From the IMG/VR virus record IMGVR_UViG_3300028559_001021, positions 1 to 64,000 of that record: a stretch of 64,000 nucleotides of DNA; one strand, given 5' to 3'. Made by a program: the position numbers and the translations under genes. This document shows positions 1-64,000 of the stretch, in pieces; position 1 is the stretch's first letter, and every line of letters starts with the position of its first letter. Source of the DNA: a virus. The notes below the pieces were generated by a model. That model was not told the origin of the DNA. It was given only the letters and a program-made list of their open reading frames with translations, and ran no database searches.

Positions 1-775
1 CTTTTCTTTTACCCCTACTCACACTCCTTGTATCAGTTTCAAAAACTTGAAGCGCTCTTGTAATTGCTGGGCTAACCTCAAATTCATTTTCATCAATCAA
101 AAATCCCAACATTGTGAATTCATAACTTTGGATATAATATTTTCTTTTCTCCATATCCATCACGGATTCATCAGTAATCCCTCCCATTATAATTGGAATG
201 TAATGTCCTTTAATAACTTGATATGCTTGTCTTGACGAAAACTTCTCAATTACAATTTTATTGAATGAGTTTAACTCCCTCATTCTATTACAAATTATTT
301 TTACTTGATAGGTTATATCAATTGGTACTGGTTGGGGTATTGTATATATATCCATACCTACTCTATTCCCATCCCAAGTTGGAACTTGAGCATAAAAAAA
401 TTGTCTCCTATTTGGTATTGTATATAGTGTAGCTGGATTAGTTCCATATTTAACTTCAGGAGTTCTAACAACTGTTATAAATGGGGGTTCTGCGTTTTTA
501 TCTATATTTTGGAAATCCCAAGTCTGTGTAAATTGTGCCCAATTCTGAGTGGTCATTAATATATCAACATTTGGTACTACCTTACCATCAACAGATAATC
601 TTAGCTCATTCTTAACAAAATCCAAAAACCCACCATCCAAATCAGCATGTAGTAATGATTTGGGTAGATATGTTCCGTCCTTATTGATTTTATCCAACAA
701 CTCTTGCCTTCTAGCCAATAAAATTTTGGATTCAGTTAATGGTAAATTCTTTTTAATCTTTTTAGGTAATGGCAT
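1..775 (-). CDS. Tail sheath stabiliser / completion protein-like (gp15-like), 3' end outside window
   Basis: The gene starts at an ATG at 775, two bases after the stop of the upstream gene, and runs off the left edge after about 258 codons. The product is soluble, begins MPLPKKIKKNLPLTESKILL, and has a central part rich in VRTPEVKYG and TIPNRRQFFY followed by a region with many aromatic residues. I see no catalytic motif. Its length, and its place directly after a gp14-like gene in a phage that also carries gp13, fit T4 gp15, which caps the tail sheath during head-tail joining. The assignment rests on context and general resemblance, so another neck or tail-completion role is possible. Confidence 0.5.
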   Translation of the reverse strand, partial: MPLPKKIKKNLPLTESKILLARRQELLDKINKDGTYLPKSLLHADLDGGFLDFVKNELRLSVDGKVVPNVDILMTTQNWAQFTQTWDFQNIDKNAEPPFITVVRTPEVKYGTNPATLYTIPNRRQFFYAQVPTWDGNRVGMDIYTIPQPVPIDITYQVKIICNRMRELNSFNKIVIEKFSSRQAYQVIKGHYIPIIMGGITDESVMDMEKRKYYIQSYEFTMLGFLIDENEFEVSPAITRALQVFETDTRSVSRGKRK

Positions 776-777
776 AA

Positions 778-1290
778 TTATAATCCTCTAAATTCATTAT
801 CTACTACAGCTGATGCTATAATAGTTCTATAATAAGGTTTATACCCCGCATAGTTATGTTTGTTGTCAGATACAACCCTACCATCATTATTAACAATATA
901 GTATCTGATTCTATCCTCAGTTTCGTAATAACCCAAGTAATCCCCAAATTCAATATCAACTCCCAACTCATCCAATTGTTTTTGGTATGTTGAGAATTTC
1001 ATATTACCTGGTTCAAATTGATTTATCTTATTTCCAGCAATCTGTTTATTCTCTGGTGCCATAATCTGAACATAACCCTTTAATTCAATTGGGGGTAAAA
1101 ATTTAATTCCATCTTTTAATGTTTCACCATATACATCGTCAGTCTTGGTTTTCATTCTATCTACACGATACAATACAACGGTGAAATTCATATCACCATA
1201 CAACCATTCTTCCCCAATAGATAAGTCCAAGTTATAGTCTTCAGCTCCAAAAAACTTACCAACCCTTGTTATAGGCATTTTGTTTATCAT
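778..1290 (-). CDS. Putative neck protein (gp14-like), 170 aa
   Basis: A 170-residue soluble protein. Its C-terminal half contains a segment on fixed placement (FEPGNMKFSTYQKQLDELGV), then GDYLGYYETEDRIRYYIVNN, a pattern I associate with neck/head-completion proteins of T4-like phages. It is shorter than T4 gp14 (about 256 aa). The ATG at 1290 is used; an ATG at 1278 is an alternative. It is transcribed leftward with the gp15-like gene and is divergent from the SNF2 gene, with only about 48 bases between them. A variant of the window's recurring promoter motif lies just upstream. Virion structural protein is likely; the gp14 label is tentative. Confidence 0.38.
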   Translation of the reverse strand: MINKMPITRVGKFFGAEDYNLDLSIGEEWLYGDMNFTVVLYRVDRMKTKTDDVYGETLKDGIKFLPPIELKGYVQIMAPENKQIAGNKINQFEPGNMKFSTYQKQLDELGVDIEFGDYLGYYETEDRIRYYIVNNDGRVVSDNKHNYAGYKPYYRTIIASAVVDNEFRGL

Positions 1291-1293
1291 ATT

Positions 1294-1303
1294 GATAAAT
1301 ATT
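1294..1303 (-). promoter_or_regulatory. Promoter-motif variant AATATTTATC
   Basis: On the minus strand AATATTTATC ends four bases before the ATG at 1290. It is a weaker match to the GATATTTATA motif found before other transcription units here. This divergent gap must hold the start signals of both neighbours. Confidence 0.35.
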
Positions 1304-1338
1304 AAACTTTCAACTATTTTTATGTTAAAATCTTTATT

Positions 1339-3105
1339 TTGACTTTAACAGGAAAAACATCAACTCTTATTGAAACAAAAGCTCTATATATTTTAGATAA
1401 TTATTTGGGTGGGAACAATTATATCCTCAAACTAAAAAATCTAAAAGAAACCAATAAGAAATTCTATCCCACCAGATCCCAATCAGAATATATCGTAAAT
1501 TATAATTCAGTTGAACCAAAGGTTGCCAAGAAATGGGTGAACATAGAACCTTATTTCGCAAAGAAGATTGCTGATGAAAAAAATATGTTGAACATCCCCA
1601 CAGACGTTTGGGTTGAAAAATTATTGGTTGATAAAGAAAAATCTTATCACATTTGGGGTAAGTTTAACACTGGTGATACGTTATCAGATATGTGGTTACC
1701 TAAAGCCGCGTTATTGAAAACACATAACACAACTGAAGTTAAAATTGATTATTCAAAGTATAGTCATAGGACGCCCTTGGAACATCAAAAGGTCGCCATT
1801 GAGAAATTGGTTGGTAGTAAAAAATTCATATTAGCAGACGATATGGGCCTGGGAAAAACAACTGCGGCAATCATAGCCTCACTAGAAACAAATGTTAAGA
1901 AAATCTTAATAATATGTCCCGCTTCATTAAAGTTAAATTGGGAGAGGGAAATTAGAAATTATTCCGATAGAAGTGTTTATATTTGTGAGGGAAAGAATTT
2001 CTCCACCGAGCACGATATTGTTATCATAAATTATGATATTGTTAAAAATTTCTATGATTTAAAAGATAAGGAGAACTCCCCAATTACAAAAGGTAATTTT
2101 GATTTGATTATAATGGACGAGGCACATTATGTTGCAAATCCCCAATCATTGAGAACGAAATTGATTAATAGTTTTGTTAAGAGTTCAGAATACCTTTGGT
2201 TGTTAACAGGAACTCCAATGACAAACAGACCAATCAATTATTATAACTTATTAAACTTAATTGAAAGTCCTGTAGCTCAAAATTGGATGGCTTATGTTAT
2301 TCGGTATTGTCAAGGATATCAATTCAAGGCGGGAAATAGAAAGGTGTGGAATGTCAACGGAGCATCTAACTTGGAAGAATTAAGAGATAGGACATCAAGA
2401 CAAGTGTTAAGAAGATTAAAAGAAGATGTTTTGGATTTACCTGAGAAGATTATAACCCCAATCTATTTGAGATTAAAATCAAAGAAATATGAAGAATTGA
2501 TGGGGGAATATTATGAGTGGTATAATAAAAACCCTAACGAATCAAAATCATTAACCGTTCAATTTAATAAGTTGATGAAGGTTAGACAAGCAATTGCCGA
2601 AGGAAAAGTACCTGATACAATTGAATTTATTGAGAATGTATTGGAACAAGGCAAGAAGGTTATTGTATTCACAAACTTTACTGATACCCTACAACAAATC
2701 CACACCCACTTTGGGAAGAAATCAGTTTATTTGGATGGGACTTGTTCAAAGGCTCAAAGACAATACGCTGTTGATCAATTCCAAGATAATGAAAAGATAT
2801 CTGTATTCGTTGGTAATATTCAAGCAGCAGGAGTTGGTATTACATTAACCGCAGGAGAAGCAGTTATATTCAATGACTTATCGTTTGTTCCCGCACATCA
2901 CCAACAGGCTGAAGATAGAGCTTATAGATATGGGCAGAAAAATTGTGTTTCAGTTTATTACCCAATCTTTGATAATACTATTGAGGGTGTTATATATGAT
3001 ATGTTAATTAATAAAAAGAATATCATTGATACTGTTATGGGCGATAATATTGATAAGGCTGAATTTATAGAACAGATAATGAATAAGATTAACGTATCAC
3101 ATTGA
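1339..3105 (+). CDS. SNF2-family helicase/ATPase (SMARCAL1-like)
   Basis: This is a two-lobe superfamily-2 DNA translocase. Visible motifs are Walker A in DDMGLGKTT (about residues 167-175), DEAH at 260-263, LTGTPMTNR (motif III), and the SNF2 motif VI stretch QAEDRAYRYGQ near the C-terminus. The compact C-lobe resembles the annealing-helicase branch (SMARCAL1/HARP). In T4 the related SF2 enzyme UvsW remodels replication and recombination intermediates, and a similar role is likely. No in-frame ATG occurs near the start, and the next is at about residue 83. The N-terminal residues are best explained by a TTG start at 1339, though the start is uncertain. The product is about 588 aa. Confidence 0.88.
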   Translation: MTLTGKTSTLIETKALYILDNYLGGNNYILKLKNLKETNKKFYPTRSQSEYIVNYNSVEPKVAKKWVNIEPYFAKKIADEKNMLNIPTDVWVEKLLVDKEKSYHIWGKFNTGDTLSDMWLPKAALLKTHNTTEVKIDYSKYSHRTPLEHQKVAIEKLVGSKKFILADDMGLGKTTAAIIASLETNVKKILIICPASLKLNWEREIRNYSDRSVYICEGKNFSTEHDIVIINYDIVKNFYDLKDKENSPITKGNFDLIIMDEAHYVANPQSLRTKLINSFVKSSEYLWLLTGTPMTNRPINYYNLLNLIESPVAQNWMAYVIRYCQGYQFKAGNRKVWNVNGASNLEELRDRTSRQVLRRLKEDVLDLPEKIITPIYLRLKSKKYEELMGEYYEWYNKNPNESKSLTVQFNKLMKVRQAIAEGKVPDTIEFIENVLEQGKKVIVFTNFTDTLQQIHTHFGKKSVYLDGTCSKAQRQYAVDQFQDNEKISVFVGNIQAAGVGITLTAGEAVIFNDLSFVPAHHQQAEDRAYRYGQKNCVSVYYPIFDNTIEGVIYDMLINKKNIIDTVMGDNIDKAEFIEQIMNKINVSH

Positions 3106-3124
3106 TATTTATAGGATATTTATA
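3104..3124 (+). promoter_or_regulatory. Tandem GATATTTATA promoter motifs before the SOD fusion gene
   Basis: Two copies of GATATTTATA (3104-3113 and 3115-3124) lie immediately after the helicase stop codon and just before the ATG at 3129. This suggests the fusion gene has its own strong late-type transcription start. Confidence 0.55.
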
Positions 3125-3128
3125 TCTT

Positions 3129-5750
3129 ATGATGATACTTGAAAACAAAATCAATTTATTAACAGAAAAAATCAATGCTGGTGAGTTTCTATTATTGGAA
3201 ATGAAAAAGATTGGGATTGAGAAATTACCTTATTCGAAATCCTCACTTAAAAGATTTATTGATGGTAAAACTATGGATGTTCATTATAACGGACATTATA
3301 AAACATATGTAAAGAAACTAAACGACGTGTTATCTAAAAAAAATTACGGTGATTTAGAATTAGAAGATATTATTAAATCAATTAGTAAATTCCCGAAAAC
3401 TGTCAGAAACAATGCGGGTGGGGCATTTAACCATGTTTTATTTTGGAAAATGTTATCACCCCAAAAAAAAGAAATCCCATCAGAATTAAAATCAAGAATT
3501 ATAAAAGATTTTGGATCAATAAATGAATTTAAAAATAAATTCAACGAAGAATCTAAAGATAGATTCGGATCTGGATGGTGTTGGTTGGTTCTAACAAAAA
3601 ATGGTAGGTTAAAAATTATGTCAACACCAAATCAAGACAATCCATTAATGAATGTTATTGAGGGAGGTGGGTTTCCAATATTAGGTTTGGACTTATGGGA
3701 ACATGCGTATTATCTAAAGTATCAAAACAAAAGAGATGAATATATTAAAAACTTTTGGCATGTAGTTAATTGGGACTTTGTAAATGACTTGTATTTGAAA
3801 AAACAAAAATCTAAATTAATGGAATCAATTAGGATTATTAAAGAAGAAACTAGTAATGACGGATTACCTGAAAGTGAATACATCGTTAATGGAAGAATTA
3901 ATCCCAAATTAACCCAAGAATTATTAAAAAAAGTATATCCAGAATGTAGTCCTAAAATAATAAAAGATTATGACTTAAATAAACGTATACCAAATGCCTG
4001 TTATGGTAAAATAGAATCAGATACTTGCAAAACTGGTTATGGTGTTATTGGTGGTAAATATGCGATGAGTCAAAGGGGTGGTTTAGGTGAATGGTCAGTT
4101 TTGAATTGGTTTGACGGTCATAAAGATATTAGTAAAAAGATTTTAGAGTTTTATGGATTTCTAAATAGTGAAAAAAGTTCGTTTAAGTCTTGGATGAATA
4201 AAATGAAAAATGCTTTATTTGCTGAAGACAGAAAATTAGTCCAACAATTATTACCATTAATTTCTAATCCTGAAACAAAAAAAGGATCATTAGACCTTGG
4301 TATTACTAGAGAAAATACTGCGGTAGATATTTTAAATTCCTTATATAGTCAATCAAAAATAACAAGATTTTGTGATGGAGACCTTCGTGATAAATTTAAA
4401 GGTCAAGATATGATATGGAATGAAGACAATGTTGATAAGTTCGTTCAGGTTAAACCAACACATGATTTATTTAAAGGTGATGAGAATGGACAACCAATAT
4501 ATGTATTCAAAAGTAAAAACAAATATGAAGTTAAGAATATTCAAATATTTGTTTTCATATATAATCGTAACAATTATATATTATTCAATAATAACGCAAC
4601 CCCAACCCCAATTGAAAACGATTCTAATTTCAAATATTCATATACATTCAAAGAAGATGAGATAATGAAAAAAGATGGCAATGTTTTCTTAAAAAAATTA
4701 ACTGAATCAACACGTAAAAACAGACTATTACTTGAGGGTAGTAATTTCCCATTCTCCAAAAAAAGAATGAGGGATTTAATGTTTAATCAATACCCAAGTT
4801 GTGATGATGATAAGTCAGGTAATGGTTGTATTGGTAAAATTAATGAACCAAATTGCGAAACAAACATTGGGATTATTGGAGGTTATTACACAGAAGAAGA
4901 ATATGGTGGAAGTGGTAATTGGTCATTAATTAATCGTTGGGATGCCAATACAAATATTCATAGTGCAATTATTAACATATATAAAAGAGAAAAAAAGAAA
5001 ACAAAACGTAATTTAAATCTTGAGGATTGGATTTTAGAAAACGTATATGACTTGTTCTCAAATGATGGAATTTACACAGAAGAACTAGTTGATATTGCTA
5101 AAGATTATTTTGATAAAGGTATTAAAAATGAATCTTTTGCCAAAAATATTATTGAGAAAATATATGATTTAGATAAGAAAAAAGAAAATATTGACTATAA
5201 GTTATATAACTATTGTGGTGGAGCAATCAATGATACACTTTATGGTCAAGATATTGTTTTAGAACTAGAAAACAATGAACCAATTTACTTCCAAGTAAAA
5301 CCATTCAAGCCAGACGATATTGGTTATTTTGAAGACGATGATAGAGGGTTTTATTATGGGGTTAAATCATATAACCAACATAATAAATATAAAATGGATT
5401 ATGTTGATATTATAATATATGTTAATACATCAACAGATGAATATGTTATGTTCAGAAATGATTATAATAAAATAATAACAACAAGTAGTACCAATTACGG
5501 TGGTCTTAAATTTATAATCAATTATTATGAAGAACCATTAAAAACAAATATATTATTTGAATTAAAGAAAGGAACAACATTAAGTTCAGAAAAAAAATTA
5601 TTACGAAGAGACAAAGAAAAATTAGTTAAGTATTACCAAGATAGAATACAATTCTTTCAAGATAAACTAAAAGATTTGGGAATTTCAGAAGAATTAAGTG
5701 AAGGTATTAAACAATGTAAAATTCAATTGTTGAAATTATTAACACAATAA
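3129..5750 (+). CDS. Mn-type superoxide dismutase fused to tandem nuclease-like modules (873 aa)
   Basis: Residues about 20-222 form a complete Fe/Mn superoxide dismutase. All four metal ligands are present: H52 (in VHYNGH), H102 (in NNAGGAFNH), and D188 and H192 (in DLWEHAYY). The second-shell Gln is at position 169 in PNQDNPLM, the MnSOD pattern, and the gateway Tyr is Y60. The remaining 650 residues hold two related modules. Each has a Cys/Gly block (GVIGGKY at about 305, GIIGGYY at about 581), an EWSVLNW/NWSLINRW block, then GQD followed 13-14 residues later by QVK (D427/K442, D708/K724). The last spacing resembles PD-(D/E)xK nucleases with Gln for Glu. A lysine-rich helical tail ends the protein. 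Start: ATG at 3129; an earlier TTG at 3102 is less likely. SOD activity is well supported; nuclease activity is inferred. Confidence 0.85.
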   Translation: MMILENKINLLTEKINAGEFLLLEMKKIGIEKLPYSKSSLKRFIDGKTMDVHYNGHYKTYVKKLNDVLSKKNYGDLELEDIIKSISKFPKTVRNNAGGAFNHVLFWKMLSPQKKEIPSELKSRIIKDFGSINEFKNKFNEESKDRFGSGWCWLVLTKNGRLKIMSTPNQDNPLMNVIEGGGFPILGLDLWEHAYYLKYQNKRDEYIKNFWHVVNWDFVNDLYLKKQKSKLMESIRIIKEETSNDGLPESEYIVNGRINPKLTQELLKKVYPECSPKIIKDYDLNKRIPNACYGKIESDTCKTGYGVIGGKYAMSQRGGLGEWSVLNWFDGHKDISKKILEFYGFLNSEKSSFKSWMNKMKNALFAEDRKLVQQLLPLISNPETKKGSLDLGITRENTAVDILNSLYSQSKITRFCDGDLRDKFKGQDMIWNEDNVDKFVQVKPTHDLFKGDENGQPIYVFKSKNKYEVKNIQIFVFIYNRNNYILFNNNATPTPIENDSNFKYSYTFKEDEIMKKDGNVFLKKLTESTRKNRLLLEGSNFPFSKKRMRDLMFNQYPSCDDDKSGNGCIGKINEPNCETNIGIIGGYYTEEEYGGSGNWSLINRWDANTNIHSAIINIYKREKKKTKRNLNLEDWILENVYDLFSNDGIYTEELVDIAKDYFDKGIKNESFAKNIIEKIYDLDKKKENIDYKLYNYCGGAINDTLYGQDIVLELENNEPIYFQVKPFKPDDIGYFEDDDRGFYYGVKSYNQHNKYKMDYVDIIIYVNTSTDEYVMFRNDYNKIITTSSTNYGGLKFIINYYEEPLKTNILFELKKGTTLSSEKKLLRRDKEKLVKYYQDRIQFFQDKLKDLGISEELSEGIKQCKIQLLKLLTQ

Positions 5751-5753
5751 TTT

Positions 5754-5763
5754 GATATTTATA
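5754..5763 (+). promoter_or_regulatory. GATATTTATA promoter motif before gp13
   Basis: An exact GATATTTATA, followed by AATA, ends 11 bases before the ATG at 5775, in the 24-base gap after the SOD fusion gene. Confidence 0.55.
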
Positions 5764-5774
5764 AATAAAAAACT

Positions 5775-6896
5775 ATGTCAATAATACCCGAACCAGAAAG
5801 AACACAGCTCTACACAAAATTAAGACACTCATTGGGTGCTCCACTAAGAAGTATTGAGCTGGAAGATGAACAACTAGATTCCTTATTACAATTGGCAATT
5901 GAGGATTATTCACAATACATACAAGATTGGTTAATTGAATCTCAATGGTCTTCCTTATATGGATTGAACTTGGATACCCAATCATTATCAAAAGCCTTCA
6001 TAACAAAAGGTTTTGACTTTGAGAATAGATATTCTTATGCCTATTCTAAAATTGTTGGATTACAAGCTGGTGGTGACAGTGTATTAAAGAAAGATTATAT
6101 ACAACTTATACCCCACCAACAGATATATGAAATACCAGCAGGTCGTGAGTTAAACGAACTTCTATGGTTTACTCCAGCAACTCTTAATAATTTATTATTT
6201 GACCCATTTTCGTTTGGTGCTATGGGTGGTGTTGGATTGGGTGGTCCTGGTGGTTTTACTCAAATGGGTAATAGTGGTTCATATTTTATGATGCCAGTAT
6301 TTGATATGTTATTAAGAATGCAGGAAATTAATATCCAAAGAAGAATTATTGGTGGGGAAATGACTTATCGTGTTACCGCACTACCTGAAGGCAAAAAAGC
6401 TGTTCACTTAATGCAAACACCTGGGGGTAAATTTGACTTTGGTAATGCAACATTGATGAATGGTAAGGTTTGGTATTGGTATTATGAAGTTGACGGTCCA
6501 GATAGAGATGACTGTTTAAAAAAGAATCCTGATATAATAAAATTACCTTCCGATGTCCCATTTGATAAACTAAGTTGGATTGATTTAAATAACCCCGCTC
6601 AAATATGGGTTCGTAAGTGGTTCTTTGCGTCCGCCAAGGAAACATTATCAAAAGTAAGGGGTAAGTTCAGTGGTAACATTAAAACTCCTGACAGCGAGCT
6701 TACAATGGATTATCAGAGTTTAGCCACAGAAGGTAAAGATGAAAAAACAAAATTGATTGAAGAATTAACTGGGGCTGAAGGAAGATTATCAAGACTTAGA
6801 CCAGAAAAGGTAATGGAAAGAGAAGCGTTGATTGCTGAAAACCTAAATAAGGTTAAAAAATTCCAAGCAATGCCAAGACAAATATATGTAATATAA
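5775..6896 (+). CDS. 13: Neck protein (T4 gp13-like)
   Basis: A 373-residue structural protein. The N-terminus carries the gp13 pattern: a basic helix, then LGAPLRSIELEDEQLDSLL at about residues 20-38, then IEDY. A mid-region QIYEIPAGRE is followed by a Gly/Phe-rich loop (residues about 145-175) absent from short homologues. The C-terminus has WVRKWFFASAKETLSKVRGK and a helical segment ending in AMPRQIYVI. In T4, gp13 closes the filled head and forms the neck with gp14 before tail attachment. It overlaps the next gene by the bases TAATG, so the two are coupled. Confidence 0.75.
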   Translation: MSIIPEPERTQLYTKLRHSLGAPLRSIELEDEQLDSLLQLAIEDYSQYIQDWLIESQWSSLYGLNLDTQSLSKAFITKGFDFENRYSYAYSKIVGLQAGGDSVLKKDYIQLIPHQQIYEIPAGRELNELLWFTPATLNNLLFDPFSFGAMGGVGLGGPGGFTQMGNSGSYFMMPVFDMLLRMQEINIQRRIIGGEMTYRVTALPEGKKAVHLMQTPGGKFDFGNATLMNGKVWYWYYEVDGPDRDDCLKKNPDIIKLPSDVPFDKLSWIDLNNPAQIWVRKWFFASAKETLSKVRGKFSGNIKTPDSELTMDYQSLATEGKDEKTKLIEELTGAEGRLSRLRPEKVMEREALIAENLNKVKKFQAMPRQIYVI

Positions 6897-7240
6897 TGGA
6901 ACAAAAGAAAAAAATTGGTGAAATAACCAAAACATTAAAATACGGACAACAAACTCAACCAACTAAATTAAAGAAGATTGTAAATGTCCCAACCTATACC
7001 ACAAATGGTGAATACCTTTTGATTATTAAAGATGTTGATAAATGTGAAATAACTTTGGATGGTGAAACAACCGAATCAGTTAAAATAAAAGTTTTAACCA
7101 AGACAATTATATTACCAAAGAATTCTTTGATTGATGAGCAATATGAGGAAATTGAAATTGATAATGGAGCTTGTGTTGAACTTGAATATTATATGGGGGG
7201 TTGGTACATAATATCCTCAGATGGAATGAAACTAAATTAA
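6896..7240 (+). CDS. Small protein downstream of gp13, function unknown
   Basis: A 114-residue protein translated from an ATG sharing a base with the gp13 stop. After a lysine-rich N-terminus it is all-beta in character, with alternating hydrophobic residues (YLLIIKDVDKCEITLD, IKVLTKTIILP) and an acidic stretch ending ELEYYMGGWYIISSDG. This looks like a small beta-sandwich or beta-roll, as in head decoration or completion proteins. Position suggests a virion role; no family is recognised. A terminator follows 8 bases after the stop. Confidence 0.6.
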   Translation: MEQKKKIGEITKTLKYGQQTQPTKLKKIVNVPTYTTNGEYLLIIKDVDKCEITLDGETTESVKIKVLTKTIILPKNSLIDEQYEEIEIDNGACVELEYYMGGWYIISSDGMKLN

Positions 7241-7248
7241 ATAATTAA

Positions 7249-7276
7249 CCCCACCTTTTGAGTGGGGTTTTTTTTT
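7249..7276 (+). terminator. Rho-independent terminator after the gp13 operon
   Basis: CCCCAC and GTGGGG form a 6-bp stem around a 7-base loop, followed by nine T. It ends the rightward operon. The stop codon of the convergent polymerase gene overlaps the T-run. Confidence 0.9.
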
Positions 7277-10076
7277 AACCATTATTAAATTGTTCCCATC
7301 CTTCTTCAGCTAAATCGTAAATATAGTTGGGATTAATTCCTCTTTTGTTCCAGTATTCAATTTCCTTTTGTTCTAAATCCAATACATCCTCCTTTAGTCT
7401 GTCTTGATCTTTTTCCTCAAATGGAACTCCATTTATTAGTTCACATTGTTGTTGTGTATAGAATTGTCTTTTCACAGGATTATCAATAATAAGAGTATCT
7501 CTCACATCTTGTTTGAAGACAACTAATAAAGGTTCAATACGATTATTAAATGTTGTGATTGTTCTCGCTACATTGTATTCTCCTGTCATGTTGGGATTGT
7601 TTTCTAAATCGTTTGGGTCTAACATATAACAATTAAGTTGTGTATAAGAATCAACAGAATCTAGTGGTATTTGTCCATAACCTTCCATAAAATTATCTAA
7701 ATCTTGTTGAGTCCAACCTTTTTTTGGTTTATTAATTTTTTGTACATCCCCATGACTTGCTTTTGTTCCGTTATTAACATAATAAATTACATCACCCAAA
7801 TTAATTTTTAGATTATGTTTGATTGCTAATTCTAAATGAGCCATTCTCGACATTGCCCCACCTGATTTGGTTGTTTGTTTTGACCTCTCAATATAATCCT
7901 TGATACTCAGTTTAACCTTAGCTCTTTGAGCCACTTTCATCAATGGTATTTCTTTGTTATAGATTTTAGTTAAGTATTCATAATACCACTCAACAAACTT
8001 TTGACCCTCACCTTCCAATAACAATCTAATTGCTTTATCCAAATATTCCTCAATGTATAGTGGAAGTTTTTTTGATTTAATTGAGTTACCTGTAAGTTTT
8101 ACCTTTCCATTGTGTTCCATCGTTGCGTAATTCTTACGAGCAAGATTAATACATGATTTCCAAGTTCCATCACAATCTAGAGCCATTTCACCTCTCATAA
8201 AAATATCGTTAAACTCCGCAACATCAGCATCATATCCTTTATACTCCTTACCCTTTTTAACCTTCCAATTAAGACCTTTCCCAATATAAACTCTATCATC
8301 CACTCCACCTTTAGGTAGTGAGAAATTCACACCATCCGTATCCATTACAAGTGCGGTATAACCTTTTCCCATAAAAAACTTAATCATCTGACGAAGATAT
8401 TGTCTTCCAGTACAAGTTATCTGTTCACCCATATACATATCACCCCATGCAAACACATGAGGGGCTGATAAAGCACCAAACATTGAGTTGATGAATATCT
8501 TGATTGGTAATTGTTTTCTATCATATGATAATGATTTCTTCTTGTCTTTATCATACCATTCAGCCGCCAAGTTCTTGTACATAATACGAGCACTTCTAAA
8601 ATATGATAACATACCTTTCATCGCACCTGTAATATCACAATCAGGGAATACATCGTGAACCAATTGAATTGATGGATATAGAGATGAGTAGTCAAGTTTT
8701 AAAACATCCTTGGAATAACCCACTCTTAATAGTCTTGATAAACCACCAACAAAATCAGTTTTCTTTTCTTTTTGGGGAATTGCAAGTTTATGTTTATAAG
8801 ACCAAGCCATCATCAACATTTTCCATAATGTTGCAGTTCCAATGGTGGAAACTCTTTCATAAGTTGTTGGAATCATTGAGGCCAACATAAATGTACCTTG
8901 ATTGAATTCATCATCCACCTTCAAGGTTTCCTCCAAGTCATCATCCAAATATCTCTCAACAATATTGTCCCCAGTTGTTTTAATATAAACACCAGGATGT
9001 TTTTTATCTAGGTTATTGAATTGTGGATTATCAGCTTTCTTATATTTTCCATTTTGGACATTCAACCAATACTCTTCTTTATTAGCGTACATTGACCCAA
9101 TTTTATTATGGTCAATATAAACACGATCAGGAGCTTCAACATTAATATACTGAGTAATGTATTTAAGACCTGCAGATTTAATACTCGAATTGATTGCTTG
9201 AGCTCTTCTAACTGAGTGTAGGATATCAATAACATTATATCCCCATATTCCAATCTGTTTAAATTCCTCTACTTCATTTGCGAGTTTCAACATACCCTTA
9301 GTTTGTTTAAATTTATATTCTGGATGTAAGGTCTTACATATACGTTTAATGTCAAGATGTAAAGTTTTACACCTTTCCATAATCCAATACCAGTCAAAGT
9401 TGGATGAATTATATCCACCAATGATTGATGGTTTAACTTCGTCAATAATTCTGAAAAACTCAACAAGCCCTGCTCGTTCTTGGTCTTCAGTTGCACATTC
9501 AATTACTTTCTCTAATCCTTTGTTTGTTTTAATTCCAATCATAAATATTCTACCATCTTTAGGTTCTAAAGAGGTAGTCTCTAAGTCGAATACCAATCTT
9601 GTAATGTCATTATAATCATCGTACCCTTTGAATAACCTCTTTTCCTTTTGGATTAGATATTGTTCAACTGGGGAAGGTATTAAGAAGTATTCTTTGGTTT
9701 TTTCGCCATAAGGGTCAATTCCTCCTTCTTTAAAGAATTGCATTAAACTTCTGTAACCCTTTAAAGATTTGACCATATACTTAAGACCTTTCTCAAGTCT
9801 TTCATTACCACCAGTCTCCAATTTCTCAATTAGGATTCCGTGTTTGGTCATTGCTTCTTTTTGATTTGCTTTGGACGATTTGTAGAAATTAAGTCCGTGT
9901 AGGTCACCAACCCAAGCAAATGGGGTGAATGTATCCTTTCTAATTTCTTTTCCTTTACCGGGGATTTCTTTAATCTTAAAGATGTTTTCTGAAGCCCAAT
10001 CATATTCTATTGCGACTATGTGTTCTTCGGGGTCGTTTCCGTGGAGGAAACTTTCGATTTCTTCTGGTGTTATCAT
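7275..10076 (-). CDS. 43: DNA polymerase, family B (T4 gp43-like)
   Basis: A 933-residue replicative polymerase with a 3'-5' exonuclease. Exo I is FDLETTSLEP (D164, E166) and Exo II is YNSSNFDWYW (F227, D228). Polymerase motif A is LDYSSLYPS (D462). Motif B is NSMFGAL (530-536), with Phe where most family-B enzymes have Tyr. Motif C is MDTDG (578-582). The length matches T4 gp43 (898 aa). It is a single leftward gene with its own upstream region of about 145 bases. It should copy the phage genome with the usual T4-type clamp and loader, which are outside this window. Confidence 0.95.
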   Translation of the reverse strand: MITPEEIESFLHGNDPEEHIVAIEYDWASENIFKIKEIPGKGKEIRKDTFTPFAWVGDLHGLNFYKSSKANQKEAMTKHGILIEKLETGGNERLEKGLKYMVKSLKGYRSLMQFFKEGGIDPYGEKTKEYFLIPSPVEQYLIQKEKRLFKGYDDYNDITRLVFDLETTSLEPKDGRIFMIGIKTNKGLEKVIECATEDQERAGLVEFFRIIDEVKPSIIGGYNSSNFDWYWIMERCKTLHLDIKRICKTLHPEYKFKQTKGMLKLANEVEEFKQIGIWGYNVIDILHSVRRAQAINSSIKSAGLKYITQYINVEAPDRVYIDHNKIGSMYANKEEYWLNVQNGKYKKADNPQFNNLDKKHPGVYIKTTGDNIVERYLDDDLEETLKVDDEFNQGTFMLASMIPTTYERVSTIGTATLWKMLMMAWSYKHKLAIPQKEKKTDFVGGLSRLLRVGYSKDVLKLDYSSLYPSIQLVHDVFPDCDITGAMKGMLSYFRSARIMYKNLAAEWYDKDKKKSLSYDRKQLPIKIFINSMFGALSAPHVFAWGDMYMGEQITCTGRQYLRQMIKFFMGKGYTALVMDTDGVNFSLPKGGVDDRVYIGKGLNWKVKKGKEYKGYDADVAEFNDIFMRGEMALDCDGTWKSCINLARKNYATMEHNGKVKLTGNSIKSKKLPLYIEEYLDKAIRLLLEGEGQKFVEWYYEYLTKIYNKEIPLMKVAQRAKVKLSIKDYIERSKQTTKSGGAMSRMAHLELAIKHNLKINLGDVIYYVNNGTKASHGDVQKINKPKKGWTQQDLDNFMEGYGQIPLDSVDSYTQLNCYMLDPNDLENNPNMTGEYNVARTITTFNNRIEPLLVVFKQDVRDTLIIDNPVKRQFYTQQQCELINGVPFEEKDQDRLKEDVLDLEQKEIEYWNKRGINPNYIYDLAEEGWEQFNNG

Positions 10077-10135
10077 TTTTATATTTTTAAGTTTAGTATA
10101 TTAGCTGTCATACAAGATGACATTTACCTTATCCT

Positions 10136-10146
10136 TATAAATATAG
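10136..10146 (-). promoter_or_regulatory. Promoter-like motif upstream of DNA polymerase
   Basis: The minus strand reads CTATATTTATA about 60 bases upstream of the ATG at 10076. It is a looser match and further from the gene than the other copies, leaving a leader of about 60 bases that may carry regulation. The rest of the 145-base gap shows nothing I recognise. Confidence 0.35.
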
Positions 10147-10221
10147 TATGACGATGGGGTTAAGTCAATAAAAAGTTGGTGATAAATTAATACCACCAAC
10201 TCTTAATATTGAATAAATTAT

Positions 10222-11907
10222 TTAAGCGGTTATTGAAACATATGTAGGTGTTGTTGCCGACAAATATTCCAAGTATAAATTAGAATCATCCGATTTTATA
10301 ATTTTACAATTATAATCAGCATATACATGTGTTGCAGTTAAAAAATCAGTATAAGACACTGGGTATAATATTTGATTGTATCTAAAATCGTTACCTATTT
10401 TGTTTGAAACGAAACTATCCCCAATTATGTTGTCAAAACAAGACCCTATAATAGTATTATTATCAAAGTTGTTATCTATAATATTACTGTCAAAACTATA
10501 ACTTCCAATATTTAAAGAATCACCAATTGTATTATTGTTAAAATCGTCTAAAATTTGATTGTCAGAAAATAAATTATAAATTTGATTGTTATTAAATTCA
10601 TTTCCTATTTTATTTTTATAAACTTCGTCCCAAGTATTATTATCCATATAATCATTCAGAATAACATTATCGTTGAATGATTTGTAAATTACATTATCAT
10701 TAAAATAATCACCGATTTGATTTTTTTCAAAATAAAATCCCCAATCTCCATCTAACCAATTATTATTAAAGTCATTTCTAATTTGGTTGTCATAGAAACC
10801 ACTGCAAAGAATTACATTATCTCTAAACCTGTTACCAATATGATTGTCTTCAAATTCAGTGGTAATGATATTATTTTCAAAGAAATTTCCAATTACATTA
10901 TCATCAAAGTCATCATCGGTGATGTTATTTCTAAAAGCATAACCGATTTGATTAGCGGTACAGTCATCATTAAAAGTATTATTATAAGAACTATCACCAA
11001 TAGTATTATTTTCATAACGGCCATCTTTGAGAACATTATTTGCTAATAAGAAATCTCCGATACCTTCATTTAAATAATATTTTGAATAGTCTCCTATATA
11101 AGTGTTAATGCAACCATCATCATCTATCGCTTCAAATGTATTGTAAAGATTAAAATCACTTTGACCATCAATATTATTTGGATAATAACTATCATAACTA
11201 TGGGAATTTGCATTAAAAAATTCATAGCCACCATTACCTGTTGCAGTAACAGTTTCTCCTTTTACAATCATTGAAGTATCACCTGAAATGCTAACAATTT
11301 CGTAAAATGTTTCATAGCTATTTCTGATAGCTATAATTTGTCCTGGACTAAGTGAAGTAAAGGTAGTTCCTGTTGAACCTGTTACTATTCCATCAGCCAA
11401 TATTTCCACAGTTCCAGTATACGGATTTAATTTATTATAACTTCTTAAACGGTATCTTTTGAAAGTAATATTTTTATGGTCATAATCAGTTCTATTACCA
11501 AATTTGTCAATTCTTTCAGTAATTCTACCAAAAGCAGGATTACCTGATTCAGTTGTAGAGTATGTTACATCATACTTAATCTTATCATTCGGATAACTTG
11601 GTTGGTAAGCGTCAACCGCTAAAGTATTACTTGATGTTGCTAAAACAATGATTGGTTCAGTTACACCTGTTACATATGAAGAACTAGATACCGCAATTGG
11701 ATTTTTGTATTTGTCATAATCTGGTCTATCGTAACAAGTTTGATTATCGGTAATTGAATAATAAGAACCGCAAGTTAAATCGCTTATACTAATTAAATTA
11801 TTTAATTCGTTAAATGTTATTGGAATACAAGATAATGGGAGTCCATTTTTCTCATATTTTAAAGCATCAACAATACCCGCAATTAATCTATCTACTTTTA
11901 ATGGCAT
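10222..11907 (-). CDS. Tail appendage protein with Asn-rich beta-helix repeats
   Basis: The first 11 residues (MPLKVDRLIAG) are identical to the start of the gene at 12318, which suggests a common docking tag. After a mixed N-terminal domain of about 270 residues comes a long run of short repeats of the type N-x-I-G-(D/N)-x-F-x-(D/N)-N. About 20 units cover residues 290-510, with Asn and hydrophobic residues at fixed spacing, as expected of a right-handed parallel beta-helix. A short C-terminal domain follows. Such helices are common in tail spikes and host-receptor fibres. I see no catalytic motif. Confidence 0.7.
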   Translation of the reverse strand: MPLKVDRLIAGIVDALKYEKNGLPLSCIPITFNELNNLISISDLTCGSYYSITDNQTCYDRPDYDKYKNPIAVSSSSYVTGVTEPIIVLATSSNTLAVDAYQPSYPNDKIKYDVTYSTTESGNPAFGRITERIDKFGNRTDYDHKNITFKRYRLRSYNKLNPYTGTVEILADGIVTGSTGTTFTSLSPGQIIAIRNSYETFYEIVSISGDTSMIVKGETVTATGNGGYEFFNANSHSYDSYYPNNIDGQSDFNLYNTFEAIDDDGCINTYIGDYSKYYLNEGIGDFLLANNVLKDGRYENNTIGDSSYNNTFNDDCTANQIGYAFRNNITDDDFDDNVIGNFFENNIITTEFEDNHIGNRFRDNVILCSGFYDNQIRNDFNNNWLDGDWGFYFEKNQIGDYFNDNVIYKSFNDNVILNDYMDNNTWDEVYKNKIGNEFNNNQIYNLFSDNQILDDFNNNTIGDSLNIGSYSFDSNIIDNNFDNNTIIGSCFDNIIGDSFVSNKIGNDFRYNQILYPVSYTDFLTATHVYADYNCKIIKSDDSNLYLEYLSATTPTYVSITA

Positions 11908-11934
11908 ATTTAATTTTTTTTATTTTATGTTTAT

Positions 11935-12318
11935 TTAAGAATATACTCTAATCTCAATTGGAGTGTCATCTAATACGTCATCAGTTGGAGCTCCAGTTGC
12001 TATTGTGATTATATCATCATTCGTTATTGAAACACTAACAATATCTTTAGAACCATTAAAAAAATATGAAAATAAAATTTTAGAACTATCAGAAAAAGCC
12101 CCAATTAGAGTCCCCCTATAAGTTCCAGTTGATTGTCTAGTCCAAACTAATTCTCCACCCAATGTATTGTCTAACACAACTGCGGTTGGGTTAGATGTTC
12201 CGGTTTGTGTTAATTTTGCGGTATAAACCTTATAGGGTAACCCCAATGAACCACCATTTATGTTTAATGAATCAGTATCTATTGAACCCGCAATTAATCT
12301 ATCTACTTTTAATGGCAT
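11935..12318 (-). CDS. Tail appendage protein sharing the MPLKVDRLIAG tag
   Basis: A 127-residue protein whose start (MPLKVDRLIAG) and upstream leader are nearly the same as those of the following gene at 11907. The remainder is a beta-rich domain (YKVYTAKLTQTGTSNP, ELVWTRQSTGTYRGTLIGAF, VSVSITNDDIITI), typical of small fibre-tip or collar modules. The two genes probably arose by duplication of the tag and now attach different domains to the same virion site. Receptor binding is likely but not shown. Confidence 0.6.
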   Translation of the reverse strand: MPLKVDRLIAGSIDTDSLNINGGSLGLPYKVYTAKLTQTGTSNPTAVVLDNTLGGELVWTRQSTGTYRGTLIGAFSDSSKILFSYFFNGSKDIVSVSITNDDIITIATGAPTDDVLDDTPIEIRVYS

Positions 12319-12397
12319 ATTTAGTTTTTTTTATTTTATGTATATCACATATAAGTATTTACATTTACAAAAAAAACTTTAAATTAACATTTTTTTA

Positions 12398-12883
12398 TTA
12401 TGGAGTTGTCGTTGTTGTACTTGTACATGGACAACATTCGGTAGTAGTTGTTGTGGTATAAGGTCCATTAACACAACAAGGGAAATCAGACACATAACAA
12501 CTATTATATTCCAAGTCATCAGCAATAAAAGATTCTTGGACATTTATATATAACTTTTCTCTAATTGGTAATATTAAAACCCCATCATTACTCCTTAACA
12601 TAAATTGTCCTTCATATCTACCAACTCTACTTGTATCTCTATTTTGGAATTGATAATATAAATAATATTCTGGTTCAGCATTTGGGTCAACATCTGTTTT
12701 CTCAACAAACCCAGCAGGTCTTGAGACAATCTTTGGGACACCAGTGTCAGCATCAACCATTGAAAAGAATAATGCCGATTGTTCAATCAATGACATAAAG
12801 TTATTGTAATCTAATCTACCATTCTTAACCACTTGAAGCTTAAGGAGGGGAAGTGTCGCATTCTTCTTAATATAAAATTCCAT
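12398..12883 (-). CDS. Virion protein with Thr/Cys-rich C-terminal tail
   Basis: A 161-residue protein. The first 130 residues look like a compact beta domain (MEFYIKKNATLPLLKL, YYLYYQFQNRDTSRVG, GVLILPIREKLYINVQ). The end is low complexity: six threonines, ECCPC, then five more threonines and a proline. Thr-rich tails recur in the 24355-26622 protein, and both could be O-glycosylated or disulfide-linked. The motif AGTATTTATA lies just upstream of the ATG. Function unknown; virion structural from context. Confidence 0.6.
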   Translation of the reverse strand: MEFYIKKNATLPLLKLQVVKNGRLDYNNFMSLIEQSALFFSMVDADTGVPKIVSRPAGFVEKTDVDPNAEPEYYLYYQFQNRDTSRVGRYEGQFMLRSNDGVLILPIREKLYINVQESFIADDLEYNSCYVSDFPCCVNGPYTTTTTTECCPCTSTTTTTP

Positions 12884-12895
12884 TAGATTTTTATA

Positions 12896-12905
12896 TATAA
12901 ATACT
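12896..12905 (-). promoter_or_regulatory. AGTATTTATA promoter motif
   Basis: The minus strand carries AGTATTTATA ending 13 bases before the ATG at 12883. A second copy in the opposite direction follows at 12915, so this is a divergent promoter pair. Confidence 0.5.
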
Positions 12906-12914
12906 AAGTTTAAT

Positions 12915-12924
12915 AGTATTTATA
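12915..12924 (+). promoter_or_regulatory. AGTATTTATA promoter motif
   Basis: AGTATTTATA ends five bases before the ATG at 12930, which is close and suggests a very short leader. Confidence 0.5.
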
Positions 12925-12929
12925 TTATT

Positions 12930-13514
12930 ATGAGAAACCTTATTAAAAAAATATTGTTTGAAGAATTTCATAATCCAAAAATTTTTTTGGAAGAAATATC
13001 ATTACGTGAACTTAATAGTTATTTAATTCTATCTGAGGGTAAAACTACAGTATCTATTGATCCTAGTAAAAAAGATGCGGTATTTGATTTGATTGAACGA
13101 TATTATAATGTAACAAATTATACAACAGGTGATAGAGCTCACCGAGACAAACAAACATCAATTACTTTTGAAATTAACCCTACTGACCATTGGTTAGAAA
13201 GATTAGATAGAACCAAGGAAGATGATTATAAAAATCACCCAACTATAGTTGATCCAACAACAAACGAGGGGGTTGATTTAATTTTTATATTAAAAGATGA
13301 TATAATTAAAAAAATATTAAATTTTGATTGGGGGAAACGAACTCTATGTTTAAAATTAATCACCATAAATAATGGTAAAATATATACCAATTTAATTAAA
13401 ATAGAAAAGGATACCTATATAAAAGACCATTATATCATAAATATGATTACACATATGAAAGGAGAACCGTTAAAAAATCAAGAATTTAGTAAATGTACCG
13501 TTATAAAAAAATAA
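12930..13514 (+). CDS. Small protein with head-targeting-like leader, function unknown
   Basis: A 194-residue protein starting MRNLIKKILFEEF, a short basic amphipathic leader followed by acidic residues. This resembles the leaders of the small proteins at 53.2-59.2 kb. The body is mixed alpha/beta (TTVSIDPSKKDAVFDLIERY, SITFEINPTDHWLERLDRT, GVDLIFILKDDIIKKIL) and could be a small toxin- or nuclease-like fold, but no motif decides this. The gene stands alone between divergent promoters and a strong bidirectional terminator. I suspect an internal head protein or early host-interaction protein. Confidence 0.55.
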   Translation: MRNLIKKILFEEFHNPKIFLEEISLRELNSYLILSEGKTTVSIDPSKKDAVFDLIERYYNVTNYTTGDRAHRDKQTSITFEINPTDHWLERLDRTKEDDYKNHPTIVDPTTNEGVDLIFILKDDIIKKILNFDWGKRTLCLKLITINNGKIYTNLIKIEKDTYIKDHYIINMITHMKGEPLKNQEFSKCTVIKK

Positions 13515-13539
13515 AAGGGATACATTTAGTATCCCTTTT
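13513..13539. terminator. Perfect bidirectional terminator hairpin
   Basis: AAAAGGGATAC and GTATCCCTTTT form an 11-bp perfect stem around ATTTA. Each side is followed by T (or preceded by A), so it can stop transcription of the rightward gene ending at 13514 and of the leftward unit starting near 13700. Confidence 0.9.
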
Positions 13540-13707
13540 AACCCTACTTCTCGATTAAGACACGCCAGTCAGCCTTAGTACTGGAGAGGCAATAGTCACC
13601 ATCCTTTCAGATGTATTCAGCATAGCTTTCATTTTCGACTACCAAGGTTTTTTCGACCCCATAACTTTCAAAGGTAAGTCACCAACCATAAAACACTATT
13701 ATAAACC
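13540..13707 (-). ncRNA. Candidate small RNA transcription unit (GC-rich, promoter to terminator)
   Basis: The 300-base gap between genes is not empty. On the minus strand an exact GATATTTATA promoter (13708-13717) is followed by about 170 bases of much higher GC content than the flanks (29 of 60 bases at 13561-13620), then the perfect terminator at 13513-13539. Pairings I can see are CCAGT with ACTGG, GACTTACC with GGTAGTC (one bulge), and GCCT with AGGC as an alternative. Two tiny reading frames lie in one frame: 16 codons from ATG 13689 to a TAG at 13639, and 25 codons from ATG 13632 to a TAA at 13555. A structured RNA, a leader-peptide system or a decayed gene are all possible. 13718-13816 looks like plain AT-rich spacer. 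Confidence 0.5.
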
Positions 13708-13717
13708 TATAAATATC
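13708..13717 (-). promoter_or_regulatory. GATATTTATA promoter motif of the small-RNA-like unit
   Basis: An exact GATATTTATA on the minus strand lies 18 bases before the ATG at 13689. It faces the terminator at 13513-13539, with no conventional gene between them. Confidence 0.55.
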
Positions 13718-13816
13718 CTATTTAGTTCCCAAACTTATTATTTTTTTCACTAAATATTTTTTCATCAAATCTTATATAAATATAACCACCAACATCATAA
13801 TAAAGTTCCAAGGTTA

Positions 13817-15490
13817 TCAATTTTCTTTTCTTAATTTTGAATCGTAATGTTCATATCGGTTATGTTCGGTGGGGGTGATTAATAATAAACCTGGTTTAAT
13901 ATTACCCTTTATTGTTTCTTGGTAACAATAACTCATTAAAGTCTGTTCAAATGCTTTTTGCCACCTTGTCTCCAAGTAACATTTGTAATTACCCTCCTTA
14001 CTCAATACAATAGGCCAATTACATAAATAAATCTCACCACTAACATAAGGAATACCTTTATGTGATTTTATATATTTAAACTCAGTTCTTGGGGCGTCTA
14101 TATCGTAACCAAATTTTGGTAACTTTGTTTTGTTCGGCCAATGTTTTTGTCTGAAATCTTGAGGAACATTATACCATGACCATTGTGTCCCATTGTCACC
14201 AAAGAATTCTGTATAGTTTAATTTTAAAAAATCAAAGTTTTCTTTTTGAATGATTTCCAAACTTTTTCTATATAAACCTTTAACATATCTATTAAAACCA
14301 TTTTTACAAGTTTCATTTTTTGGATAAAAAAACATATCATCCTCAAACCAAAAATAATAGTTTAAATCAGTATCGTTAAAATGTTCAGCAACAAATACCC
14401 TTCCACCCATTATACCCAAGTTGTCTTTCTTAATATGTTCAAATCCGTATTGGTCACATAACTCTTTATACCTTGGAGTTGTTGTTAAATCAGTTGAGTT
14501 ATCCAATAAGAACTTTTTTGGTTTGTTAATAAAATCCTTATCGTATTCCAGCATTGATTTAATCAAGGTTTCAAACTGACTTGGGGAATTAAATGATATA
14601 ACATATAACCCAACCTTATCAATTGATTGATTTGTTATTTTAGGTAATTCTTTTGTTTCTTTTTTTGGTACTAACTTATCATTCTTTAAATCCTCAAAAA
14701 ATTTACCCATTAATCCATTTCCCTCAATATCAAAATAAGTTATCATATTTGGATACAGATAAGTCATAAGGGTAAAAATACTTTCCTCAGTTCCCATATA
14801 TCCTTTGGATAATGTATCAACAAGAAGATGATAATATAATGTATTAATTTCACTTATTGTTTCCTTTTTACCGCCAAAGAAACCACCTCTTGCGACCTTA
14901 TCTATTTTTGAATTGGTCAAACGATTCATTTCATTGTAATTGAATCCGTGAATTTCAGTTGATGCTTCGTAGGGAAAACAAACAAAGTTAAAATCACCCA
15001 AATATTTTGGTAACTTATTTAATACTTTATCGTGGGTGAAATAACCTGGATGAATTGTATTACATAGACCAGCATCAATCCAAAACATATATTCTGAATC
15101 AAATGAGTCATATATCTTTGCATCGTGCAATAAAAACACTTTGGACATAACTAGGGGGTTATATAACTCAAGTTTAGCTTGGGTTGAATCTGTTAACCAA
15201 CCAACTTGATTATACCAATTTGGATTTGTTCTAATGTTTTGTATTTTATCAAAGTATTCATTATTCTTAAACCAATCTAAATTTCTTAAAATAAATCTTG
15301 TGTTGGTTTTATTTCTTTTTTTGAATACAAATTCTTGTAATTCTTGGTCACCAAAAATTATCATATTTTCCTCAACCTCTAATAGTCTGGAAAACTTATC
15401 CAAATAGTGTTGATATGAACGAGACCAACCTTCATTGAGGTTTCCTCTCCCAATATCCCAAAGTCCTGTTACTAATGTAATTTTACTCAT
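13817..15490 (-). CDS. Bifunctional glycosyltransferase: HtrL/YibB-like domain plus GT2-like domain
   Basis: A 557-residue, two-domain protein. Residues about 1-270 resemble the HtrL/YibB/WlaTC family, with YMFWIDAGLCN and later GGFFGGKKETI, which frame the presumed donor site. Residues about 290-540 look like a GT-A fold: VGLYVISFNSPSQFETLIKS at the start, LDNSTD, and an acidic YYFWFEDDMFF where a DxD metal site is expected. Both halves probably transfer sugars. It overlaps the next gene by one base (TAATG), so the two are co-translated. The acceptor could be virion protein, DNA or host glycan. Confidence 0.7.
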   Translation of the reverse strand: MSKITLVTGLWDIGRGNLNEGWSRSYQHYLDKFSRLLEVEENMIIFGDQELQEFVFKKRNKTNTRFILRNLDWFKNNEYFDKIQNIRTNPNWYNQVGWLTDSTQAKLELYNPLVMSKVFLLHDAKIYDSFDSEYMFWIDAGLCNTIHPGYFTHDKVLNKLPKYLGDFNFVCFPYEASTEIHGFNYNEMNRLTNSKIDKVARGGFFGGKKETISEINTLYYHLLVDTLSKGYMGTEESIFTLMTYLYPNMITYFDIEGNGLMGKFFEDLKNDKLVPKKETKELPKITNQSIDKVGLYVISFNSPSQFETLIKSMLEYDKDFINKPKKFLLDNSTDLTTTPRYKELCDQYGFEHIKKDNLGIMGGRVFVAEHFNDTDLNYYFWFEDDMFFYPKNETCKNGFNRYVKGLYRKSLEIIQKENFDFLKLNYTEFFGDNGTQWSWYNVPQDFRQKHWPNKTKLPKFGYDIDAPRTEFKYIKSHKGIPYVSGEIYLCNWPIVLSKEGNYKCYLETRWQKAFEQTLMSYCYQETIKGNIKPGLLLITPTEHNRYEHYDSKLRKEN

Positions 15491-16365
15491 TATTGTTTTA
15501 TTTCTTCTAAAATCTTATAGAAACTTTTATTTAGTTCTAAATAATTTATTGGATAATCGCTTGTTAAATTATCTTCGTGTAACCAAACATCAAAAGAATG
15601 TAAATTAAACAAGTTATTATTATCACTAAAAATTAATGACATAAATTGTTCTTCTGAATATAATTTATGTTCTGCGTTTGTTACTACTAAAAATAATCTT
15701 TCAAATTCAGTTACAAGTTCTTTTAACCTTTCTTGTTTACCTCCAAATAATCCACCAATAATGTGTAATGAACTATCGTAATTTTTATAAAACTTACTTG
15801 GGATTGTATTAGACCAATAGTTAGAACCAATATTTGATTTACCAATCAAAAATAATTTATCCTTACTTTTATCTATTAAATTAGATAAAAATTTATTATC
15901 AAATAAATTAGAATTAAAATATCTTTGATAACTATGATTGTTAATTAAATGTTTATCTGGCAATATACCAGTATGACTTATTCCAGCATCAATCCAAAAA
16001 CAATAATCGTAGTCAAACTTATTTTGTAAAAACCAAAAGAATTTATTATATTGTATCTCAAAACATCTATCACCATTTATTACACTTTCGACATCCTTAA
16101 ATTTTGATATTACATCAAAGTGTTTGGTACTTTTTAAATCAAACACAACAAATTCCAATCTATTTTTAGGGATTTTATTTTGGTTATAAAAAAAATCTTC
16201 CAATACTTTTTTTTCCTCAAAACTAGTATAACAAACAAAATCAGCGTCAGACATTCTTAATAACGACAATAAACTAAATTTATATTGTTCAAATCTACTA
16301 GGTCTTCCACCAAATTCACTTCCATATAAATTTCCGTATATACAAGTCAAGAATAATATTTTCAT
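15490..16365 (-). CDS. HtrL/YibB-like putative glycosyltransferase
   Basis: A 291-residue single-domain relative of the N-terminal half of the neighbouring 557-residue protein. It shares YCFWIDAGISH and GGLFGGKQERL, and the start MKILFLTCIYGNLYGSEFGG has the expected first beta strand. It is likely a paralogue from duplication. A hairpin with a 7-bp stem (16388-16404) lies 23 bases upstream and may modulate its expression. The reaction and sugar are unknown. Confidence 0.6.
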   Translation of the reverse strand: MKILFLTCIYGNLYGSEFGGRPSRFEQYKFSLLSLLRMSDADFVCYTSFEEKKVLEDFFYNQNKIPKNRLEFVVFDLKSTKHFDVISKFKDVESVINGDRCFEIQYNKFFWFLQNKFDYDYCFWIDAGISHTGILPDKHLINNHSYQRYFNSNLFDNKFLSNLIDKSKDKLFLIGKSNIGSNYWSNTIPSKFYKNYDSSLHIIGGLFGGKQERLKELVTEFERLFLVVTNAEHKLYSEEQFMSLIFSDNNNLFNLHSFDVWLHEDNLTSDYPINYLELNKSFYKILEEIKQ

Positions 16366-16387
16366 TTTTTGTTCACAAATTTTATAT

Positions 16388-16404
16388 GTTCACGCTCCGT
16401 GAAC
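16388..16404. repeat. Perfect inverted repeat GTTCACG-CTC-CGTGAAC
   Basis: A 7-bp perfect stem with a 3-base loop sits in the 43-base gap between two leftward glycosyltransferase genes. There is no T-run, so it is not a standard terminator. A partial echo (GTTCAC) occurs again at 16371-16376. It could be an attenuator, an mRNA processing site or an operator. Confidence 0.5.
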
Positions 16405-16408
16405 AAGA

Positions 16409-17653
16409 TTATAAATTACCAACTATTCTATCACACCACCCCTTTGATTTTGAATGAGGCCAAACAACCCAATATGATGGTTTCTCAACGGTTTGGAATT
16501 CTCTCCATACCTTACAATACCCCTCATCATTTAACATTCTATTAACTTCATTCTCATCTGCGTCTTGTCTGAATAATGTTTCATCTTTTTTATTGTGGAA
16601 AGCCACCACCCAAAAATCATAATCCTTTTCTTGTACTTGACTAAAATGAATATCAATACAATGTTTGAATATACTTGAAAAACTTTTGACATAATCTTCA
16701 TCATTATCATAACTTAGATTGGGGGGATATTTCTTATCCAAGGTATATTGTTGTACTCCCCTTATATTAAATTTAATTCCAGCGTATTTCTCAAAGTCTT
16801 CCAATGTCCTTTCAGTTCCAAAACCATAAATCCCAAAATCATTTGGATTAAATACTTCACCATCCATACCAAATAACTTTCTGTTTCTTAGATGGGATGC
16901 TTCATTTTTCTTAAACCATACCTTATCATCATCCCATTGTTTAACTCTGTTTTTTCTTTGATATTCATGCCAAATTACAACTTTATGTGGATGAAACAAA
17001 TCATATCCGTGAGTATACGCTCTTACACCAACTGAAATTTCCTCCCCGTGAAAATAATAATTGGGGTCGTGTTGAACTTCTTTACTGAATTGTCCTAATG
17101 TAAAACAGAAATGAGCAGAATAGAATCTGGCTTTTATTGGTTTTGTCATTTCTCTCCATCCTGGAATTACTTCAGGTAAAAAGAAAACAGCACCTTCAGG
17201 TATAAATCTATCAAATGTCATTCTCCAAGGTTCAGTAACCCTACCTTGTGGGTCATTGTCTGGGTCAAATGATGAAACATATCCTGTTAGTAATGGTTTG
17301 GGATATCCTTTAGATTGTAAGTCCTTAATCATATTAATTAAGGTTTCATCCCAATCTTGTTCAAATCTCATATGAGAATCTAGTTGGAGTGTATATTCTT
17401 CATTGTTATATAATTGTTGTATTTTATTTCTAGCCCAACAAGCCCCCATACTTTCATCACATAGAACATTAATTATTCTAAATCGTTTATCACTTTCAAA
17501 CTCCTTTATATTAAATTCATCACTCGGATGATATTGGTTACAAATACCAAAAATTAAATTATTTGGGTATTTTGAATTATCTATACAATCTTTAATTGTT
17601 ATACTGAGTTGGGGGTCTCGGTAACTAGCAATCTGTATGAAAATTTTATCCAT
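16409..17653 (-). CDS. Polypeptide GlcNAc-transferase-like glycosyltransferase
   Basis: A 414-residue protein with the layout of the GlcNAc family (Skp1-type UDP-GlcNAc:hydroxyproline/threonine transferase relatives). It starts IFIQIASYRDPQLSITIKDC. The segment DESMGACWARNKIQQLY is followed by LQLDSHMRFEQDWD (residues about 90-101), in which DSH takes the place of a metal-binding DxD. HGEEISVGVRAYTHGYDLF and FHPHKVVIWHEY complete the signature. The enzyme should add GlcNAc or a similar sugar to a protein. The Thr/Pro-rich tail stalks encoded just downstream are plausible targets. Confidence 0.75.
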   Translation of the reverse strand: MDKIFIQIASYRDPQLSITIKDCIDNSKYPNNLIFGICNQYHPSDEFNIKEFESDKRFRIINVLCDESMGACWARNKIQQLYNNEEYTLQLDSHMRFEQDWDETLINMIKDLQSKGYPKPLLTGYVSSFDPDNDPQGRVTEPWRMTFDRFIPEGAVFFLPEVIPGWREMTKPIKARFYSAHFCFTLGQFSKEVQHDPNYYFHGEEISVGVRAYTHGYDLFHPHKVVIWHEYQRKNRVKQWDDDKVWFKKNEASHLRNRKLFGMDGEVFNPNDFGIYGFGTERTLEDFEKYAGIKFNIRGVQQYTLDKKYPPNLSYDNDEDYVKSFSSIFKHCIDIHFSQVQEKDYDFWVVAFHNKKDETLFRQDADENEVNRMLNDEGYCKVWREFQTVEKPSYWVVWPHSKSKGWCDRIVGNL

Positions 17654-17697
17654 ATTTTTTTAATTAAAAATATGAAAAATTAAAATTAAGGAAACTA

Positions 17698-18490
17698 TCA
17701 AGTAATTATTTTACTACCTTTACTGATATTATCAAAAGGCCACAAAGGTTGTAAATTAGAATGGTGACAAAGTTTAATTAACTCTTGTTCGTCTTTAGCT
17801 GATGATAGTGGAATAATGTGGTCAATATGCCAACCATGAACACCATAATTTTCCCAAGTCATACCATCAGTAAATTTGGATTCAATATATTCTTTTAGTT
17901 CAATGGCAGATAAGCCTACTATGTGTATAGTGTGTGTATTTTCAGACGACTTGTTATATCTTAAATAATTTTTAACTCTACATCTGTAGTTAGCCATCAA
18001 TTTTAGATGTGGATTCTCCTTAAATCTATTTCTTTCATTTTCTCTAACTAATTCCTTATTTGACTCTCTTTTCTCTCGTCTTTTTCTATTTATTTCTTCT
18101 CTATTTTTTTCTCTATATTCTTTACCTAATTCTAAAAGTCGTTCTCTATTTTTTTCTCTATATTCTTTTTTATTAAGATTAGTAATATCCTTATGTTTTT
18201 CATAAGTTTTCTTCTTAGATTCTTTTACTTTTTCCTTATTCTTTTCTTTCCACAACTTATCATAATTTGGATTAATTTTTCTCCATTCTTTATTTTTCTC
18301 TAAAAGTAATTCTTTGTTTTTTAACCTATATTCTTTAATTCTATTATAATTCTTTTCTTTATCTTCTTTAGATTCTATTTTTCTACACTCTTTACATCTA
18401 CTTTGTAAACCATCTTTATTGGTTATTATTTTTACCAAAATAAACTAAATCCTTTTCAATGTGACATTTACTACAAATCTTTTTTTCCAT
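17698..18490 (-). pseudogene. HNH homing endonuclease with an N-terminal frameshift
   Basis: The C-terminus carries a classic HNH core (about 50 residues: GMTWENYGVHGWHIDHIIPL, HHSNLQPLWP, N-SKG). The middle is a long basic coiled-coil-like region of KEK/REK repeats. The natural start appears to be the ATG at 18490, giving MEKKICSKCHIEKDLVYFGK with the first CxxC of a zinc ribbon. The second (SRCKEC) is in a different frame, which opens with a TTG at 18438. The shift falls in the A-rich GGTAAAAATAATAAC near 18425-18437. It is either a real inactivating indel or an assembly error. It is inserted between glycosyltransferase and tail-fibre genes with its own promoter. Confidence 0.75.
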
Positions 18491-18503
18491 AAATAATGTT
18501 TAT

Positions 18504-18513
18504 TATAAATATC
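18504..18513 (-). promoter_or_regulatory. GATATTTATA promoter motif before the HNH gene
   Basis: An exact GATATTTATA, followed by ATAAA, ends 14 bases before the ATG at 18490. Free-standing homing genes in this window each seem to carry such a promoter. Confidence 0.55.
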
Positions 18514-18514
18514 A

Positions 18515-19048
18515 CTATGGACTACTCGGAGTTGGTGTCATTGTTGGTGTTGTGGATATTGTTGGAGTAATTGCAATACAACTATTTGATATACAATTAT
18601 CACCAATATAAATGTCACAATCTGAAACATTAATTGGATTTGTTCCACAATAATATAATGTTGTTCCGGTATTAATTGGTAACACACTTGTAACCGTTCC
18701 ATCACATTGTGTAAAATAAAATGAACCGATTGTTACTCCTGTATTTGTAATCTGAATACATCTACAAGTCCCAGTTGGTGTTGGTGTTGGAGTAGGTGTA
18801 AATGATGGTGTTGGTGTTGGAGTTGGGGGGCAACTATAAGGATAAAATATTTGACATCCATTACTATCAGTAACCTTAACAATAACACTATCGGCGACAT
18901 CTAATGGTGGTGGAACATCAAATATAAATGTTGGAGGAATGGTTGTTGAACCTGTGACTAAATAACAATATGTTAGTGTCACATCACATACTGTGATTGA
19001 ATATGGGGGTGTTCCGGTAACCGCTGATATTGATATTTGATGTGGCAT
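18515..19048 (-). CDS. Tail adhesin with SprB-like domain and PT-rich stalk
   Basis: A 177-residue protein in three parts. Residues 1-72 form an Ig/SprB-like domain (ISAVTGTPPYSITVCD, ADSVIVKVTDSNGCQIF). Next is a stalk of PTPTPTPSFTPTPTPTPT. Residues 93-160 form a Cys-containing domain, followed by a TPTISTTPTMTPTP tail. SprB repeats occur in gliding adhesins of Flavobacteria, which supports a Bacteroidota host. It ends in TAG followed at once by TGA, the only TAG stop I found among the genes here. Likely part of the receptor-binding apparatus. Confidence 0.6.
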   Translation of the reverse strand: MPHQISISAVTGTPPYSITVCDVTLTYCYLVTGSTTIPPTFIFDVPPPLDVADSVIVKVTDSNGCQIFYPYSCPPTPTPTPSFTPTPTPTPTGTCRCIQITNTGVTIGSFYFTQCDGTVTSVLPINTGTTLYYCGTNPINVSDCDIYIGDNCISNSCIAITPTISTTPTMTPTPSSP

Positions 19049-19054
19049 TAAATT

Positions 19055-19270
19055 TTAATGTAAAGGTGGTGATGGTTTTGGATTATATGTTATTAATGGT
19101 AAATCTTTTACCCACATAAATTCTGGATTTATATTATATTCCATTTCTTCAATAGATATAATCCAATTATCATCAATATCTTGTATAGGATTAAAATAAC
19201 TATCAGTGTCATATGTTTGTCCCACCAATTGATTTTTTTCTGTTTCTGTTAATAGTCCTACTTGTGTCAT
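19055..19270 (-). CDS. Small tail-fibre-associated protein
   Basis: A 71-residue protein (MTQVGLLTETEKNQLVGQTY...) whose ATG overlaps the stop of the upstream gene as ATGA. The start looks like the short helical segment found on fibre-chaperone or fibre-associated proteins. The C-terminus is Pro-rich (YNPKPSPPLH). It lies within the tail-fibre operon. Function unknown. Confidence 0.5.
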   Translation of the reverse strand: MTQVGLLTETEKNQLVGQTYDTDSYFNPIQDIDDNWIISIEEMEYNINPEFMWVKDLPLITYNPKPSPPLH

Positions 19271-20043
19271 ACTTGTCGGCTTAAAGTTGTTTGATATGTT
19301 TGTACTGCTGTGTAAAAATTTGCAGCTTCGGTATCTGTAAGACCGTCACCCAAACTTGCAAAAGCGCATTGTTTTGAAGTTGGATAATCAATCCCTGTAT
19401 TATTAAAATTTCTTGCACCAATATAAATAGGGTAAATAGAAAAACCAGTCGCATCATTTACAGTACTTGTTGCTTGACTTACTCCATTTCTATAACCTTC
19501 TCTATCATTATTTGCTCTTTGTGTACCTAACCAAAAACCTCTTGCATCTGTTGTTGTTGTAAATGATACCGTAGAAACTGTATCTCCTAAAATATAATTA
19601 ACAGCTGGTCTGATTTGCAATAATTTATTTGGCGGATATTGAAATACACCCATTTCAATTTGTGTATTTACGGCTAAAGTTCTTGAATAAAAACAAAAAT
19701 GATTTGTTGTAAATGCAGTTCCATTTAAAAAAGTATTTGCATATCCATTAATACCATTTGGCAACGCCCCTGTACTACTATGTGTCCAACCACCATTAAA
19801 CACCAGCCTAAACGCTGCATTTGTATCTAAAGGATTTTTAAGATTAAATTTATGTGTTGTTGATGTTCCTCCAACAAAAGGATACACTGCCTTCATCTTA
19901 ACCCAAATATTAAAACCTTTTAAACTAATAACAAGATTATTAATAGCATTTTGTTGTGTACTATTTGTAATACCAGCCGCAGTAATAAAGGCTTGAGCAT
20001 CTGCATCAAACCCTGATACAAACACAAATGAATTAATTATCAT
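19267..20043 (-). CDS. LamG/concanavalin-like tail protein
   Basis: A 258-residue protein with a jelly-roll, lectin-like composition. Recognisable pieces are KGFNIWVKMKAVYPFVGGTS, FNLKNPLDTNAAFRLVFNGG and GWTHSSTGALPNGINGYANT, followed by repeated beta strands and a C-terminal FASLGDGLTDTEAANFYTAV helix that is usual at the end of this family. Such proteins are found at phage tail tips and in Bacteroidota surface proteins. It overlaps both neighbours by four bases (ATGA), so it is part of a tightly packed operon. Carbohydrate binding is inferred. Confidence 0.65.
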   Translation of the reverse strand: MIINSFVFVSGFDADAQAFITAAGITNSTQQNAINNLVISLKGFNIWVKMKAVYPFVGGTSTTHKFNLKNPLDTNAAFRLVFNGGWTHSSTGALPNGINGYANTFLNGTAFTTNHFCFYSRTLAVNTQIEMGVFQYPPNKLLQIRPAVNYILGDTVSTVSFTTTTDARGFWLGTQRANNDREGYRNGVSQATSTVNDATGFSIYPIYIGARNFNNTGIDYPTSKQCAFASLGDGLTDTEAANFYTAVQTYQTTLSRQV

Positions 20044-22265
20044 ACTCTTATACCGATTAAAGTTACTTTTAGTCCTGTTGCCGTACCATTCCCCACTAAA
20101 TCTACATCAATTGTTATTTCAGAGTCATCAGTCAAAGATGTGGTTGATATTACAGCTGGGGTTGCCGCAGTTGTTGATGTTTTTTCTGTATTATCAATAG
20201 TTAATTTTGTTGATAACACTGAACTACCATTTTGATTAATATCAACAGTAAATGTACTCCCCGATGATTGTGCCGTTGTTAATGACGCCCTAACCGCAGT
20301 TAAAGTAACACCACAAGGCATTCTAAATGTTGTCTTAGTATTCCCAGTCGTGATAGGAGTTGTTTCATCAGAAGCAGCCGCTGTTAGATTAAATGGGAGA
20401 TTATTATATGTAGTTGCAGATATTGTATTTGAGGTTACCCCATTTGTAAAATTAGTACTACCAGTCACAGTCCCTCCAGTAAATAAAGGTATTTGTTGCC
20501 AAGTACCATTACCACTAACATCTGAAGTTAAAACATATCCATTTGTCGCTCCTGATGTTATTTGAATACTTGTTGTCTTTGTTTTACCGGCAATGTCCAA
20601 TTTTTCAGATGGTGAACTAGTACCAATACCAACATTACCAAGATTATCAATCCTCATCCTTTCTGAATTATCTCCAACATTCAAGGTATTAAAAACTAAA
20701 ACACCAGTCTCTGCACCTATGGTACTTGATATACCTAAACCTACAATGGAAGCTCTGTCAATATATACCGAACCATTATTTGATACTGTAAACGCTAATC
20801 CACGTTGATTGACAGGATCAAATGAATATCTGTGAAAATTAGCACCAGCCCCCTCAACACCAAATGAACCTCTAGGCGATAAATTACTACCACCTAAACT
20901 TGTTCTATATGTCGGACTAGTAGCACTTGTACCACCCAAGGAAACAAATTGACCTCCAACAATTGTATTTCCTGATGAAAATATTGTTACACCAGTTATA
21001 GTTGTGGCGGAAAATGTGTTTGCCGATAAACCATTTGTAAAATCAGTAGCCCCGCTAACAGTTCCTCCCGTGAATGTACCTGAACCTCCTCCAGTACTAA
21101 ATCCTGTTACATTGAATGTTCCCCCACTATTATTTGTAAATGTGGCAGTACCGGCAGAATAAGTTCCTCCCGTAACAAAAACATCCAAAGGCAAATTCTG
21201 ATATGTTCCAGCTGATATTGTTGTTGCCGTCAATCCTTCTAATAATGTATTACCTGTTACACTTAAATCACCATTGATAGTTAATCCTGTAACATCATTA
21301 AATGTAGTATCAAAGGTACTACCTGAGTTATCCCCAATTGTAAATGTATTGTTATTATAACTAAAACCAGTAATATATGTATCAGGGTCTATTGGAAGAT
21401 TTTGATATGTTGTAGCGGATATGACTTCACTATAAGTTGTACCCGTAACATTCAAGTCACCATTAATTGTCAATCCAGTGAAAGTATCAACCAATACCGA
21501 AAATGAATTTCCACTATTTTGGAAGATTGTTAATGTATTATCTCCGTAAGTAAAACCTGTAATAAATGTATCAAAGGATGATATTCCTGACACCCCAAAT
21601 GTTCCACCACTATTATTAATAAATGTAATTACACCCCCACTAAATGTCCCTCCTGTGACAAAAATATCCAAGGGTAAGTTCTGATATGTTCCTGCAGATA
21701 TTGTTGTTGCAGTTAACCCATTTAATGTTGTATCCCCAGTGACACTTAAATCGCCATTGACAGTTAACCCAGTGACATCATTTATTGTTACGGTTAAGTT
21801 TGGATTACCAAAACTTCTCTCAATTGTAAATGTATTGTTTGAATATGAATATCCTGAGACATAAACATCAGATGGTAACCCCAAATACGTGGAAGCTGAA
21901 AATGTATTTGCGGTTAAACCATTTGTAAATATTGTATCACCAGTTACAGTACCACCTGATAATGATAGATAATCACCACTTATAGTTCCACCACTATTTC
22001 CGGTATTAAATAAACTCCAATCCGTTATTGTACCATTCCAAGGGGGGATATTTAGTTTATAATAAGTAGTCCCACCACTTACACCCACAACCATACCTGC
22101 TCTTCTTCTTAATGTTGGTATATTATTTAAATCGGTTAATGTATTAACATTTCTAAAACCATCAATACCATATAATGGGTCAATAACTGGGTATTGATCC
22201 GTAGTATCACTTGGAGAAATAAATCCAAAAACTTGCACACCACCTGATAAACTAAATGAACTCAT
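20040..22265 (-). CDS. Long tail fibre / adhesin with repeated beta modules
   Basis: A 741-residue fibre. The N-terminus (residues 1-90) is a docking domain ending in the common fibre phrase GGTTYYKLNIPPWNGTITDW. Residues about 95-440 contain tandem modules of the form GLTAxTFSATTYxNLP, VFVTGGTFSGGVITFINNSG, GLTINGDLSVTG. Residues about 440-580 contain NVGIGTSSPSEKLDI, often seen just before trimerising fibre tips. A C-terminal beta domain (residues about 620-741) ends VGNGTATGLKVTLIGIRV. Probably a trimeric host-recognition fibre. Confidence 0.75.
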   Translation of the reverse strand: MSSFSLSGGVQVFGFISPSDTTDQYPVIDPLYGIDGFRNVNTLTDLNNIPTLRRRAGMVVGVSGGTTYYKLNIPPWNGTITDWSLFNTGNSGGTISGDYLSLSGGTVTGDTIFTNGLTANTFSASTYLGLPSDVYVSGYSYSNNTFTIERSFGNPNLTVTINDVTGLTVNGDLSVTGDTTLNGLTATTISAGTYQNLPLDIFVTGGTFSGGVITFINNSGGTFGVSGISSFDTFITGFTYGDNTLTIFQNSGNSFSVLVDTFTGLTINGDLNVTGTTYSEVISATTYQNLPIDPDTYITGFSYNNNTFTIGDNSGSTFDTTFNDVTGLTINGDLSVTGNTLLEGLTATTISAGTYQNLPLDVFVTGGTYSAGTATFTNNSGGTFNVTGFSTGGGSGTFTGGTVSGATDFTNGLSANTFSATTITGVTIFSSGNTIVGGQFVSLGGTSATSPTYRTSLGGSNLSPRGSFGVEGAGANFHRYSFDPVNQRGLAFTVSNNGSVYIDRASIVGLGISSTIGAETGVLVFNTLNVGDNSERMRIDNLGNVGIGTSSPSEKLDIAGKTKTTSIQITSGATNGYVLTSDVSGNGTWQQIPLFTGGTVTGSTNFTNGVTSNTISATTYNNLPFNLTAAASDETTPITTGNTKTTFRMPCGVTLTAVRASLTTAQSSGSTFTVDINQNGSSVLSTKLTIDNTEKTSTTAATPAVISTTSLTDDSEITIDVDLVGNGTATGLKVTLIGIRV

Positions 22266-22283
22266 TATTCTTTTTTTATTTTA

Positions 22284-22994
22284 TTAACACATCCATACAT
22301 TTACTGAACCAACAAATGGAATAGATGTTCTATATATATTGTATGTTATGCTAAAACCATTAGCGTCTATTATAAATATCGTCCCAATATTATTAAATGG
22401 AACGTTGAATCCAAAACATCCACCACTACTATCTCTAAATTCAATTGGTTGAGTTAATCCTGTTGGTATTAGTATATAACCATACTCCGGTGTCAAACCA
22501 GTTGGTAATATACGATAACTATTAGTTGGATTTGTAGTATAACCGCTACTCAATAAATTAGTATCACCAGATGTAATTGATGTCCCACTAAATTTACCCC
22601 AATATATTTTTGAATTTTCTGGAGTTGGTGATGATGATGGTGTTGGTGTATGCGTTGGCGTTGGTGTTGGACTAATACTACAAGGGTTAAATGACGGACT
22701 AGGTGTTGGTGTTTGAGTCGGTGTTGGTGTAACCGTTCTAGTTGGTGTTACAGTTGGTGTTGGAGTTGGTGTTGGTCTTGGTACTGTTAAAATACTTGGA
22801 CAATCTCCACTCACAACCAATATTGTATAAGTCCCATATACTTCCAATGGGGGTGTTAATAAACTTGGTTGGAATGAGAATGGTAATGTAACTGCACCTA
22901 AGTTTATTACATTCTCAGTTCCTTGTGGTGTAAATACAACACTCGCTAATTCCCCATCATAGTTAATACTACTAATTACAATTGATTGACTCAT
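22284..22994 (-). CDS. Tail adhesin with PT-rich stalk
   Basis: A 236-residue protein with the same plan as the 18515-19048 protein: an N-terminal beta domain (about 75 residues, ending GDCPSILTV), a long stalk of PTPTPTPTVTPTRTVTPTPT type (residues about 77-128), and a C-terminal domain of about 105 residues (IYWGKFSGTSITSGDTNLL, FIIDANGFSITYNIY) ending VNVWMC. The stalk is a candidate for O-glycosylation. Likely a minor fibre or whisker. Confidence 0.6.
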   Translation of the reverse strand: MSQSIVISSINYDGELASVVFTPQGTENVINLGAVTLPFSFQPSLLTPPLEVYGTYTILVVSGDCPSILTVPRPTPTPTPTVTPTRTVTPTPTQTPTPSPSFNPCSISPTPTPTHTPTPSSSPTPENSKIYWGKFSGTSITSGDTNLLSSGYTTNPTNSYRILPTGLTPEYGYILIPTGLTQPIEFRDSSGGCFGFNVPFNNIGTIFIIDANGFSITYNIYRTSIPFVGSVNVWMC

Positions 22995-22997
22995 ATA

Positions 22998-23306
22998 TTA
23001 AACCCCCAAATGTGTATTTATCCATCCCATATATTTATCTTTTCTGTCTTTCGTAAATAATCTATTGTCCACAACAATACCATTTAACAAAATCTTAACT
23101 GATTTAATATCACCCAATCTAGAAAGTTTTTCTATATTACTAAATTCAGATAATAGCTGAAGACTTTCTGATGGTGTTACAATTGGAGTGATTAATCTAT
23201 TGTCAAGTAAAAAAGATTCAATGAGATAATTACCAAATTCAATATCAATTTGTAATTTTTCTTTTTGGGTTAAACCCTCGGTTGGGGTGTATATAACATT
23301 ACTCAT
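22998..23306 (-). CDS. Small tail-fibre operon protein, function unknown
   Basis: A 102-residue, mostly helical protein (LTQKEKLQIDIEFGNYLIES, SLQLLSEFSNIEKLSRLGDI) ending KYMGWINTHLGV. It lies between two fibre genes with gaps of only 3 and 16 bases. Its size and position suggest a fibre-assembly chaperone or hinge, as T4 has for gp37/gp34, but there is no sequence match I can name. Confidence 0.5.
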   Translation of the reverse strand: MSNVIYTPTEGLTQKEKLQIDIEFGNYLIESFLLDNRLITPIVTPSESLQLLSEFSNIEKLSRLGDIKSVKILLNGIVVDNRLFTKDRKDKYMGWINTHLGV

Positions 23307-23322
23307 ATTTATTTATTTTTTT

Positions 23323-24342
23323 TTAAATTAATTCGGTTTCAAAAATTACAAGTGGTACAGAACTAAAATAATCTGTTTGACTAATTGGGTATGGATTTGG
23401 AATTAGATTTACAATCCCAGCCGATTTTCCTGTAATATATGGTGTAGCGCCTAAAGTTGGAACTAAACCAAAAATATTATCATTTCCTAAGTTTATACTC
23501 CTATATCCTTGTATTATTGTTTGATTTGTGGCATAAGCATAATTACCTGGGGCTAAATCCAATGTTATTCCTGTAAATGTATAAATCCCAGTCCCAACAA
23601 TATTATATTGTTCTTGCCATAATCTTTCAGTTATAATTCCATTTTCTACTTTATGTATTGATAAATAACCATCACAAACAACACTAAATAATGAAATTTC
23701 TAATTTTGCTGACTTAATTCTAGTATTGACAGGTACATTAAACCCAACCCCAATACTTGAATTTGACCCAAAATTAGTACTATTAGTAGCTCTATATGTA
23801 TTTTGGAACGATGTCCAAAGTGAGTTTGCATAATATGGTATTGGTTCTGGTATATTTTCATATGTTGTTGCGGATATTGTTGTTGCGGTCAAATCACCAA
23901 TTGTTCCCCCAGTAAATAAAGGTAAATTTATTAAATTACTACCATCACCATATAATGTCCCACCACTTATAGTTGTTGCAGATAATGTGTCAATAGTACC
24001 TCCAGTAAAAGGTGTTGTTAAACCACTAACAACAAAGGTATTTCCACTATTATTTGTGAATGTGATAACCCCATCATTATAAGTTCCTCCAGTCACAAAA
24101 ACATCAATTGGTAAGTTATTATATGTGGTTGCCGAAATTGTATTAGAAATCAATCCATTTGTAAATTCAGTTAATCCACTTATAGTTCCCCCAGTAAATG
24201 TTGTTTCAAAATATGTTTTTAAATCACCAATCAATACCTTTGATGTTGTATTTAAATTAACATCCACAATAGGTATAACATCATTATTTGTTATACTTGA
24301 GAAAATTAATTGTGGTAATTCTGAAATTTTAATATTTGCCAT
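23323..24342 (-). CDS. Tail fibre protein
   Basis: A 339-residue fibre. The start MANIKISELPQLIFSSITNN, followed by DVIPIVD, is a common N-terminal attachment segment of phage tail fibres. The next 140 residues repeat the same modules as the 741-residue fibre (ISATTYNNLPIDVFVTGGTY, GVITFTNNSGNTFVVSGLT, SATTISGGTLYGDGS). The C-terminal 170 residues form a distinct beta domain (WTSFQNTYRATNS, GYLSIHKVENG). Sharing of modules between the two fibres suggests recombination or gene conversion. Confidence 0.7.
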   Translation of the reverse strand: MANIKISELPQLIFSSITNNDVIPIVDVNLNTTSKVLIGDLKTYFETTFTGGTISGLTEFTNGLISNTISATTYNNLPIDVFVTGGTYNDGVITFTNNSGNTFVVSGLTTPFTGGTIDTLSATTISGGTLYGDGSNLINLPLFTGGTIGDLTATTISATTYENIPEPIPYYANSLWTSFQNTYRATNSTNFGSNSSIGVGFNVPVNTRIKSAKLEISLFSVVCDGYLSIHKVENGIITERLWQEQYNIVGTGIYTFTGITLDLAPGNYAYATNQTIIQGYRSINLGNDNIFGLVPTLGATPYITGKSAGIVNLIPNPYPISQTDYFSSVPLVIFETELI

Positions 24343-24354
24343 ATTGTGTTTTAT

Positions 24355-26622
24355 TTATTCTATAATTATATTGTCCCCACCTTCGGTTACCAAGAAATCA
24401 TCATTTTCTGTTAATAAAGTATCGTTAATAATTGGTACTAAGGTCGTTGTCGTTGTTGTTGGATTTATGGTTGTTGTTGTATCAATAATTTGAAATGTGA
24501 AATCATCTGGTTCACAAACAATTGTTGTGCAATCAGGACAATCAGGATTAAACATCCTAAATGTATTCTTTAACAAACCAAAATTATGTTTAACTTCTGG
24601 CGCCGACAATGGAGTTACATACATTCTGAATTGAGATATTCCACCCTCAAATGTTCCCGCAAAATTCTGTTCAATCAATATGTTTGTATTCAAACCACTC
24701 AATGTTGTTCCACTCAAATCATTATTTGGAAAACATTCTGGGTCTTGAACATACAATCCCCCAGTCATTGAAGAAAATGTTAAATTCTCTCTCAATCCTT
24801 GAGTTCCACCACCCCAAGATATATTAAATGGAACACCAACTTGTTTTTCCTTATCAGTATTCAATCCCCTTGGAATAATTTCTTCAAAATCCTCAATAGT
24901 ATCAATTAACTTTCCATTAACATAAATCTTTAATCTCCCCTTTCTATATTTTCCATTCTTTAACCACAATTCATTTAAATTAATAATATCAACTTTCAAA
25001 ATCTCATCACCCCTTGTATATGGTGGTGCAATCAATGATGCTGAATTATTCGCTAATCCCTCTAATGTTTTATTCTCAACAATATCTCCCAATCCACCTT
25101 TCCAATATAAATCACACTCATCTAAGAAATTATATCTTTCCCAAACAACATTAACTTGAAACCAATGTTCCAAATTCAACCAAGCGGGATTAATTTTTTG
25201 ACAATCAGGATAAATTGGTGGTGTACATATCTCAGTTATGGTATAACCTGTTGTATAAGTTATCCCAGTCGCACAAGTTCCAGTTGTTTCACAACCTCCA
25301 GTAAATCTTAAAAATCTAATACCAATACCTGGATTCTTGGGGTCGCCACATAACTTAAACGCTAACGCATTGCTAAGAGTATCTAGTAATGGATTCTTCT
25401 CACAAGTATCCTCAATTGAAGTAAAACCAGTTGATGAGCAATCATCACAATCTTTACACTCGACACAATCAGTACAAGTTGGAGTACAAGTTGTCTGAGG
25501 CGGGAATGGGTCACAAGATGGTGTTGGACTTGGTGTAGGTGTTGGAGTTGGGGTTAATGGAATAATAGTCCCACAAGTATGAGTTTGACATTCCCACCCA
25601 CAAGTTTGACAAGGAATATCATTACAATCACAACCACAAGTTAATTTTATATTTTTATCCCCACCACATTTATCACAACCATAATTAATATGAGGGTCGT
25701 GAGCACCATTAATAGAACGAGGGGAATAAACATAGATACATCTACTCTTAATATTCTCATCACAACAAGCACAAGTTGATAACGTTGTAAGTCCTGATGT
25801 TATTCTAGTATAACCTGTATTACATCTTGGACTACCATCAGCGTGATGATAAAATTTATTCTCAGCCCTTGTTCCAATATAAAAGAATATGTTTTTATTG
25901 TTGGGATATATTTCATTCAGTGTTGTTTCACCAGTTGTACCAGAATATTCATTAACCAACCTTGGTTTTAATAACATCTCAACAGCCCAACCCTTATTCA
26001 TTCTCTCAGGGAATATTTCATAATCATAACCAAATAACTTATAAAACCCTTGATAAAACCCACCATATAATTCGTGATATCTACCCTCAAATGGACTAGA
26101 CTTACTTACAACCTCATATAATACATTTTTATTAAATCCTGAGAATCTAACATTAGAAGATGTAAACCCAGTAACTTGATGTAACTTTAATCGTCTATCA
26201 AAATATAATCTATTGAATTTTAAACTATTTGGTAATAATCCTTCCGTAAAAACAATTGTTTCACCAGTCATACTACTAACCAACCCATTGTCAATACCGG
26301 TTAACCCAATGTCACAAGATGAACCTGACAACTCACAACTTAAAATTTCTTCCTTTGGATTATAGTAATTTTGAGAAACAAATATATTGTTAAAATTATA
26401 ATTCTTATAGATTAATGGCATGTTCTGAACCGATACGGGGTTGTTAATGTCAAAGTTAAATGGCAATCTGTTACCAAATGTTTGAGCAATTAAATATGGG
26501 GAAAAAACAACCTCTTGATTGAAATTCAATTCATCAGAAGTTAAAGACATATCAAAAGACTCCAAACTCAATTGGAGGATATTATTATTGGATACAAATT
26601 GTCTTATATTTTGATAGGACAT
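24355..26622 (-). CDS. Large Cys-rich virion protein with LamG-like regions and Thr-rich tail
   Basis: A 755-residue protein. Residues 1-270 contain beta-rich structural sequence (KGWAVEMLLKPRLVNEYSG, like a LamG start). Residues about 280-420 are packed with Cys (CACCDEN, CDKCGGDK, CGCDCNDIPCQTCGWECQTH), then a PTPTPTPSPTP stalk, then CTDCVECKDCDDC. Residues about 420-700 return to a LamG-like domain (KINPAWLNLEHWFQVNVVWE, GRLKIYVNGKLIDTIEDFEE). The C-terminus has TTTTINPTTTTTT. The Cys cluster could bind zinc or be disulfide-linked. The first gene of the leftward tail operon, with its own promoter motif. Confidence 0.65.
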   Translation of the reverse strand: MSYQNIRQFVSNNNILQLSLESFDMSLTSDELNFNQEVVFSPYLIAQTFGNRLPFNFDINNPVSVQNMPLIYKNYNFNNIFVSQNYYNPKEEILSCELSGSSCDIGLTGIDNGLVSSMTGETIVFTEGLLPNSLKFNRLYFDRRLKLHQVTGFTSSNVRFSGFNKNVLYEVVSKSSPFEGRYHELYGGFYQGFYKLFGYDYEIFPERMNKGWAVEMLLKPRLVNEYSGTTGETTLNEIYPNNKNIFFYIGTRAENKFYHHADGSPRCNTGYTRITSGLTTLSTCACCDENIKSRCIYVYSPRSINGAHDPHINYGCDKCGGDKNIKLTCGCDCNDIPCQTCGWECQTHTCGTIIPLTPTPTPTPSPTPSCDPFPPQTTCTPTCTDCVECKDCDDCSSTGFTSIEDTCEKNPLLDTLSNALAFKLCGDPKNPGIGIRFLRFTGGCETTGTCATGITYTTGYTITEICTPPIYPDCQKINPAWLNLEHWFQVNVVWERYNFLDECDLYWKGGLGDIVENKTLEGLANNSASLIAPPYTRGDEILKVDIINLNELWLKNGKYRKGRLKIYVNGKLIDTIEDFEEIIPRGLNTDKEKQVGVPFNISWGGGTQGLRENLTFSSMTGGLYVQDPECFPNNDLSGTTLSGLNTNILIEQNFAGTFEGGISQFRMYVTPLSAPEVKHNFGLLKNTFRMFNPDCPDCTTIVCEPDDFTFQIIDTTTTINPTTTTTTLVPIINDTLLTENDDFLVTEGGDNIIIE

Positions 26623-26632
26623 CTTTTTTTAT

Positions 26633-26643
26633 GATAAATACTC
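26633..26643 (-). promoter_or_regulatory. GAGTATTTATC promoter motif of the tail operon
   Basis: The minus strand has GAGTATTTATC ending 10 bases before the ATG at 26622. A rightward copy at 26652 makes a divergent pair. Confidence 0.45.
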
Positions 26644-26651
26644 TGAAACGA

Positions 26652-26661
26652 AGTATTTATT
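26652..26661 (+). promoter_or_regulatory. AGTATTTATT promoter motif
   Basis: The plus strand has AGTATTTATT ending 11 bases before the ATG at 26673. It should drive the rightward set of small virion-type genes. Confidence 0.45.
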
Positions 26662-26672
26662 AAGAAAATTTA

Positions 26673-27527
26673 ATGATGAATAAATTCAGTAAAGAATACT
26701 TTAATGACAATTGTTATTTTCTTATAGAAGGAAATGGGAATGACTTTGTATTAAGTTATTCTGTTTATGGTACTATATCAGAGTCAAAGAAGAATGAGGG
26801 GAAGAAAAAATTTAATAAGAAAAGTTATAACAAAATAAAAAAAGTAATTGACAAACATATTAATTCAAAAAACAAATCATCAAAAAAAGAAATTGAAACT
26901 GATTTGGATTCCGTTGAACTTGATGAATATGTTGATTCTGATGGAACATTATTATCATCTAAGACACCCATATATAATATGTGGACACACCCCAAGAAAA
27001 CTACTGACCAAATTGTTCCTGCAACTAGGATGCCTGGTTATTCAATATTAAGAGGTTATCGTGTTTATTATGGTGAAGGTGAAGAGAAAGATGGTAATTT
27101 GATTGACGAAATAGATATGTCAGATGCTTTTGGTTATGACGAAACAAAAAACAAAGATTTTAATGCCACATTAAAAATATTCAAAAAAATGGGGGTTGAA
27201 GACCCTGAAGAAAGATTAGATAGGGCAAAGAAATTTGGAAAACTACCCAATCAAAAAGTTATGAAAACCAAAACAGGAAAAAAGGTTTTAAAACAAAGAT
27301 TGGTTGAAAAAGAATATCTTGATGAAATCAAAAAACAAAGAATGATTAAAATGGTTGAGGATATCCTTGCAAAGAAAGGAGGTGACCACGAAATTATGGA
27401 AAAAGAAAATGAAGAGGGTGGGTTAAATAAAATTATAACCAAGAACTTAGAAGCGATTAAAAACTTGGCAAAGAAAGAAGGAATAAGTATTAATAAACTA
27501 ATTAATATTCTAAAAAAAGGTGAATAA
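26673..27527 (+). CDS. Lysine-rich protein of unknown function, virion-type operon
   Basis: A 284-residue, highly charged protein. It starts MMNKFSKEYFNDNCYFLIEG, with LIE near position 19 recalling the leader/cleavage pattern of the small head proteins. A central part holds WTHPKKTTDQIVPATRMPGY and RGYRVYYGEGEE. The C-terminal 90 residues are a lysine-rich helix ending ISINKLINILKKGE. No domain is recognised. A packaged DNA-binding or portal-associated role is possible, but that is a guess from charge and context. Confidence 0.5.
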   Translation: MMNKFSKEYFNDNCYFLIEGNGNDFVLSYSVYGTISESKKNEGKKKFNKKSYNKIKKVIDKHINSKNKSSKKEIETDLDSVELDEYVDSDGTLLSSKTPIYNMWTHPKKTTDQIVPATRMPGYSILRGYRVYYGEGEEKDGNLIDEIDMSDAFGYDETKNKDFNATLKIFKKMGVEDPEERLDRAKKFGKLPNQKVMKTKTGKKVLKQRLVEKEYLDEIKKQRMIKMVEDILAKKGGDHEIMEKENEEGGLNKIITKNLEAIKNLAKKEGISINKLINILKKGE

Positions 27528-27993
27528 GGATTTATACGGAGAAAGAGTTGAGTTACCAGAACAAATCGTTGTTTATTTAAAACAATGTAGCGACTCTATC
27601 CCCAATGCTAATGATAAAACCGAAGGTTATAGAAGAAATAAAGAATTAAGGGATTCTGGATTTGTAACTTATCAACAATTAAAAAGAATGAAAAATTTCT
27701 TTGATAGTTATAATGGAGATAAAACTGATATGCCTTTTATATTAAATGGGGCGGATTATGTTAAAACTTGGGTTGACAATACATTAACATCAATGAGGGA
27801 CAATGTTTATATGTCAAAAGATATTAAATCAACCGTCCTCCCAAACCAATTTATCCAACCCCACCAAAAAAATGTAAATTTATCATATGATAATAGACCG
27901 AGTCAACAACATAAAGACACTCTATCTACTTATGATTTAAGAGTGACAGAAAGTCTAAAAAGAATAAACGAAATAATAAAAACAATAATTTAA
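27520..27993 (+). CDS. Small protein of unknown function, GTG start
   Basis: A 157-residue protein starting at a GTG that overlaps the previous gene by eight bases, consistent with translational coupling. The sequence is mixed charged helix (LPEQIVVYLKQCSDSIPNAN, TYQQLKRMKNFFDSYNGDK) with an extended C-terminus rich in Gln and Pro, ending in a helix. It could be a head-tail connector or portal-associated protein given the neighbours. No family recognised. Confidence 0.5.
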   Translation: MNKDLYGERVELPEQIVVYLKQCSDSIPNANDKTEGYRRNKELRDSGFVTYQQLKRMKNFFDSYNGDKTDMPFILNGADYVKTWVDNTLTSMRDNVYMSKDIKSTVLPNQFIQPHQKNVNLSYDNRPSQQHKDTLSTYDLRVTESLKRINEIIKTII

Positions 27994-27994
27994 T

Positions 27995-28291
27995 ATGCCA
28001 GTTACAGAACCATTAAATTTTGACCAACCAAGTAATGAACTTTCTAGTATTGCTGATATTGAAAGAAGAAAACTTTTACCAAAAAACGATTATACAAAAA
28101 CATCATTTGAATACTCAACAGTTAATCCTAACGCATTGGCCGATGGTGATGGACAAGGTAAAGGAACTGGAGACTTCTTGGATGTTTATAACCAAGCCGC
28201 AGGGGCAATACAAGATATCGTTGAAAGACGTACTCAAAAAGTAATCAATGAATACCAACCAGACAAACCTTATACAACACCAAGTGCATAA
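27995..28291 (+). CDS. Small virion-type protein, function unknown
   Basis: A 98-residue acidic protein (MPVTEPLNFDQPSNELSSIA...). A disordered start leads to DFLDVYNQAAGAIQDIVERR, an amphipathic helix. Its stop shares its last base with the ATG of the WYL-domain gene, so the two are coupled. It resembles small scaffold or linker proteins in composition only. Confidence 0.45.
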   Translation: MPVTEPLNFDQPSNELSSIADIERRKLLPKNDYTKTSFEYSTVNPNALADGDGQGKGTGDFLDVYNQAAGAIQDIVERRTQKVINEYQPDKPYTTPSA

Positions 28292-28680
28292 TGAAACTTT
28301 ACAACATAACTAAATCTCTTATCTTAGAAATGGCTTCAATTGACAGTGTCATTGATGCCATCAAAAAGAAAAATAGGATTATCATCTACTATGATGGTGA
28401 TGAACCAGGAGGTCGTGGATTACGTGAAATTGAACCAGTTTGTTTTGGTTATAGTAAAGCAGGTAATCCAGTGTTAAGAGCTTGGGACATTGAAGGTTCA
28501 TCTCATAGAGATTATATTGGTAAAAAACCTCTCCCAAGTTGGAGATTGTTTAGATTAGATAAAGTATTATCTTTTAGACCATCTGGGGAGAAATTTGATA
28601 CACCTAGACCAAACTATAATACAAGTGGTGATAAAGGTATGAGTAGAGTAATAATAAACACAAAATTTGATACAATTTAA
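28291..28680 (+). CDS. WYL-domain protein with a head-targeting-like leader
   Basis: A 129-residue protein. Residues 1-14 (MKLYNITKSLILEM) form a short hydrophobic leader ending in LILE, like a T4 capsid-targeting sequence with its prohead-protease site. Residues about 20-105 match a single WYL domain: IKKKNRIIIYYDGDEP, REIEPVCFGYSKAGNPVLRA, WRLFRLDKVLSF. WYL domains bind ligands or nucleic acid and regulate defence and repair genes in bacteria. A stand-alone phage version could act on host systems after injection. The WYL call is good; the packaging idea is inference. Confidence 0.68.
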   Translation: MKLYNITKSLILEMASIDSVIDAIKKKNRIIIYYDGDEPGGRGLREIEPVCFGYSKAGNPVLRAWDIEGSSHRDYIGKKPLPSWRLFRLDKVLSFRPSGEKFDTPRPNYNTSGDKGMSRVIINTKFDTI

Positions 28681-28683
28681 AAT

Positions 28684-29280
28684 ATGGCAAAAGAAGATGA
28701 ATTAATGAGGAAACTTATGATTTCCAAAAAAATAATGGATGCCCACAATACAACACCAAGAGGTCAAGTTAGTGGTAATTATCCAAGTACACCTGAATTA
28801 CAAGAATTCCAAGTACCACAAGCAAATTATAATATACCTCAAGATATTATGATGGAATCATCCGTACAACAACAACCACAAAAATTTGCCAATTCAAAAG
28901 ACAGAATATTATCATCAAAACTTCCCAATGAAATTAAACGTCTTATGATTGAACATCCTATTCAACAACCAAGTAGTATGGGTGGAGGTTCAGTATTGAG
29001 TAATGAATTGGTTGAGAAAGCAGCAAGACTTATGAAGAATGATGTTGCCAATAATGCGAATCCATACCAACCAAAAAAACAATCAATACAAGAATATTCA
29101 AGACCACAAGATACAAACTCAAGTTTAGACAGAGATACACTTAAAGAAGTTATTAAGGAAGTTTTAAGTGAAAATGGTTTGTTGGTTGAAAGTACATCCA
29201 AATCAAATGATATGTTCCAATTTAGAGTAGGAAGTCATATCTTTGAAGGTAAAGTAACCAAAATTAAAAAAGTACGTTAA
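28684..29280 (+). CDS. Gln/Asn/Pro-rich virion-type protein
   Basis: A 198-residue, largely disordered protein with many Gln, Asn and Pro residues (QVPQANYNIPQDIMMESSVQ), two short helices (NELVEKAARLMKNDV and DTLKEVIKEVLSENGLLVES) and a small C-terminal beta segment (MFQFRVGSHIFEGKVTKIKK). Composition and place at the end of a small-protein operon suggest a scaffold-like or internal head protein. A terminator follows. Confidence 0.5.
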   Translation: MAKEDELMRKLMISKKIMDAHNTTPRGQVSGNYPSTPELQEFQVPQANYNIPQDIMMESSVQQQPQKFANSKDRILSSKLPNEIKRLMIEHPIQQPSSMGGGSVLSNELVEKAARLMKNDVANNANPYQPKKQSIQEYSRPQDTNSSLDRDTLKEVIKEVLSENGLLVESTSKSNDMFQFRVGSHIFEGKVTKIKKVR

Positions 29281-29302
29281 TCTAACTATAATTTATCTTA
29301 TT

Positions 29303-29347
29303 CCCCACATCCCCTGAAGAAATTCAAGTTGTGGGGTTTCGTTTTTT
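29303..29347 (+). terminator. Rho-independent terminator
   Basis: CCCCACA pairs with TGTGGGG over a 20-base loop that itself holds TGAA/TTCA, followed by a T-rich tract. It closes the 26.7-29.3 kb operon. Confidence 0.8.
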
Positions 29348-29387
29348 TAATTATTTTACTAACCCTTTAGACAATACTGATGTTGGG

Positions 29388-29397
29388 TATATTTATA
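29388..29397 (+). promoter_or_regulatory. TATATTTATA promoter motif before a homing endonuclease
   Basis: GTATATTTATAATAAA lies 13-24 bases before the ATG at 29411, matching the promoter context of the other free-standing homing genes. Confidence 0.45.
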
Positions 29398-29410
29398 ATA
29401 AAAACTAAAT

Positions 29411-30316
29411 ATGAAAGAAGAAATAATTAAATTGATTATTACCGAATATAAAAAAGGTTTGGGTTCTACAACCATATCAAAAAAATACAATATCCCAAAA
29501 CAAAAAATATTAAAGGTAATTAAAGATAAAAATTTAACAAGAATTAAAGATAGGTGTAAAAAATTGAATATAATACAAGAGGGCGAGTATTTTAAAACTG
29601 AAAAGATTTGTCCAATATGTAATACAAAAACATTTATAAAAACTAAAGAAAGTACCACAACTTGTAGAAATTATTATAATGCGATAAAAAGAGGTGGAAA
29701 TTGTAAAAAATGTAGTTTGGAATTACAAAAAGGTGAGGGTAATCCATTTTTCGGAAAAAAACATTCGGATAAAACAAAATCAACAATATCAAAAAATAGA
29801 AAAGGAAAAGCTATTGGTGAAAACAATTCTATGTCAAAGTATGAACATAGAAAAAAATTATCCGATAGTTTAAAAAAAAGTTGGGAGAGTGGTAAGTTAG
29901 AGGAAACAAGGAAGAAGATGAGTGAAGTATTAAAAAGCACGAGAAGAAGTGGTAAAATTAAATCGGTGAACAAATCTAAAAAAGAAACTGAAATCTGTAA
30001 TGATATAAAAAAAATGGGTTATAAAGTTCAGTCTTCTTACAAAGTTGACACAAAAATATGTGATGTATTCATACCAAAACTAAATTTGATTATTGAATAT
30101 TTTGGAGATTATTGGCATTGTAATCCTAACAAATATTCAGCCGAATATATTAATAAAAAAAAGAATCTTACAGCAAAAGAAATTTGGGAATATGATACCT
30201 CAAAACTTGAATTAATCAAAAGTTATGGTTATAATTTGGAAGTAATTTGGGAGAGTGAACTCAAATTAAATAATGATAAATTATTAAACATAATTAAAAA
30301 ATATGATACAAAATGA
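29411..30316 (+). CDS. Free-standing homing endonuclease (NUMOD3 plus Vsr-like, EDxHD type)
   Basis: A 301-residue mobile endonuclease. Domains in order: an HTH (residues 1-40: GSTTISKKYNIPKQKILKV), a zinc-binding region (CPIC at 67-70, CKKC at 98-101), NUMOD3 DNA-binding repeats (GNPFFGKKHSDKTKSTISK from 110), and a Vsr-like nuclease (residues about 190-290) with CDVFIPKLNLIIEYFGDYWH carrying the acidic, Asp and His residues of the I-Bth0305I/EDxHD group. Its 3' end overlaps the true start of the next gene (30303). It should cleave phage alleles lacking it and spread by repair. Confidence 0.85.
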   Translation: MKEEIIKLIITEYKKGLGSTTISKKYNIPKQKILKVIKDKNLTRIKDRCKKLNIIQEGEYFKTEKICPICNTKTFIKTKESTTTCRNYYNAIKRGGNCKKCSLELQKGEGNPFFGKKHSDKTKSTISKNRKGKAIGENNSMSKYEHRKKLSDSLKKSWESGKLEETRKKMSEVLKSTRRSGKIKSVNKSKKETEICNDIKKMGYKVQSSYKVDTKICDVFIPKLNLIIEYFGDYWHCNPNKYSAEYINKKKNLTAKEIWEYDTSKLELIKSYGYNLEVIWESELKLNNDKLLNIIKKYDTK

Positions 30317-31559
30317 TAATCAACCTCGGTTGGATCACAGAGAGAGAATAAGAGTACTTGTTCTGCCCTCAGATACAACCGGGGTTGGCTGAGGTAAATT
30401 CCGAAGCGTAGACCCCCATGTAATGTTACAAAATATGTATCCAGATGATTTTCATGTGGACATAGATTACCAACCAAGGATTAATGATGTTAATTATTGG
30501 AAACAATATCAGATTGTTCATGTACATAGAAACATTGGACAATCATATGAACAAACCCCAACCATAATCAATTTCTTAAAATCAATAGGCATTATTGTTG
30601 TTGTTGATTTGGATGACTATTGGTTACCAGGAAAGGAACACCCAATACACACCTTGATTGTTCAAGACAAAATCCACGAAAAGATTATGGCGAACTTGAA
30701 GGTAGCCAGTTATGTTATTACAACAACAAACATCTTTGCCGATGAGATTAGAAAATTAAATAGGAATGTTGTTATATTACCCAATGCCATCAATCCTGAC
30801 GAATTACAATTCAAACAACCAAACGAAGAATCGAATAGAGTTAGAGTTGGATGGTTGGGTGGATCGTCACACTTTCACGACTTAAAATTACTACAAGGTT
30901 TTGTTGGAAAGAATAGTGGATTACAAGACAAACTCCAATATGTTTTATGTGGATTTGATATTAGAGGAACTGTAACTGAAATCAATCAACAAACTGGGGA
31001 AAGGAAACAAAGAAACATTAAACCTGAAGAAACTGTATGGTCTCGTTATGAGGAAATCTTTACTAACAATTATAGTATTATCCCCCCTGACTACCATAAG
31101 TTCTTAATGACCTTTAAAGAAGAAGAATATCCTAACGAAAAAGATTTTGGTTATAGAAGGGTGTGGACAAAACATATTAACACATACGCTACAAATTATT
31201 CAAAGTTTGATATATCTTTGGCTCCAATCAAAAACCACATCTTTAATAGGGTTAAATCACAATTAAAAGTTATTGAAGCTGGATTTTATAAAAAAGCAAT
31301 AATAGCATCTGAAGTTGGTCCCTATACAATTGACTTGAAACATTCAATGGAATTTGGTAAGTTTGTTGATGGAAATGCCTTGTTGGTTAAAGAAGAAAGA
31401 AATCATAGTGATTGGGCTAAACACATTAAAACTTTAGCATACAATCCAAATATGGTTATTGATTTGGGTGAAAGATTATATGAGTCAGTTAAGGACAAAT
31501 ATGATTTGAGAAACGTAACTAGAGATAGGGCATCATGGTATAAATCACTAATAAAATAA
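30303..31559 (+). CDS. GT4-like glycosyltransferase with an in-frame TGA (positions 30390-30392)
   Basis: From the ATG at 30303 the frame encodes a conserved N-terminus (RVLVLPSDTTGVG), then TGA, then GKFRSVDPHVMLQNMYPDDF and the rest of a normal GT (HVHRNIGQSYEQT, VVVDLDDYWLPGKEHP, YVITTTNIFADEIRK, VGWLGGSSHFHDLKLL, KVIEAGFYKKAIIAS). The homologues I know read GVG-x-FRS here, so TGA plus GGT is a six-base surplus. A single-codon hop from GGC to GGT would restore the family sequence. If the TGA is a true stop, translation could restart at the ATG at 30423, giving 378 residues without the first Rossmann strand. The frame overlaps the homing gene by 14 bases. Confidence 0.75.
30367..30394 (+). 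promoter_or_regulatory. Hairpin enclosing GGC and the in-frame TGA
   Basis: CCTCAG (30367-30372) pairs with CTGAGG (30389-30394). Inside, CAAC (30376-30379) pairs with GTTG (30384-30387) around CGGG. The TGA (30390-30392) lies in the 3' arm. A similar palindrome, CAACC-TC-GGTTGG, is at 30321-30333. This resembles the take-off hairpin of T4 gene 60 translational bypassing in layout, not in sequence. Confidence 0.5.
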
Positions 31560-31565
31560 TAATAT

Positions 31566-32279
31566 ATGTTAATCAAACAACCCCTCACCAAGATTTTATT
31601 TATGGATATTGAAACCGTTGGATGTTGTCCAAACTATGATGTTTGTTCAAATTTAAATCCAACGGTATCAGAACAATTTGACAAATACTTTGATTGGTTT
31701 TTAAAAAGATTTCCTGAAGACGAATTAGTTGGGGAGGATATTAAGAATTATGTTTTTACCAAAAGAACGGCATTAGTGCCGGAGTTTGCAAAGATTGTTT
31801 GTGTTAGTTTTGCCTTTGTCTTAGATGATGGTTCAGTTAGAAAACAAACCTTCTCTGACGAGGACGAATTCAAATTGTTAAAGAATGTCCAAGGATTATT
31901 AAATAAGGTTGGGAAATTGGATTTTTGGTTATGTGGTCATAACTTAAAGAACTTTGATATTCCAATGTTAGCAAAACGTATGATTGTTAATGGTTTGATT
32001 CCACCAACAATGTTACCAACCTATGATACCAAACCTTGGGACATTAAAGCAATTGACACCAAAGAGATTTGGCAATATGGCGCATATACCTCCATTGGAT
32101 CGTTGGATTTGTTATGTTCAAGCTTGGGTATTCAGACACCAAAAGATGGTGAGGTGGTTGGAGAAAAAGTTCATAACGAGTATTGGGAAAAACAAAACTT
32201 GAAAGGTATTTCCGAATATTGTGAAAAAGATGTAAATGTATTAATAGAAATAATTAAAAAATTAAAAGAATTACAATGA
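31566..32279 (+). CDS. DnaQ-like 3'-5' exonuclease (DEDDy)
   Basis: A 237-residue nuclease of the RNase H-like fold. The four motifs are ILFMDIETVG (D14, E16), LCGHNLKNFDIPML (N126, D131), and YCEKD near the C-terminus (Y218, D222), which makes it DEDDy. It matches the predicted PolB-like 3'-5' exonuclease family (PF10108). Its stop overlaps the next gene as ATGA. It could proofread, trim recombination ends or degrade host DNA. It is separate from the polymerase's own exonuclease. Confidence 0.8.
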   Translation: MLIKQPLTKILFMDIETVGCCPNYDVCSNLNPTVSEQFDKYFDWFLKRFPEDELVGEDIKNYVFTKRTALVPEFAKIVCVSFAFVLDDGSVRKQTFSDEDEFKLLKNVQGLLNKVGKLDFWLCGHNLKNFDIPMLAKRMIVNGLIPPTMLPTYDTKPWDIKAIDTKEIWQYGAYTSIGSLDLLCSSLGIQTPKDGEVVGEKVHNEYWEKQNLKGISEYCEKDVNVLIEIIKKLKELQ

Positions 32280-32878
32280 GTTTAGACAATTTAGAAAACA
32301 TTAGCGAATACGCCATTAAGATACAACAATTACTTGAAGCCAATGAAAATGGGGAAGAAATTGATTATAACACATTATTTGATGAGTTTGGATTGAATCT
32401 TGAAGAACTTGAACATGATATGATGAATTATTCGCCAAAATTGGATTTGGGTTATGTTAAATTAAACGATGATGCGGTTGAACCAAAATATAATTATGAT
32501 GGTGATTCTGGATTTGATTTATATTCAACTGAGGATGTTACAATACCCCCATTTGGTAGAGTATTAATTCCAACTGGTTTATCTTTTGACATTAAAGATG
32601 GATATGAAATTCAAGTTAGGTCAAAGAGTGGATTGGCTCTAAACCAAGGATTGATGGTATTAAATTCTCCCGGAACAGTAGACAATTCTTTTGCAGGAGA
32701 GGTTAAGGTAATACTATTCAATGTTAATAACCACCAAGTAAAAATTAATAAGGGTATGAAGATTGCTCAAGCCGTATTAACATCTGTTGTTAATGGAAAG
32801 TGGGTTCAATTGAATAAGCTTAATGGAATAAACGATAAGGATAGAGGAGATAAAGGATTTGGTTCAACTGGAGTATGA
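32276..32878 (+). CDS. dut: dUTPase (trimeric dUTP pyrophosphatase)
   Basis: A 200-residue protein with all five dUTPase motifs: DSGFDLYS (77-84), RSKSGLA (115-121), GTVDNSFAGEV (133-143), GMKIAQA (160-166) and RGDKGFGSTGV (190-200). It hydrolyses dUTP to dUMP and pyrophosphate, lowering uracil incorporation and supplying dTMP synthesis. An extra N-terminal helical region of about 58 residues, not in standard dUTPases, precedes the domain. Four-base overlap with the exonuclease gene. Confidence 0.95.
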   Translation: MSLDNLENISEYAIKIQQLLEANENGEEIDYNTLFDEFGLNLEELEHDMMNYSPKLDLGYVKLNDDAVEPKYNYDGDSGFDLYSTEDVTIPPFGRVLIPTGLSFDIKDGYEIQVRSKSGLALNQGLMVLNSPGTVDNSFAGEVKVILFNVNNHQVKINKGMKIAQAVLTSVVNGKWVQLNKLNGINDKDRGDKGFGSTGV

Positions 32879-33057
32879 TTACAATAATATATTCAACACA
32901 TAAAGACAAAGACTATAACGAAAAATTTAAGACCCATCTGATTAATTCGGTGGGTCTTAATGACGTTCAGATATTAGAATATCAAAACAACAACCAATAC
33001 TCATTAGCTCAAGTTTATAATAGTGGAATTTTTAAAATGTATTATTTATTAATCTAA
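32875..33057 (+). pseudogene. Truncated GT2-type glycosyltransferase (N-terminal fragment)
   Basis: Sixty codons. The first 50 (MITIIYSTHKDKDYNEKF.. SVGLNDVQILEYQNNNQYSL, AQVYNSGI) parallel the start of the gene at 33263 (MITIGYSSRN.. SVGLKNVEIIEIINNGNLSL). After YNSGI the match stops and the frame ends soon after. A leftward homing-endonuclease fragment begins at exactly this point, so insertion or deletion at that site destroyed the gene. Unlikely to be functional. Confidence 0.7.
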
Positions 33058-33169
33058 TTTTATTATAAATTGAATATAATTTTTTATTTAATATTCTTGA
33101 ACATTCTTTAGCACCAATTATTTTGTAATTTTCGATTAAAAATTTAACTTCACTTTCTATCCATCTCAT
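33032..33169 (-). pseudogene. Remnant of a homing endonuclease N-terminus (45 codons)
   Basis: A leftward frame from ATG 33169 encodes MRWIESEVKFLIENYKIIG, AKECSRILNKKLYSIYNKIR. This is a Myb/SANT-like helix-turn-helix of the kind that opens many phage HNH or GIY-YIG homing endonucleases. No nuclease domain follows. A promoter-like TATATTTATT lies about 20 bases upstream on the same strand. The fragment interrupts the glycosyltransferase that starts at 32875. The remaining AT-rich sequence up to 33262 shows nothing else I can identify. Confidence 0.6.
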
Positions 33170-33188
33170 TTTGTTAATTGTTTACATT

Positions 33189-33198
33189 AATAAATATA
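33189..33198 (-). promoter_or_regulatory. TATATTTATT promoter-like motif before the homing-gene remnant
   Basis: The minus strand reads TATATTTATT about 20 bases upstream of the ATG at 33169, a variant of the motif that precedes the intact homing genes. Confidence 0.3.
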
Positions 33199-33262
33199 AA
33201 TAAAACAATAAAAACTAATTACAATTAAGAATTATTGTTTTATTTTTAAAAAAAATATTGAT

Positions 33263-34762
33263 ATGATAACAATAGGATATTCTAGTCGAAATCATAATCA
33301 AAAACATTATGAACACTTGTCAAATAGTGTAGGTCTTAAAAATGTTGAGATTATTGAAATAATAAATAACGGTAATCTATCATTATCAGAATGCTATAAT
33401 GAAATATTAAAAAAATCAAAATTTAATATCAATGTTTATGTCCATGATGATATTAAACTTGAGAAAAATTGGGGTGTAAAACTATTGGAGGATTTCAATA
33501 ATAATTCCGACTTTGGTATTATCGGTAAAGCTGGTTCTTGTTATTTTCCAAAGTCTGGAATATATTGGGAACGAATGCAACAAACAATGGTTGGTCAAGT
33601 TTGGCATCACCCTATTGGACATAAAAAATGGATTAACAATTATTGCAGTAAATTACCATTTATAATACCCGTTGTAACAATTGATGGTTTATTTATATCA
33701 TTTGATAAGACAAAAATTAAACATCAGTTTGATGAAACAATTGGTAAATTCCATTTTTACGATCACGGATTTTCTGTTCCAAATTATTTGGATGGGGTTA
33801 AAATTGGTGTGACATCTTCCTTTGAAATTACTCATGAATCTATTGGACAACCAAATCAAGAATTTTTTGAAAGCAAAGATAAGTTTTTGGAAAAATATGG
33901 GGATAAATTTCCATTGGATTTAAGACCAAAAGATGTTTATGTTCCAAACTTAAAAATAAAAGAAAATAAAAATAAGGTTGCGGTAATCATTTCGACCAAA
34001 AGTAAATTGGATTTATTATTCCAATGTATTGAATCTTTTTATGAACATTGTAATCCAAAACAATATGATATATTTATTGCCGACACCGGTTCAGATGAAG
34101 AAGAATTAAAATCAATTAAAGAATTGGTAAATAAGGTTGATAATATCAAACTAATAAAATATCAATATTATAACTTTGCTAAGATTAACAATCATATTGT
34201 TAAAAATTACATTGGTAGAGAATATACATATGTGTTATTCTGTAACAACGATATTAAACTAATGAGTGATGTAATTGGTGGAATGTTAAATGTATTTAAA
34301 GAAAATTCAAAAGTTGGTACTGTAGGATGTAGACTTCATTATGAAGATAATACAATCCAACATAATGGAGCTATGATTGGTATTAGTGACAAATATCAAG
34401 TAATACTTAAACACTTAGATGAAAAAATATATTACCCATCAATTATGGGATTAAACAAAGTTGCAATTAATACTGCTGGTTTAATGATGATGACAAGATT
34501 TTTATTTGATAAAATTGGTGGGTTTAATGAACAATATTCAACTTCTTTTGAAGACGTTGAATTAAACATTAAATGTATATTACTAGGTTTTGATAATTTT
34601 TGTGATAGCAATCTAGTTGCTTATCATTATGAAAGTCAAACAAGAAAAACAAATGTTAATGATAAGGATGGACAATTTTATGATTATAAAAATGTTCTTT
34701 TACCATTCATAAATAAACATATTCAAACAATTATAAACAGAACAAAAATATATAAAGTATGA
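33263..34762 (+). CDS. Two-domain GT2-type glycosyltransferase
   Basis: A 499-residue protein. Residues about 1-225 are a GT-A-like domain without a standard first strand, but with NVYVHDDIKLEKNWG as a likely DxD-type site and a HITHES-like C-terminus. Residues about 235-480 are a typical GT2 domain: NKVAVIISTKSKLDLLFQCI, IFIADTGSDEEELKSIKELV, YVLFCNNDIKLMSDV (metal site NND), TVGCRLHYEDNTIQHNGAMI, and GGFNEQYSTSFEDVELNIKC. It likely adds two sugars or processively extends a glycan. It overlaps the next gene by four bases. Confidence 0.8.
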   Translation: MITIGYSSRNHNQKHYEHLSNSVGLKNVEIIEIINNGNLSLSECYNEILKKSKFNINVYVHDDIKLEKNWGVKLLEDFNNNSDFGIIGKAGSCYFPKSGIYWERMQQTMVGQVWHHPIGHKKWINNYCSKLPFIIPVVTIDGLFISFDKTKIKHQFDETIGKFHFYDHGFSVPNYLDGVKIGVTSSFEITHESIGQPNQEFFESKDKFLEKYGDKFPLDLRPKDVYVPNLKIKENKNKVAVIISTKSKLDLLFQCIESFYEHCNPKQYDIFIADTGSDEEELKSIKELVNKVDNIKLIKYQYYNFAKINNHIVKNYIGREYTYVLFCNNDIKLMSDVIGGMLNVFKENSKVGTVGCRLHYEDNTIQHNGAMIGISDKYQVILKHLDEKIYYPSIMGLNKVAINTAGLMMMTRFLFDKIGGFNEQYSTSFEDVELNIKCILLGFDNFCDSNLVAYHYESQTRKTNVNDKDGQFYDYKNVLLPFINKHIQTIINRTKIYKV

Positions 34763-35313
34763 TAACATTTATAATTCCATCTTTAAATAGACCAACAATT
34801 AAAAGAACTATTGAATCATTATTAAGTCAAACTTCTGAAAAATGGAAAGCTATTGTAATTTATGATGGTGTTGATGGTGAACTTTTTGAAGATGAAAGAA
34901 TAAAAACAATTAAGATAGATAAAACTGGTTTGGTTGGACCTAAAAATGGTCAATCTGGATTGGTTAGGAATGAAGGTATTAAACTAGTTGAAACAGATTG
35001 GATTGGATTTTTGGATGACGATGACACAATAGATTCCAATTATGTTAAAACATTGATTGAAAAATACACTAAATATGATTTTGTTGTATGGAGAATGAAA
35101 TATGAAAATGGTATGGTTCTTCCACCATTTTCATTGAATGATTTAGTTTTTGCAAGAGTTGGTATTTCTTTTTGTTACAAAAAAAGTATATTTAAAGAGT
35201 TATTGTTTAGTCAGAATAGAGATGGTGAAGACTTTGATTTTCTGATGGAACTTAAAAAACAATCCAATAAATTTATTATTACCCCAGAGGTAATGTACAA
35301 TGTTAGACACTAA
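34759..35313 (+). CDS. GT2-family glycosyltransferase
   Basis: A 184-residue compact GT2. It has the first-strand motif MITFIIPSLNRPTIKRTIES, the acceptor/donor region SGLVRNEGIKLVETDWIGF, the metal-binding run LDDDDTIDSNY (residues about 90-100) and a late GEDFDFLMELKK. Short GT2 enzymes of this size are common in phages. The sugar is unknown. It sits in an unbroken rightward run of glycan genes with overlapping or abutting ends. Confidence 0.8.
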   Translation: MITFIIPSLNRPTIKRTIESLLSQTSEKWKAIVIYDGVDGELFEDERIKTIKIDKTGLVGPKNGQSGLVRNEGIKLVETDWIGFLDDDDTIDSNYVKTLIEKYTKYDFVVWRMKYENGMVLPPFSLNDLVFARVGISFCYKKSIFKELLFSQNRDGEDFDFLMELKKQSNKFIITPEVMYNVRH

Positions 35314-35943
35314 ATGAAACTATTCGAAAGATTTGATAAAGTTTATTGTATCAATCTTAAAAGAAGACCTGAAAGATTAGAAGAATTCAGAAAAGAAGTT
35401 GAAAAATATGACTTGGGTAACTTTGAAGTTTTTGAAGCTGTTGATGGAAATACAATAAAAAATAGAAGAAGTAATAAATTAAAACCAAGTGAACAAGGTT
35501 TAATTGAAAGTAATTTATTAATCATTAAAGAATGTATTAAAAACAATTATGATAATGTTTTAATTCTTGAAGATGATTGTACTTTTACAGATGAAGTTTT
35601 AAACTTGGATGACTATTTTAATAAGTTACCAACTGATTGGGATATGTTGTATATGGGGGGCAATCATAATACACATATGAATATTAAAGTGCCTGAAGTA
35701 ATCAACGATAAGATATGTCAACTACATCACACCTACTCAACACATTTTGTCACAATAAAAAGTACATTGTTCGATGAATTAGAATTTTTATTGAGTATAA
35801 CTAATGAACCATTAGATGTGACATATACAAATTTACAAAAAAATAAAAATGTATATTCTTTTTATCCTGCCATAGCAAAACAAAGAATTGGGTTTTCTGA
35901 TATACAACAAAGAACAATGGATTATAATTGGTTGATAAAATGA
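35314..35943 (+). CDS. GT25-family (LPS-type) glycosyltransferase
   Basis: A 209-residue GT25 protein. It opens with KVYCINLKRRPERLEEFRKE, continues VFEAVDGNTI, then SNLLIIKECIKNNYDNVLIL, and has the hallmark LEDDCTF (residues about 86-92), the conserved acid-acid motif. GT25 enzymes add galactose or glucose to LPS core in Gram-negative bacteria. Here the target could be virion protein or host surface glycan. It starts directly after the previous stop. Confidence 0.85.
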   Translation: MKLFERFDKVYCINLKRRPERLEEFRKEVEKYDLGNFEVFEAVDGNTIKNRRSNKLKPSEQGLIESNLLIIKECIKNNYDNVLILEDDCTFTDEVLNLDDYFNKLPTDWDMLYMGGNHNTHMNIKVPEVINDKICQLHHTYSTHFVTIKSTLFDELEFLLSITNEPLDVTYTNLQKNKNVYSFYPAIAKQRIGFSDIQQRTMDYNWLIK

Positions 35944-36038
35944 AAAAAATATTTTTTACAGCAGATTTAATTGGTGGATTGGGGAATCAAATGTTTCAAA
36001 TACCCAATTACAGGGTTTTGACACATCAAAATATGTAA
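35940..36038 (+). pseudogene. Remnant of a GT11 fucosyltransferase N-terminus
   Basis: Thirty-two codons from an ATGA overlap at 35940. They encode MKKIFFTADLIGGLGNQMFQ, with the GGLGNQMFQ signature of alpha-1,2-fucosyltransferases, then drift to a stop. The downstream sequence in another frame (QGFDTSKYVNNVYC) appears to continue a decayed version of the same gene. A deletion plus frameshift has removed most of the N-terminal domain. Confidence 0.65.
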
Positions 36039-36043
36039 ATAAT

Positions 36044-36649
36044 GTGTATTGTAAATTATCATTTAACAATGATATAAAAGTAGATTCAGTAATTAATTCT
36101 GGGTGGGTGTTTACTCCAATTTTAGTCAATCCAAATTATTCAACAGAATTTAGGGGTTATTATCAAAGTAGTAAAAATTTTTATGGATATGATAATGAAA
36201 TTATTGATATGTTTTCACCTAATGAAAATGTTTTAGAAATAATTTCTAAAATATATGAAGATAAAAATGTTTGGATGACTAGTGGTTCTTTTATGTATCA
36301 CGATGGTAGAAAAGGATTCGCTAATCCACCCAAGAATTTTACAAATATTAGAAATCAAGTTTTTACTTTATCTCATCTCAGAACTTGGAAATCTTGGTTA
36401 TGGAAAAAAATAAAAGTTGAGGATTTAAAAGATGAAAATGGTAAATATTGGAGTGTTGCTGGTGACTTATCGTTTATGTTTCCTATGTTAGAAATGTCAG
36501 GTGAAAAACATTTTAAATATATCCCTAATATTCTCTACATATATAACGAATCAAACCCTCTTAACGACCACAAAGTCAACCTCCAAGAAGTAGGAAAAAT
36601 TGTTAATAAAATTAGAAATAAGATTGATTATAAAAAAATTGACGATTAA
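36044..36649 (+). CDS. Chimeric glycosyltransferase remnant: GT11 middle joined to GT2-type C-terminus
   Basis: A 201-codon frame opening with GTG. Residues about 1-80 resemble the mid part of GT11 (FRGYYQSSKNFYGYDNEIID, compare DGFFQSEKYFKHNRESIL in the next gene). Residues about 85-195 match the C-terminal part of certain phage GT2-like enzymes (GKYWSVAGDLSFMFPMLEMS, KYIPNILYIYNESNPLNDHK). Neither half has its own catalytic core. This looks like the product of illegitimate recombination and may be inactive, though the frame is open. Confidence 0.55.
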   Translation: MYCKLSFNNDIKVDSVINSGWVFTPILVNPNYSTEFRGYYQSSKNFYGYDNEIIDMFSPNENVLEIISKIYEDKNVWMTSGSFMYHDGRKGFANPPKNFTNIRNQVFTLSHLRTWKSWLWKKIKVEDLKDENGKYWSVAGDLSFMFPMLEMSGEKHFKYIPNILYIYNESNPLNDHKVNLQEVGKIVNKIRNKIDYKKIDD

Positions 36650-37443
36650 TGATTTATTGTTATTTGAAAGGAGGATTAGGTAATATGTTGTTCCAAATTG
36701 CGGCAACAAAGTCGTTTTCTATTGATATGAAAACCGATTGTTCTTTCCCAAATTTAACTAATCATCTAAAATTCCTAAATGAAGACCAAACATATAACCC
36801 AAAATTAAATTATGCTTTCGAGTATGAATCATTATTAACTAAACTAAATTCTACATCACCAACTAAACCGTTATCAACCTATAATTTTCCTTTTCATTAC
36901 GTTAATCCAATAATGAAAGATGAAATAATAATTGATGGATTTTTTCAAAGTGAAAAATATTTCAAACATAACAGAGAGTCTATTTTAAATTTTTTAAATT
37001 TTGAGGTAATTTCACAATTAGTGAAAGAAAAATATAATAACATTATAAATAATAATTCAACATCTGTACACATCAGACGTGGAGACTATGTTAGATTACC
37101 TAGTCATCATCCACTACAAACAAAAGAATATTTCAACAGCTCAATCAATTTGTTGAAAAACAAAACAGACAATTTTGTTATTTTTAGTGATGATATAGAT
37201 TGGTGTAAAAAAAATATAGAAATAGATAATTGTATCTTTATTGAAAATGAAAAAGATTATATTGAATTATATTTGATGTCTCAGTGTAAAAATAATATAA
37301 TTTCTAATTCCTCATTTTCATGGTGGGGCGCGTGGTTAAATAACAAAGATGACAAGGTAGTAATCGCACCTAAAATATGGTTTGGTCAAAAAATAACACA
37401 TAAAACTGAAGATATAATACCAAATTCATGGACAAAACTTTAA
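36649..37443 (+). CDS. Alpha-1,2-fucosyltransferase (GT11)
   Basis: A 264-residue intact GT11 enzyme with GGLGNMLFQIAA (8-19), the acceptor-side IIIDGFFQSEKYFKHNRESI, the GDP-binding HIRRGDYV (141-148) and the C-terminal SNSSFSWWGAWLN. It transfers fucose from GDP-fucose in an alpha-1,2 linkage. The GDP-mannose dehydratase at 42019 makes the immediate precursor of GDP-fucose. A GDP-fucose synthase is not in this window, so the host must supply it or it lies elsewhere. Confidence 0.88.
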   Translation: MIYCYLKGGLGNMLFQIAATKSFSIDMKTDCSFPNLTNHLKFLNEDQTYNPKLNYAFEYESLLTKLNSTSPTKPLSTYNFPFHYVNPIMKDEIIIDGFFQSEKYFKHNRESILNFLNFEVISQLVKEKYNNIINNNSTSVHIRRGDYVRLPSHHPLQTKEYFNSSINLLKNKTDNFVIFSDDIDWCKKNIEIDNCIFIENEKDYIELYLMSQCKNNIISNSSFSWWGAWLNNKDDKVVIAPKIWFGQKITHKTEDIIPNSWTKL

Positions 37444-37449
37444 AATAAT

Positions 37450-37857
37450 ATGGAAAAAATTTACTCAAAAATAGATGGAAGACTACTTCATCTTGTCAAC
37501 AGATTATCTGAAGTTGAAAACAGACAAGATATAATACCGCCAAATAATTTCATACAATGTGCCACATTAAGAATGGAAAAAGGTAAAACATTTCCACCAC
37601 ATAAACACATTGAAAAAGAAAGATTGTATACTAATCAAATAGCTCAAGAATCTTGGATTGTAATCAAAGGTAGAGTTAAGTGTAAATTTTATGATTTAAA
37701 CGATGAACTTATTGCTGAACCTATATTAGGTGTTGGTGATGCCAGTTTTACATTGTATGGTGGGCATACTTATGAAATTTTAGAAGATGATACAATAGTA
37801 TATGAATATAAAACTGGTCCATACGAAGGACAATCATTAGATAAAAAATTTTTATAA
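37450..37857 (+). CDS. Cupin-fold protein (WbuC-like)
   Basis: A 135-residue protein with a small cupin barrel: CATLRMEKGKTFPPHKHIEK (two His in the first cupin motif), SWIVIKGRVKCKFYD, and a second motif with GDASFTLYGGHTYEIL. WbuC-type cupins sit in O-antigen clusters with unclear roles. Others isomerise or epimerise nucleotide sugars. Context favours sugar modification. Metal binding through the paired His residues is likely. Confidence 0.7.
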   Translation: MEKIYSKIDGRLLHLVNRLSEVENRQDIIPPNNFIQCATLRMEKGKTFPPHKHIEKERLYTNQIAQESWIVIKGRVKCKFYDLNDELIAEPILGVGDASFTLYGGHTYEILEDDTIVYEYKTGPYEGQSLDKKFL

Positions 37858-37862
37858 AATAT

Positions 37863-38555
37863 ATGAGATTTTCTATTGTAATACCTACTTGGGAACAGTA
37901 TGGTAAAGGTTATTTTTTTTTAACTCAATTATTAGATTCAATTAAAAATCAATCATTCAATGATTATGAAATTGTAATCTCAGACCATAGTATTAATAAT
38001 GAAATAGAAAACATATGTAAAAAGTATGATTTCTTAAAAATTTCATATCTAAGAAATCAAAATAAAAGGGGAAATAGTCCTCATAATTTGAATTTTGGTT
38101 TACGCCAAGCGAAAGGTGAAATAATCAAAGTTATGTTTCAGGATGATTTTTTTATAAATCCGAATTCATTAAAGTTAATTAGTAACGAGTTTGAAATAAA
38201 TGATTGTAAATGGTTAGTAAATGGCTGTTGTCATACAACAGATTCTATTAATTTTTTCAGATATATGATACCAAAATGGAACGATAGAATAAATGAAGGG
38301 GTTAATACAATTAGTTCACCATCAGTTTTATCATTTATAAATAAAGATATACTATATTTTGATGAAAATCTAACTATGCTTATGGACTGTGATTATTATT
38401 ATTCACTTCACAAAAAATATGGGTTACCTTCAATATTAAAAGAATATTTGATAGCAAATACTTTTCATGAATATCAAATAAGTAAAATGTATGATAAAAA
38501 TCTTCAGGAAGAAATAAACTTAGTAAAACAAAAAAAATATGAATTTAGAAAATGA
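37863..38555 (+). CDS. GT2-family glycosyltransferase
   Basis: A 230-residue GT2. It starts MRFSIVIPTWEQYGKGYFFL, has YEIVISDHSINNEIENICKK, SPHNLNFGLRQAKGEIIKVM, and FQDDFFINPNSL as the metal-binding site (QDD). The C-terminal part with MDCDYYYSLHKKYGLPSI resembles phage and LPS-type enzymes. It overlaps the next gene if that starts at 38539. Confidence 0.8.
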   Translation: MRFSIVIPTWEQYGKGYFFLTQLLDSIKNQSFNDYEIVISDHSINNEIENICKKYDFLKISYLRNQNKRGNSPHNLNFGLRQAKGEIIKVMFQDDFFINPNSLKLISNEFEINDCKWLVNGCCHTTDSINFFRYMIPKWNDRINEGVNTISSPSVLSFINKDILYFDENLTMLMDCDYYYSLHKKYGLPSILKEYLIANTFHEYQISKMYDKNLQEEINLVKQKKYEFRK

Positions 38556-39189
38556 TGGAGAAAGAATGGACATAAATTATTATGACATAAACTATGATAG
38601 ATTTGATATGTATCAAAAATCACATTATAAAAGATATGAAATGGCAAAAACACTAGTTAAAGAAGATTATATCGTTGCAGATATGGCTTGTGGTTCAGGT
38701 TATGGTTCGTTGATGTTATCAGAAAATTGTAAGGAAGTTCATAGTGTTGATATTGACAAAATAACAATAGATGAAATCTCTAAAAGATATAATAAAGAAA
38801 GTAAGGTAAAATTTTATAACAAAAATCTTTTGGACATTGATTTTGAAAATAAATTTGACATGATAGTTTCTTTTGAAACAGTTGAACATTTTAAAGAAGA
38901 AGAATTAGATATACTTTTTTATAAATTTCATAAATCCTTAAAATCTGATGGGGTATTTTTATTTTCAACTCCGTATAATCAAGATAAAAACATTCATTCT
39001 ATGAAATGGCATAGAACATTTTATATAACGGAAGAAAAGATTAATAAATTATTAGAGTCGTATTTTTATATTGAAAAAACTTGGTATCAAGATTATCATT
39101 CACATAATTTGAATGAAGAAGGATATATAAAACATTTCATAATTTGTAAAACAAAAAAAAATAACTCATGTATAAAGAAGATATTATAA
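38539..39189 (+). CDS. SAM-dependent methyltransferase (class I)
   Basis: A 216-residue protein with the SAM motif I VADMACGSGYGSLML (47-61), an acidic strand-2 end (VDIDK), motif IV-like FDMIVSFETVEHF, and a late FSTPYNQDKNIHSMKWHRTF typical of small-molecule or sugar methyltransferases. A start at 38566 (MDINYYDINY) would remove the overlap with the previous gene and is equally plausible. Likely methylates a glycan built by this cluster. Confidence 0.8.
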   Translation: MNLENDGERMDINYYDINYDRFDMYQKSHYKRYEMAKTLVKEDYIVADMACGSGYGSLMLSENCKEVHSVDIDKITIDEISKRYNKESKVKFYNKNLLDIDFENKFDMIVSFETVEHFKEEELDILFYKFHKSLKSDGVFLFSTPYNQDKNIHSMKWHRTFYITEEKINKLLESYFYIEKTWYQDYHSHNLNEEGYIKHFIICKTKKNNSCIKKIL

Positions 39190-39848
39190 CAACAATGGCA
39201 AGCACTGAATTTATGACAGACCCTAAATTTGTAAGTGCATATAATAAATGTGAACAATCTGATAACAATAGATTAATAAGTAGTTCGTATACAATTAGAT
39301 GGAGAATACATACTTTAATTTGGGCAGCAAAATACGCTTCTAAACTTGAAGGGGATTTTGTTGAGTTCGGTGGTGGTTTTGGTTTATTTTCATCAGCAAT
39401 TTATGAATATTTAAATTTTAATAATATTGATAAAAAATATTATTTACTTGATAGCTTCGAAGGATTAAAAGACAAAAACCTATTTCCTGAAGAAATTAGT
39501 TCACTAAATAATTACAAGAGATTTGGTAATTGGTATGAAGAAGTTAAACAAAAATTTAATTCTTTTGACAATATGGTTATTATACCTGGTTATGTCCCTG
39601 ATACTTTAACAGAAATAAAAACAGATAAAGTATGCTTTGTTTCAATAGATTTTAATTGTATGGAACCAGAAAAAGACGCACTTAAATTTATATGGGATAA
39701 ACTAGTAAAGGGAGGGATTATAATTTTTGATGACTATGCCTTTCCAGGTCATCACAATCAAAAAAAATCTCACGATAAATTTGCTGAAGAAAATAATTGT
39801 TTAATTTATACTTGTCCAACAGGACAAGGTATTTTAATTAAATCATAA
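39168..39848 (+). CDS. TylF/MycF-like O-methyltransferase
   Basis: A 226-residue class I methyltransferase of the TylF (macrocin O-methyltransferase) family. It has GDFVEFGGGFGLFSSAIYEY (SAM-binding), YYLLDSFEGLKDKN, and IIIFDDYAFPGHHNQKKSHD with the paired Asp and His residues that bind Mg and the sugar hydroxyls. TylF-type enzymes methylate sugar O-groups. An ATG at residue 10 is an alternative start. It supports capping or tailoring of a deoxysugar. Confidence 0.82.
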   Translation: MYKEDIITTMASTEFMTDPKFVSAYNKCEQSDNNRLISSSYTIRWRIHTLIWAAKYASKLEGDFVEFGGGFGLFSSAIYEYLNFNNIDKKYYLLDSFEGLKDKNLFPEEISSLNNYKRFGNWYEEVKQKFNSFDNMVIIPGYVPDTLTEIKTDKVCFVSIDFNCMEPEKDALKFIWDKLVKGGIIIFDDYAFPGHHNQKKSHDKFAEENNCLIYTCPTGQGILIKS

Positions 39849-39865
39849 CTTTTAATAAACTAAAT

Positions 39866-40393
39866 ATGAAATCAATAAAAGAAAAAGATATCGTAATTAA
39901 TGATGATGTATTTTTCAAGCATGAACCGTATTATGTTGGGGAACATATTGCAATAGATAAAGGATTTTATTGTACCACAAATATATCAATTGGTAGTTAT
40001 GTCCACATAAGTCCTTATGTGACAATAATCGGAGGGTCTGATGCGAGTTTTATATCAAAGGGAATAAATAATATTATGGCTGGAGCAAGAATTATATGTG
40101 CCAGTGATCGCTTTGACGAGTCCGGACTATTTGGTTCTATGATACCAAAAGAACTTAAAGGTAAACAAATAAATGAAGAAATAATTATGGAAGAATTTTC
40201 AAACATAGGAACTAATTCTATAGTTTTACCAGGTACTATATTAAGAAAAGGAGTATTATTAACCGCAGGCAGTTTATTGATGGGGGATACTGAAGAATGG
40301 GGGGTTTATAAAGGTAATCCCGCAAAATTGGTGAAAAAAATTAATCCCCATATAATATTGGAAAACGCAAAAAAATTAGGTTTATATCAATGA
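39866..40393 (+). CDS. Left-handed beta-helix acyl/acetyltransferase
   Basis: A 175-residue LbH protein. The central region has hexapeptide-type turns (ISIGSYVHISPYVTIIGGSD, IMAGARIICASDRFD, SNIGTNSIVLPGTILRKGVL), then the common tail YKGNPAKLVKKINPH. It probably acetylates an amino- or hydroxyl-sugar. It overlaps the next gene by four bases (ATGA). Confidence 0.8.
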   Translation: MKSIKEKDIVINDDVFFKHEPYYVGEHIAIDKGFYCTTNISIGSYVHISPYVTIIGGSDASFISKGINNIMAGARIICASDRFDESGLFGSMIPKELKGKQINEEIIMEEFSNIGTNSIVLPGTILRKGVLLTAGSLLMGDTEEWGVYKGNPAKLVKKINPHIILENAKKLGLYQ

Positions 40394-41192
40394 TACAACA
40401 AAAGAAAAAATTAGTTTTATATGGTGGTGGATTTAAACACGCGATTAAGGAAATAAATAACTTGACAAAATATGTTGAGTGGACATTAAATGATGAAGAC
40501 TCAAAGGTATGTTTATATGTTGACCAAGGATTAATGAGTCCAACAAATCCAACAAAACAAAACTATGGATGGTTACGTGAATCCAAAACAATAATACCAA
40601 ATTATTATAGTTGGTGTAAAAATAATATAGATTTATTAAAAAAAAATTTATAAAAGTTTTTACTCATGATAAAGAATTAACAAAAAAATCAGATATATTC
40701 CAAATCATTCAATGTGCTGTTAAATCCGTTTTAAGTGATGGTAAAATATCCCCTAAGACTAAATTAGTTTCTATGATAACCTCTAATAAAAATATGTGTA
40801 GTGAACATAGATTTAGGTTACAAATTTTAGAAAAGTATCGAAATAAATGTGATGTTTTTGGAAAAGGTATAAATTTTATAAAAAATATAGAAGATGGGCT
40901 TAGAGATTATTGTTTTTCTATTACTGTAGAAAATGCTAATTATCCAAATATGGTTACAGAAAAAATTACAAATTGTTTTATGACTGGCACAATACCAATA
41001 TATTACGGTATTGATAACATAGGTGATTTTTTCAACAAAAATGGTATTATTATTTTAAATAACGATTTCAAAATAGAAGACCTAAGTTTTGATTTTTATT
41101 ACTCCAAAATCCAATATATCGAAGAAAATTATGAAATATCAAAAAATTTAATGTTACCAGAAGACTTAATCTATTTAAATTATTTGAAATAA
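40390..41192 (+). pseudogene. GT10 alpha-1,3-fucosyltransferase split by a frameshift in a run of nine A
   Basis: The first 87 codons (40390-40653) encode GQ-type N-terminal sequence ending ESKTIIPNYYSWCKNNIDLL. The frame then breaks in A9 (40638-40646). In the +1-shifted frame the protein continues KVFTHDKELTKKSDI and joins an open stretch (through 41192) with SMITSNKNMCSEHRFRLQIL, RDYCFSITVENANYPNMVTE and KITNCFMTGTIPIYYGI, the GT10 core. Ten A would restore one protein of about 266 residues. It could be a sequencing error, a real mutation, or slippage-controlled expression. Confidence 0.75.
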
Positions 41193-41212
41193 AGAATTAT
41201 TTTTTTTATTTA

Positions 41213-41240
41213 TTTAATTTTAAATTAAATTTTTTTTTTT
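41213..41240 (+). terminator. AT-only terminator-like hairpin
   Basis: TTTAATT and AATTAAA form a 7-bp stem with a 3-base loop followed by 11 T. With no G-C pairs it would be weak. It lies between the GT10 gene and the aminotransferase-like gene. Confidence 0.4.
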
Positions 41241-41252
41241 AAAAATTAACTT

Positions 41253-41852
41253 ATGTCATTTGAAATCGTAAAAGAATTTGAATCCGCAATATCTAAATTT
41301 TTCGGATCAAAATATGCGGTAGCCGTTGATAGTTGTACTCATGGTTTAGAATTAGCTTTAAGATACACTAAAGAAAAAAAAATAAATGTTCCATATAGAA
41401 CATACCTTTCAGTACCAATGTTAGCTAATAAATTAGGATTAGAACTAATATGGAGAGATGAAGAATGGGAGGATTACTACACAATTAATTATGGTGAAAC
41501 TAAAATCATAGATGCCGCAGTTTTATGGAAAAAAAACAGTTACATATCAAACACTATAATGTGTTTAAGTTTCCAATATCAAAAACATCTAAGTATTGGT
41601 CGAGGTGGTATGATTCTTTGTGATAATGAAAAATTGGCTAGTGATTTAAAAAAAATGTCATACGATGGTAGATTACCAAATATACCTTGGAGAGAACAAA
41701 ATATTGATACTTTTGGATATCATTATTATATGACACCAGAATTGGCTAAAATTGGATTGGATAAATTACAAACAGCCATTGAAACCCCCCCACGAAAATG
41801 GGTTTATACTGATTGGCCTAACTTAACCCAAATGGAAATATTCAAAAAATGA
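41253..41852 (+). CDS. Short DegT/DnrJ/EryC1-like PLP aminotransferase
   Basis: A 199-residue protein with a DegT-type start (FESAISKFFGSKYAVAVDSC, THGLELALRY) and the PLP lysine segment MCLSFQYQKHLSIGRGGMIL (K111). Full sugar aminotransferases have about 370 residues. This one lacks most of the C-terminal domain, like other short phage versions. It may make an aminodeoxysugar, or be a reduced form that only binds. Its stop overlaps the next small gene. Confidence 0.7.
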   Translation: MSFEIVKEFESAISKFFGSKYAVAVDSCTHGLELALRYTKEKKINVPYRTYLSVPMLANKLGLELIWRDEEWEDYYTINYGETKIIDAAVLWKKNSYISNTIMCLSFQYQKHLSIGRGGMILCDNEKLASDLKKMSYDGRLPNIPWREQNIDTFGYHYYMTPELAKIGLDKLQTAIETPPRKWVYTDWPNLTQMEIFKK

Positions 41853-42022
41853 AATACCAATTGTGGGACATGATTAGTTATAGTGATTATGAACCAATGG
41901 TTCCATTTACTTTATTATTAGAGTGTGATAATTTTGAAGAAATTTATTATGAATTTATAAAAAAAAATACACAAAAAATACCTTGTGTTATTATATTAAA
42001 TGAAAAAAAAAATAATTTATGA
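41849..42022 (+). CDS. Small protein of 57 aa, function unknown
   Basis: A short frame from ATG 41849 (ATGA overlap with the aminotransferase) to TGA 42020-42022, itself overlapping the GMD start. The product is MKYQLWDMISYSDYEPMVPF, then an acidic helical stretch (LLLECDNFEEIYYEFIKKN) and a lysine-rich end. Overlaps at both ends argue that it is translated. No family recognised. Confidence 0.5.
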   Translation: MKYQLWDMISYSDYEPMVPFTLLLECDNFEEIYYEFIKKNTQKIPCVIILNEKKNNL

Positions 42023-43005
42023 AAAAAGCTTTTATTACTGGTATTGGTGGTCAAGATGGAAGTTATTTAGCCGAATATCTTTTAGAATTAGGGTACGAAG
42101 TACATGGAATGATTAGAAGACAATCAACCTCAGAAAATCAATCAAGTAGATTAAATAATATTATAACTAAAATACATACATATTATGGTGATTTATTAGA
42201 CCAAACATCAATTGAACGTTTATTATCTGAAATAAAACCAGATGAAATATATAATATAGGAGCTCAATCACATGTAAGAATATCATTTGATATCCCACAA
42301 TTTACAGTTCAAACAAATTCTGTTGGAGTTGTTAATATATTAGAAGCCTACAAACGAATTTGTCCTAATGCTAAATTCTATCAAGCAAGTTCTTCAGAAA
42401 TGTTTGGACTAACAATTGAAAGTGATGGTTTTCAACGAGAAACAACAATCATGAATCCTGTTTCACCATATGGGTGTTCTAAAGTATTTGCATATAATAT
42501 GGTGCGACATTATCGAAGAGCATATGGATTACACGCAGTAAATGGAATTTTATTTAATCACGAATCACCACGAAGAGGTTCTAATTTTGTTACAACAAAA
42601 GTCGTGAAAGCGGCATGTTCAATTAAACTTGGGCTACAAGATAAATTAGAATTAGGTAATATGGATTCATACCGAGACTGGGGACATTCAAAGGATTATG
42701 TCAAAGCAATGCACATGATTTTAAATCATTCCACACCTGACGATTTTGTTGTATCAACTATGGAAACACATTCAGTTAGAGAAATGTGTGAAGTTGTTTT
42801 TTCATATCTAGGATTAGATTATAAAAAATATGTTATCCAAAATGACAAATATTTAAGACCTGAAGAATTACCTTATTTAAAAGGTGATTCCACTAAAATT
42901 AGAAAAACTTTAGGATGGAAACCCACCTACACATTCAAACAATTAATGGAAGAAATGTGCGACCATTGGATGGATGTATTACAAAACAAACCATCATATA
43001 GATAA
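42019..43005 (+). CDS. gmd: GDP-mannose 4,6-dehydratase
   Basis: A 328-residue SDR enzyme. The Rossmann motif is TGIGGQDGSYLAEYLLE (8-24). GMIRRQS binds the NADP phosphate. Catalytic residues are in QASSSEMFG (S125-S127 region) and SPYGCSK (Y151, K155). RRGSNFVT and GNMDSYRDWGHSKDYVKAMH bind GDP-mannose. It converts GDP-mannose to GDP-4-keto-6-deoxymannose, the precursor of GDP-fucose, GDP-rhamnose and GDP-perosamine. With GT10 and GT11 genes nearby, fucose is the likely product. Confidence 0.95.
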   Translation: MKKAFITGIGGQDGSYLAEYLLELGYEVHGMIRRQSTSENQSSRLNNIITKIHTYYGDLLDQTSIERLLSEIKPDEIYNIGAQSHVRISFDIPQFTVQTNSVGVVNILEAYKRICPNAKFYQASSSEMFGLTIESDGFQRETTIMNPVSPYGCSKVFAYNMVRHYRRAYGLHAVNGILFNHESPRRGSNFVTTKVVKAACSIKLGLQDKLELGNMDSYRDWGHSKDYVKAMHMILNHSTPDDFVVSTMETHSVREMCEVVFSYLGLDYKKYVIQNDKYLRPEELPYLKGDSTKIRKTLGWKPTYTFKQLMEEMCDHWMDVLQNKPSYR

Positions 43006-43028
43006 TATAATACAATTAATTAAATTAA

Positions 43029-43751
43029 ATGGCACCAAGAAAAAAACCAACACAAGGTCAAGTAAGTGATGAACCGAAAAAAACCAAAAAAGAACTCATA
43101 AGTGAGATTATCAAAAAGAAATCCAAGGACAAATTCTTATCAGATAATCAAAAAATATATTATGATATTCTGAAAAAAAACCAAATAACAATATGTTCAG
43201 GACCAGCTGGAACTGGTAAAAGTTATATATCACTAAAGACCGCAATTGATTTAATTTCTGACCCAACAACACCATATGAGAAAATAATCATACTAAGACC
43301 TGCTGTAGAAAGTAGTGACTCAACTATTGGATTGCTACCTGGAGATGTTAGAGAAAAAATGGATCCCTATGTATACGCTTCATTCTATCTCCTAAAGAAA
43401 ATAATTGGACAAGAAACAACAAAAAAACTTGAAGAACTTGGTATTATTGAGGTTATGGCAATTTCATTCATACGAGGACTTAATATTGATAACGCCATAT
43501 TAGTTGGTGAGGAATTCCAAAATACCACCCCTAATGAAATGAAAACAATTTTAACTAGGATAGGTTTTAACAGTAAATTCTTTCTTAGTGGTGATATGGA
43601 TCAAACTGACAAATTTAAACAAATTGAAAAATCAGGTTTATATGACGCAATACATAGATTAGTGGATTTGGAAGACATTGGTATTTTTAAATTTACACTA
43701 AATGATGTCGTTAGAAATCCATTAATCACAAAAATTTTACAAAGATATTAA
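43029..43751 (+). CDS. phoH: PhoH-like ATPase
   Basis: A 240-residue PhoH core. It has Walker A CSGPAGTGKSYISLK (56-70), RPAVESSDSTIGLLPGDVRE, Walker B-like AILVGEEFQNTTPNEMKTIL and sensor-like FFLSGDMDQTD. The first 38 residues are a Lys-rich tail. PhoH is frequent in marine and gut phages. It is a P-loop ATPase related to SF1 helicases whose role in infection is not settled. Confidence 0.92.
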   Translation: MAPRKKPTQGQVSDEPKKTKKELISEIIKKKSKDKFLSDNQKIYYDILKKNQITICSGPAGTGKSYISLKTAIDLISDPTTPYEKIIILRPAVESSDSTIGLLPGDVREKMDPYVYASFYLLKKIIGQETTKKLEELGIIEVMAISFIRGLNIDNAILVGEEFQNTTPNEMKTILTRIGFNSKFFLSGDMDQTDKFKQIEKSGLYDAIHRLVDLEDIGIFKFTLNDVVRNPLITKILQRY

Positions 43752-43752
43752 C

Positions 43753-44397
43753 ATGAGAATAGCAATAGATGTAAATGGCGTATTGAGAGATACAATTGGT
43801 AAATTCAAACAATTATATGAAAAACATTTAATTGAAAATCCACAAAACGAATATCAAACTTATCTAATTGACTCAGAAGGCAATACAGAGTTAGATACAT
43901 TACCAACCCCATTTGAATACAAAATATTATCCCCAGTCACAAGTTTAGATTTAAAACAACATTTTGCATTTCAGAATGAAGAAGAATATTATTCATTTTT
44001 ATATGAAGAATATTGTATGGAATTATTTGGACATACCCCCTCAGTTGAAATGACAACATTTGTTGATTTAAATGAGGTCTATATCAACAATAGAAAACAA
44101 TGGGACTTTATGGTATTGTCGGATGAAATTGGCAAATCAAAACCAGCAACATTATTTTTCTTATCAAAGTTTGGGTGTGAATTAGAAAAAATATTTTTTT
44201 ATTCAAATATTACATTGAATTCAATATGGAATGAATTTGATGTTTTACTTACGGCAAATCCTAACTTATTATTGTATCATCCTAAAGATAAAATTGTAAT
44301 TAAGTTTGAAACCGAATACAATAAGGATATAAAAAAAGAATACTCAATAACAAAACTTAAAGAGTTAGAAGATATCTTAAAACAAATATTATGTTAA
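43753..44397 (+). CDS. HAD-like protein with altered first motif
   Basis: A 214-residue protein that opens with IAIDVNGVLRDT, like HAD motif I, but with Asn (N8) where the second Asp is expected. Later FMVLSDEIGKSKPATLFFLS (about 119-138) fits HAD motifs II and III, with K128/K130. A missing second Asp usually abolishes phosphatase activity, so it may be a nucleotidase-like fold used for binding. It directly follows PhoH by one base and overlaps the next gene. Confidence 0.6.
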   Translation: MRIAIDVNGVLRDTIGKFKQLYEKHLIENPQNEYQTYLIDSEGNTELDTLPTPFEYKILSPVTSLDLKQHFAFQNEEEYYSFLYEEYCMELFGHTPSVEMTTFVDLNEVYINNRKQWDFMVLSDEIGKSKPATLFFLSKFGCELEKIFFYSNITLNSIWNEFDVLLTANPNLLLYHPKDKIVIKFETEYNKDIKKEYSITKLKELEDILKQILC

Positions 44398-44660
44398 AAA
44401 TACTTGGAGAAAATTTCTATTTTGATATTGATGCGATTGAAGAATACATCAATGTTGAACCCCCAACCGACTATACCGGAATCCCACAAAATCATATTAG
44501 TGTTGTAAAATATGATATGGTTAAAATGATGGTTGAAACATTAATTGTTGAAAATGAGGAAGCCGATGAAGCGTTGGGAATGAGAACCTCTGAATTGTCA
44601 ATACCATTTAGAATGGCATTTAATTCATTAATGTATAAAAAATTAATTAATAAAATATGA
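44391..44660 (+). CDS. Small protein, function unknown
   Basis: An 89-residue acidic protein overlapping both neighbours (7 and 4 bases). It is mostly helical, with VKYDMVKMMVETLIVENEEA, LGMRTSELSIPFRMAFNSLM. The overlaps make it likely to be translated with the HAD-like and glycosyltransferase genes. No motif recognised. Confidence 0.5.
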   Translation: MLKILGENFYFDIDAIEEYINVEPPTDYTGIPQNHISVVKYDMVKMMVETLIVENEEADEALGMRTSELSIPFRMAFNSLMYKKLINKI

Positions 44661-45715
44661 ATCAGGAACAATTATCAAAAGTTGAAAATTCAATAAAAAA
44701 TCTTAAAGACAAAAAATCAAAAGTTTATTTTTTGATTCAAGACACCAAAGGTAACGCAAAAGCATCAGTTGCTTACATCTATCGTATGGCTTATGTCCTT
44801 TCAGAAGGTGGATATAATGTTGTTATGTTACACGAGAAGAATGATTATGTTGGTATATCAAGTTGGTTAGATTCAAAATATATGGAACTCCAACACCAAT
44901 CAATTGATGGTCAGAAATTACAAGTCGCCCCAGAAGATTTCATTATCATTCCGGAATTATATGGTTTCGTTATGGGTCAAATTAGTAATCTACCTTGTGG
45001 TAAAATTGTTTTATCTCAAGCGTATGACCACATATTGGAAACCCTACAACCAGGTCAATCTTGGTCACAACTTGGGTTTATGAAATGTATCACAACCTCT
45101 GAACAACAAAAGGAGTATATTTCAAATCTAATGAAAAACGTATCAATTGATGTCATTGAACCATATATCTCAGATGAGTTCAAACCATCAGAATATCCAG
45201 CAAACCCAATCATTGCAATCCACTCTAGAGAACAACGTGAAGCGTTAAATGTAATCAAGAATTTCTATCTTAAATTCCCCCAATATAGATGGGTTACCTT
45301 TAGAGATATGAGAGGAATGAGTGAAAAAGAATTTGCAAATGTTTTGCAAAAATCATTTATGTCAGTTTGGATTGATGAAACAAGTGCTTATGGTACATTC
45401 CCATTGGAATCAATGAAATGTGGTGTTCCTTGTTTGGGTATTGGTCCAAGAATGATTCCACAATGGATGTCCGAGGATAACGGAATATGGATTAGTAATA
45501 AAAATGATTTATCTGACTATGTTGCCGATTTCTTACAGAATTGGTTGGAGGATAATATTAGTGATACTTTGTTAAATGAAATGAAAAAGATGGTTGAGAA
45601 CTTACCAACATCAGAAACATTCAAAGACAATGTATTAAATAAATTTGAAGGGTATCTGGACGTAAGACTTAAATCCTTTGAGGAACAATATAATAAATTA
45701 CAAACTGCCGAATAA
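44657..45715 (+). CDS. GT-B glycosyltransferase
   Basis: A 352-residue GT-B-fold enzyme. Residues 20-30 (KVYFLIQDTKGNAKASVAYI) open the N-terminal Rossmann domain. The C-terminal domain has ANPIIAIHSREQREALNVIK, then SVWIDETSAYGTFPLESMKC, where the Glu and surrounding residues occupy the nucleotide-sugar binding position of GT4 enzymes, then GVPCLGIGPRMIPQWM. Likely uses a nucleotide sugar of unknown type. Part of the glycan run. Confidence 0.72.
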   Translation: MNQEQLSKVENSIKNLKDKKSKVYFLIQDTKGNAKASVAYIYRMAYVLSEGGYNVVMLHEKNDYVGISSWLDSKYMELQHQSIDGQKLQVAPEDFIIIPELYGFVMGQISNLPCGKIVLSQAYDHILETLQPGQSWSQLGFMKCITTSEQQKEYISNLMKNVSIDVIEPYISDEFKPSEYPANPIIAIHSREQREALNVIKNFYLKFPQYRWVTFRDMRGMSEKEFANVLQKSFMSVWIDETSAYGTFPLESMKCGVPCLGIGPRMIPQWMSEDNGIWISNKNDLSDYVADFLQNWLEDNISDTLLNEMKKMVENLPTSETFKDNVLNKFEGYLDVRLKSFEEQYNKLQTAE

Positions 45716-45716
45716 T

Positions 45717-46511
45717 ATGGAAAAATTTGATTTATCAGTAATATTACCACTTAAATCTTCATCACACCCTTGGTTTGAAGATTATTTTAACAAAGCTATA
45801 ACATCAATCAAAGTTCAAGAAGTTGAAATCAATGAGTTGGTTATTGTTCATACCGATGAAACAAAATTGGTTGAATTTTTGGATGGATATGATTTTAGTG
45901 GGATTAATGTAACTAGAGAAGTATGGACTAAAAAACCTGGTTTTGCTGAACAGGTAAATCACGGAGCAAGGGTCGCAAAATCAAAATGGATATCAATTTT
46001 TGAATTTGATGATGAGTATTCTAAAATTTGGTTTAAAAATGTTGACAAGTATTCTAAAATCTATAAGGATGTTGATTGTTTCCTACCAATTGTTGTTGAT
46101 GTAACCGAGAATGGACAATTTGCGGGATTTACAAATGAGGCAACATTTGCGGTTAACATTTCTAGTGAAATGGGGATTCTAACCAATGAAACACTTTTGA
46201 CTTATCAGAATTTCCAAATGTCTGGATTGGTAATTAAAAGGTCATCATTTGTTGATTTTGGACTACTTAAGCCTTCGTTCAAACTCACATTCGGTTATGA
46301 ATTATTTTTGCGTCTAACACACAATTCTGTGAAGATTATGACCATTCCAAGAATTGGATATAAGCATACAAATCTCAGACAAGGTTCTATTTTTTGGGAT
46401 TATAAAAATGGTGATGAAGTTCTTGGTAAAGAAGAAATCCAATTTTGGATTGATTCCGCAAAAAAGGAATCTTTTTTCATTGTTGATAGATCCATAAAAT
46501 ACCAATCCTAA
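45717..46511 (+). CDS. GT2-like glycosyltransferase
   Basis: A 264-residue protein from ATG 45717 (an in-frame TTG at 45678 inside the previous gene is less likely). It has FDLSVILPLKSSSHPWFEDY, ELVIVHTDETKLVEFLDGYD, GFAEQVNHGARVAKSKWISI and FEFDDEYSKIWFKNV, the last with the metal-binding FDD. The C-terminal FGYELFLRLTHNSVKIMTIP is usual for the family. It closes the long glycan region before the gp55-like gene. Confidence 0.72.
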   Translation: MEKFDLSVILPLKSSSHPWFEDYFNKAITSIKVQEVEINELVIVHTDETKLVEFLDGYDFSGINVTREVWTKKPGFAEQVNHGARVAKSKWISIFEFDDEYSKIWFKNVDKYSKIYKDVDCFLPIVVDVTENGQFAGFTNEATFAVNISSEMGILTNETLLTYQNFQMSGLVIKRSSFVDFGLLKPSFKLTFGYELFLRLTHNSVKIMTIPRIGYKHTNLRQGSIFWDYKNGDEVLGKEEIQFWIDSAKKESFFIVDRSIKYQS

Positions 46512-46519
46512 AAAATATA

Positions 46520-47272
46520 ATGACAGATGAAACAAGTTTACCGGATAATACAAGTTTAGAGTCAAAAAAGAAAGGGAGAAAACCCAAGAAAGATAAATTT
46601 TATTTTGGTGAAAAAGAGGAATTGGCAGTTAGAAATTTTTTAATTGCCGATTCTTTTGAGGAAAAAAACAAAATCTATAACGATATCTTAAGACATCCAA
46701 TAGATAAAATGATTTCCTCAATTATAAGGACTTACAAACTATATCGTAAAGACGTTGAATTTGAAGAAATTCACAACGATACTCACTCCTTTTTGATGAC
46801 AAAAATTGAAAAATTTAAACCATCAAAAGAAAAGAAAGCATATTCCTATTTTGGAACAATATGTAAAAATTATTTAATGGGTCAGATTCAAAAAGACCAA
46901 AAAGAAACAAATCGTAAAATATCATATGAAGACATTTCTACTGACTTGGAAAATAATGAGAATTATTCGTACAACATAGACGATGAACCAATTGAAGCTG
47001 ATTTTATAATTAAAAAATTTTTATTTGAATTAGATAAAGTGTTCACTCAAAATTCTTTAAATGAAAATGAAACAAAATTGGGTGAGGCGTTATATGAAAT
47101 ATTTGAAAATCACGACAAAATTTTCATAAGTACTTCAAATAATAAATTCAATAAAAATATAATTCTATTATCATTAAGAGAAATGACTAATTTGAACACA
47201 AAAGAAATACGTTTATCACTTAAAAAGTTCAAATTCTTATATGTTAATATGATTGAAAAAATGGTGAGATAA
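46520..47272 (+). CDS. 55: Late-transcription sigma factor (T4 gp55-like)
   Basis: A 250-residue protein with a Lys-rich start and a sigma region 2-like core at about residues 57-130 (HPIDKMISSIIRTYKLYRKD, FEEIHNDTHSFLMTKIEKFK, AYSYFGTICKNYLMGQIQKD). T4 gp55 is a minimal sigma (185 aa) that directs host RNA polymerase to late promoters, together with gp33 and the clamp gp45. This one is longer at the C-terminus. It is the natural reader of the recurrent GATATTTATA motif in this window. Confidence 0.72.
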   Translation: MTDETSLPDNTSLESKKKGRKPKKDKFYFGEKEELAVRNFLIADSFEEKNKIYNDILRHPIDKMISSIIRTYKLYRKDVEFEEIHNDTHSFLMTKIEKFKPSKEKKAYSYFGTICKNYLMGQIQKDQKETNRKISYEDISTDLENNENYSYNIDDEPIEADFIIKKFLFELDKVFTQNSLNENETKLGEALYEIFENHDKIFISTSNNKFNKNIILLSLREMTNLNTKEIRLSLKKFKFLYVNMIEKMVR

Positions 47273-47284
47273 ATATTTACTATT

Positions 47285-47653
47285 ATGGCAAGACCTTTAA
47301 AAAAAGAAATTAATTTATCCAAGGAATCGATTTTAGCATTGATGCAGGAAATTTACAATGAACTTGTAGAACAAAGAAATACAGCTATGAGAATCCAAAA
47401 CAAAATGTTGACAATGATGAAAGAACCTGAAGACATGACACTAATAGGTCCGGTCATTGAAAAACAACAGAAAATAATTAATGATTGTGTGGAGAAAAAA
47501 TTATCCCTCTCCAAACTCCAAGCATCAATTTGGGAAAAAACAAATAGCACAAAAGAGTCTTTCTCAATTGCGGATATGGATGATGAGATAATTAAAGACT
47601 TATTGGAACGAGATATTTCAAACTCGGATAATCAATACAAAATGAAAAAATAA
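47285..47653 (+). CDS. Small helical protein downstream of gp55, function unknown
   Basis: A 122-residue, all-helical protein (NLSKESILALMQEIYNELVE, QRNTAMRIQNKMLTMMKEPE, IEKQQKIINDCVEKKLSLSK). Its place between the sigma factor and tail genes, and its size, raise the thought of gp33 (late co-activator), but I see no shared motif. A coiled-coil tail or baseplate chaperone is equally possible. It abuts the next gene with no gap. Confidence 0.5.
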   Translation: MARPLKKEINLSKESILALMQEIYNELVEQRNTAMRIQNKMLTMMKEPEDMTLIGPVIEKQQKIINDCVEKKLSLSKLQASIWEKTNSTKESFSIADMDDEIIKDLLERDISNSDNQYKMKK

Positions 47654-49767
47654 TGGGGTTAGATTTAAAATCTGATTATAAACAACTCAAAGACAAAATA
47701 TCCGCAACACAATCCTATAATGAGCTTAAAAAAGAATATAATAGTGTAACAAAAAGTGTTGGGGAAAGTTTTGATGATTTAAAAGAATCAACATCAAATA
47801 AATTATCTGAACTAAAAGGTAAGGTAAAAAAATTTGAGAAAGACACACAAGGTCAACTTGATAGACTATTAGATGTTGCAACAATATCTAGTAATGGAAA
47901 TACTGGGACAATTAGTTTTATTAAAAAATTACTCCTAAAAGTAATTAAAAAGATTGAACCAATCCTTTCCGAAATATTATTTGATGAAACAATTAAAGCA
48001 ATTGGTTGTGACCAACAACAAAGATATCAACCAGGTCAAGTACTTTATATAAAAGTATCAGCATTGGATTTATTGGGGTTATTAAAAATTGACCCCAATG
48101 ATGGTATTGGTAAATTTTTATATGAAACCAACCCCATCTCTATTCAGGATAATCCGTTCTCAATGAATAGACAATTATACGAGTTAACACAAACAAATAT
48201 ATCATATTCAGGATTAACTGGACAATTATATAAAGGACAATCAGGTCAAGATTTATTTGATATTGAGTACACTGAAACAAATAACTTAAATCAACCTGGT
48301 CCTTGGTTTAAAATTACATTAGCCCCAAGATTTAATAACGCTACAACAGTTGTACAATTTTTACTTGATTACTACAAATCAATTAGGGTTGTTGAATTTA
48401 ACAATATTATTGCAAATGTTATGAATATCTTAACAGGAGCATTAGACATCGGTTTAAATACTGGAACTAATCAACTTGAAGTTAATTCTAAATTTCAAGT
48501 CTTATTATTAAGGATATTAGGAATTTGTTTTGATAATAGAAAAGAAATTGATGTTAGTGGTGTTGCGAAAATACCTCAAGATGACCCTATTGATGATTCG
48601 TTTTTTGAATTCAGTGCAATTGATTTAAGAAATATTGAAATCAGAATTAGTAATATTAAAAAAGGTGTCGTACAATATGTTGATTGTGGTAATGTAGAAT
48701 TACCTGTTGATGTTGATAGTATTGTTGGTGCATTGGATGCTTTAAGATTTGTTCCTGATGAAGACCAAGTTAATGCCGCTAGTCAGATAACTCAATCATT
48801 AACAAATAACCCAAATTGGAATATCAATATACCTGGTGGTAATATCACCGCAGCCGTTGATGCTAACTTCATTAAATTAATGGGACAATCGGTTGTTGTT
48901 TCGTTATTAAGCCCAAAGGTTTTATTACCATTTTACACAATGTTATTGTCTCTAGGACAACAAGATATTAATCTGAGTGAAAACTTAATTGAATTTACAA
49001 AAAAATTCAAAAAGTTTATGATTAATTTGATTTCAAGAGTTGGGGCTCAGTTTATTGAGAAACTATACAATCAAATTAAAAAAGATTTGTTAAAGTTAAT
49101 TGACTCAACAATCCAAGATATTGAAGATGAAAAAAAGAGAAAGACAAATGTTATCATCTTAAAATTGATTCAGATTTTATTATTGGTCGGACAACTCATA
49201 ACTGATTGGCGAAAATGTAAAAGTATTGTTGATGAACTTTTAAAAATTGTTAGTTTAAGTCTCCAATTTCCTGGTGTTGCAAAAGGATTAAGTTCCGCAG
49301 CCAAAGCTGTAACCAAAGGTATTGAGACCGCCTCAGATGCCACAACTAATTTTATTGATGGTATTGGAGGTAAAGAAGGAAACCGTGATGGTGGAACATT
49401 TGGAGGTGGTGGTAATGATGATGACGAAGAAGATTCAAATGGTAGTTCTGGAGGTGTATTAGGTTCGTTGGGAGCTTTATTAAATCAAATCCCACTCCCA
49501 TTATTATTTGCTTCAGAGTTTTTGGATGGATATTCGGAATCAAGGGCGTTTATTAATGCTATTGAAGAAATGCAGAAATTGGGTATTCCAACAGGACCAA
49601 TGCCAGATGGTTCTCCAAACTTAACCGTTCTATCAATGTTTGGTAATATTAAAGCTGCGGAAAAGGAAAAAACTGAAAATGGTAAAGTTAGTATTGCAAT
49701 AAAACCTACGGCAGTAACACCAGCGGGTTTAACTGTACCAAATATCGCATCTGGAAAATATTTTTAA
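47653..49767 (+). CDS. Large tail/baseplate-type protein, function unknown
   Basis: A 704-residue protein. The N-terminal 70 residues are a lysine-rich helix (SDYKQLKDKISATQSYNELK). A hydrophobic helical stretch follows (GTISFIKKLLLKVIKKIEPI). The middle alternates beta and helix. Residues about 410-540 hold several long hydrophobic helices (VVVSLLSPKVLLPFYTMLLS, VIILKLIQILLLVGQLITDW). A flexible GGTFGGGGNDDDEEDSNGSS linker precedes the C-terminal 110 residues. It sits just before the OB-fold spike gene, so a baseplate hub or tape-measure-like role is suspected. Confidence 0.5.
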   Translation: MGLDLKSDYKQLKDKISATQSYNELKKEYNSVTKSVGESFDDLKESTSNKLSELKGKVKKFEKDTQGQLDRLLDVATISSNGNTGTISFIKKLLLKVIKKIEPILSEILFDETIKAIGCDQQQRYQPGQVLYIKVSALDLLGLLKIDPNDGIGKFLYETNPISIQDNPFSMNRQLYELTQTNISYSGLTGQLYKGQSGQDLFDIEYTETNNLNQPGPWFKITLAPRFNNATTVVQFLLDYYKSIRVVEFNNIIANVMNILTGALDIGLNTGTNQLEVNSKFQVLLLRILGICFDNRKEIDVSGVAKIPQDDPIDDSFFEFSAIDLRNIEIRISNIKKGVVQYVDCGNVELPVDVDSIVGALDALRFVPDEDQVNAASQITQSLTNNPNWNINIPGGNITAAVDANFIKLMGQSVVVSLLSPKVLLPFYTMLLSLGQQDINLSENLIEFTKKFKKFMINLISRVGAQFIEKLYNQIKKDLLKLIDSTIQDIEDEKKRKTNVIILKLIQILLLVGQLITDWRKCKSIVDELLKIVSLSLQFPGVAKGLSSAAKAVTKGIETASDATTNFIDGIGGKEGNRDGGTFGGGGNDDDEEDSNGSSGGVLGSLGALLNQIPLPLLFASEFLDGYSESRAFINAIEEMQKLGIPTGPMPDGSPNLTVLSMFGNIKAAEKEKTENGKVSIAIKPTAVTPAGLTVPNIASGKYF

Positions 49768-49770
49768 ATT

Positions 49771-49983
49771 ATGGATAAAAAAGAACAAGCTGAAAAAGCA
49801 TTGAAGGTAATAAAGGATTATAAATCCTCACCAAATAGAGATTTAACATTTGCTATGGATTTTATCCAAGAAGATTTTAAATTCACTAAAGAAACCCTTA
49901 TCAAATTAACCGAACATATAGATAAGTTAGAGTTGACCTATAATACAATTTTAAAAGAATACGAAAGTAGAGTTAACAAATGA
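49771..49983 (+). CDS. Small coiled-coil protein, function unknown
   Basis: A 70-residue, highly charged helical protein (DKKEQAEKALKVIKDYKSSP, LIKLTEHIDKLELTYNTILK) between two baseplate-type genes, overlapping the next by four bases. Likely a small chaperone or connector. No family recognised. Confidence 0.5.
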   Translation: MDKKEQAEKALKVIKDYKSSPNRDLTFAMDFIQEDFKFTKETLIKLTEHIDKLELTYNTILKEYESRVNK

Positions 49984-51539
49984 GTGAACATCAAATATTA
50001 TTCCCTGGTACTGTTATTGACAATCAAGACCCAATGATGTTGGGTAGATTGCGTGTTATACCAGAAACTGAAGATTACACGGCAATTATATCAGCAATAC
50101 CAAATTGGAATGAAGAAAAAATGAAATGGACTAGTAAAGACCCTGTTTTATTTTTACCATTGTTACCATTTTTTGTTAGTCAAACACCACAAGTTAATGA
50201 ATACGTTCATATCATCTATATGAACAAAGATTATAGGAGAGAAAATCAATTTTACGTTCAGGGACCATTTTCAAGTCCATTATTAAGTCCTTTTGAAAAT
50301 TATCAAGGGGCTACAAAATTTATGGCGAAAGGGACAAGATATGCACAAGGATTGTCATTACGTAATCCAGATGGATCTTATTTATCTTCAAGTGGGGGAA
50401 GTACTGAGGGTATTTTCCCAAAACCAGAGGATGTTGGTATTCTAGGTAGAGGTACTGCCGATTTAGTACTAAAAGAAAATGAAGTTTTATTACGTGCGGG
50501 CAAAACACCAGAATTAAAATATAACAAACTACCAACGCCAAATAACAATAGGGCTTTCTTGCAATTGTCTTATTTCCCAATTCAAGAAACGGCTAAACCA
50601 CCACAAAAGATTAATTCATTAAAAGAAGTTATCACTAAGGTTAAAAAAGTTATTGTTTGGCATATAGAAAATCTTGAAAATACACAAAATGTCTATAATG
50701 GGTTTGTTCAACTATACAACTACAATGAAAATGATTTGAGATTTGATGTTAGTAATTTTAATTCTCAAGCAATATTAGAATTAGAAATAGATACTACATT
50801 ATTACCAACTGATGCAAAAATTGAAATTGGTGGGAAAAGTTTTGATGAAACTGTCTACATTATCAATACCTTCATCAAAGGTGTTTTTGATGGGTTCTTA
50901 ACTTATAGCGGGTACAATTCTACAAATCAAACCGTATTCCAAAACGTCCTTCCATTTGTTGTTACACCATCAAAAACAACGTATGAAAAAGGAAATAATT
51001 TTAACACATTAGTCACCAATCCAGAAGTTTCAAATTTTATAAAGTTTAGTTCAAAAATTCTTTTGGATTATGGTTCACAACAAAGTGGTTATTTCTTGGT
51101 GTCAGGTAGAAATGGTGAAAGACCAATATATGGTAAACAATATGATGTTGTGACTGAAACCATATTTCCAACCTCATTCAAATCCGAACCAATAAGTTAT
51201 GGTGTAATGGGAGCACAAAAGATTTATTTGTTGTCACAAGACGCAACTAGTACAAAACAAAAAATTGACTTACAAGACACTATCTATGGTATCCCACAGA
51301 ATTCCTTTGTTAGAGGCGAAACATCCTTACAGAACCTCACATATTCAACCGTGAGGGGTGAGGTTATTATTGAGTTATTAAGAAAGATGTATGCCTTCTT
51401 GGAAGGACATGTTCATCCAATTGCAATTATTAAACCATCCAAACGTGCAAGTGGGAATGGTCAAAGACTTGAGGATATTGAAACTTTATTGAATAATGCC
51501 GAAAGTTTAATCCTAAATCAAAATATTAGAATTAATTGA
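49980..51539 (+). CDS. 5: Baseplate central spike / hub protein (gp5-like OB fold)
   Basis: A 519-residue protein whose first 110 residues are an OB-fold of the gp5/VgrG/gpV kind: ILFPGTVIDNQDPMMLGRLR, VIPETEDYTAI, EYVHIIYMNKDYRRENQFYV and QGPFSSPL. T4 gp5 has OB, lysozyme and beta-helix parts. I see no lysozyme motif here. The central region is beta-rich and probably structural, ending with a helical tail. In T4 this protein forms the needle hub that pierces the outer membrane. Confidence 0.7.
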   Translation: MSEHQILFPGTVIDNQDPMMLGRLRVIPETEDYTAIISAIPNWNEEKMKWTSKDPVLFLPLLPFFVSQTPQVNEYVHIIYMNKDYRRENQFYVQGPFSSPLLSPFENYQGATKFMAKGTRYAQGLSLRNPDGSYLSSSGGSTEGIFPKPEDVGILGRGTADLVLKENEVLLRAGKTPELKYNKLPTPNNNRAFLQLSYFPIQETAKPPQKINSLKEVITKVKKVIVWHIENLENTQNVYNGFVQLYNYNENDLRFDVSNFNSQAILELEIDTTLLPTDAKIEIGGKSFDETVYIINTFIKGVFDGFLTYSGYNSTNQTVFQNVLPFVVTPSKTTYEKGNNFNTLVTNPEVSNFIKFSSKILLDYGSQQSGYFLVSGRNGERPIYGKQYDVVTETIFPTSFKSEPISYGVMGAQKIYLLSQDATSTKQKIDLQDTIYGIPQNSFVRGETSLQNLTYSTVRGEVIIELLRKMYAFLEGHVHPIAIIKPSKRASGNGQRLEDIETLLNNAESLILNQNIRIN

Positions 51540-51547
51540 TATTTATG
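51538..51547 (+). promoter_or_regulatory. GATATTTATG promoter motif
   Basis: GATATTTATG, followed by TATAAAC, overlaps the stop of the spike gene and ends 14 bases before the ATG at 51562. Confidence 0.45.
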
Positions 51548-51561
51548 TATAAACAACATAA

Positions 51562-53025
51562 ATGTCAATCCACAAATCATATTTCAGTAGAAATAATACA
51601 TTAATATATAATAGTTTTACCAATACTGGTAGAAACCCAGTAACTGAACTATTTTTTGGAACTACAGCAATATCACAATATCCTATAGGTTATAGTAGAT
51701 TTATTTTTGATTTAGATTTGGATTCACTTAAATCCAAATTAAGTGAAGGTGTTATATCAACAACTTGTTCAACAATGAAACATACATTGAGAATGACAAA
51801 CACCTCCAACTTTGATATTGAATTACTAAACACATTTACATCACAAGGTAGATTAAGAGCGACATCATTTGATTTACTCTTATTAAGAATTCCCCCAATT
51901 GATTTTGACCCAAGTTTACCACAAGTTTGGGATGAAGGTGTTGGTTATGATTTTGCCGATTTACAATATGAATATCAAATAGCTGATAGAAATTATTCAA
52001 CAAGACCATCCAATTGGTTTGAAACTACAACAATTGGTGTATGGGAAGAAAATGGAATTTATAATAATAGAAATCTTTCTCAAGTTCCATTCTCAGCATT
52101 AACATTGGTTGCTGAACAACATTTTGAATTTGGGGATGAGAATATTGAATTTGATATGACCGATGAAATCAATGGTGTGTTAAACAATACAACATCCGGT
52201 GTAACTGGTTGGGTTGTCGCATATAGACCCCAAATTGAATTGTTATCAGGTTTAACTGACACATATGAAGTTCAGTTCTTTACAAGACATACCCAAACAT
52301 TTTATGAACCATATTTGGAAACATCATATAATGATTTGATTGAGGATGATAGAAATTTATTTTCATTGGGAAAGGTAAATAAATTATATCTTTATTTATA
52401 TGAAGATGGTAATCCAATTAACTTGGACTTTCCTCCATCCGTGGCAATATTGGATAATTCTGGGGATGTTATTCCTGGATTGTCGGCATTAACTGGATGT
52501 CAAAAAACAATTGGTGTTTATGAGGTTACAATTCCACCATTGATGGGGTACAAAACACCTTGTACTTTTTCCGATAAATGGTTCAATTTAAGTTTAAATA
52601 CATTTCCATTGAATCCAATTATTAATGATTTTGTATTACAACCAATGAAAAACTCAATCCAAATTGGAACAAATAGTCAAGATCCAAAAATATATGGATT
52701 TGATTATTATGGTATTAAACAAGATGAAAAGATTTTTAATACAGATTTGAGAAAGGTTGGGGTGATAATTAAACAAGCCTATACCACTAATAAAAATTTA
52801 ATAAAAGTTAACGCTTATTATCGTGTATATGTAAGAGAAGGACAAACTGAAGTTCAAGTTCAAGATTGGACAAAAATAAATAGAACTCCAAATGAGTATT
52901 ATTTCATATTTGATACTAGAGATAAAATACCAAATGAATATTTTATTGATATAAAAGTGGAAAGTAGTGGAGAAGTAAATACTTATAAGAGACAAATAAA
53001 ATTTCAAATTATAAATTACAAATAA
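51562..53025 (+). CDS. Virion structural protein (tail/baseplate), function unknown
   Basis: A 487-residue, beta-rich protein (NTLIYNSFTNTGRNPVTELF, YSRFIFDLDLDSLKSKLSEG, TYEVQFFTRHTQTFYEPYLE). It contains two or three jelly-roll or Ig-like domains, with the last 100 residues (VKVNAYYRVYVREGQTEVQV-like) resembling a fibronectin-type module. It lies directly after the spike gene. A baseplate wedge, collar or fibre-attachment role is plausible. Confidence 0.55.
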   Translation: MSIHKSYFSRNNTLIYNSFTNTGRNPVTELFFGTTAISQYPIGYSRFIFDLDLDSLKSKLSEGVISTTCSTMKHTLRMTNTSNFDIELLNTFTSQGRLRATSFDLLLLRIPPIDFDPSLPQVWDEGVGYDFADLQYEYQIADRNYSTRPSNWFETTTIGVWEENGIYNNRNLSQVPFSALTLVAEQHFEFGDENIEFDMTDEINGVLNNTTSGVTGWVVAYRPQIELLSGLTDTYEVQFFTRHTQTFYEPYLETSYNDLIEDDRNLFSLGKVNKLYLYLYEDGNPINLDFPPSVAILDNSGDVIPGLSALTGCQKTIGVYEVTIPPLMGYKTPCTFSDKWFNLSLNTFPLNPIINDFVLQPMKNSIQIGTNSQDPKIYGFDYYGIKQDEKIFNTDLRKVGVIIKQAYTTNKNLIKVNAYYRVYVREGQTEVQVQDWTKINRTPNEYYFIFDTRDKIPNEYFIDIKVESSGEVNTYKRQIKFQIINYK

Positions 53026-53034
53026 AAAAAAACT

Positions 53035-53220
53035 ATGTCAAATTACAATTACCCAGCCAGTGCTACTAGTGCAAATACTGAAGTATTAATATGTGAAGTT
53101 TGTTCAGGTAGCACATTCACAGTTGAACCACCTCACGCGGTTTGGACTGATGCACAAAATAAACCAATCATCCTAATGAACACAGTTGTATTGGGGGGTG
53201 TGAATGGATTAAATGCTTAA
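53035..53220 (+). CDS. Small Cys-containing virion-type protein
   Basis: A 61-residue protein (MSNYNYPASATSANTEVLIC, EVCSGSTFTVEPPHAVWTD) with a CxxC pair and a Gly-rich end (GGVNGLNA). Its size and composition recall small head or tail decoration proteins. It lies 10 bases after the structural gene. No family recognised. Confidence 0.5.
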   Translation: MSNYNYPASATSANTEVLICEVCSGSTFTVEPPHAVWTDAQNKPIILMNTVVLGGVNGLNA

Positions 53221-53226
53221 AGCATT

Positions 53227-53721
53227 ATGAAAAGAATTGTTAAATTAACTGAACAAGATTTGGTTAAAATTGTTAAAAAAATTGTAAACGAAAAGGATTA
53301 CGGACAAGTTCAAAACTATATGTTCTTTTCAAACCTTGAACAAATGATTAGTCAAGCACAACAACTATTGGAACTTGACCCAATGAAAGTTGAAAAAATT
53401 CTCCAAGACGGTCACGATTGGGCTGATGACCATATAACCGTAGCAAAAGAAAATCTTGACCAAGTATTTGATTTTATGATGAATGAATCACAATTTGCTA
53501 GATCTGTTGATTATAATAGAATGGAAGACAATGAAGATATGGTTATGATGGAATCAGAATTAAATGAAAAGAAGAAAAAGAATACCCCAACAAACCCAAA
53601 ACTATGGCAATCTGCACTATCTTGGGCTAAAAGTAGATATAAAGTTTGTCCCTCGGCTTATTGTAATGGTGCAGCTGTCAAACGATACAATAGTCAAGGT
53701 GGAAAATGGAAGAAAAAATAA
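53227..53721 (+). CDS. Putative internal head protein with leader and a Cys/Gly C-terminal domain
   Basis: A 164-residue protein. The leader MKRIVKLTEQDLVKIVKKIV, then NE, is almost the same as that of the 56255-56620 protein. The middle is acidic and helical. The last 45 residues (NPKLWQSALSWAKSRYKVCP, SAYCNGAAVKRYNSQGGKWK) form a small Cys/aromatic domain seen in other phage proteins (PSAYANG-type). The leader fits a capsid-targeting sequence with prohead-protease processing after a Glu. A terminator follows. Confidence 0.62.
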   Translation: MKRIVKLTEQDLVKIVKKIVNEKDYGQVQNYMFFSNLEQMISQAQQLLELDPMKVEKILQDGHDWADDHITVAKENLDQVFDFMMNESQFARSVDYNRMEDNEDMVMMESELNEKKKKNTPTNPKLWQSALSWAKSRYKVCPSAYCNGAAVKRYNSQGGKWKKK

Positions 53722-53750
53722 AAGGGGATTTATTCCTCTTTTTTTAGTTT
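53720..53750 (+). terminator. Rho-independent terminator
   Basis: AAAAGGGGA pairs with TTCCTCTTTT (one G-U) around a short loop and runs into T-rich sequence. It overlaps the stop region of the gene ending at 53721. Confidence 0.75.
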
Positions 53751-53764
53751 TTTTATGTTTATCC

Positions 53765-53774
53765 GATATTTATA
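53765..53774 (+). promoter_or_regulatory. GATATTTATA promoter motif before an HNH gene
   Basis: An exact GATATTTATA ends four bases before the ATG at 53779, leaving almost no leader. Confidence 0.5.
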
Positions 53775-53778
53775 ATAT

Positions 53779-54276
53779 ATGGATAAACAAAAATTATGTT
53801 CAGTTTGTGGTATACTAAAAGATATATCAGAATATTATGAGTCACAAAGGGGAACTAAGTGTAAAGAATGTGTATTGACAATAACTAGAAATTACAAAAG
53901 AGAAAAAAGAAAAGATATTGAATTTAAAAAGGTTGAGAGTGTTAAACAAAAAGAACGAAGATTTAGATTGTGGATTAATTATCTATTTCACGATTCAAAA
54001 AGGAGAAATATAGAACATACAATTACAAAAGAAGAAATTGAAGACATTTATAATAATCAGAATGGTTTATGTTATTGGTTTGGTGTTCCTCTAACCCCAT
54101 CAACAAAACACAAATACCCATTACAACCATCTTTAGATAGATTAGATAGAAATAAAGGATACACTAAAGATAATATCGTGATTTGTTGTTATACAGCAAA
54201 TATTGGTAGAAATGAAAATGATTTGGAAACTTGGTTAGAATTTTTAGATATTCTTAAAGTCACAATGAAATTCTAA
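53779..54276 (+). CDS. HNH homing endonuclease
   Basis: A 165-residue, free-standing HNH endonuclease. A zinc ribbon lies at the N-terminus (CSVC at 7-10, CKEC near 33-36). A basic linker follows, then an HNH-type core (NNQNGLCYWFGVPLTPSTKH, LQPSLDRLDRNKGYTKDNIV, ICCYTANIGRNENDLETWLE) in which the Asp-Arg and Asn residues mark the His-Me finger. It lies between two terminators with its own promoter, typical of an inserted mobile gene. Confidence 0.82.
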   Translation: MDKQKLCSVCGILKDISEYYESQRGTKCKECVLTITRNYKREKRKDIEFKKVESVKQKERRFRLWINYLFHDSKRRNIEHTITKEEIEDIYNNQNGLCYWFGVPLTPSTKHKYPLQPSLDRLDRNKGYTKDNIVICCYTANIGRNENDLETWLEFLDILKVTMKF

Positions 54277-54290
54277 TATTGTTAAAATAT

Positions 54291-54322
54291 AAAAAGGTAG
54301 AAAAATTATTTCTACCTTTTTT
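54291..54322 (+). terminator. Rho-independent terminator after the HNH gene
   Basis: AAAAAGGTAGAAA pairs perfectly with TTTCTACCTTTTT around AATTA, ending in a T-run. Confidence 0.88.
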
Positions 54323-54387
54323 GTTTTAGTGGAATTTTATTTAGACCTTTGTGGTTATGATATAACAATCAAAATATAATCACAACA

Positions 54388-54600
54388 ATGAAAAAACTAA
54401 TTGGTCTAATTGTATTTACTATTTTCCTCATTTCTTGTTCCGCACCAAAAACAGTCTTTAATGGAAAAGAGTATGTAACAGAAAAAAGATATTATAAAGA
54501 TAACTTAAAATTAGTCAAAAAAACACTCAGACAAATGAGTAAAGAAGAACAAAAAATTATTCTTGGGGATGACATCATCTTCAAATACGAAGAGAAATAA
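54388..54600 (+). CDS. Small phage-encoded lipoprotein
   Basis: A 70-residue precursor. MKKLIGLIVFTIFLISC is a signal peptide with a lipobox (LISC, lipidated Cys17). About 53 charged residues follow (SAPKTVFNGKEYVTEKRYYK, TLRQMSKEEQKIILGDDIIF). It should be anchored to the host inner or outer membrane. Small phage lipoproteins often block superinfection or interfere with lysis timing. The 25-base leader before its ATG is nearly identical to that at 55830. It converges on the OmpA-domain gene, three bases away. Confidence 0.75.
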   Translation: MKKLIGLIVFTIFLISCSAPKTVFNGKEYVTEKRYYKDNLKLVKKTLRQMSKEEQKIILGDDIIFKYEEK

Positions 54601-54603
54601 ACT

Positions 54604-55743
54604 TTACACTACTTTCAAAGTGCATGCGTCAATTGTTAACACAAGTTTTGGTTCATCAACCTCTTCTGGTGTGGCAACATTAAATGAAGAAGTTTCTCCT
54701 TTTTCATTTGTAAATTCTATACCACCAACACCTCTATGACATTTATATCCCCATTGAGCTGAATGAAACCATTTATGTTCAGAATTTTCGATATATGTAA
54801 ATTGAGTACCATTATATTCAAGTCCACCCAAATTCGGTTTATTAGTTGTAAACCATTGTGTTAAATCAGTTATTTTTGGATAAGCATTAAGTAAGTCAGT
54901 TGGGGTTGGATAATAACTAACTAAATTTTTACATGTTAGTTGAATTGAAAGTTCGTTATTAGCATCTTGGATGGCTTTCATTGTTGTATCATCAACAGTA
55001 AATAGATTTTCTCTTGGTCCTCCAGGATTATTTGATAATGGATACTTTTTAGTTTCGTACTCAACTTTACCCTTAGCGTTTCTAACAGCTATTTTTTTAT
55101 CTTGTATTGAATACCCAGCGTTATCTATAACACTACCATTATTTAACGAGGCGTATTTAGCACCATCACCATCCCTTTTCAATAGAATACCATTAACCGA
55201 CACTTCAAAAACAGCCGAATTGCAATTATGACCACCATGTACATCTTCATTATAAAATACCCTTATCTTCATATTTTTAGCACAAGGTGGTTTTTTGGGT
55301 GGTGTTTTAGGTTCACTAATTACAGAAAAACTAATTTCAACGCGTCTATCATATTTTTGTTCTTCAGCCGTTGTACCTTTACCAACTATTATTTCAGGTT
55401 CTTCAAATGTTGGTATTGTTTTTATGTATCCTTCGTTTATTGCGTTTTGGAAAAAATTCGTTAAAAATTTTTTAATTGTTTCAGCTCTCAAGATTGCCAA
55501 TTGTCTTGTTGGTATTTTTTTTGATGGGGATACCTCATTATCGTAATTTTGATTTTTATCTTCGGATGCCAATATTTTAACAGATGTTGTTTTACCTTCA
55601 TTTTTTCTTATAAAATCTAAGGCTTTTCCTAGTTCAATTGTTAAATTTTTAGTACCTTGTGTACTCAATTTGGAGTGATAACCTGGATCAAAAAAATCTG
55701 AACTATTTATGTCTAATTTTTGTTCCTTAATTAATCCATACAT
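54604..55743 (-). CDS. OmpA-domain protein, putative peptidoglycan binding
   Basis: A 379-residue protein. Residues about 25-140 resemble an OmpA/MotB C-terminal domain: TSVKILASEDKNQNY, RQLAILRAETIKKFLTNFFQ and KYDRRVEISFSVI, the usual closing strand. A Pro-rich linker (PKTPPKKPPC) leads to a unique C-terminal region of about 220 residues with HGGHNCNSAVFEVSVNGILL and KWFHSAQWGYKCHRGVGGIE. There is no signal peptide. The N-terminal MYGLIKEQKL may be a head-targeting leader. It could help anchor to or pass the host cell wall. Function is inferred. Confidence 0.6.
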   Translation of the reverse strand: MYGLIKEQKLDINSSDFFDPGYHSKLSTQGTKNLTIELGKALDFIRKNEGKTTSVKILASEDKNQNYDNEVSPSKKIPTRQLAILRAETIKKFLTNFFQNAINEGYIKTIPTFEEPEIIVGKGTTAEEQKYDRRVEISFSVISEPKTPPKKPPCAKNMKIRVFYNEDVHGGHNCNSAVFEVSVNGILLKRDGDGAKYASLNNGSVIDNAGYSIQDKKIAVRNAKGKVEYETKKYPLSNNPGGPRENLFTVDDTTMKAIQDANNELSIQLTCKNLVSYYPTPTDLLNAYPKITDLTQWFTTNKPNLGGLEYNGTQFTYIENSEHKWFHSAQWGYKCHRGVGGIEFTNEKGETSSFNVATPEEVDEPKLVLTIDACTLKVV

Positions 55744-55829
55744 TGATAAGATATATTTTTACTCATCCTCAGTTATTAATAATCTATTTTTATACATTTT
55801 TCTCTTTTATCATAAATATAATCACAACA

Positions 55830-56240
55830 ATGAAAAAAGCAATTCTAAGATTCTTCAAAAGACTTTATGTCAAACTTACAATCCTCAACAGAAAATATTC
55901 TAGTGACTCAAGAGTACCTATTTCTCAAACCCAAAAAATGTGTATGTCAATTGCAAGGAAATTAATTAGACATCCTGAATCTAAATTTCTTATTGCTCCA
56001 ATATCAGATAAAAAATACATCACAAATACAGAGGTAGATTTGTTTATCATATTTGATAAACGTGGCATCAGTATAACCAATCATGTATATCATTATGATG
56101 TTATATTGAGTGATAGAAATTGGTATAAAATAATCAAAATGTATGATACCAAAGTTGAAGAAATCAGAGAAAAAGTTGAAATCCAAGTAATGTCTCAAAT
56201 CGAACATTCTCTTGAGAATATTCTTCAAAAAGTAAAATAA
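55830..56240 (+). CDS. Small basic protein sharing the lipoprotein leader
   Basis: A 136-residue protein from ATG 55830; the frame extends upstream but that part is unlikely to be coding. It starts MKKAILRFFKRLYVKLTILN, strongly basic and hydrophobic. It continues VPISQTQKMCMSIARKLIRH, TEVDLFIIFDKRGISITNHV and an acidic helical end. Bases 55813-55829 repeat the leader of the lipoprotein gene (TATAATCACAACA before ATG), so the two may be regulated together. A membrane-associated host-takeover protein is possible. No family recognised. Confidence 0.5.
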   Translation: MKKAILRFFKRLYVKLTILNRKYSSDSRVPISQTQKMCMSIARKLIRHPESKFLIAPISDKKYITNTEVDLFIIFDKRGISITNHVYHYDVILSDRNWYKIIKMYDTKVEEIREKVEIQVMSQIEHSLENILQKVK

Positions 56241-56249
56241 GCTACAATG

Positions 56250-56284
56250 AAACCTTACTTTTTAATTAAAGTTAAGGTTTTTTT
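56250..56284 (+). terminator. Terminator between convergent genes
   Basis: AAACCTTA pairs with TAAGGTTT over a 15-base loop, followed by T. It ends the rightward gene and overlaps the stop codon of the leftward gene at 56255. Confidence 0.65.
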
Positions 56285-56620
56285 ATTTTTATTTCCATTT
56301 TTGTCAACGGTTTCAACCTCAAATTCAATCCTAGTCTTACCCTTATTTTTTTCCGATTCAAGTTCTTTAAATTTTCTATTAGTTACAATACCTTCACCTG
56401 GATCAGTAAGCGAAGTATCATATTTCATATTTAAATCCCCATTACTTAATTGTTTTAATGATAACACTTCAATTTTTACCCAACCAGCCCATAATTCCCA
56501 AACTTCACCATCAATAATTATGTTACCATTTTTAGCTGTAGGTGATTCAAGGTCTTCTTTGATTATTCGTTTAACTAAACGTACTAAATCTGATTCTGTT
56601 AATCTTACTATCTTTTTCAT
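56255..56620 (-). CDS. Putative internal head protein with LTExDLxxLVK leader
   Basis: A 121-residue protein whose leader MKKIVRLTESDLVRLVKRII, then KE, matches the 53227 gene closely. A putative protease site (IIKE) is followed by DLESPTAKN and a beta-rich body (GNIIIDGEVWELWAGWVKIE, TNRKFKELESEKNKGKTRIE, FEVETVDKNGNKN). Its ATG overlaps the stop of the upstream gene as ATGA. Leader sharing across unrelated bodies is the main argument for packaging in the head. Confidence 0.6.
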   Translation of the reverse strand: MKKIVRLTESDLVRLVKRIIKEDLESPTAKNGNIIIDGEVWELWAGWVKIEVLSLKQLSNGDLNMKYDTSLTDPGEGIVTNRKFKELESEKNKGKTRIEFEVETVDKNGNKNKKTLTLIKK

Positions 56621-57516
56621 TTTGGTTTGTATGACACCATTGTCGGTTTATTTCCTGTACCAATCTTGGGGTCTTTCTTCTCTTCCCTACGTTTTTGAGT
56701 ACATGCTGACTTCTTCTCAGAATCAGACATCTTACCCGCAACACCAGCAGCCCTACATTTAGGATACCCCTTTGTATCAGATTCACTTCTACCACAAGGG
56801 GGGTGTTTACCATCTACCTTTCTACATATATTAACCCAAGGACCCTTTGGTTGTTTACTACCCTTGGGTTTCTTTTTTGTCCCAAACCACACACCCAAAT
56901 CTTCTTTAATCGTATGAACATCTCCAGTCTCAATTTCATATGAACCATCCTCATCTTTCTCCCACATACCAACAACTTTCTTTATATTATTCTTCATTGT
57001 TGATTTTACCTTTTTACGATTAACTTCAGTATCAACAAATTCTGTAAATGGTGCTAAATTATTATGTTTCCATTTTCTTATACCCAATTCTTGAGGCCCA
57101 TTATATAGTCCAGCCGATGTACTAGAATCCACTTCATTTATATTATACCAAACATTAGTATCCTCAGTTAACATTGGAGCTTCCTCGTAATGCCACTCAT
57201 TCAAATTTTTTGGGGTCTTGGTGACGTTTTTTGTCATTAACTTAGTGTTGGTATTAGTTGAAGATTTTATTGCCTTAGATTCAATTTTTTTGACATCCTT
57301 TTTTGGAGTACTCATTTTACCATCATAACTATCTGTGGTAAGTTCTTGACTATAATACAATGAAACAGATTTATTAAATGGGTCTAATTGTGTTTTTTCA
57401 AATACTCTTTTTCCTAGTTTAAGAGGGGGATTAAACGAACCCCTACTACCACTAGCGTCAGTAGTTGCTTCTTTTAGTATTTCTTGTTTGATTTTTTTAA
57501 TTAAATTCTGTATCAT
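56617..57516 (-). CDS. Putative internal head protein with capsid-type cleavage site and DUF5872-like C-terminus
   Basis: A 299-residue protein from ATG 57516; an upstream in-frame start at 57546 would add an unlikely hydrophobic tail. The leader MIQNLIKKIKQEILKE is followed by ATTDASGSRGSF, nearly the same as the capsid protein's LINE, ATSDASSGSF. The middle is Lys/Ser/Thr-rich. The C-terminal 80 residues (WVNICRKVDGKHPPCGRSES, YPKCRAAGVAGKMSDSEKKS, ACTQKRREEKK) match a DUF5872-like, Cys-containing basic domain. Processing by the same prohead protease as the major capsid protein is likely. Confidence 0.65.
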   Translation of the reverse strand: MIQNLIKKIKQEILKEATTDASGSRGSFNPPLKLGKRVFEKTQLDPFNKSVSLYYSQELTTDSYDGKMSTPKKDVKKIESKAIKSSTNTNTKLMTKNVTKTPKNLNEWHYEEAPMLTEDTNVWYNINEVDSSTSAGLYNGPQELGIRKWKHNNLAPFTEFVDTEVNRKKVKSTMKNNIKKVVGMWEKDEDGSYEIETGDVHTIKEDLGVWFGTKKKPKGSKQPKGPWVNICRKVDGKHPPCGRSESDTKGYPKCRAAGVAGKMSDSEKKSACTQKRREEKKDPKIGTGNKPTMVSYKPK

Positions 57517-57534
57517 TATAAATGAAATTATTAA

Positions 57535-57544
57535 TATAAATATC
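57535..57544 (-). promoter_or_regulatory. GATATTTATA promoter motif
   Basis: An exact GATATTTATA on the minus strand, 18 bases before the ATG at 57516. It also lies directly before the rightward ATG at 57546. Confidence 0.5.
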
Positions 57545-57545
57545 A

Positions 57546-57770
57546 ATGGAACAAGAAAAAATTTACGGTAAATTATTTAATTCCGTACCCCTATTAACAG
57601 AAAATCATCTACAAACATTAATTGATGTAATGGATGAAGAACAAGCAATATTCTTAATTGTACAAGCGGTTAAATACGCTTACCATAATGGAATGTATTC
57701 ACTTGGGGAATCTGAAATAATATCAAAAAGTATTAGAGTGTTATCGGAAAATAAAAATGGTGAAGATTAA
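57546..57770 (+). CDS. Small acidic protein, function unknown
   Basis: A 74-residue helical protein (MEQEKIYGKLFNSVPLLTEN, HLQTLIDVMDEEQAIFLIVQ, AVKYAYHNGMYSLGESEIIS). It is a single rightward gene between leftward ones, converging on 57772. No motif identified; the low-complexity-free sequence and clean start make it likely real. Confidence 0.5.
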   Translation: MEQEKIYGKLFNSVPLLTENHLQTLIDVMDEEQAIFLIVQAVKYAYHNGMYSLGESEIISKSIRVLSENKNGED

Positions 57771-57771
57771 C

Positions 57772-58191
57772 TTAATACTGAGTAGTCGCCGAGGAGTCCA
57801 CCTCCCCCTCAGCAGCACCAGGAGTAGCAGCAACAGGAGGGTTTGATGGTGGTGGGGTATTGTCCGCAGTAGGAGTAGCAGCAACAGGAGGGTTTGATGG
57901 TGGTGGGGTATTGTCCGCAGTAGGAGTAGCAGTAATGCCTAGTTTCGCAAGGATTGCCTTTGCTGTGTTAGTTCCTAATTTTCCATCAATAACAACACCT
58001 AATTTTTGTTGAAGTTGACTAATTGTAGTAGTAGCAACAGGAGGGTTTGATGGTGGTGTTGGGGTATTGACCTCAGTAGCAATAGCTTTTTCGTTACCAC
58101 CACCCGTATTAGTAGGGTCTTCTAATAAAAAACTCTTATGTAATTTTAATATTCTGTTTTTTTCGCTTTCTAATATATATAAATTTTTCAT
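57772..58191 (-). CDS. PG-binding-domain protein with leader and Pro-rich tandem repeats
   Basis: A 139-residue protein. The leader MKNLYILESEKNRILKLHKS, then FLLED, parallels the next gene (ESEKDRILNLH..LLNEQ). Residues about 55-85 (TTTISQLQQKLGVVIDGKLG, TNTAKAILAKLGI) resemble a peptidoglycan-binding domain (PG_binding_1). The C-terminal part is a 17-residue repeat of the type ATPTADNTPPPSNPPVA, encoded by a 51-bp tandem repeat. A packaged cell-wall-binding protein is suggested. Confidence 0.6.
   Translation of the reverse strand: MKNLYILESEKNRILKLHKSFLLEDPTNTGGGNEKAIATEVNTPTPPSNPPVATTTISQLQQKLGVVIDGKLGTNTAKAILAKLGITATPTADNTPPPSNPPVAATPTADNTPPPSNPPVAATPGAAEGEVDSSATTQY
57821..57922 (-). repeat. 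Tandem 51-bp repeat (two copies)
   Basis: Two adjacent 51-bp units (57821-57871, 57872-57922) are nearly identical and encode the 17-residue Pro/Thr/Asn repeat. A further partial copy lies near 58030. Repeat number could vary by slippage. Confidence 0.8.
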
Positions 58192-58195
58192 ATTT

Positions 58196-59206
58196 TTATT
58201 TAAATTTTGAATTAATTAAGTTTATATCATTTTGGGTTAACTTTGGTCCAGTATCTCTACTACCTGTTTTAGCTCTTATCGCATCTAAGGTTGCCTTAGG
58301 CATTGCTGAGTTAAAGACATGTCCTTCAGCAACCGGATAAGTATCTCCGCCACCTCCGCCACCTTCAGCAGTAACAACATTTACATTTTTTGTTTTATCA
58401 ATCGTATGGATTATTTTATTGTTTTCGTCACAAGTAAATTTATAATATGTTTTTACTGTTTTGGGGTCTCTATTTTCTGTATTTGTATCAGTGCTATACC
58501 AATCCCCATCCACAGCATAGTTATATATTCTTCCCTGAACTGTGTAAGAATACCAAGGGGAGCCTTCTTTGTTTGTTAAATTTTTATTTACTTTCAAACA
58601 AGCGTCAAGATTAGTCGCGTCATCCACAATTACTTTTGTTTTACCTGCTAAATATTTTAAATTTTCAAGAATTGCATTTTTGTAACCATAATTACCTTCA
58701 TTTGCATAAATTTCATCAAATGTATCAAATATATTTTCATAACCAGACACTACAGTACCACGTGTACTTATATTTGCAACTGAATAACATACATTTGCCA
58801 TATTATTAAAAGCCTGCAAATTAGTTACAAATTCTTTAACTGCGTCTTCACTCATACCTCTACCATTAGTTACACCAAAAGTACTAATTGAACCTTTTCT
58901 TGCTGCACTAGTAATATTACTAGTTAATTTTTGAATATCTGATAACTCTAAACTTGGTCCTTTTGGGAAAGATTTATCATATTCTTTTTTACAAAAATCA
59001 ATAATCCCAGTTGTAAATGCTCCTCTTCCAGTACCAAAATTATTTAATTTAGCATTAAATTGGGTTTTAGCCGAATCTGTCCAACCACCACCGTCTTGTT
59101 GTATCTCATATGGTGCTTGTTCATTCAACAAATTTCCCTTATGTTTGTTATGTAAATTCAAAATCCTATCTTTTTCAGATTCATCTAAATAATATAATTT
59201 TTTCAT
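58196..59206 (-). CDS. Putative internal head protein, function unknown
   Basis: A 336-residue protein. The leader MKKLYYLDESEKDRILNLHN, then KHKGNLLNEQ, matches the neighbouring gene and ends in a protease-like LLNE. The body begins GGGWTDSAKTQFNAKLNNFG and is helical with several Cys (GIIDFCKKEYDKSFPKG, FNNMANVCYSVANISTR), then a beta region (WYSYTVQGRIYNYAVDGDWY) and a Gly-rich linker before a C-terminal helix. No family recognised. Virion packaging is inferred from the leader. Confidence 0.55.
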   Translation of the reverse strand: MKKLYYLDESEKDRILNLHNKHKGNLLNEQAPYEIQQDGGGWTDSAKTQFNAKLNNFGTGRGAFTTGIIDFCKKEYDKSFPKGPSLELSDIQKLTSNITSAARKGSISTFGVTNGRGMSEDAVKEFVTNLQAFNNMANVCYSVANISTRGTVVSGYENIFDTFDEIYANEGNYGYKNAILENLKYLAGKTKVIVDDATNLDACLKVNKNLTNKEGSPWYSYTVQGRIYNYAVDGDWYSTDTNTENRDPKTVKTYYKFTCDENNKIIHTIDKTKNVNVVTAEGGGGGGDTYPVAEGHVFNSAMPKATLDAIRAKTGSRDTGPKLTQNDINLINSKFK

Positions 59207-59223
59207 AGTAATTAATTTTTTAT

Positions 59224-59233
59224 TATAAATATC
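59224..59233 (-). promoter_or_regulatory. GATATTTATA promoter motif
   Basis: An exact GATATTTATA on the minus strand, 17 bases before the ATG at 59206, followed by ATAAAA. Confidence 0.55.
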
Positions 59234-59239
59234 TTAATT

Positions 59240-60943
59240 TCAATAAAAATTAATCCGATACTTAAATAAACCACAATCCCATATCTTGGAGTATCCCAAC
59301 TCTTTTGTAAGTTCACTTTCACTTTTGGTAAAATCAATTTCATTATATTTCTTTTTAAGACTATTCTTCCCAAAAGAAAATTTATGATATCTTTTATATC
59401 TATTCATCTTTGACGAATAATAAAAATATGTAGGTTTCAATATTGATACCAATTCAAATCCTAATTTTGTATACATATTATTGTTTCCATTGGTAGTCCA
59501 TCTTCTATCTGCAAAACTTATTATACTACTTGGAGAATAATCATTAATAAATTGTTTTAATATTTTAGAAGCCAATCCACTTATGACATATTCTTGTCTT
59601 GTTGAGAATCTACTTAATTCATATTCACCTTCAATATTCTTTGTCATATTTCTTTGACTATTAAATGTCATAACACCAACCAAAATCTCATTATAATAAG
59701 CGCCATAAAATATGTCAGATTTATCATTCCCTTGAATATGACTCACATCCAAAAAATATGATTTATCTTCTTTGGATATTTTATTCACTACAACTTTTCT
59801 TGCCCCAATTTTAATCCCATCACTTACACTAAGAATATGTTTTAGTTTTGATTTAGTCAATTCTTTATTCACAACCCACTCATCTTCAAAAATATGAATT
59901 AGTTTATAACCTAACTGATTACACGCTAAAGTTTTATTTAAATGATAAACTGAATTCTTACCCATATTTTCAGTATGGTAATATAAACCATTATATTCTA
60001 TTGCAACTTTAACTGAGGGTATAATTAAATCAATTTCTTTACCTTCCAATAGTTTTCTATTTTTACCCTTATATATCTCAAACCCTAAACCCTCAATAAA
60101 CTCCTTAATTTCAGTTTCACCTTTTGATGTCCAAGTTGGTTGAAAATTAATATTAGTTTCTTTAATAAGTTCACTCAAAATATTAGAGGTAGACTCAGAT
60201 ACAATTTTAGAGTTTGGAAATTTTAGTTTGTATTCTTCAACACTTATGTTGTGTTTATTCTTTAGATGTGTATTTGATATACCCTTCATCTTTTCATTAC
60301 ACAATTGACATATTACGAAGTTTTCTTCCAACAATAACTCTTTCTCTCTATCAGTTCTTTTAATGTAATTGTGGTGGTACTGTATATCATTTGGGAATTG
60401 GAATAAATATTCATCAAGAGTAATCTTATGTTCATTTTCAATATGATTGGTAAAACAACCTGATTTATTATATATGTCAGTTGTTCCCCAATCACATAAA
60501 TTACATTTTCTTTTAACATCTTTGTCAACTTCTATAATATCAAAATACTCCTCAAACCACTTTTTACCATTAATTTGTTCATATTTTTTTCTTTGATAAG
60601 TGTTTGTTGGAATATTAACATCACCATATATTTCTATGATGTGTTTTGTTAATTTACCTGATAAATTGTTGGGGTCATTTATAGTAATATCAGTTTTCTT
60701 ACATTTAGCGATAAGTTCCTTATCCTCTGATGTGTATTTGTTTACCTTAGATTTTTCTAAATTATTACTATTACCAATCTTAATTTGACCGCCCCTTTTT
60801 TTAATCTCAACATTATTATCTTTTAATATTTGACTAATTTTTCTATGACCAACTTTATAAAGTTCTGCCAATTTATGAGTAGAATATCCTTGATTGGTAT
60901 AGAGTTCTATAATGTTATCTATCTGTGGTATTGTTAATGACAT
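59240..60943 (-). CDS. Large homing endonuclease (zinc fingers, Vsr-like nuclease, GNAT-like C-terminus)
   Basis: A 567-residue mobile gene of the phage Hef-like type. An HTH is at residues 1-45 (GYSTHKLAELYKVGHRKISQ). Two C2H2-like fingers follow (CNLCDWG.., CQLCNEKMKGISNTHLKNKH). A PD-(D/E)xK/Vsr-like nuclease (EIDLIIPSVKVAIEYNGLYY, GYKLIHIFEDEW) is at about 300-360. A GNAT-like C-terminal domain (ILVGVMTFNSQRN, YELSRFSTRQEYVISGLASK, MYTKLGFELVSILKPTYFYY) completes the usual layout. It is inserted behind the capsid gene terminator with its own promoter. Confidence 0.82.
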   Translation of the reverse strand: MSLTIPQIDNIIELYTNQGYSTHKLAELYKVGHRKISQILKDNNVEIKKRGGQIKIGNSNNLEKSKVNKYTSEDKELIAKCKKTDITINDPNNLSGKLTKHIIEIYGDVNIPTNTYQRKKYEQINGKKWFEEYFDIIEVDKDVKRKCNLCDWGTTDIYNKSGCFTNHIENEHKITLDEYLFQFPNDIQYHHNYIKRTDREKELLLEENFVICQLCNEKMKGISNTHLKNKHNISVEEYKLKFPNSKIVSESTSNILSELIKETNINFQPTWTSKGETEIKEFIEGLGFEIYKGKNRKLLEGKEIDLIIPSVKVAIEYNGLYYHTENMGKNSVYHLNKTLACNQLGYKLIHIFEDEWVVNKELTKSKLKHILSVSDGIKIGARKVVVNKISKEDKSYFLDVSHIQGNDKSDIFYGAYYNEILVGVMTFNSQRNMTKNIEGEYELSRFSTRQEYVISGLASKILKQFINDYSPSSIISFADRRWTTNGNNNMYTKLGFELVSILKPTYFYYSSKMNRYKRYHKFSFGKNSLKKKYNEIDFTKSESELTKELGYSKIWDCGLFKYRINFY

Positions 60944-60965
60944 AGTTTTTATTTAATTATATATA

Positions 60966-60975
60966 AATAAATATC
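60966..60975 (-). promoter_or_regulatory. GATATTTATT promoter motif of the homing gene
   Basis: GATATTTATT on the minus strand, 22 bases before the ATG at 60943. Confidence 0.45.
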
Positions 60976-61002
60976 TAAGTCAATCCATTTAATTTTAACC
61001 CA

Positions 61003-61034
61003 TAAAAAAAAGAGGGACAAAAACTTGTCCCTCT
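61003..61034 (-). terminator. Strong terminator downstream of the capsid gene
   Basis: On the minus strand GAGAGGGACAA pairs with TTGTCCCTCT around a short loop, followed by eight T. It separates the capsid gene from the inserted homing endonuclease. Confidence 0.9.
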
Positions 61035-61056
61035 CATCAATATTAACTATGATTGA

Positions 61057-62910
61057 TTATCTCAATTCTTGTAAGTCAAATGTTCTAACACCATCAACTG
61101 TAATACGTCCATAAAATCTATTATTAACCATTTTCTTCGCGTATCTTGTCATAATACCCTTGATAGGAGTAAAGTTAAATGGATTATACATTGTAGGTGT
61201 CAATTGAAGTGGCACATACGGAGCATAGATATAACCAGTATCTAACAATGATGTTCCTTTATGTCCGATTAACACTTGGTTAGGTGGGAAGTAAGGGTCA
61301 CGATATACTTGGTATCTACCAGCCAATGTTCCTACTCTTTCAATACCCATATTGTATTGGTCTTGTTCAGGAGAAGCATTTGATACGTGGAAGTATTCAA
61401 GGTCATCAAAGATTGCAGAAACCTCAGAAGAAACAACAATCCAGTTAGCACCACCTCTAAGAGTTGATTTGTGGATTTGAGCTGACAATTGGTTGATTGC
61501 TGTAATCAAAGTTTGATTCCAATCTTTTTGAGTGTAAGAAGTTGTTTGAGAAATTCTTCTCCATCCGTTGTAATCCCATCTTAAATTCCAAGCAGCACCT
61601 TTACGTAAATCACGAAGGATTTCACGGTCAATTTCAGCCGCAACTTGTTCAGATAACAATGCAGTCAATTCTGCTTCAGCGTCAATGTTGTGGAATGCCG
61701 CAACGTCTTGAGCTAATTCAGGTGACCATTGTGCTCTAAGTTTTCTTTCAGACACAGAAACAGTTACAGATTCAAGGTCAAAAGAAACTTCACCAATTTT
61801 ATCTTCAAATTCAAGTTCTTGGTATCTTCTCCATACCGCAGTAAATGAACTAGCTGATGATGCAGAAAGAATAGTTGTACCTGTGTAACCATCTAAAGTA
61901 GACGAATCACAATCAGCACAAACCGGACATGATAAATCAACTTCTAAATAGATACAACCTTCAGGGTCACAAACACTTTCAAAAGAACCACCATTTCCAG
62001 CACCAGAAGCTGTTCCTGTTGGAAAAGTTGTTTGAACTCTTCTTGATGTTGGATTTACAATTGATTTACCATATTGTTGTGTTACAACACGGAATAAAAG
62101 TGGTTGACCGACCGTAATAGGACATGGCGATGCTTCAACAGAGAAATTTGAAGTTGCAATAATTTTAAGGTCAGCTAAGAATGTTTCAGAATCAACTTCA
62201 GCACCATCAGGTCCGACAAGTTTACCCCATCCTTGATAAGAATTCCATCCACAAAGTTTCATCAAAATTTTTCTAATACCAACTTGAGTTTGAGTAATAC
62301 CTGTCGATTCAACAAGTGAACCATTTGACCACTGAACTAGTTGAGTGTTTTGAGAAATTGCTGTCCATGCACCTTTTGAGTAATCAAAAAGACCAGCTGG
62401 TTCTAGACCAGGTTCACTACCTTCATAAAACAAATCATAAAGATTTTTTGCAAATGCTCCAGTGCCTTCGTAACCAGTATTAAATCCAACTCCTTGTCCA
62501 GGATAGTTACCTGGAGCTCCAAGAGGTGAATAGTGTTCAGCGTAAGTGTCCGAACCAGTTCCACCCGAAGCATAACCTTGGATTTTAGGTACGAAGTAGA
62601 ACAATTTACCGATAGGTAAGTTCATTGCTTGTACAGATACGATATCATTCGCCAATAATTTAGAGAATACACGTCTAAGGATTGGAAATACTACAGTTTC
62701 AAAAGAACCTGAGCTTGCGTCAGAAGTCGCCTCATTGATTAAGTATGAAGCTTGGTTTTCATATAACTGAGCTACGTTTTCTTTTAGGTGACCTCTAAGG
62801 CCATCAAGGAATCCTAATCTATCCCATTTGTTAATTGTATCTTCTTTGATAACTTTAAGGTGTTTCAAACCAATATTACCAACAAGACCGCTTTCTAATA
62901 ATGCTCCCAT
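61057..62910 (-). CDS. 23: Major capsid protein (T4 gp23-like)
   Basis: A 617-residue, HK97-fold capsid protein, longer than T4 gp23 (521 aa). Residues 1-60 are a helical delta region (HLKENVAQLYENQASYLINE) with a likely prohead-protease cut after E60, just before ATSDASSGSF; T4 gp23 is cut after E65. LPIGKLFYFVPKIQGYASGG and the last 120 residues (RVGTLAGRYQVYRDPYFPPN, QVLIGHKGTSLLDTGYIYAP, VRTFDLQELR) are typical of gp23. An insertion at about residues 311-338 holds five Cys (CDPEGC, CPVCADC) and may bind metal or cross-link. A terminator follows. Confidence 0.93.
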   Translation of the reverse strand: MGALLESGLVGNIGLKHLKVIKEDTINKWDRLGFLDGLRGHLKENVAQLYENQASYLINEATSDASSGSFETVVFPILRRVFSKLLANDIVSVQAMNLPIGKLFYFVPKIQGYASGGTGSDTYAEHYSPLGAPGNYPGQGVGFNTGYEGTGAFAKNLYDLFYEGSEPGLEPAGLFDYSKGAWTAISQNTQLVQWSNGSLVESTGITQTQVGIRKILMKLCGWNSYQGWGKLVGPDGAEVDSETFLADLKIIATSNFSVEASPCPITVGQPLLFRVVTQQYGKSIVNPTSRRVQTTFPTGTASGAGNGGSFESVCDPEGCIYLEVDLSCPVCADCDSSTLDGYTGTTILSASSASSFTAVWRRYQELEFEDKIGEVSFDLESVTVSVSERKLRAQWSPELAQDVAAFHNIDAEAELTALLSEQVAAEIDREILRDLRKGAAWNLRWDYNGWRRISQTTSYTQKDWNQTLITAINQLSAQIHKSTLRGGANWIVVSSEVSAIFDDLEYFHVSNASPEQDQYNMGIERVGTLAGRYQVYRDPYFPPNQVLIGHKGTSLLDTGYIYAPYVPLQLTPTMYNPFNFTPIKGIMTRYAKKMVNNRFYGRITVDGVRTFDLQELR

Positions 62911-62927
62911 TTTGTATTTGTTTTTGT

Positions 62928-64000
62928 TTATTTTAATTTAGACATCAAATCCTTCATTCTTAGGAATTGGGGATTTTCGTATGTTTTTGATTCAATTAAG
63001 TTAATCGCTGAACCTGTTGAAGGTGATTTTTGAATTGTCCTTTCAACTGATTCATTAACTTGTTGAGGTTTTGAACTTGTTAGTTCGTCTTTTAATACTT
63101 TGTATAGATTTTTTGATTCTTTAAGAGTTTCAACACCATCAAATCTTTGTAGAATATTAATTTTTTCTTGTTTTGAAGTTGAATGTTCTGTAAACAATCT
63201 AGTTGCGTACGCCAAATTAGAATTGAAGATTGCAACTTCATCAAGTTTAGTTCTAAAAATATTTAATGCTTTTCTATACTCTTCATTTTTTTCTCTAAGG
63301 ATTTCAAGTTCAGAATTGTCAATAGATTCTTTTCTGATGTGACGTGGTGCGGCTTTTGGTTTCGGAAGACCTTCTCTACCCCAATATTTACCATTTCCTA
63401 AAGTACGTGACGCTTCCTTTGTTTCCATTTTTTTCATCATTGGTTTCATTGGTTTAGCCATATTTTCTTTTCTTGATGATGTTGGTTTCTTTGAAAACTC
63501 ACCATCAAAACTTGGAGAATCAGATTTGTAAATATCTTTTTTAGGTTTACCCATACCTACACCTCTAGTGCCTTGTGGTTGTTTTTTAGTTGGGTAATCA
63601 GTAGTTTTACTAGAATACTTAAATTTAGATGCTGAGCCAAAACCCATACCTTTTGGTTTTTTTGTGGATTTTTTTGATTCCGTCATAAATTCATTGTCTT
63701 CTTCCTCTTCAAAACCTTCAAAGAATTCCTCGTCTGAATAATTTTCTTCCTCTTCAAAATCTTCAAAGAATTCCTCGTCTGAATAATTTTCTTCTTCTTC
63801 AAAACCTTCTCCAAATTCATCTTCAAATGCTGATTCAACATCAGAGTCATCCATTTCAATTTCGTATAAAGTTTCTTCTTCTTCATCGTATTGATGATTC
63901 ATACCATAACCCATATCGTCCATTTCCATCATATCCATGTCCATATCGTCCATTTCCATCATATCCATGTCCATATCGTCCATTTCCATCATTTCATTAG
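62928..64000 (-). CDS. 22: Prohead core scaffold protein (gp22-like), 5' end outside window
   Basis: At least 354 codons, open to the right edge of the window. The visible N-terminal part is acidic low complexity: tandem DMDMMEMD units (30-bp DNA repeat), then two ENYSDEEFFE-type units. The middle is basic. The C-terminal 130 residues (LEILREKNEEYRKALNIFRT, KLDEVAIFNSNLAYATRLFT, KQEKINILQRFDGVETLKES) match gp22-like cores. It is immediately upstream of the capsid gene, as in T4. The core is normally degraded by the head protease during maturation. Confidence 0.75.
   Translation of the reverse strand, partial: NEMMEMDDMDMDMMEMDDMDMDMMEMDDMGYGMNHQYDEEEETLYEIEMDDSDVESAFEDEFGEGFEEEENYSDEEFFEDFEEEENYSDEEFFEGFEEEEDNEFMTESKKSTKKPKGMGFGSASKFKYSSKTTDYPTKKQPQGTRGVGMGKPKKDIYKSDSPSFDGEFSKKPTSSRKENMAKPMKPMMKKMETKEASRTLGNGKYWGREGLPKPKAAPRHIRKESIDNSELEILREKNEEYRKALNIFRTKLDEVAIFNSNLAYATRLFTEHSTSKQEKINILQRFDGVETLKESKNLYKVLKDELTSSKPQQVNESVERTIQKSPSTGSAINLIESKTYENPQFLRMKDLMSKLK
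63713..63805 (-). repeat. Tandem repeat encoding ENYSDEEFFE units
   Basis: A stretch of about 45 bp encoding F-E-E-E-E-N-Y-S-D-E-E-F-F-E is repeated twice in the scaffold gene, differing by few bases. Confidence 0.7.
63913..64000 (-). repeat. 30-bp tandem repeat encoding acidic Met-rich units
   Basis: ATATCGTCCATTTCCATCAT plus ATCCATGTCC recurs at 63913, 63943 and (partly) 63973, encoding MDDMDMDMME units at the exposed start of the scaffold gene. It may extend beyond the window. Confidence 0.75.

Follow-up and report, generated by a model that had tools for sequence, protein, structure and literature searches.

Why would a phage encode, almost side by side, several proteins of the kind expected at the bacterial cell envelope? 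The window analyzed here comprises the first 64 kb of IMG/VR virus record IMGVR_UViG_3300028559_001021, which is 66,745 bases long, and a first-pass annotation singled out within it a trio of genes for a lipoprotein, an OmpA-like protein, and a PG_binding_1-like protein. All three open reading frames exist. The explanation that we consider probable is that the region is the head-cargo locus of a T4-like phage, in which short N-terminal tags act as capsid targeting sequences (CTS) and the tagged cargo is diverse, partly directed at peptidoglycan, and would leave the virion with the DNA.

The minus strand carries, from the right, an S77 protease, a scaffold, gp23, an endonuclease-like gene, and then the genes starting at 59206, 58191, 57516, 56620, and 55743, so that the protease, scaffold, and gp23 are found together in the window's record. 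The gp21-like Peptidase_S77 gene lies beyond the end of the window, at record positions 64900-65640 (Pfam E 8e-23). It is followed by a putative gp22-like acidic scaffold, assigned from position and composition (62928-64000, extending to 64484 of the record), and by the major capsid protein gp23 (61057-62910; Pfam Gp23 E 2.8e-72), which is 40-41% identical to its counterparts in Microcystis phage Mel-JY01 and Flavobacterium phage immuto, two of its best matches in named phages. The endonuclease-like gene (59240-60943; weak MTES_1575 match, 6.8e-5), homing-type by context, separates gp23 from a 336-aa protein (58196-59206), the 139-aa Pro-rich PG_binding_1-like protein (57772-58191), a conserved polyprotein-like protein (56617-57516), a 121-aa protein (56255-56620), and the OmpA-like protein, called from an internal ATG (54604-55743). 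An untagged conserved protein found in many relatives is encoded among them on the opposite strand (55830-56240). Also on the plus strand are a conserved 164-aa protein (53227-53721), an Endonuclease VII-like protein (53779-54276; phrog_1035, E 8.7e-25), and the 70-aa lipoprotein (54388-54600), which has a signal peptide and, by eye, a lipobox-like LISC, and which is conserved in five related loci (L005, L242, L020, L027, and L032).

The OmpA-like label is borne out by fold and not by sequence profiles. The protein matched no Pfam family at E<=1, the OmpA profile included, a profile search of its family against PDB sequences gave nothing at E<=0.01, and tblastn against 50,697 phage records gave zero matches. 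An AlphaFold2 model built from 26 aligned sequences nevertheless reached a pLDDT of ~90 over residues 10-140; its best PDB hits in Foldseek are OmpA-like domains (3td3_H, E 2.8e-5), and VIA-align over residues 7-143 gave Z 11.6 to TagL and 11.3 to OmpA. According to this model, the protein has the beta-alpha-beta-alpha-beta OmpA-C fold. OmpA-like domains bind diaminopimelate through an Asp and an Arg; E61, N66, and R86 are invariant in the alignment of the present family (A3), for which the profile search against PDB sequences gave no residue-level alignment to OmpA. While the fold is shared with the Pfam OmpA-like domain (PF00691), the window protein additionally has a C-terminal region and an N-terminal tag and, by eye, no signal peptide. 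The PG_binding_1-like label holds for the family of 57772-58191, in which the ortholog at locus L019 scores 25.1 bits, above the cut-off, but is weak for the window copy itself, whose match spans just 25 residues (13.9 bits against a cut-off of 23; E 0.063) and gives a poor fold model (mean pLDDT 62).

What the annotation overlooked is that these two proteins share N-terminal tags, which are also present on 58196-59206, 56617-57516, 56255-56620, and 53227-53721. In a search for relatives with the 336-aa protein, several loci aligned over about the first 30 residues only, at 64-66% identity, and alignments of tagged proteins show conservation confined to the tag. The tags are about 22-30 residues long, with a hydrophobic start, a [TN]-E cap, a short helix, and an [ILV]-x-E ending, and they fall into two classes with the consensus MKKLYFLNEEEKNRILNLHESATKRQYLSE/Q (class A) and MKKIIRLTESDLTRIVKRVINE/Q (class B), the slash marking the putative cut site. 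Class A tags are carried by the 336-aa protein (~59120-59206, ...GNLLNE/Q; A7 model E 1.6e-11) and the PG_binding_1-like protein (~58120-58191, ...SFLLE/D; class A model E 3.3e-7), and class B tags by the 121-aa protein (56555-56620, ...VKRIIKE/D; A6 model E 2.6e-14) and the 164-aa protein (53227-53292, ...VKKIVNE/K; class B model E 7.9e-12). A profile comparison of the two classes was weak (probability 18%, E 0.0013), and we do not claim their common descent.

We scanned IMG/VR with one pattern per class (at least 120 stretches each), leaving the end of the tag, i.e., the protease motif, out of the pattern. Among the matches listed, 270 of 273 hits were N-terminal (no more than 15 codons from a start), and [ILVM]-x-E followed within the next 18 residues in 75/79 class A and 136/137 class B non-identical proteins, while the next two 18-residue windows held the motif in 9 and 15 of the 79 and in 29 and 26 of the 137. 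Clustering of the bodies of 204 complete proteins among the matches listed gave 128 families (27 with class A, 103 with class B, 2 with both); this stricter clustering replaced an earlier one in which a cluster of 164 members was chained together by weak hits. Counted by family among these same listed matches, the motif occurs in 25/27 (A) and 102/103 (B), against 2/27 and 5/27 (A) and 21/103 and 18/103 (B) in the further windows. A regular-expression search of the 1,496 proteins of 120 control loci, picked with a dUTPase-like pattern, found no N-terminus of either class. Tag models were then applied to 20 records, namely 12 of the 15 tagged records above 100 kb, the window's record, 5 controls, and 2 named phages. 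At E<=0.01, each of the 13 tagged records had 1-14 matches to class B and 0-8 to class A, with a maximum of 18 in one genome (G030; 14 B, 4 A), and the controls and named phages had none; only the per-genome numbers are informative here because the tagged records were picked for having the tag.

The motif that ends the tags links them to the prohead protease and the capsid. The gp23 propeptide ends in LINE/A at residue 60 (general form L-I-[NY]-E/A), and E60 and A61 are invariant in 115/115 aligned sequences. The C-terminus of the scaffold reads NLIE/SKTYENPQFLRMKDLMSKLK, and the N-terminus of 56617-57516, ...EILKE/ATTDASGSRGSF, resembles the gp23 site LINE/ATSDASSGSF. Proteins of this last family consist of repeated modules with further [ILV]-x-E steps between them, as also seen in the window copy; two members (L052, L039) form a fusion with a class B tag and with the cargo that follows, and two others (L288, L059) have a class B tag at the end. 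In T4, gp21 cleaves after L/I-X-E, Alt is cleaved at both ends, and the first 10 residues of IPIII are enough for packaging (PMC9026906, in excerpt).

Consistent with such a link, tagged genes lie next to gp23. With gp23 as the sole criterion for choosing 80 loci, we found 45 tagged ORFs within 10 kb downstream and 1 upstream (422 and 447 kb searched, respectively, up to 10 kb each), and 19/44 of the gp23-chosen loci with at least 4 kb of downstream sequence contain a strict class A or B tag. In records of at least 60 kb, S77 is present in 21/34 tagged records among the matches listed versus 4/17 controls; at 100 kb and above, the contrast is weak (12/15 tagged records among the matches listed versus 4/7 controls). 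Gp23 was found in 23/34 tagged records among the matches listed, 21 of them above the cut-off. One tagged record of 214 kb, possibly a fragment, matched neither S77 nor Gp23 (G034).

Judged from these sequences, the system appears to work like the T4 CTS, with the motif, the S77, scaffold, and gp23 genes, and the attachment to unrelated bodies all present. T4 likewise has its S77 protease, gp22, and gp23 in one locus, and its IPI, IPII, IPIII, and Alt likewise share a short N-terminal peptide with an L/I-x-E site, one peptide being used on different mature proteins. By this analogy, the tag would take the precursor into the prohead core, binding core or shell; the gp21-type protease would remove it after [ILV]-x-E at head maturation, as with gp23; and the mature cargo would remain in the head and exit with the DNA, its wall domains acting near the entry site. 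As far as our searches reached, several features are new relative to T4: the tags are mostly 22-30 residues long instead of 10, two abundant and exchangeable classes are swapped on the same bodies, a genome can have many tagged genes (up to 18 tag matches), and the cargo is rich in wall-directed domains.

Other phages release head proteins in different ways. The ejection proteins of T7 exit the virion with the DNA and are able to work in the periplasm. To our knowledge, neither these nor the ejection proteins of P22 carry an S77-cleaved address tag, and both sets are few and fixed. Those of P22 also leave the virion with the DNA and can be active in the periplasm (PMC8402733, in excerpt). In SPN3US and phiKZ, head proteins are processed by a gp21 relative and many are ejected (PMC5694885, in excerpt). 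Their proteases cut at A-x-E or S/A/G-x-E instead of [ILV]-x-E, and several of the propeptides, at 124-127 residues, are long and are not known to be swapped among many families.

The class A and B models found no match in immuto, RM378, or three huge phages. In immuto (NC_055915.1), gp083 bears a tag of a different type, MKKQILSEQFRRMQKLAGIITE/, of which gp230 has a near copy, and this type resembles the C-terminus of the immuto scaffold, SEQVSRWQKLAGIIK. Across its entries (L098, L455; gp083, gp230, gp067), two N-termini follow MKKQILSEQF[RK]RMQ.LAGIITE. A further tag variant is seen in a Prochlorococcus SAG contig (L458, QCKH01000009.1), where tandem genes at 7686-12244 start MKIKLTExQ...[ILV]xE; one encodes a thioredoxin domain (E 1.8e-17), and the genes adjoin, by eye, terminase- and portal-like genes. 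In a 484-kb phage (L460, LR756508.1), four short-tagged proteins are encoded downstream of gp23 (13715-16917), with tags including MRLKEILLE/N and MRLKNVLLKE/Q; the bodies look ADP-ribosyltransferase-like by eye only and have no Pfam match. In tblastn searches of named phages the tag peptides by themselves matched nothing, being too short for this to mean absence, and neither the literal tag strings nor any paper on such tags was found in the open-access literature.

The bodies behind the tags are exchanged between the two classes. Homologous bodies with a class A tag in one genome and a class B tag in another were found at 61% (L180/L225), 53% (L134/L327), and 40% (L107/L260) identity, and in the first pair the close similarity begins at the cut site. 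A further candidate, L173 as an OmpA-like body with a class B tag, was dropped since its similarity falls outside the OmpA part. With Pfam at E<=0.001 and one protein able to count under several families, the 71 class A proteins among the matches listed include Phage_lysozyme (6), PG_binding_1 (6), OmpA (6), Tlde1 (2), YkuD (2), PG_binding_3 (2), and LysM (1), and the 131 class B proteins among the matches listed include PG_binding_1 (8), LysM (2), PG_binding_3 (2), NUDIX (1), and SLT (1). Since the majority of class B bodies match nothing in Pfam, "peptidoglycan" describes only part of the cargo. Among 140 random untagged neighbors, the best 25 of 52 families include none of the wall families of the tagged set with two or more members; one Peptidase_M23 was seen, and single wall hits are possible beyond these best 25 of 52.

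An alternative is that the tags do target proteins to the prohead for cleavage but that the cargo is structural, serving in the core, in size determination, or in DNA condensation, with the wall domains being reused binding modules that have no role in the host. The T4 core proteins gp67, gp68, and gp22 are indeed cut to pieces (PMC9026906, in excerpt), and the basic, Cys-containing product of 56617-57516 resembles a processed polyprotein. We regard this alternative as unlikely, however, as tagged proteins include catalytic domains (Phage_lysozyme, YkuD, SLT) and, unlike core proteins, their bodies differ strongly between genomes (128 families among the matches listed).

A different reading would have the N-terminal peptides send proteins to the tail or baseplate, or serve as a handle for assembly in which the prohead protease has no part; the E-ending would then belong to a helix. 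Peptidoglycan-active proteins are common in tails, for example the gp5 lysozyme of T4. This reading is very unlikely given that the tagged genes lie downstream of gp23, that the tags match the gp21 motif and the gp23 site and co-occur with S77, and that the immuto tags resemble a scaffold C-terminus.

The trio as first annotated could instead be a host-envelope module for lysis or superinfection exclusion, expressed in the infected cell, and the lipobox gene does adjoin the OmpA-fold and PG-binding-like genes. Such a module is highly improbable, and the three do not form a unit: the lipoprotein lacks a tag and is encoded on the other strand, its SieB (Pfam E 0.06) and Cor (PHROG E 0.23) matches are not significant, and a charged tag but, by eye, no export signal is seen in the OmpA-like and PG-binding-like proteins. 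That the common N-termini are functionless products of recombination hot spots at conserved gene starts is scarcely credible, for although they occur on many unrelated bodies, their conservation stops at the protease motif, both classes share that ending, and either tag is found on homologous bodies.

A head-cargo locus remains the probable reading, and among the points against it are the weak S77 contrast at 100 kb and above, G034, the lack of class A and B tags in immuto and RM378, and the interrupted tag of the OmpA-like gene. Nearly all of the 33 members of the OmpA-like family in our loci begin with a class A type tag, and in the relatives the tag is open. In the window, the class A-like tag region (55723-55797, minus strand) reads MYKNRLLITEDE, an in-frame TAA stop, and then KYILSMYGLIKE/Q, so that the called ORF holds only the tag end, MYGLIKE/Q. 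The identical interruption is present in contigs from two metagenomes. Because its tag carries a stop codon, translation of the OmpA-like protein may begin at the internal ATG, leaving it unpacked in this genome, or else the gene may be decaying.

The first-pass suggestion that the proteins might bind peptidoglycan during DNA entry would fit cargo that is carried in the head and ejected with the DNA. Since domains that bind or modify peptidoglycan are frequent among the bodies in relatives, the OmpA-like and PG_binding-like proteins would most likely work on the wall near the site of entry. T4 cargo enters the cytoplasm, according to the excerpted text of PMC9026906, and a periplasmic target would need an additional route.

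The proteins that tailed phages inject besides DNA are known for only a few model phages. We tentatively propose, as a joint claim that may well prove too broad, that across a sizeable group of uncultured T4-like phages a few exchangeable, cleavable tags load many different proteins of each genome into the head, that a peptidoglycan toolkit of OmpA-like anchors, LysM, PG_binding, lysozyme, and L,D-transpeptidase-like enzymes is injected with the DNA, and that the tags reveal the injected proteome. A conserved tag readable from sequence, together with its protease site, would allow candidate injected proteins to be listed in many uncultured phages, and cargo directed at the wall would point to a step not recognized so far in the DNA entry of contractile phages, or to their repairing the wall after entry.
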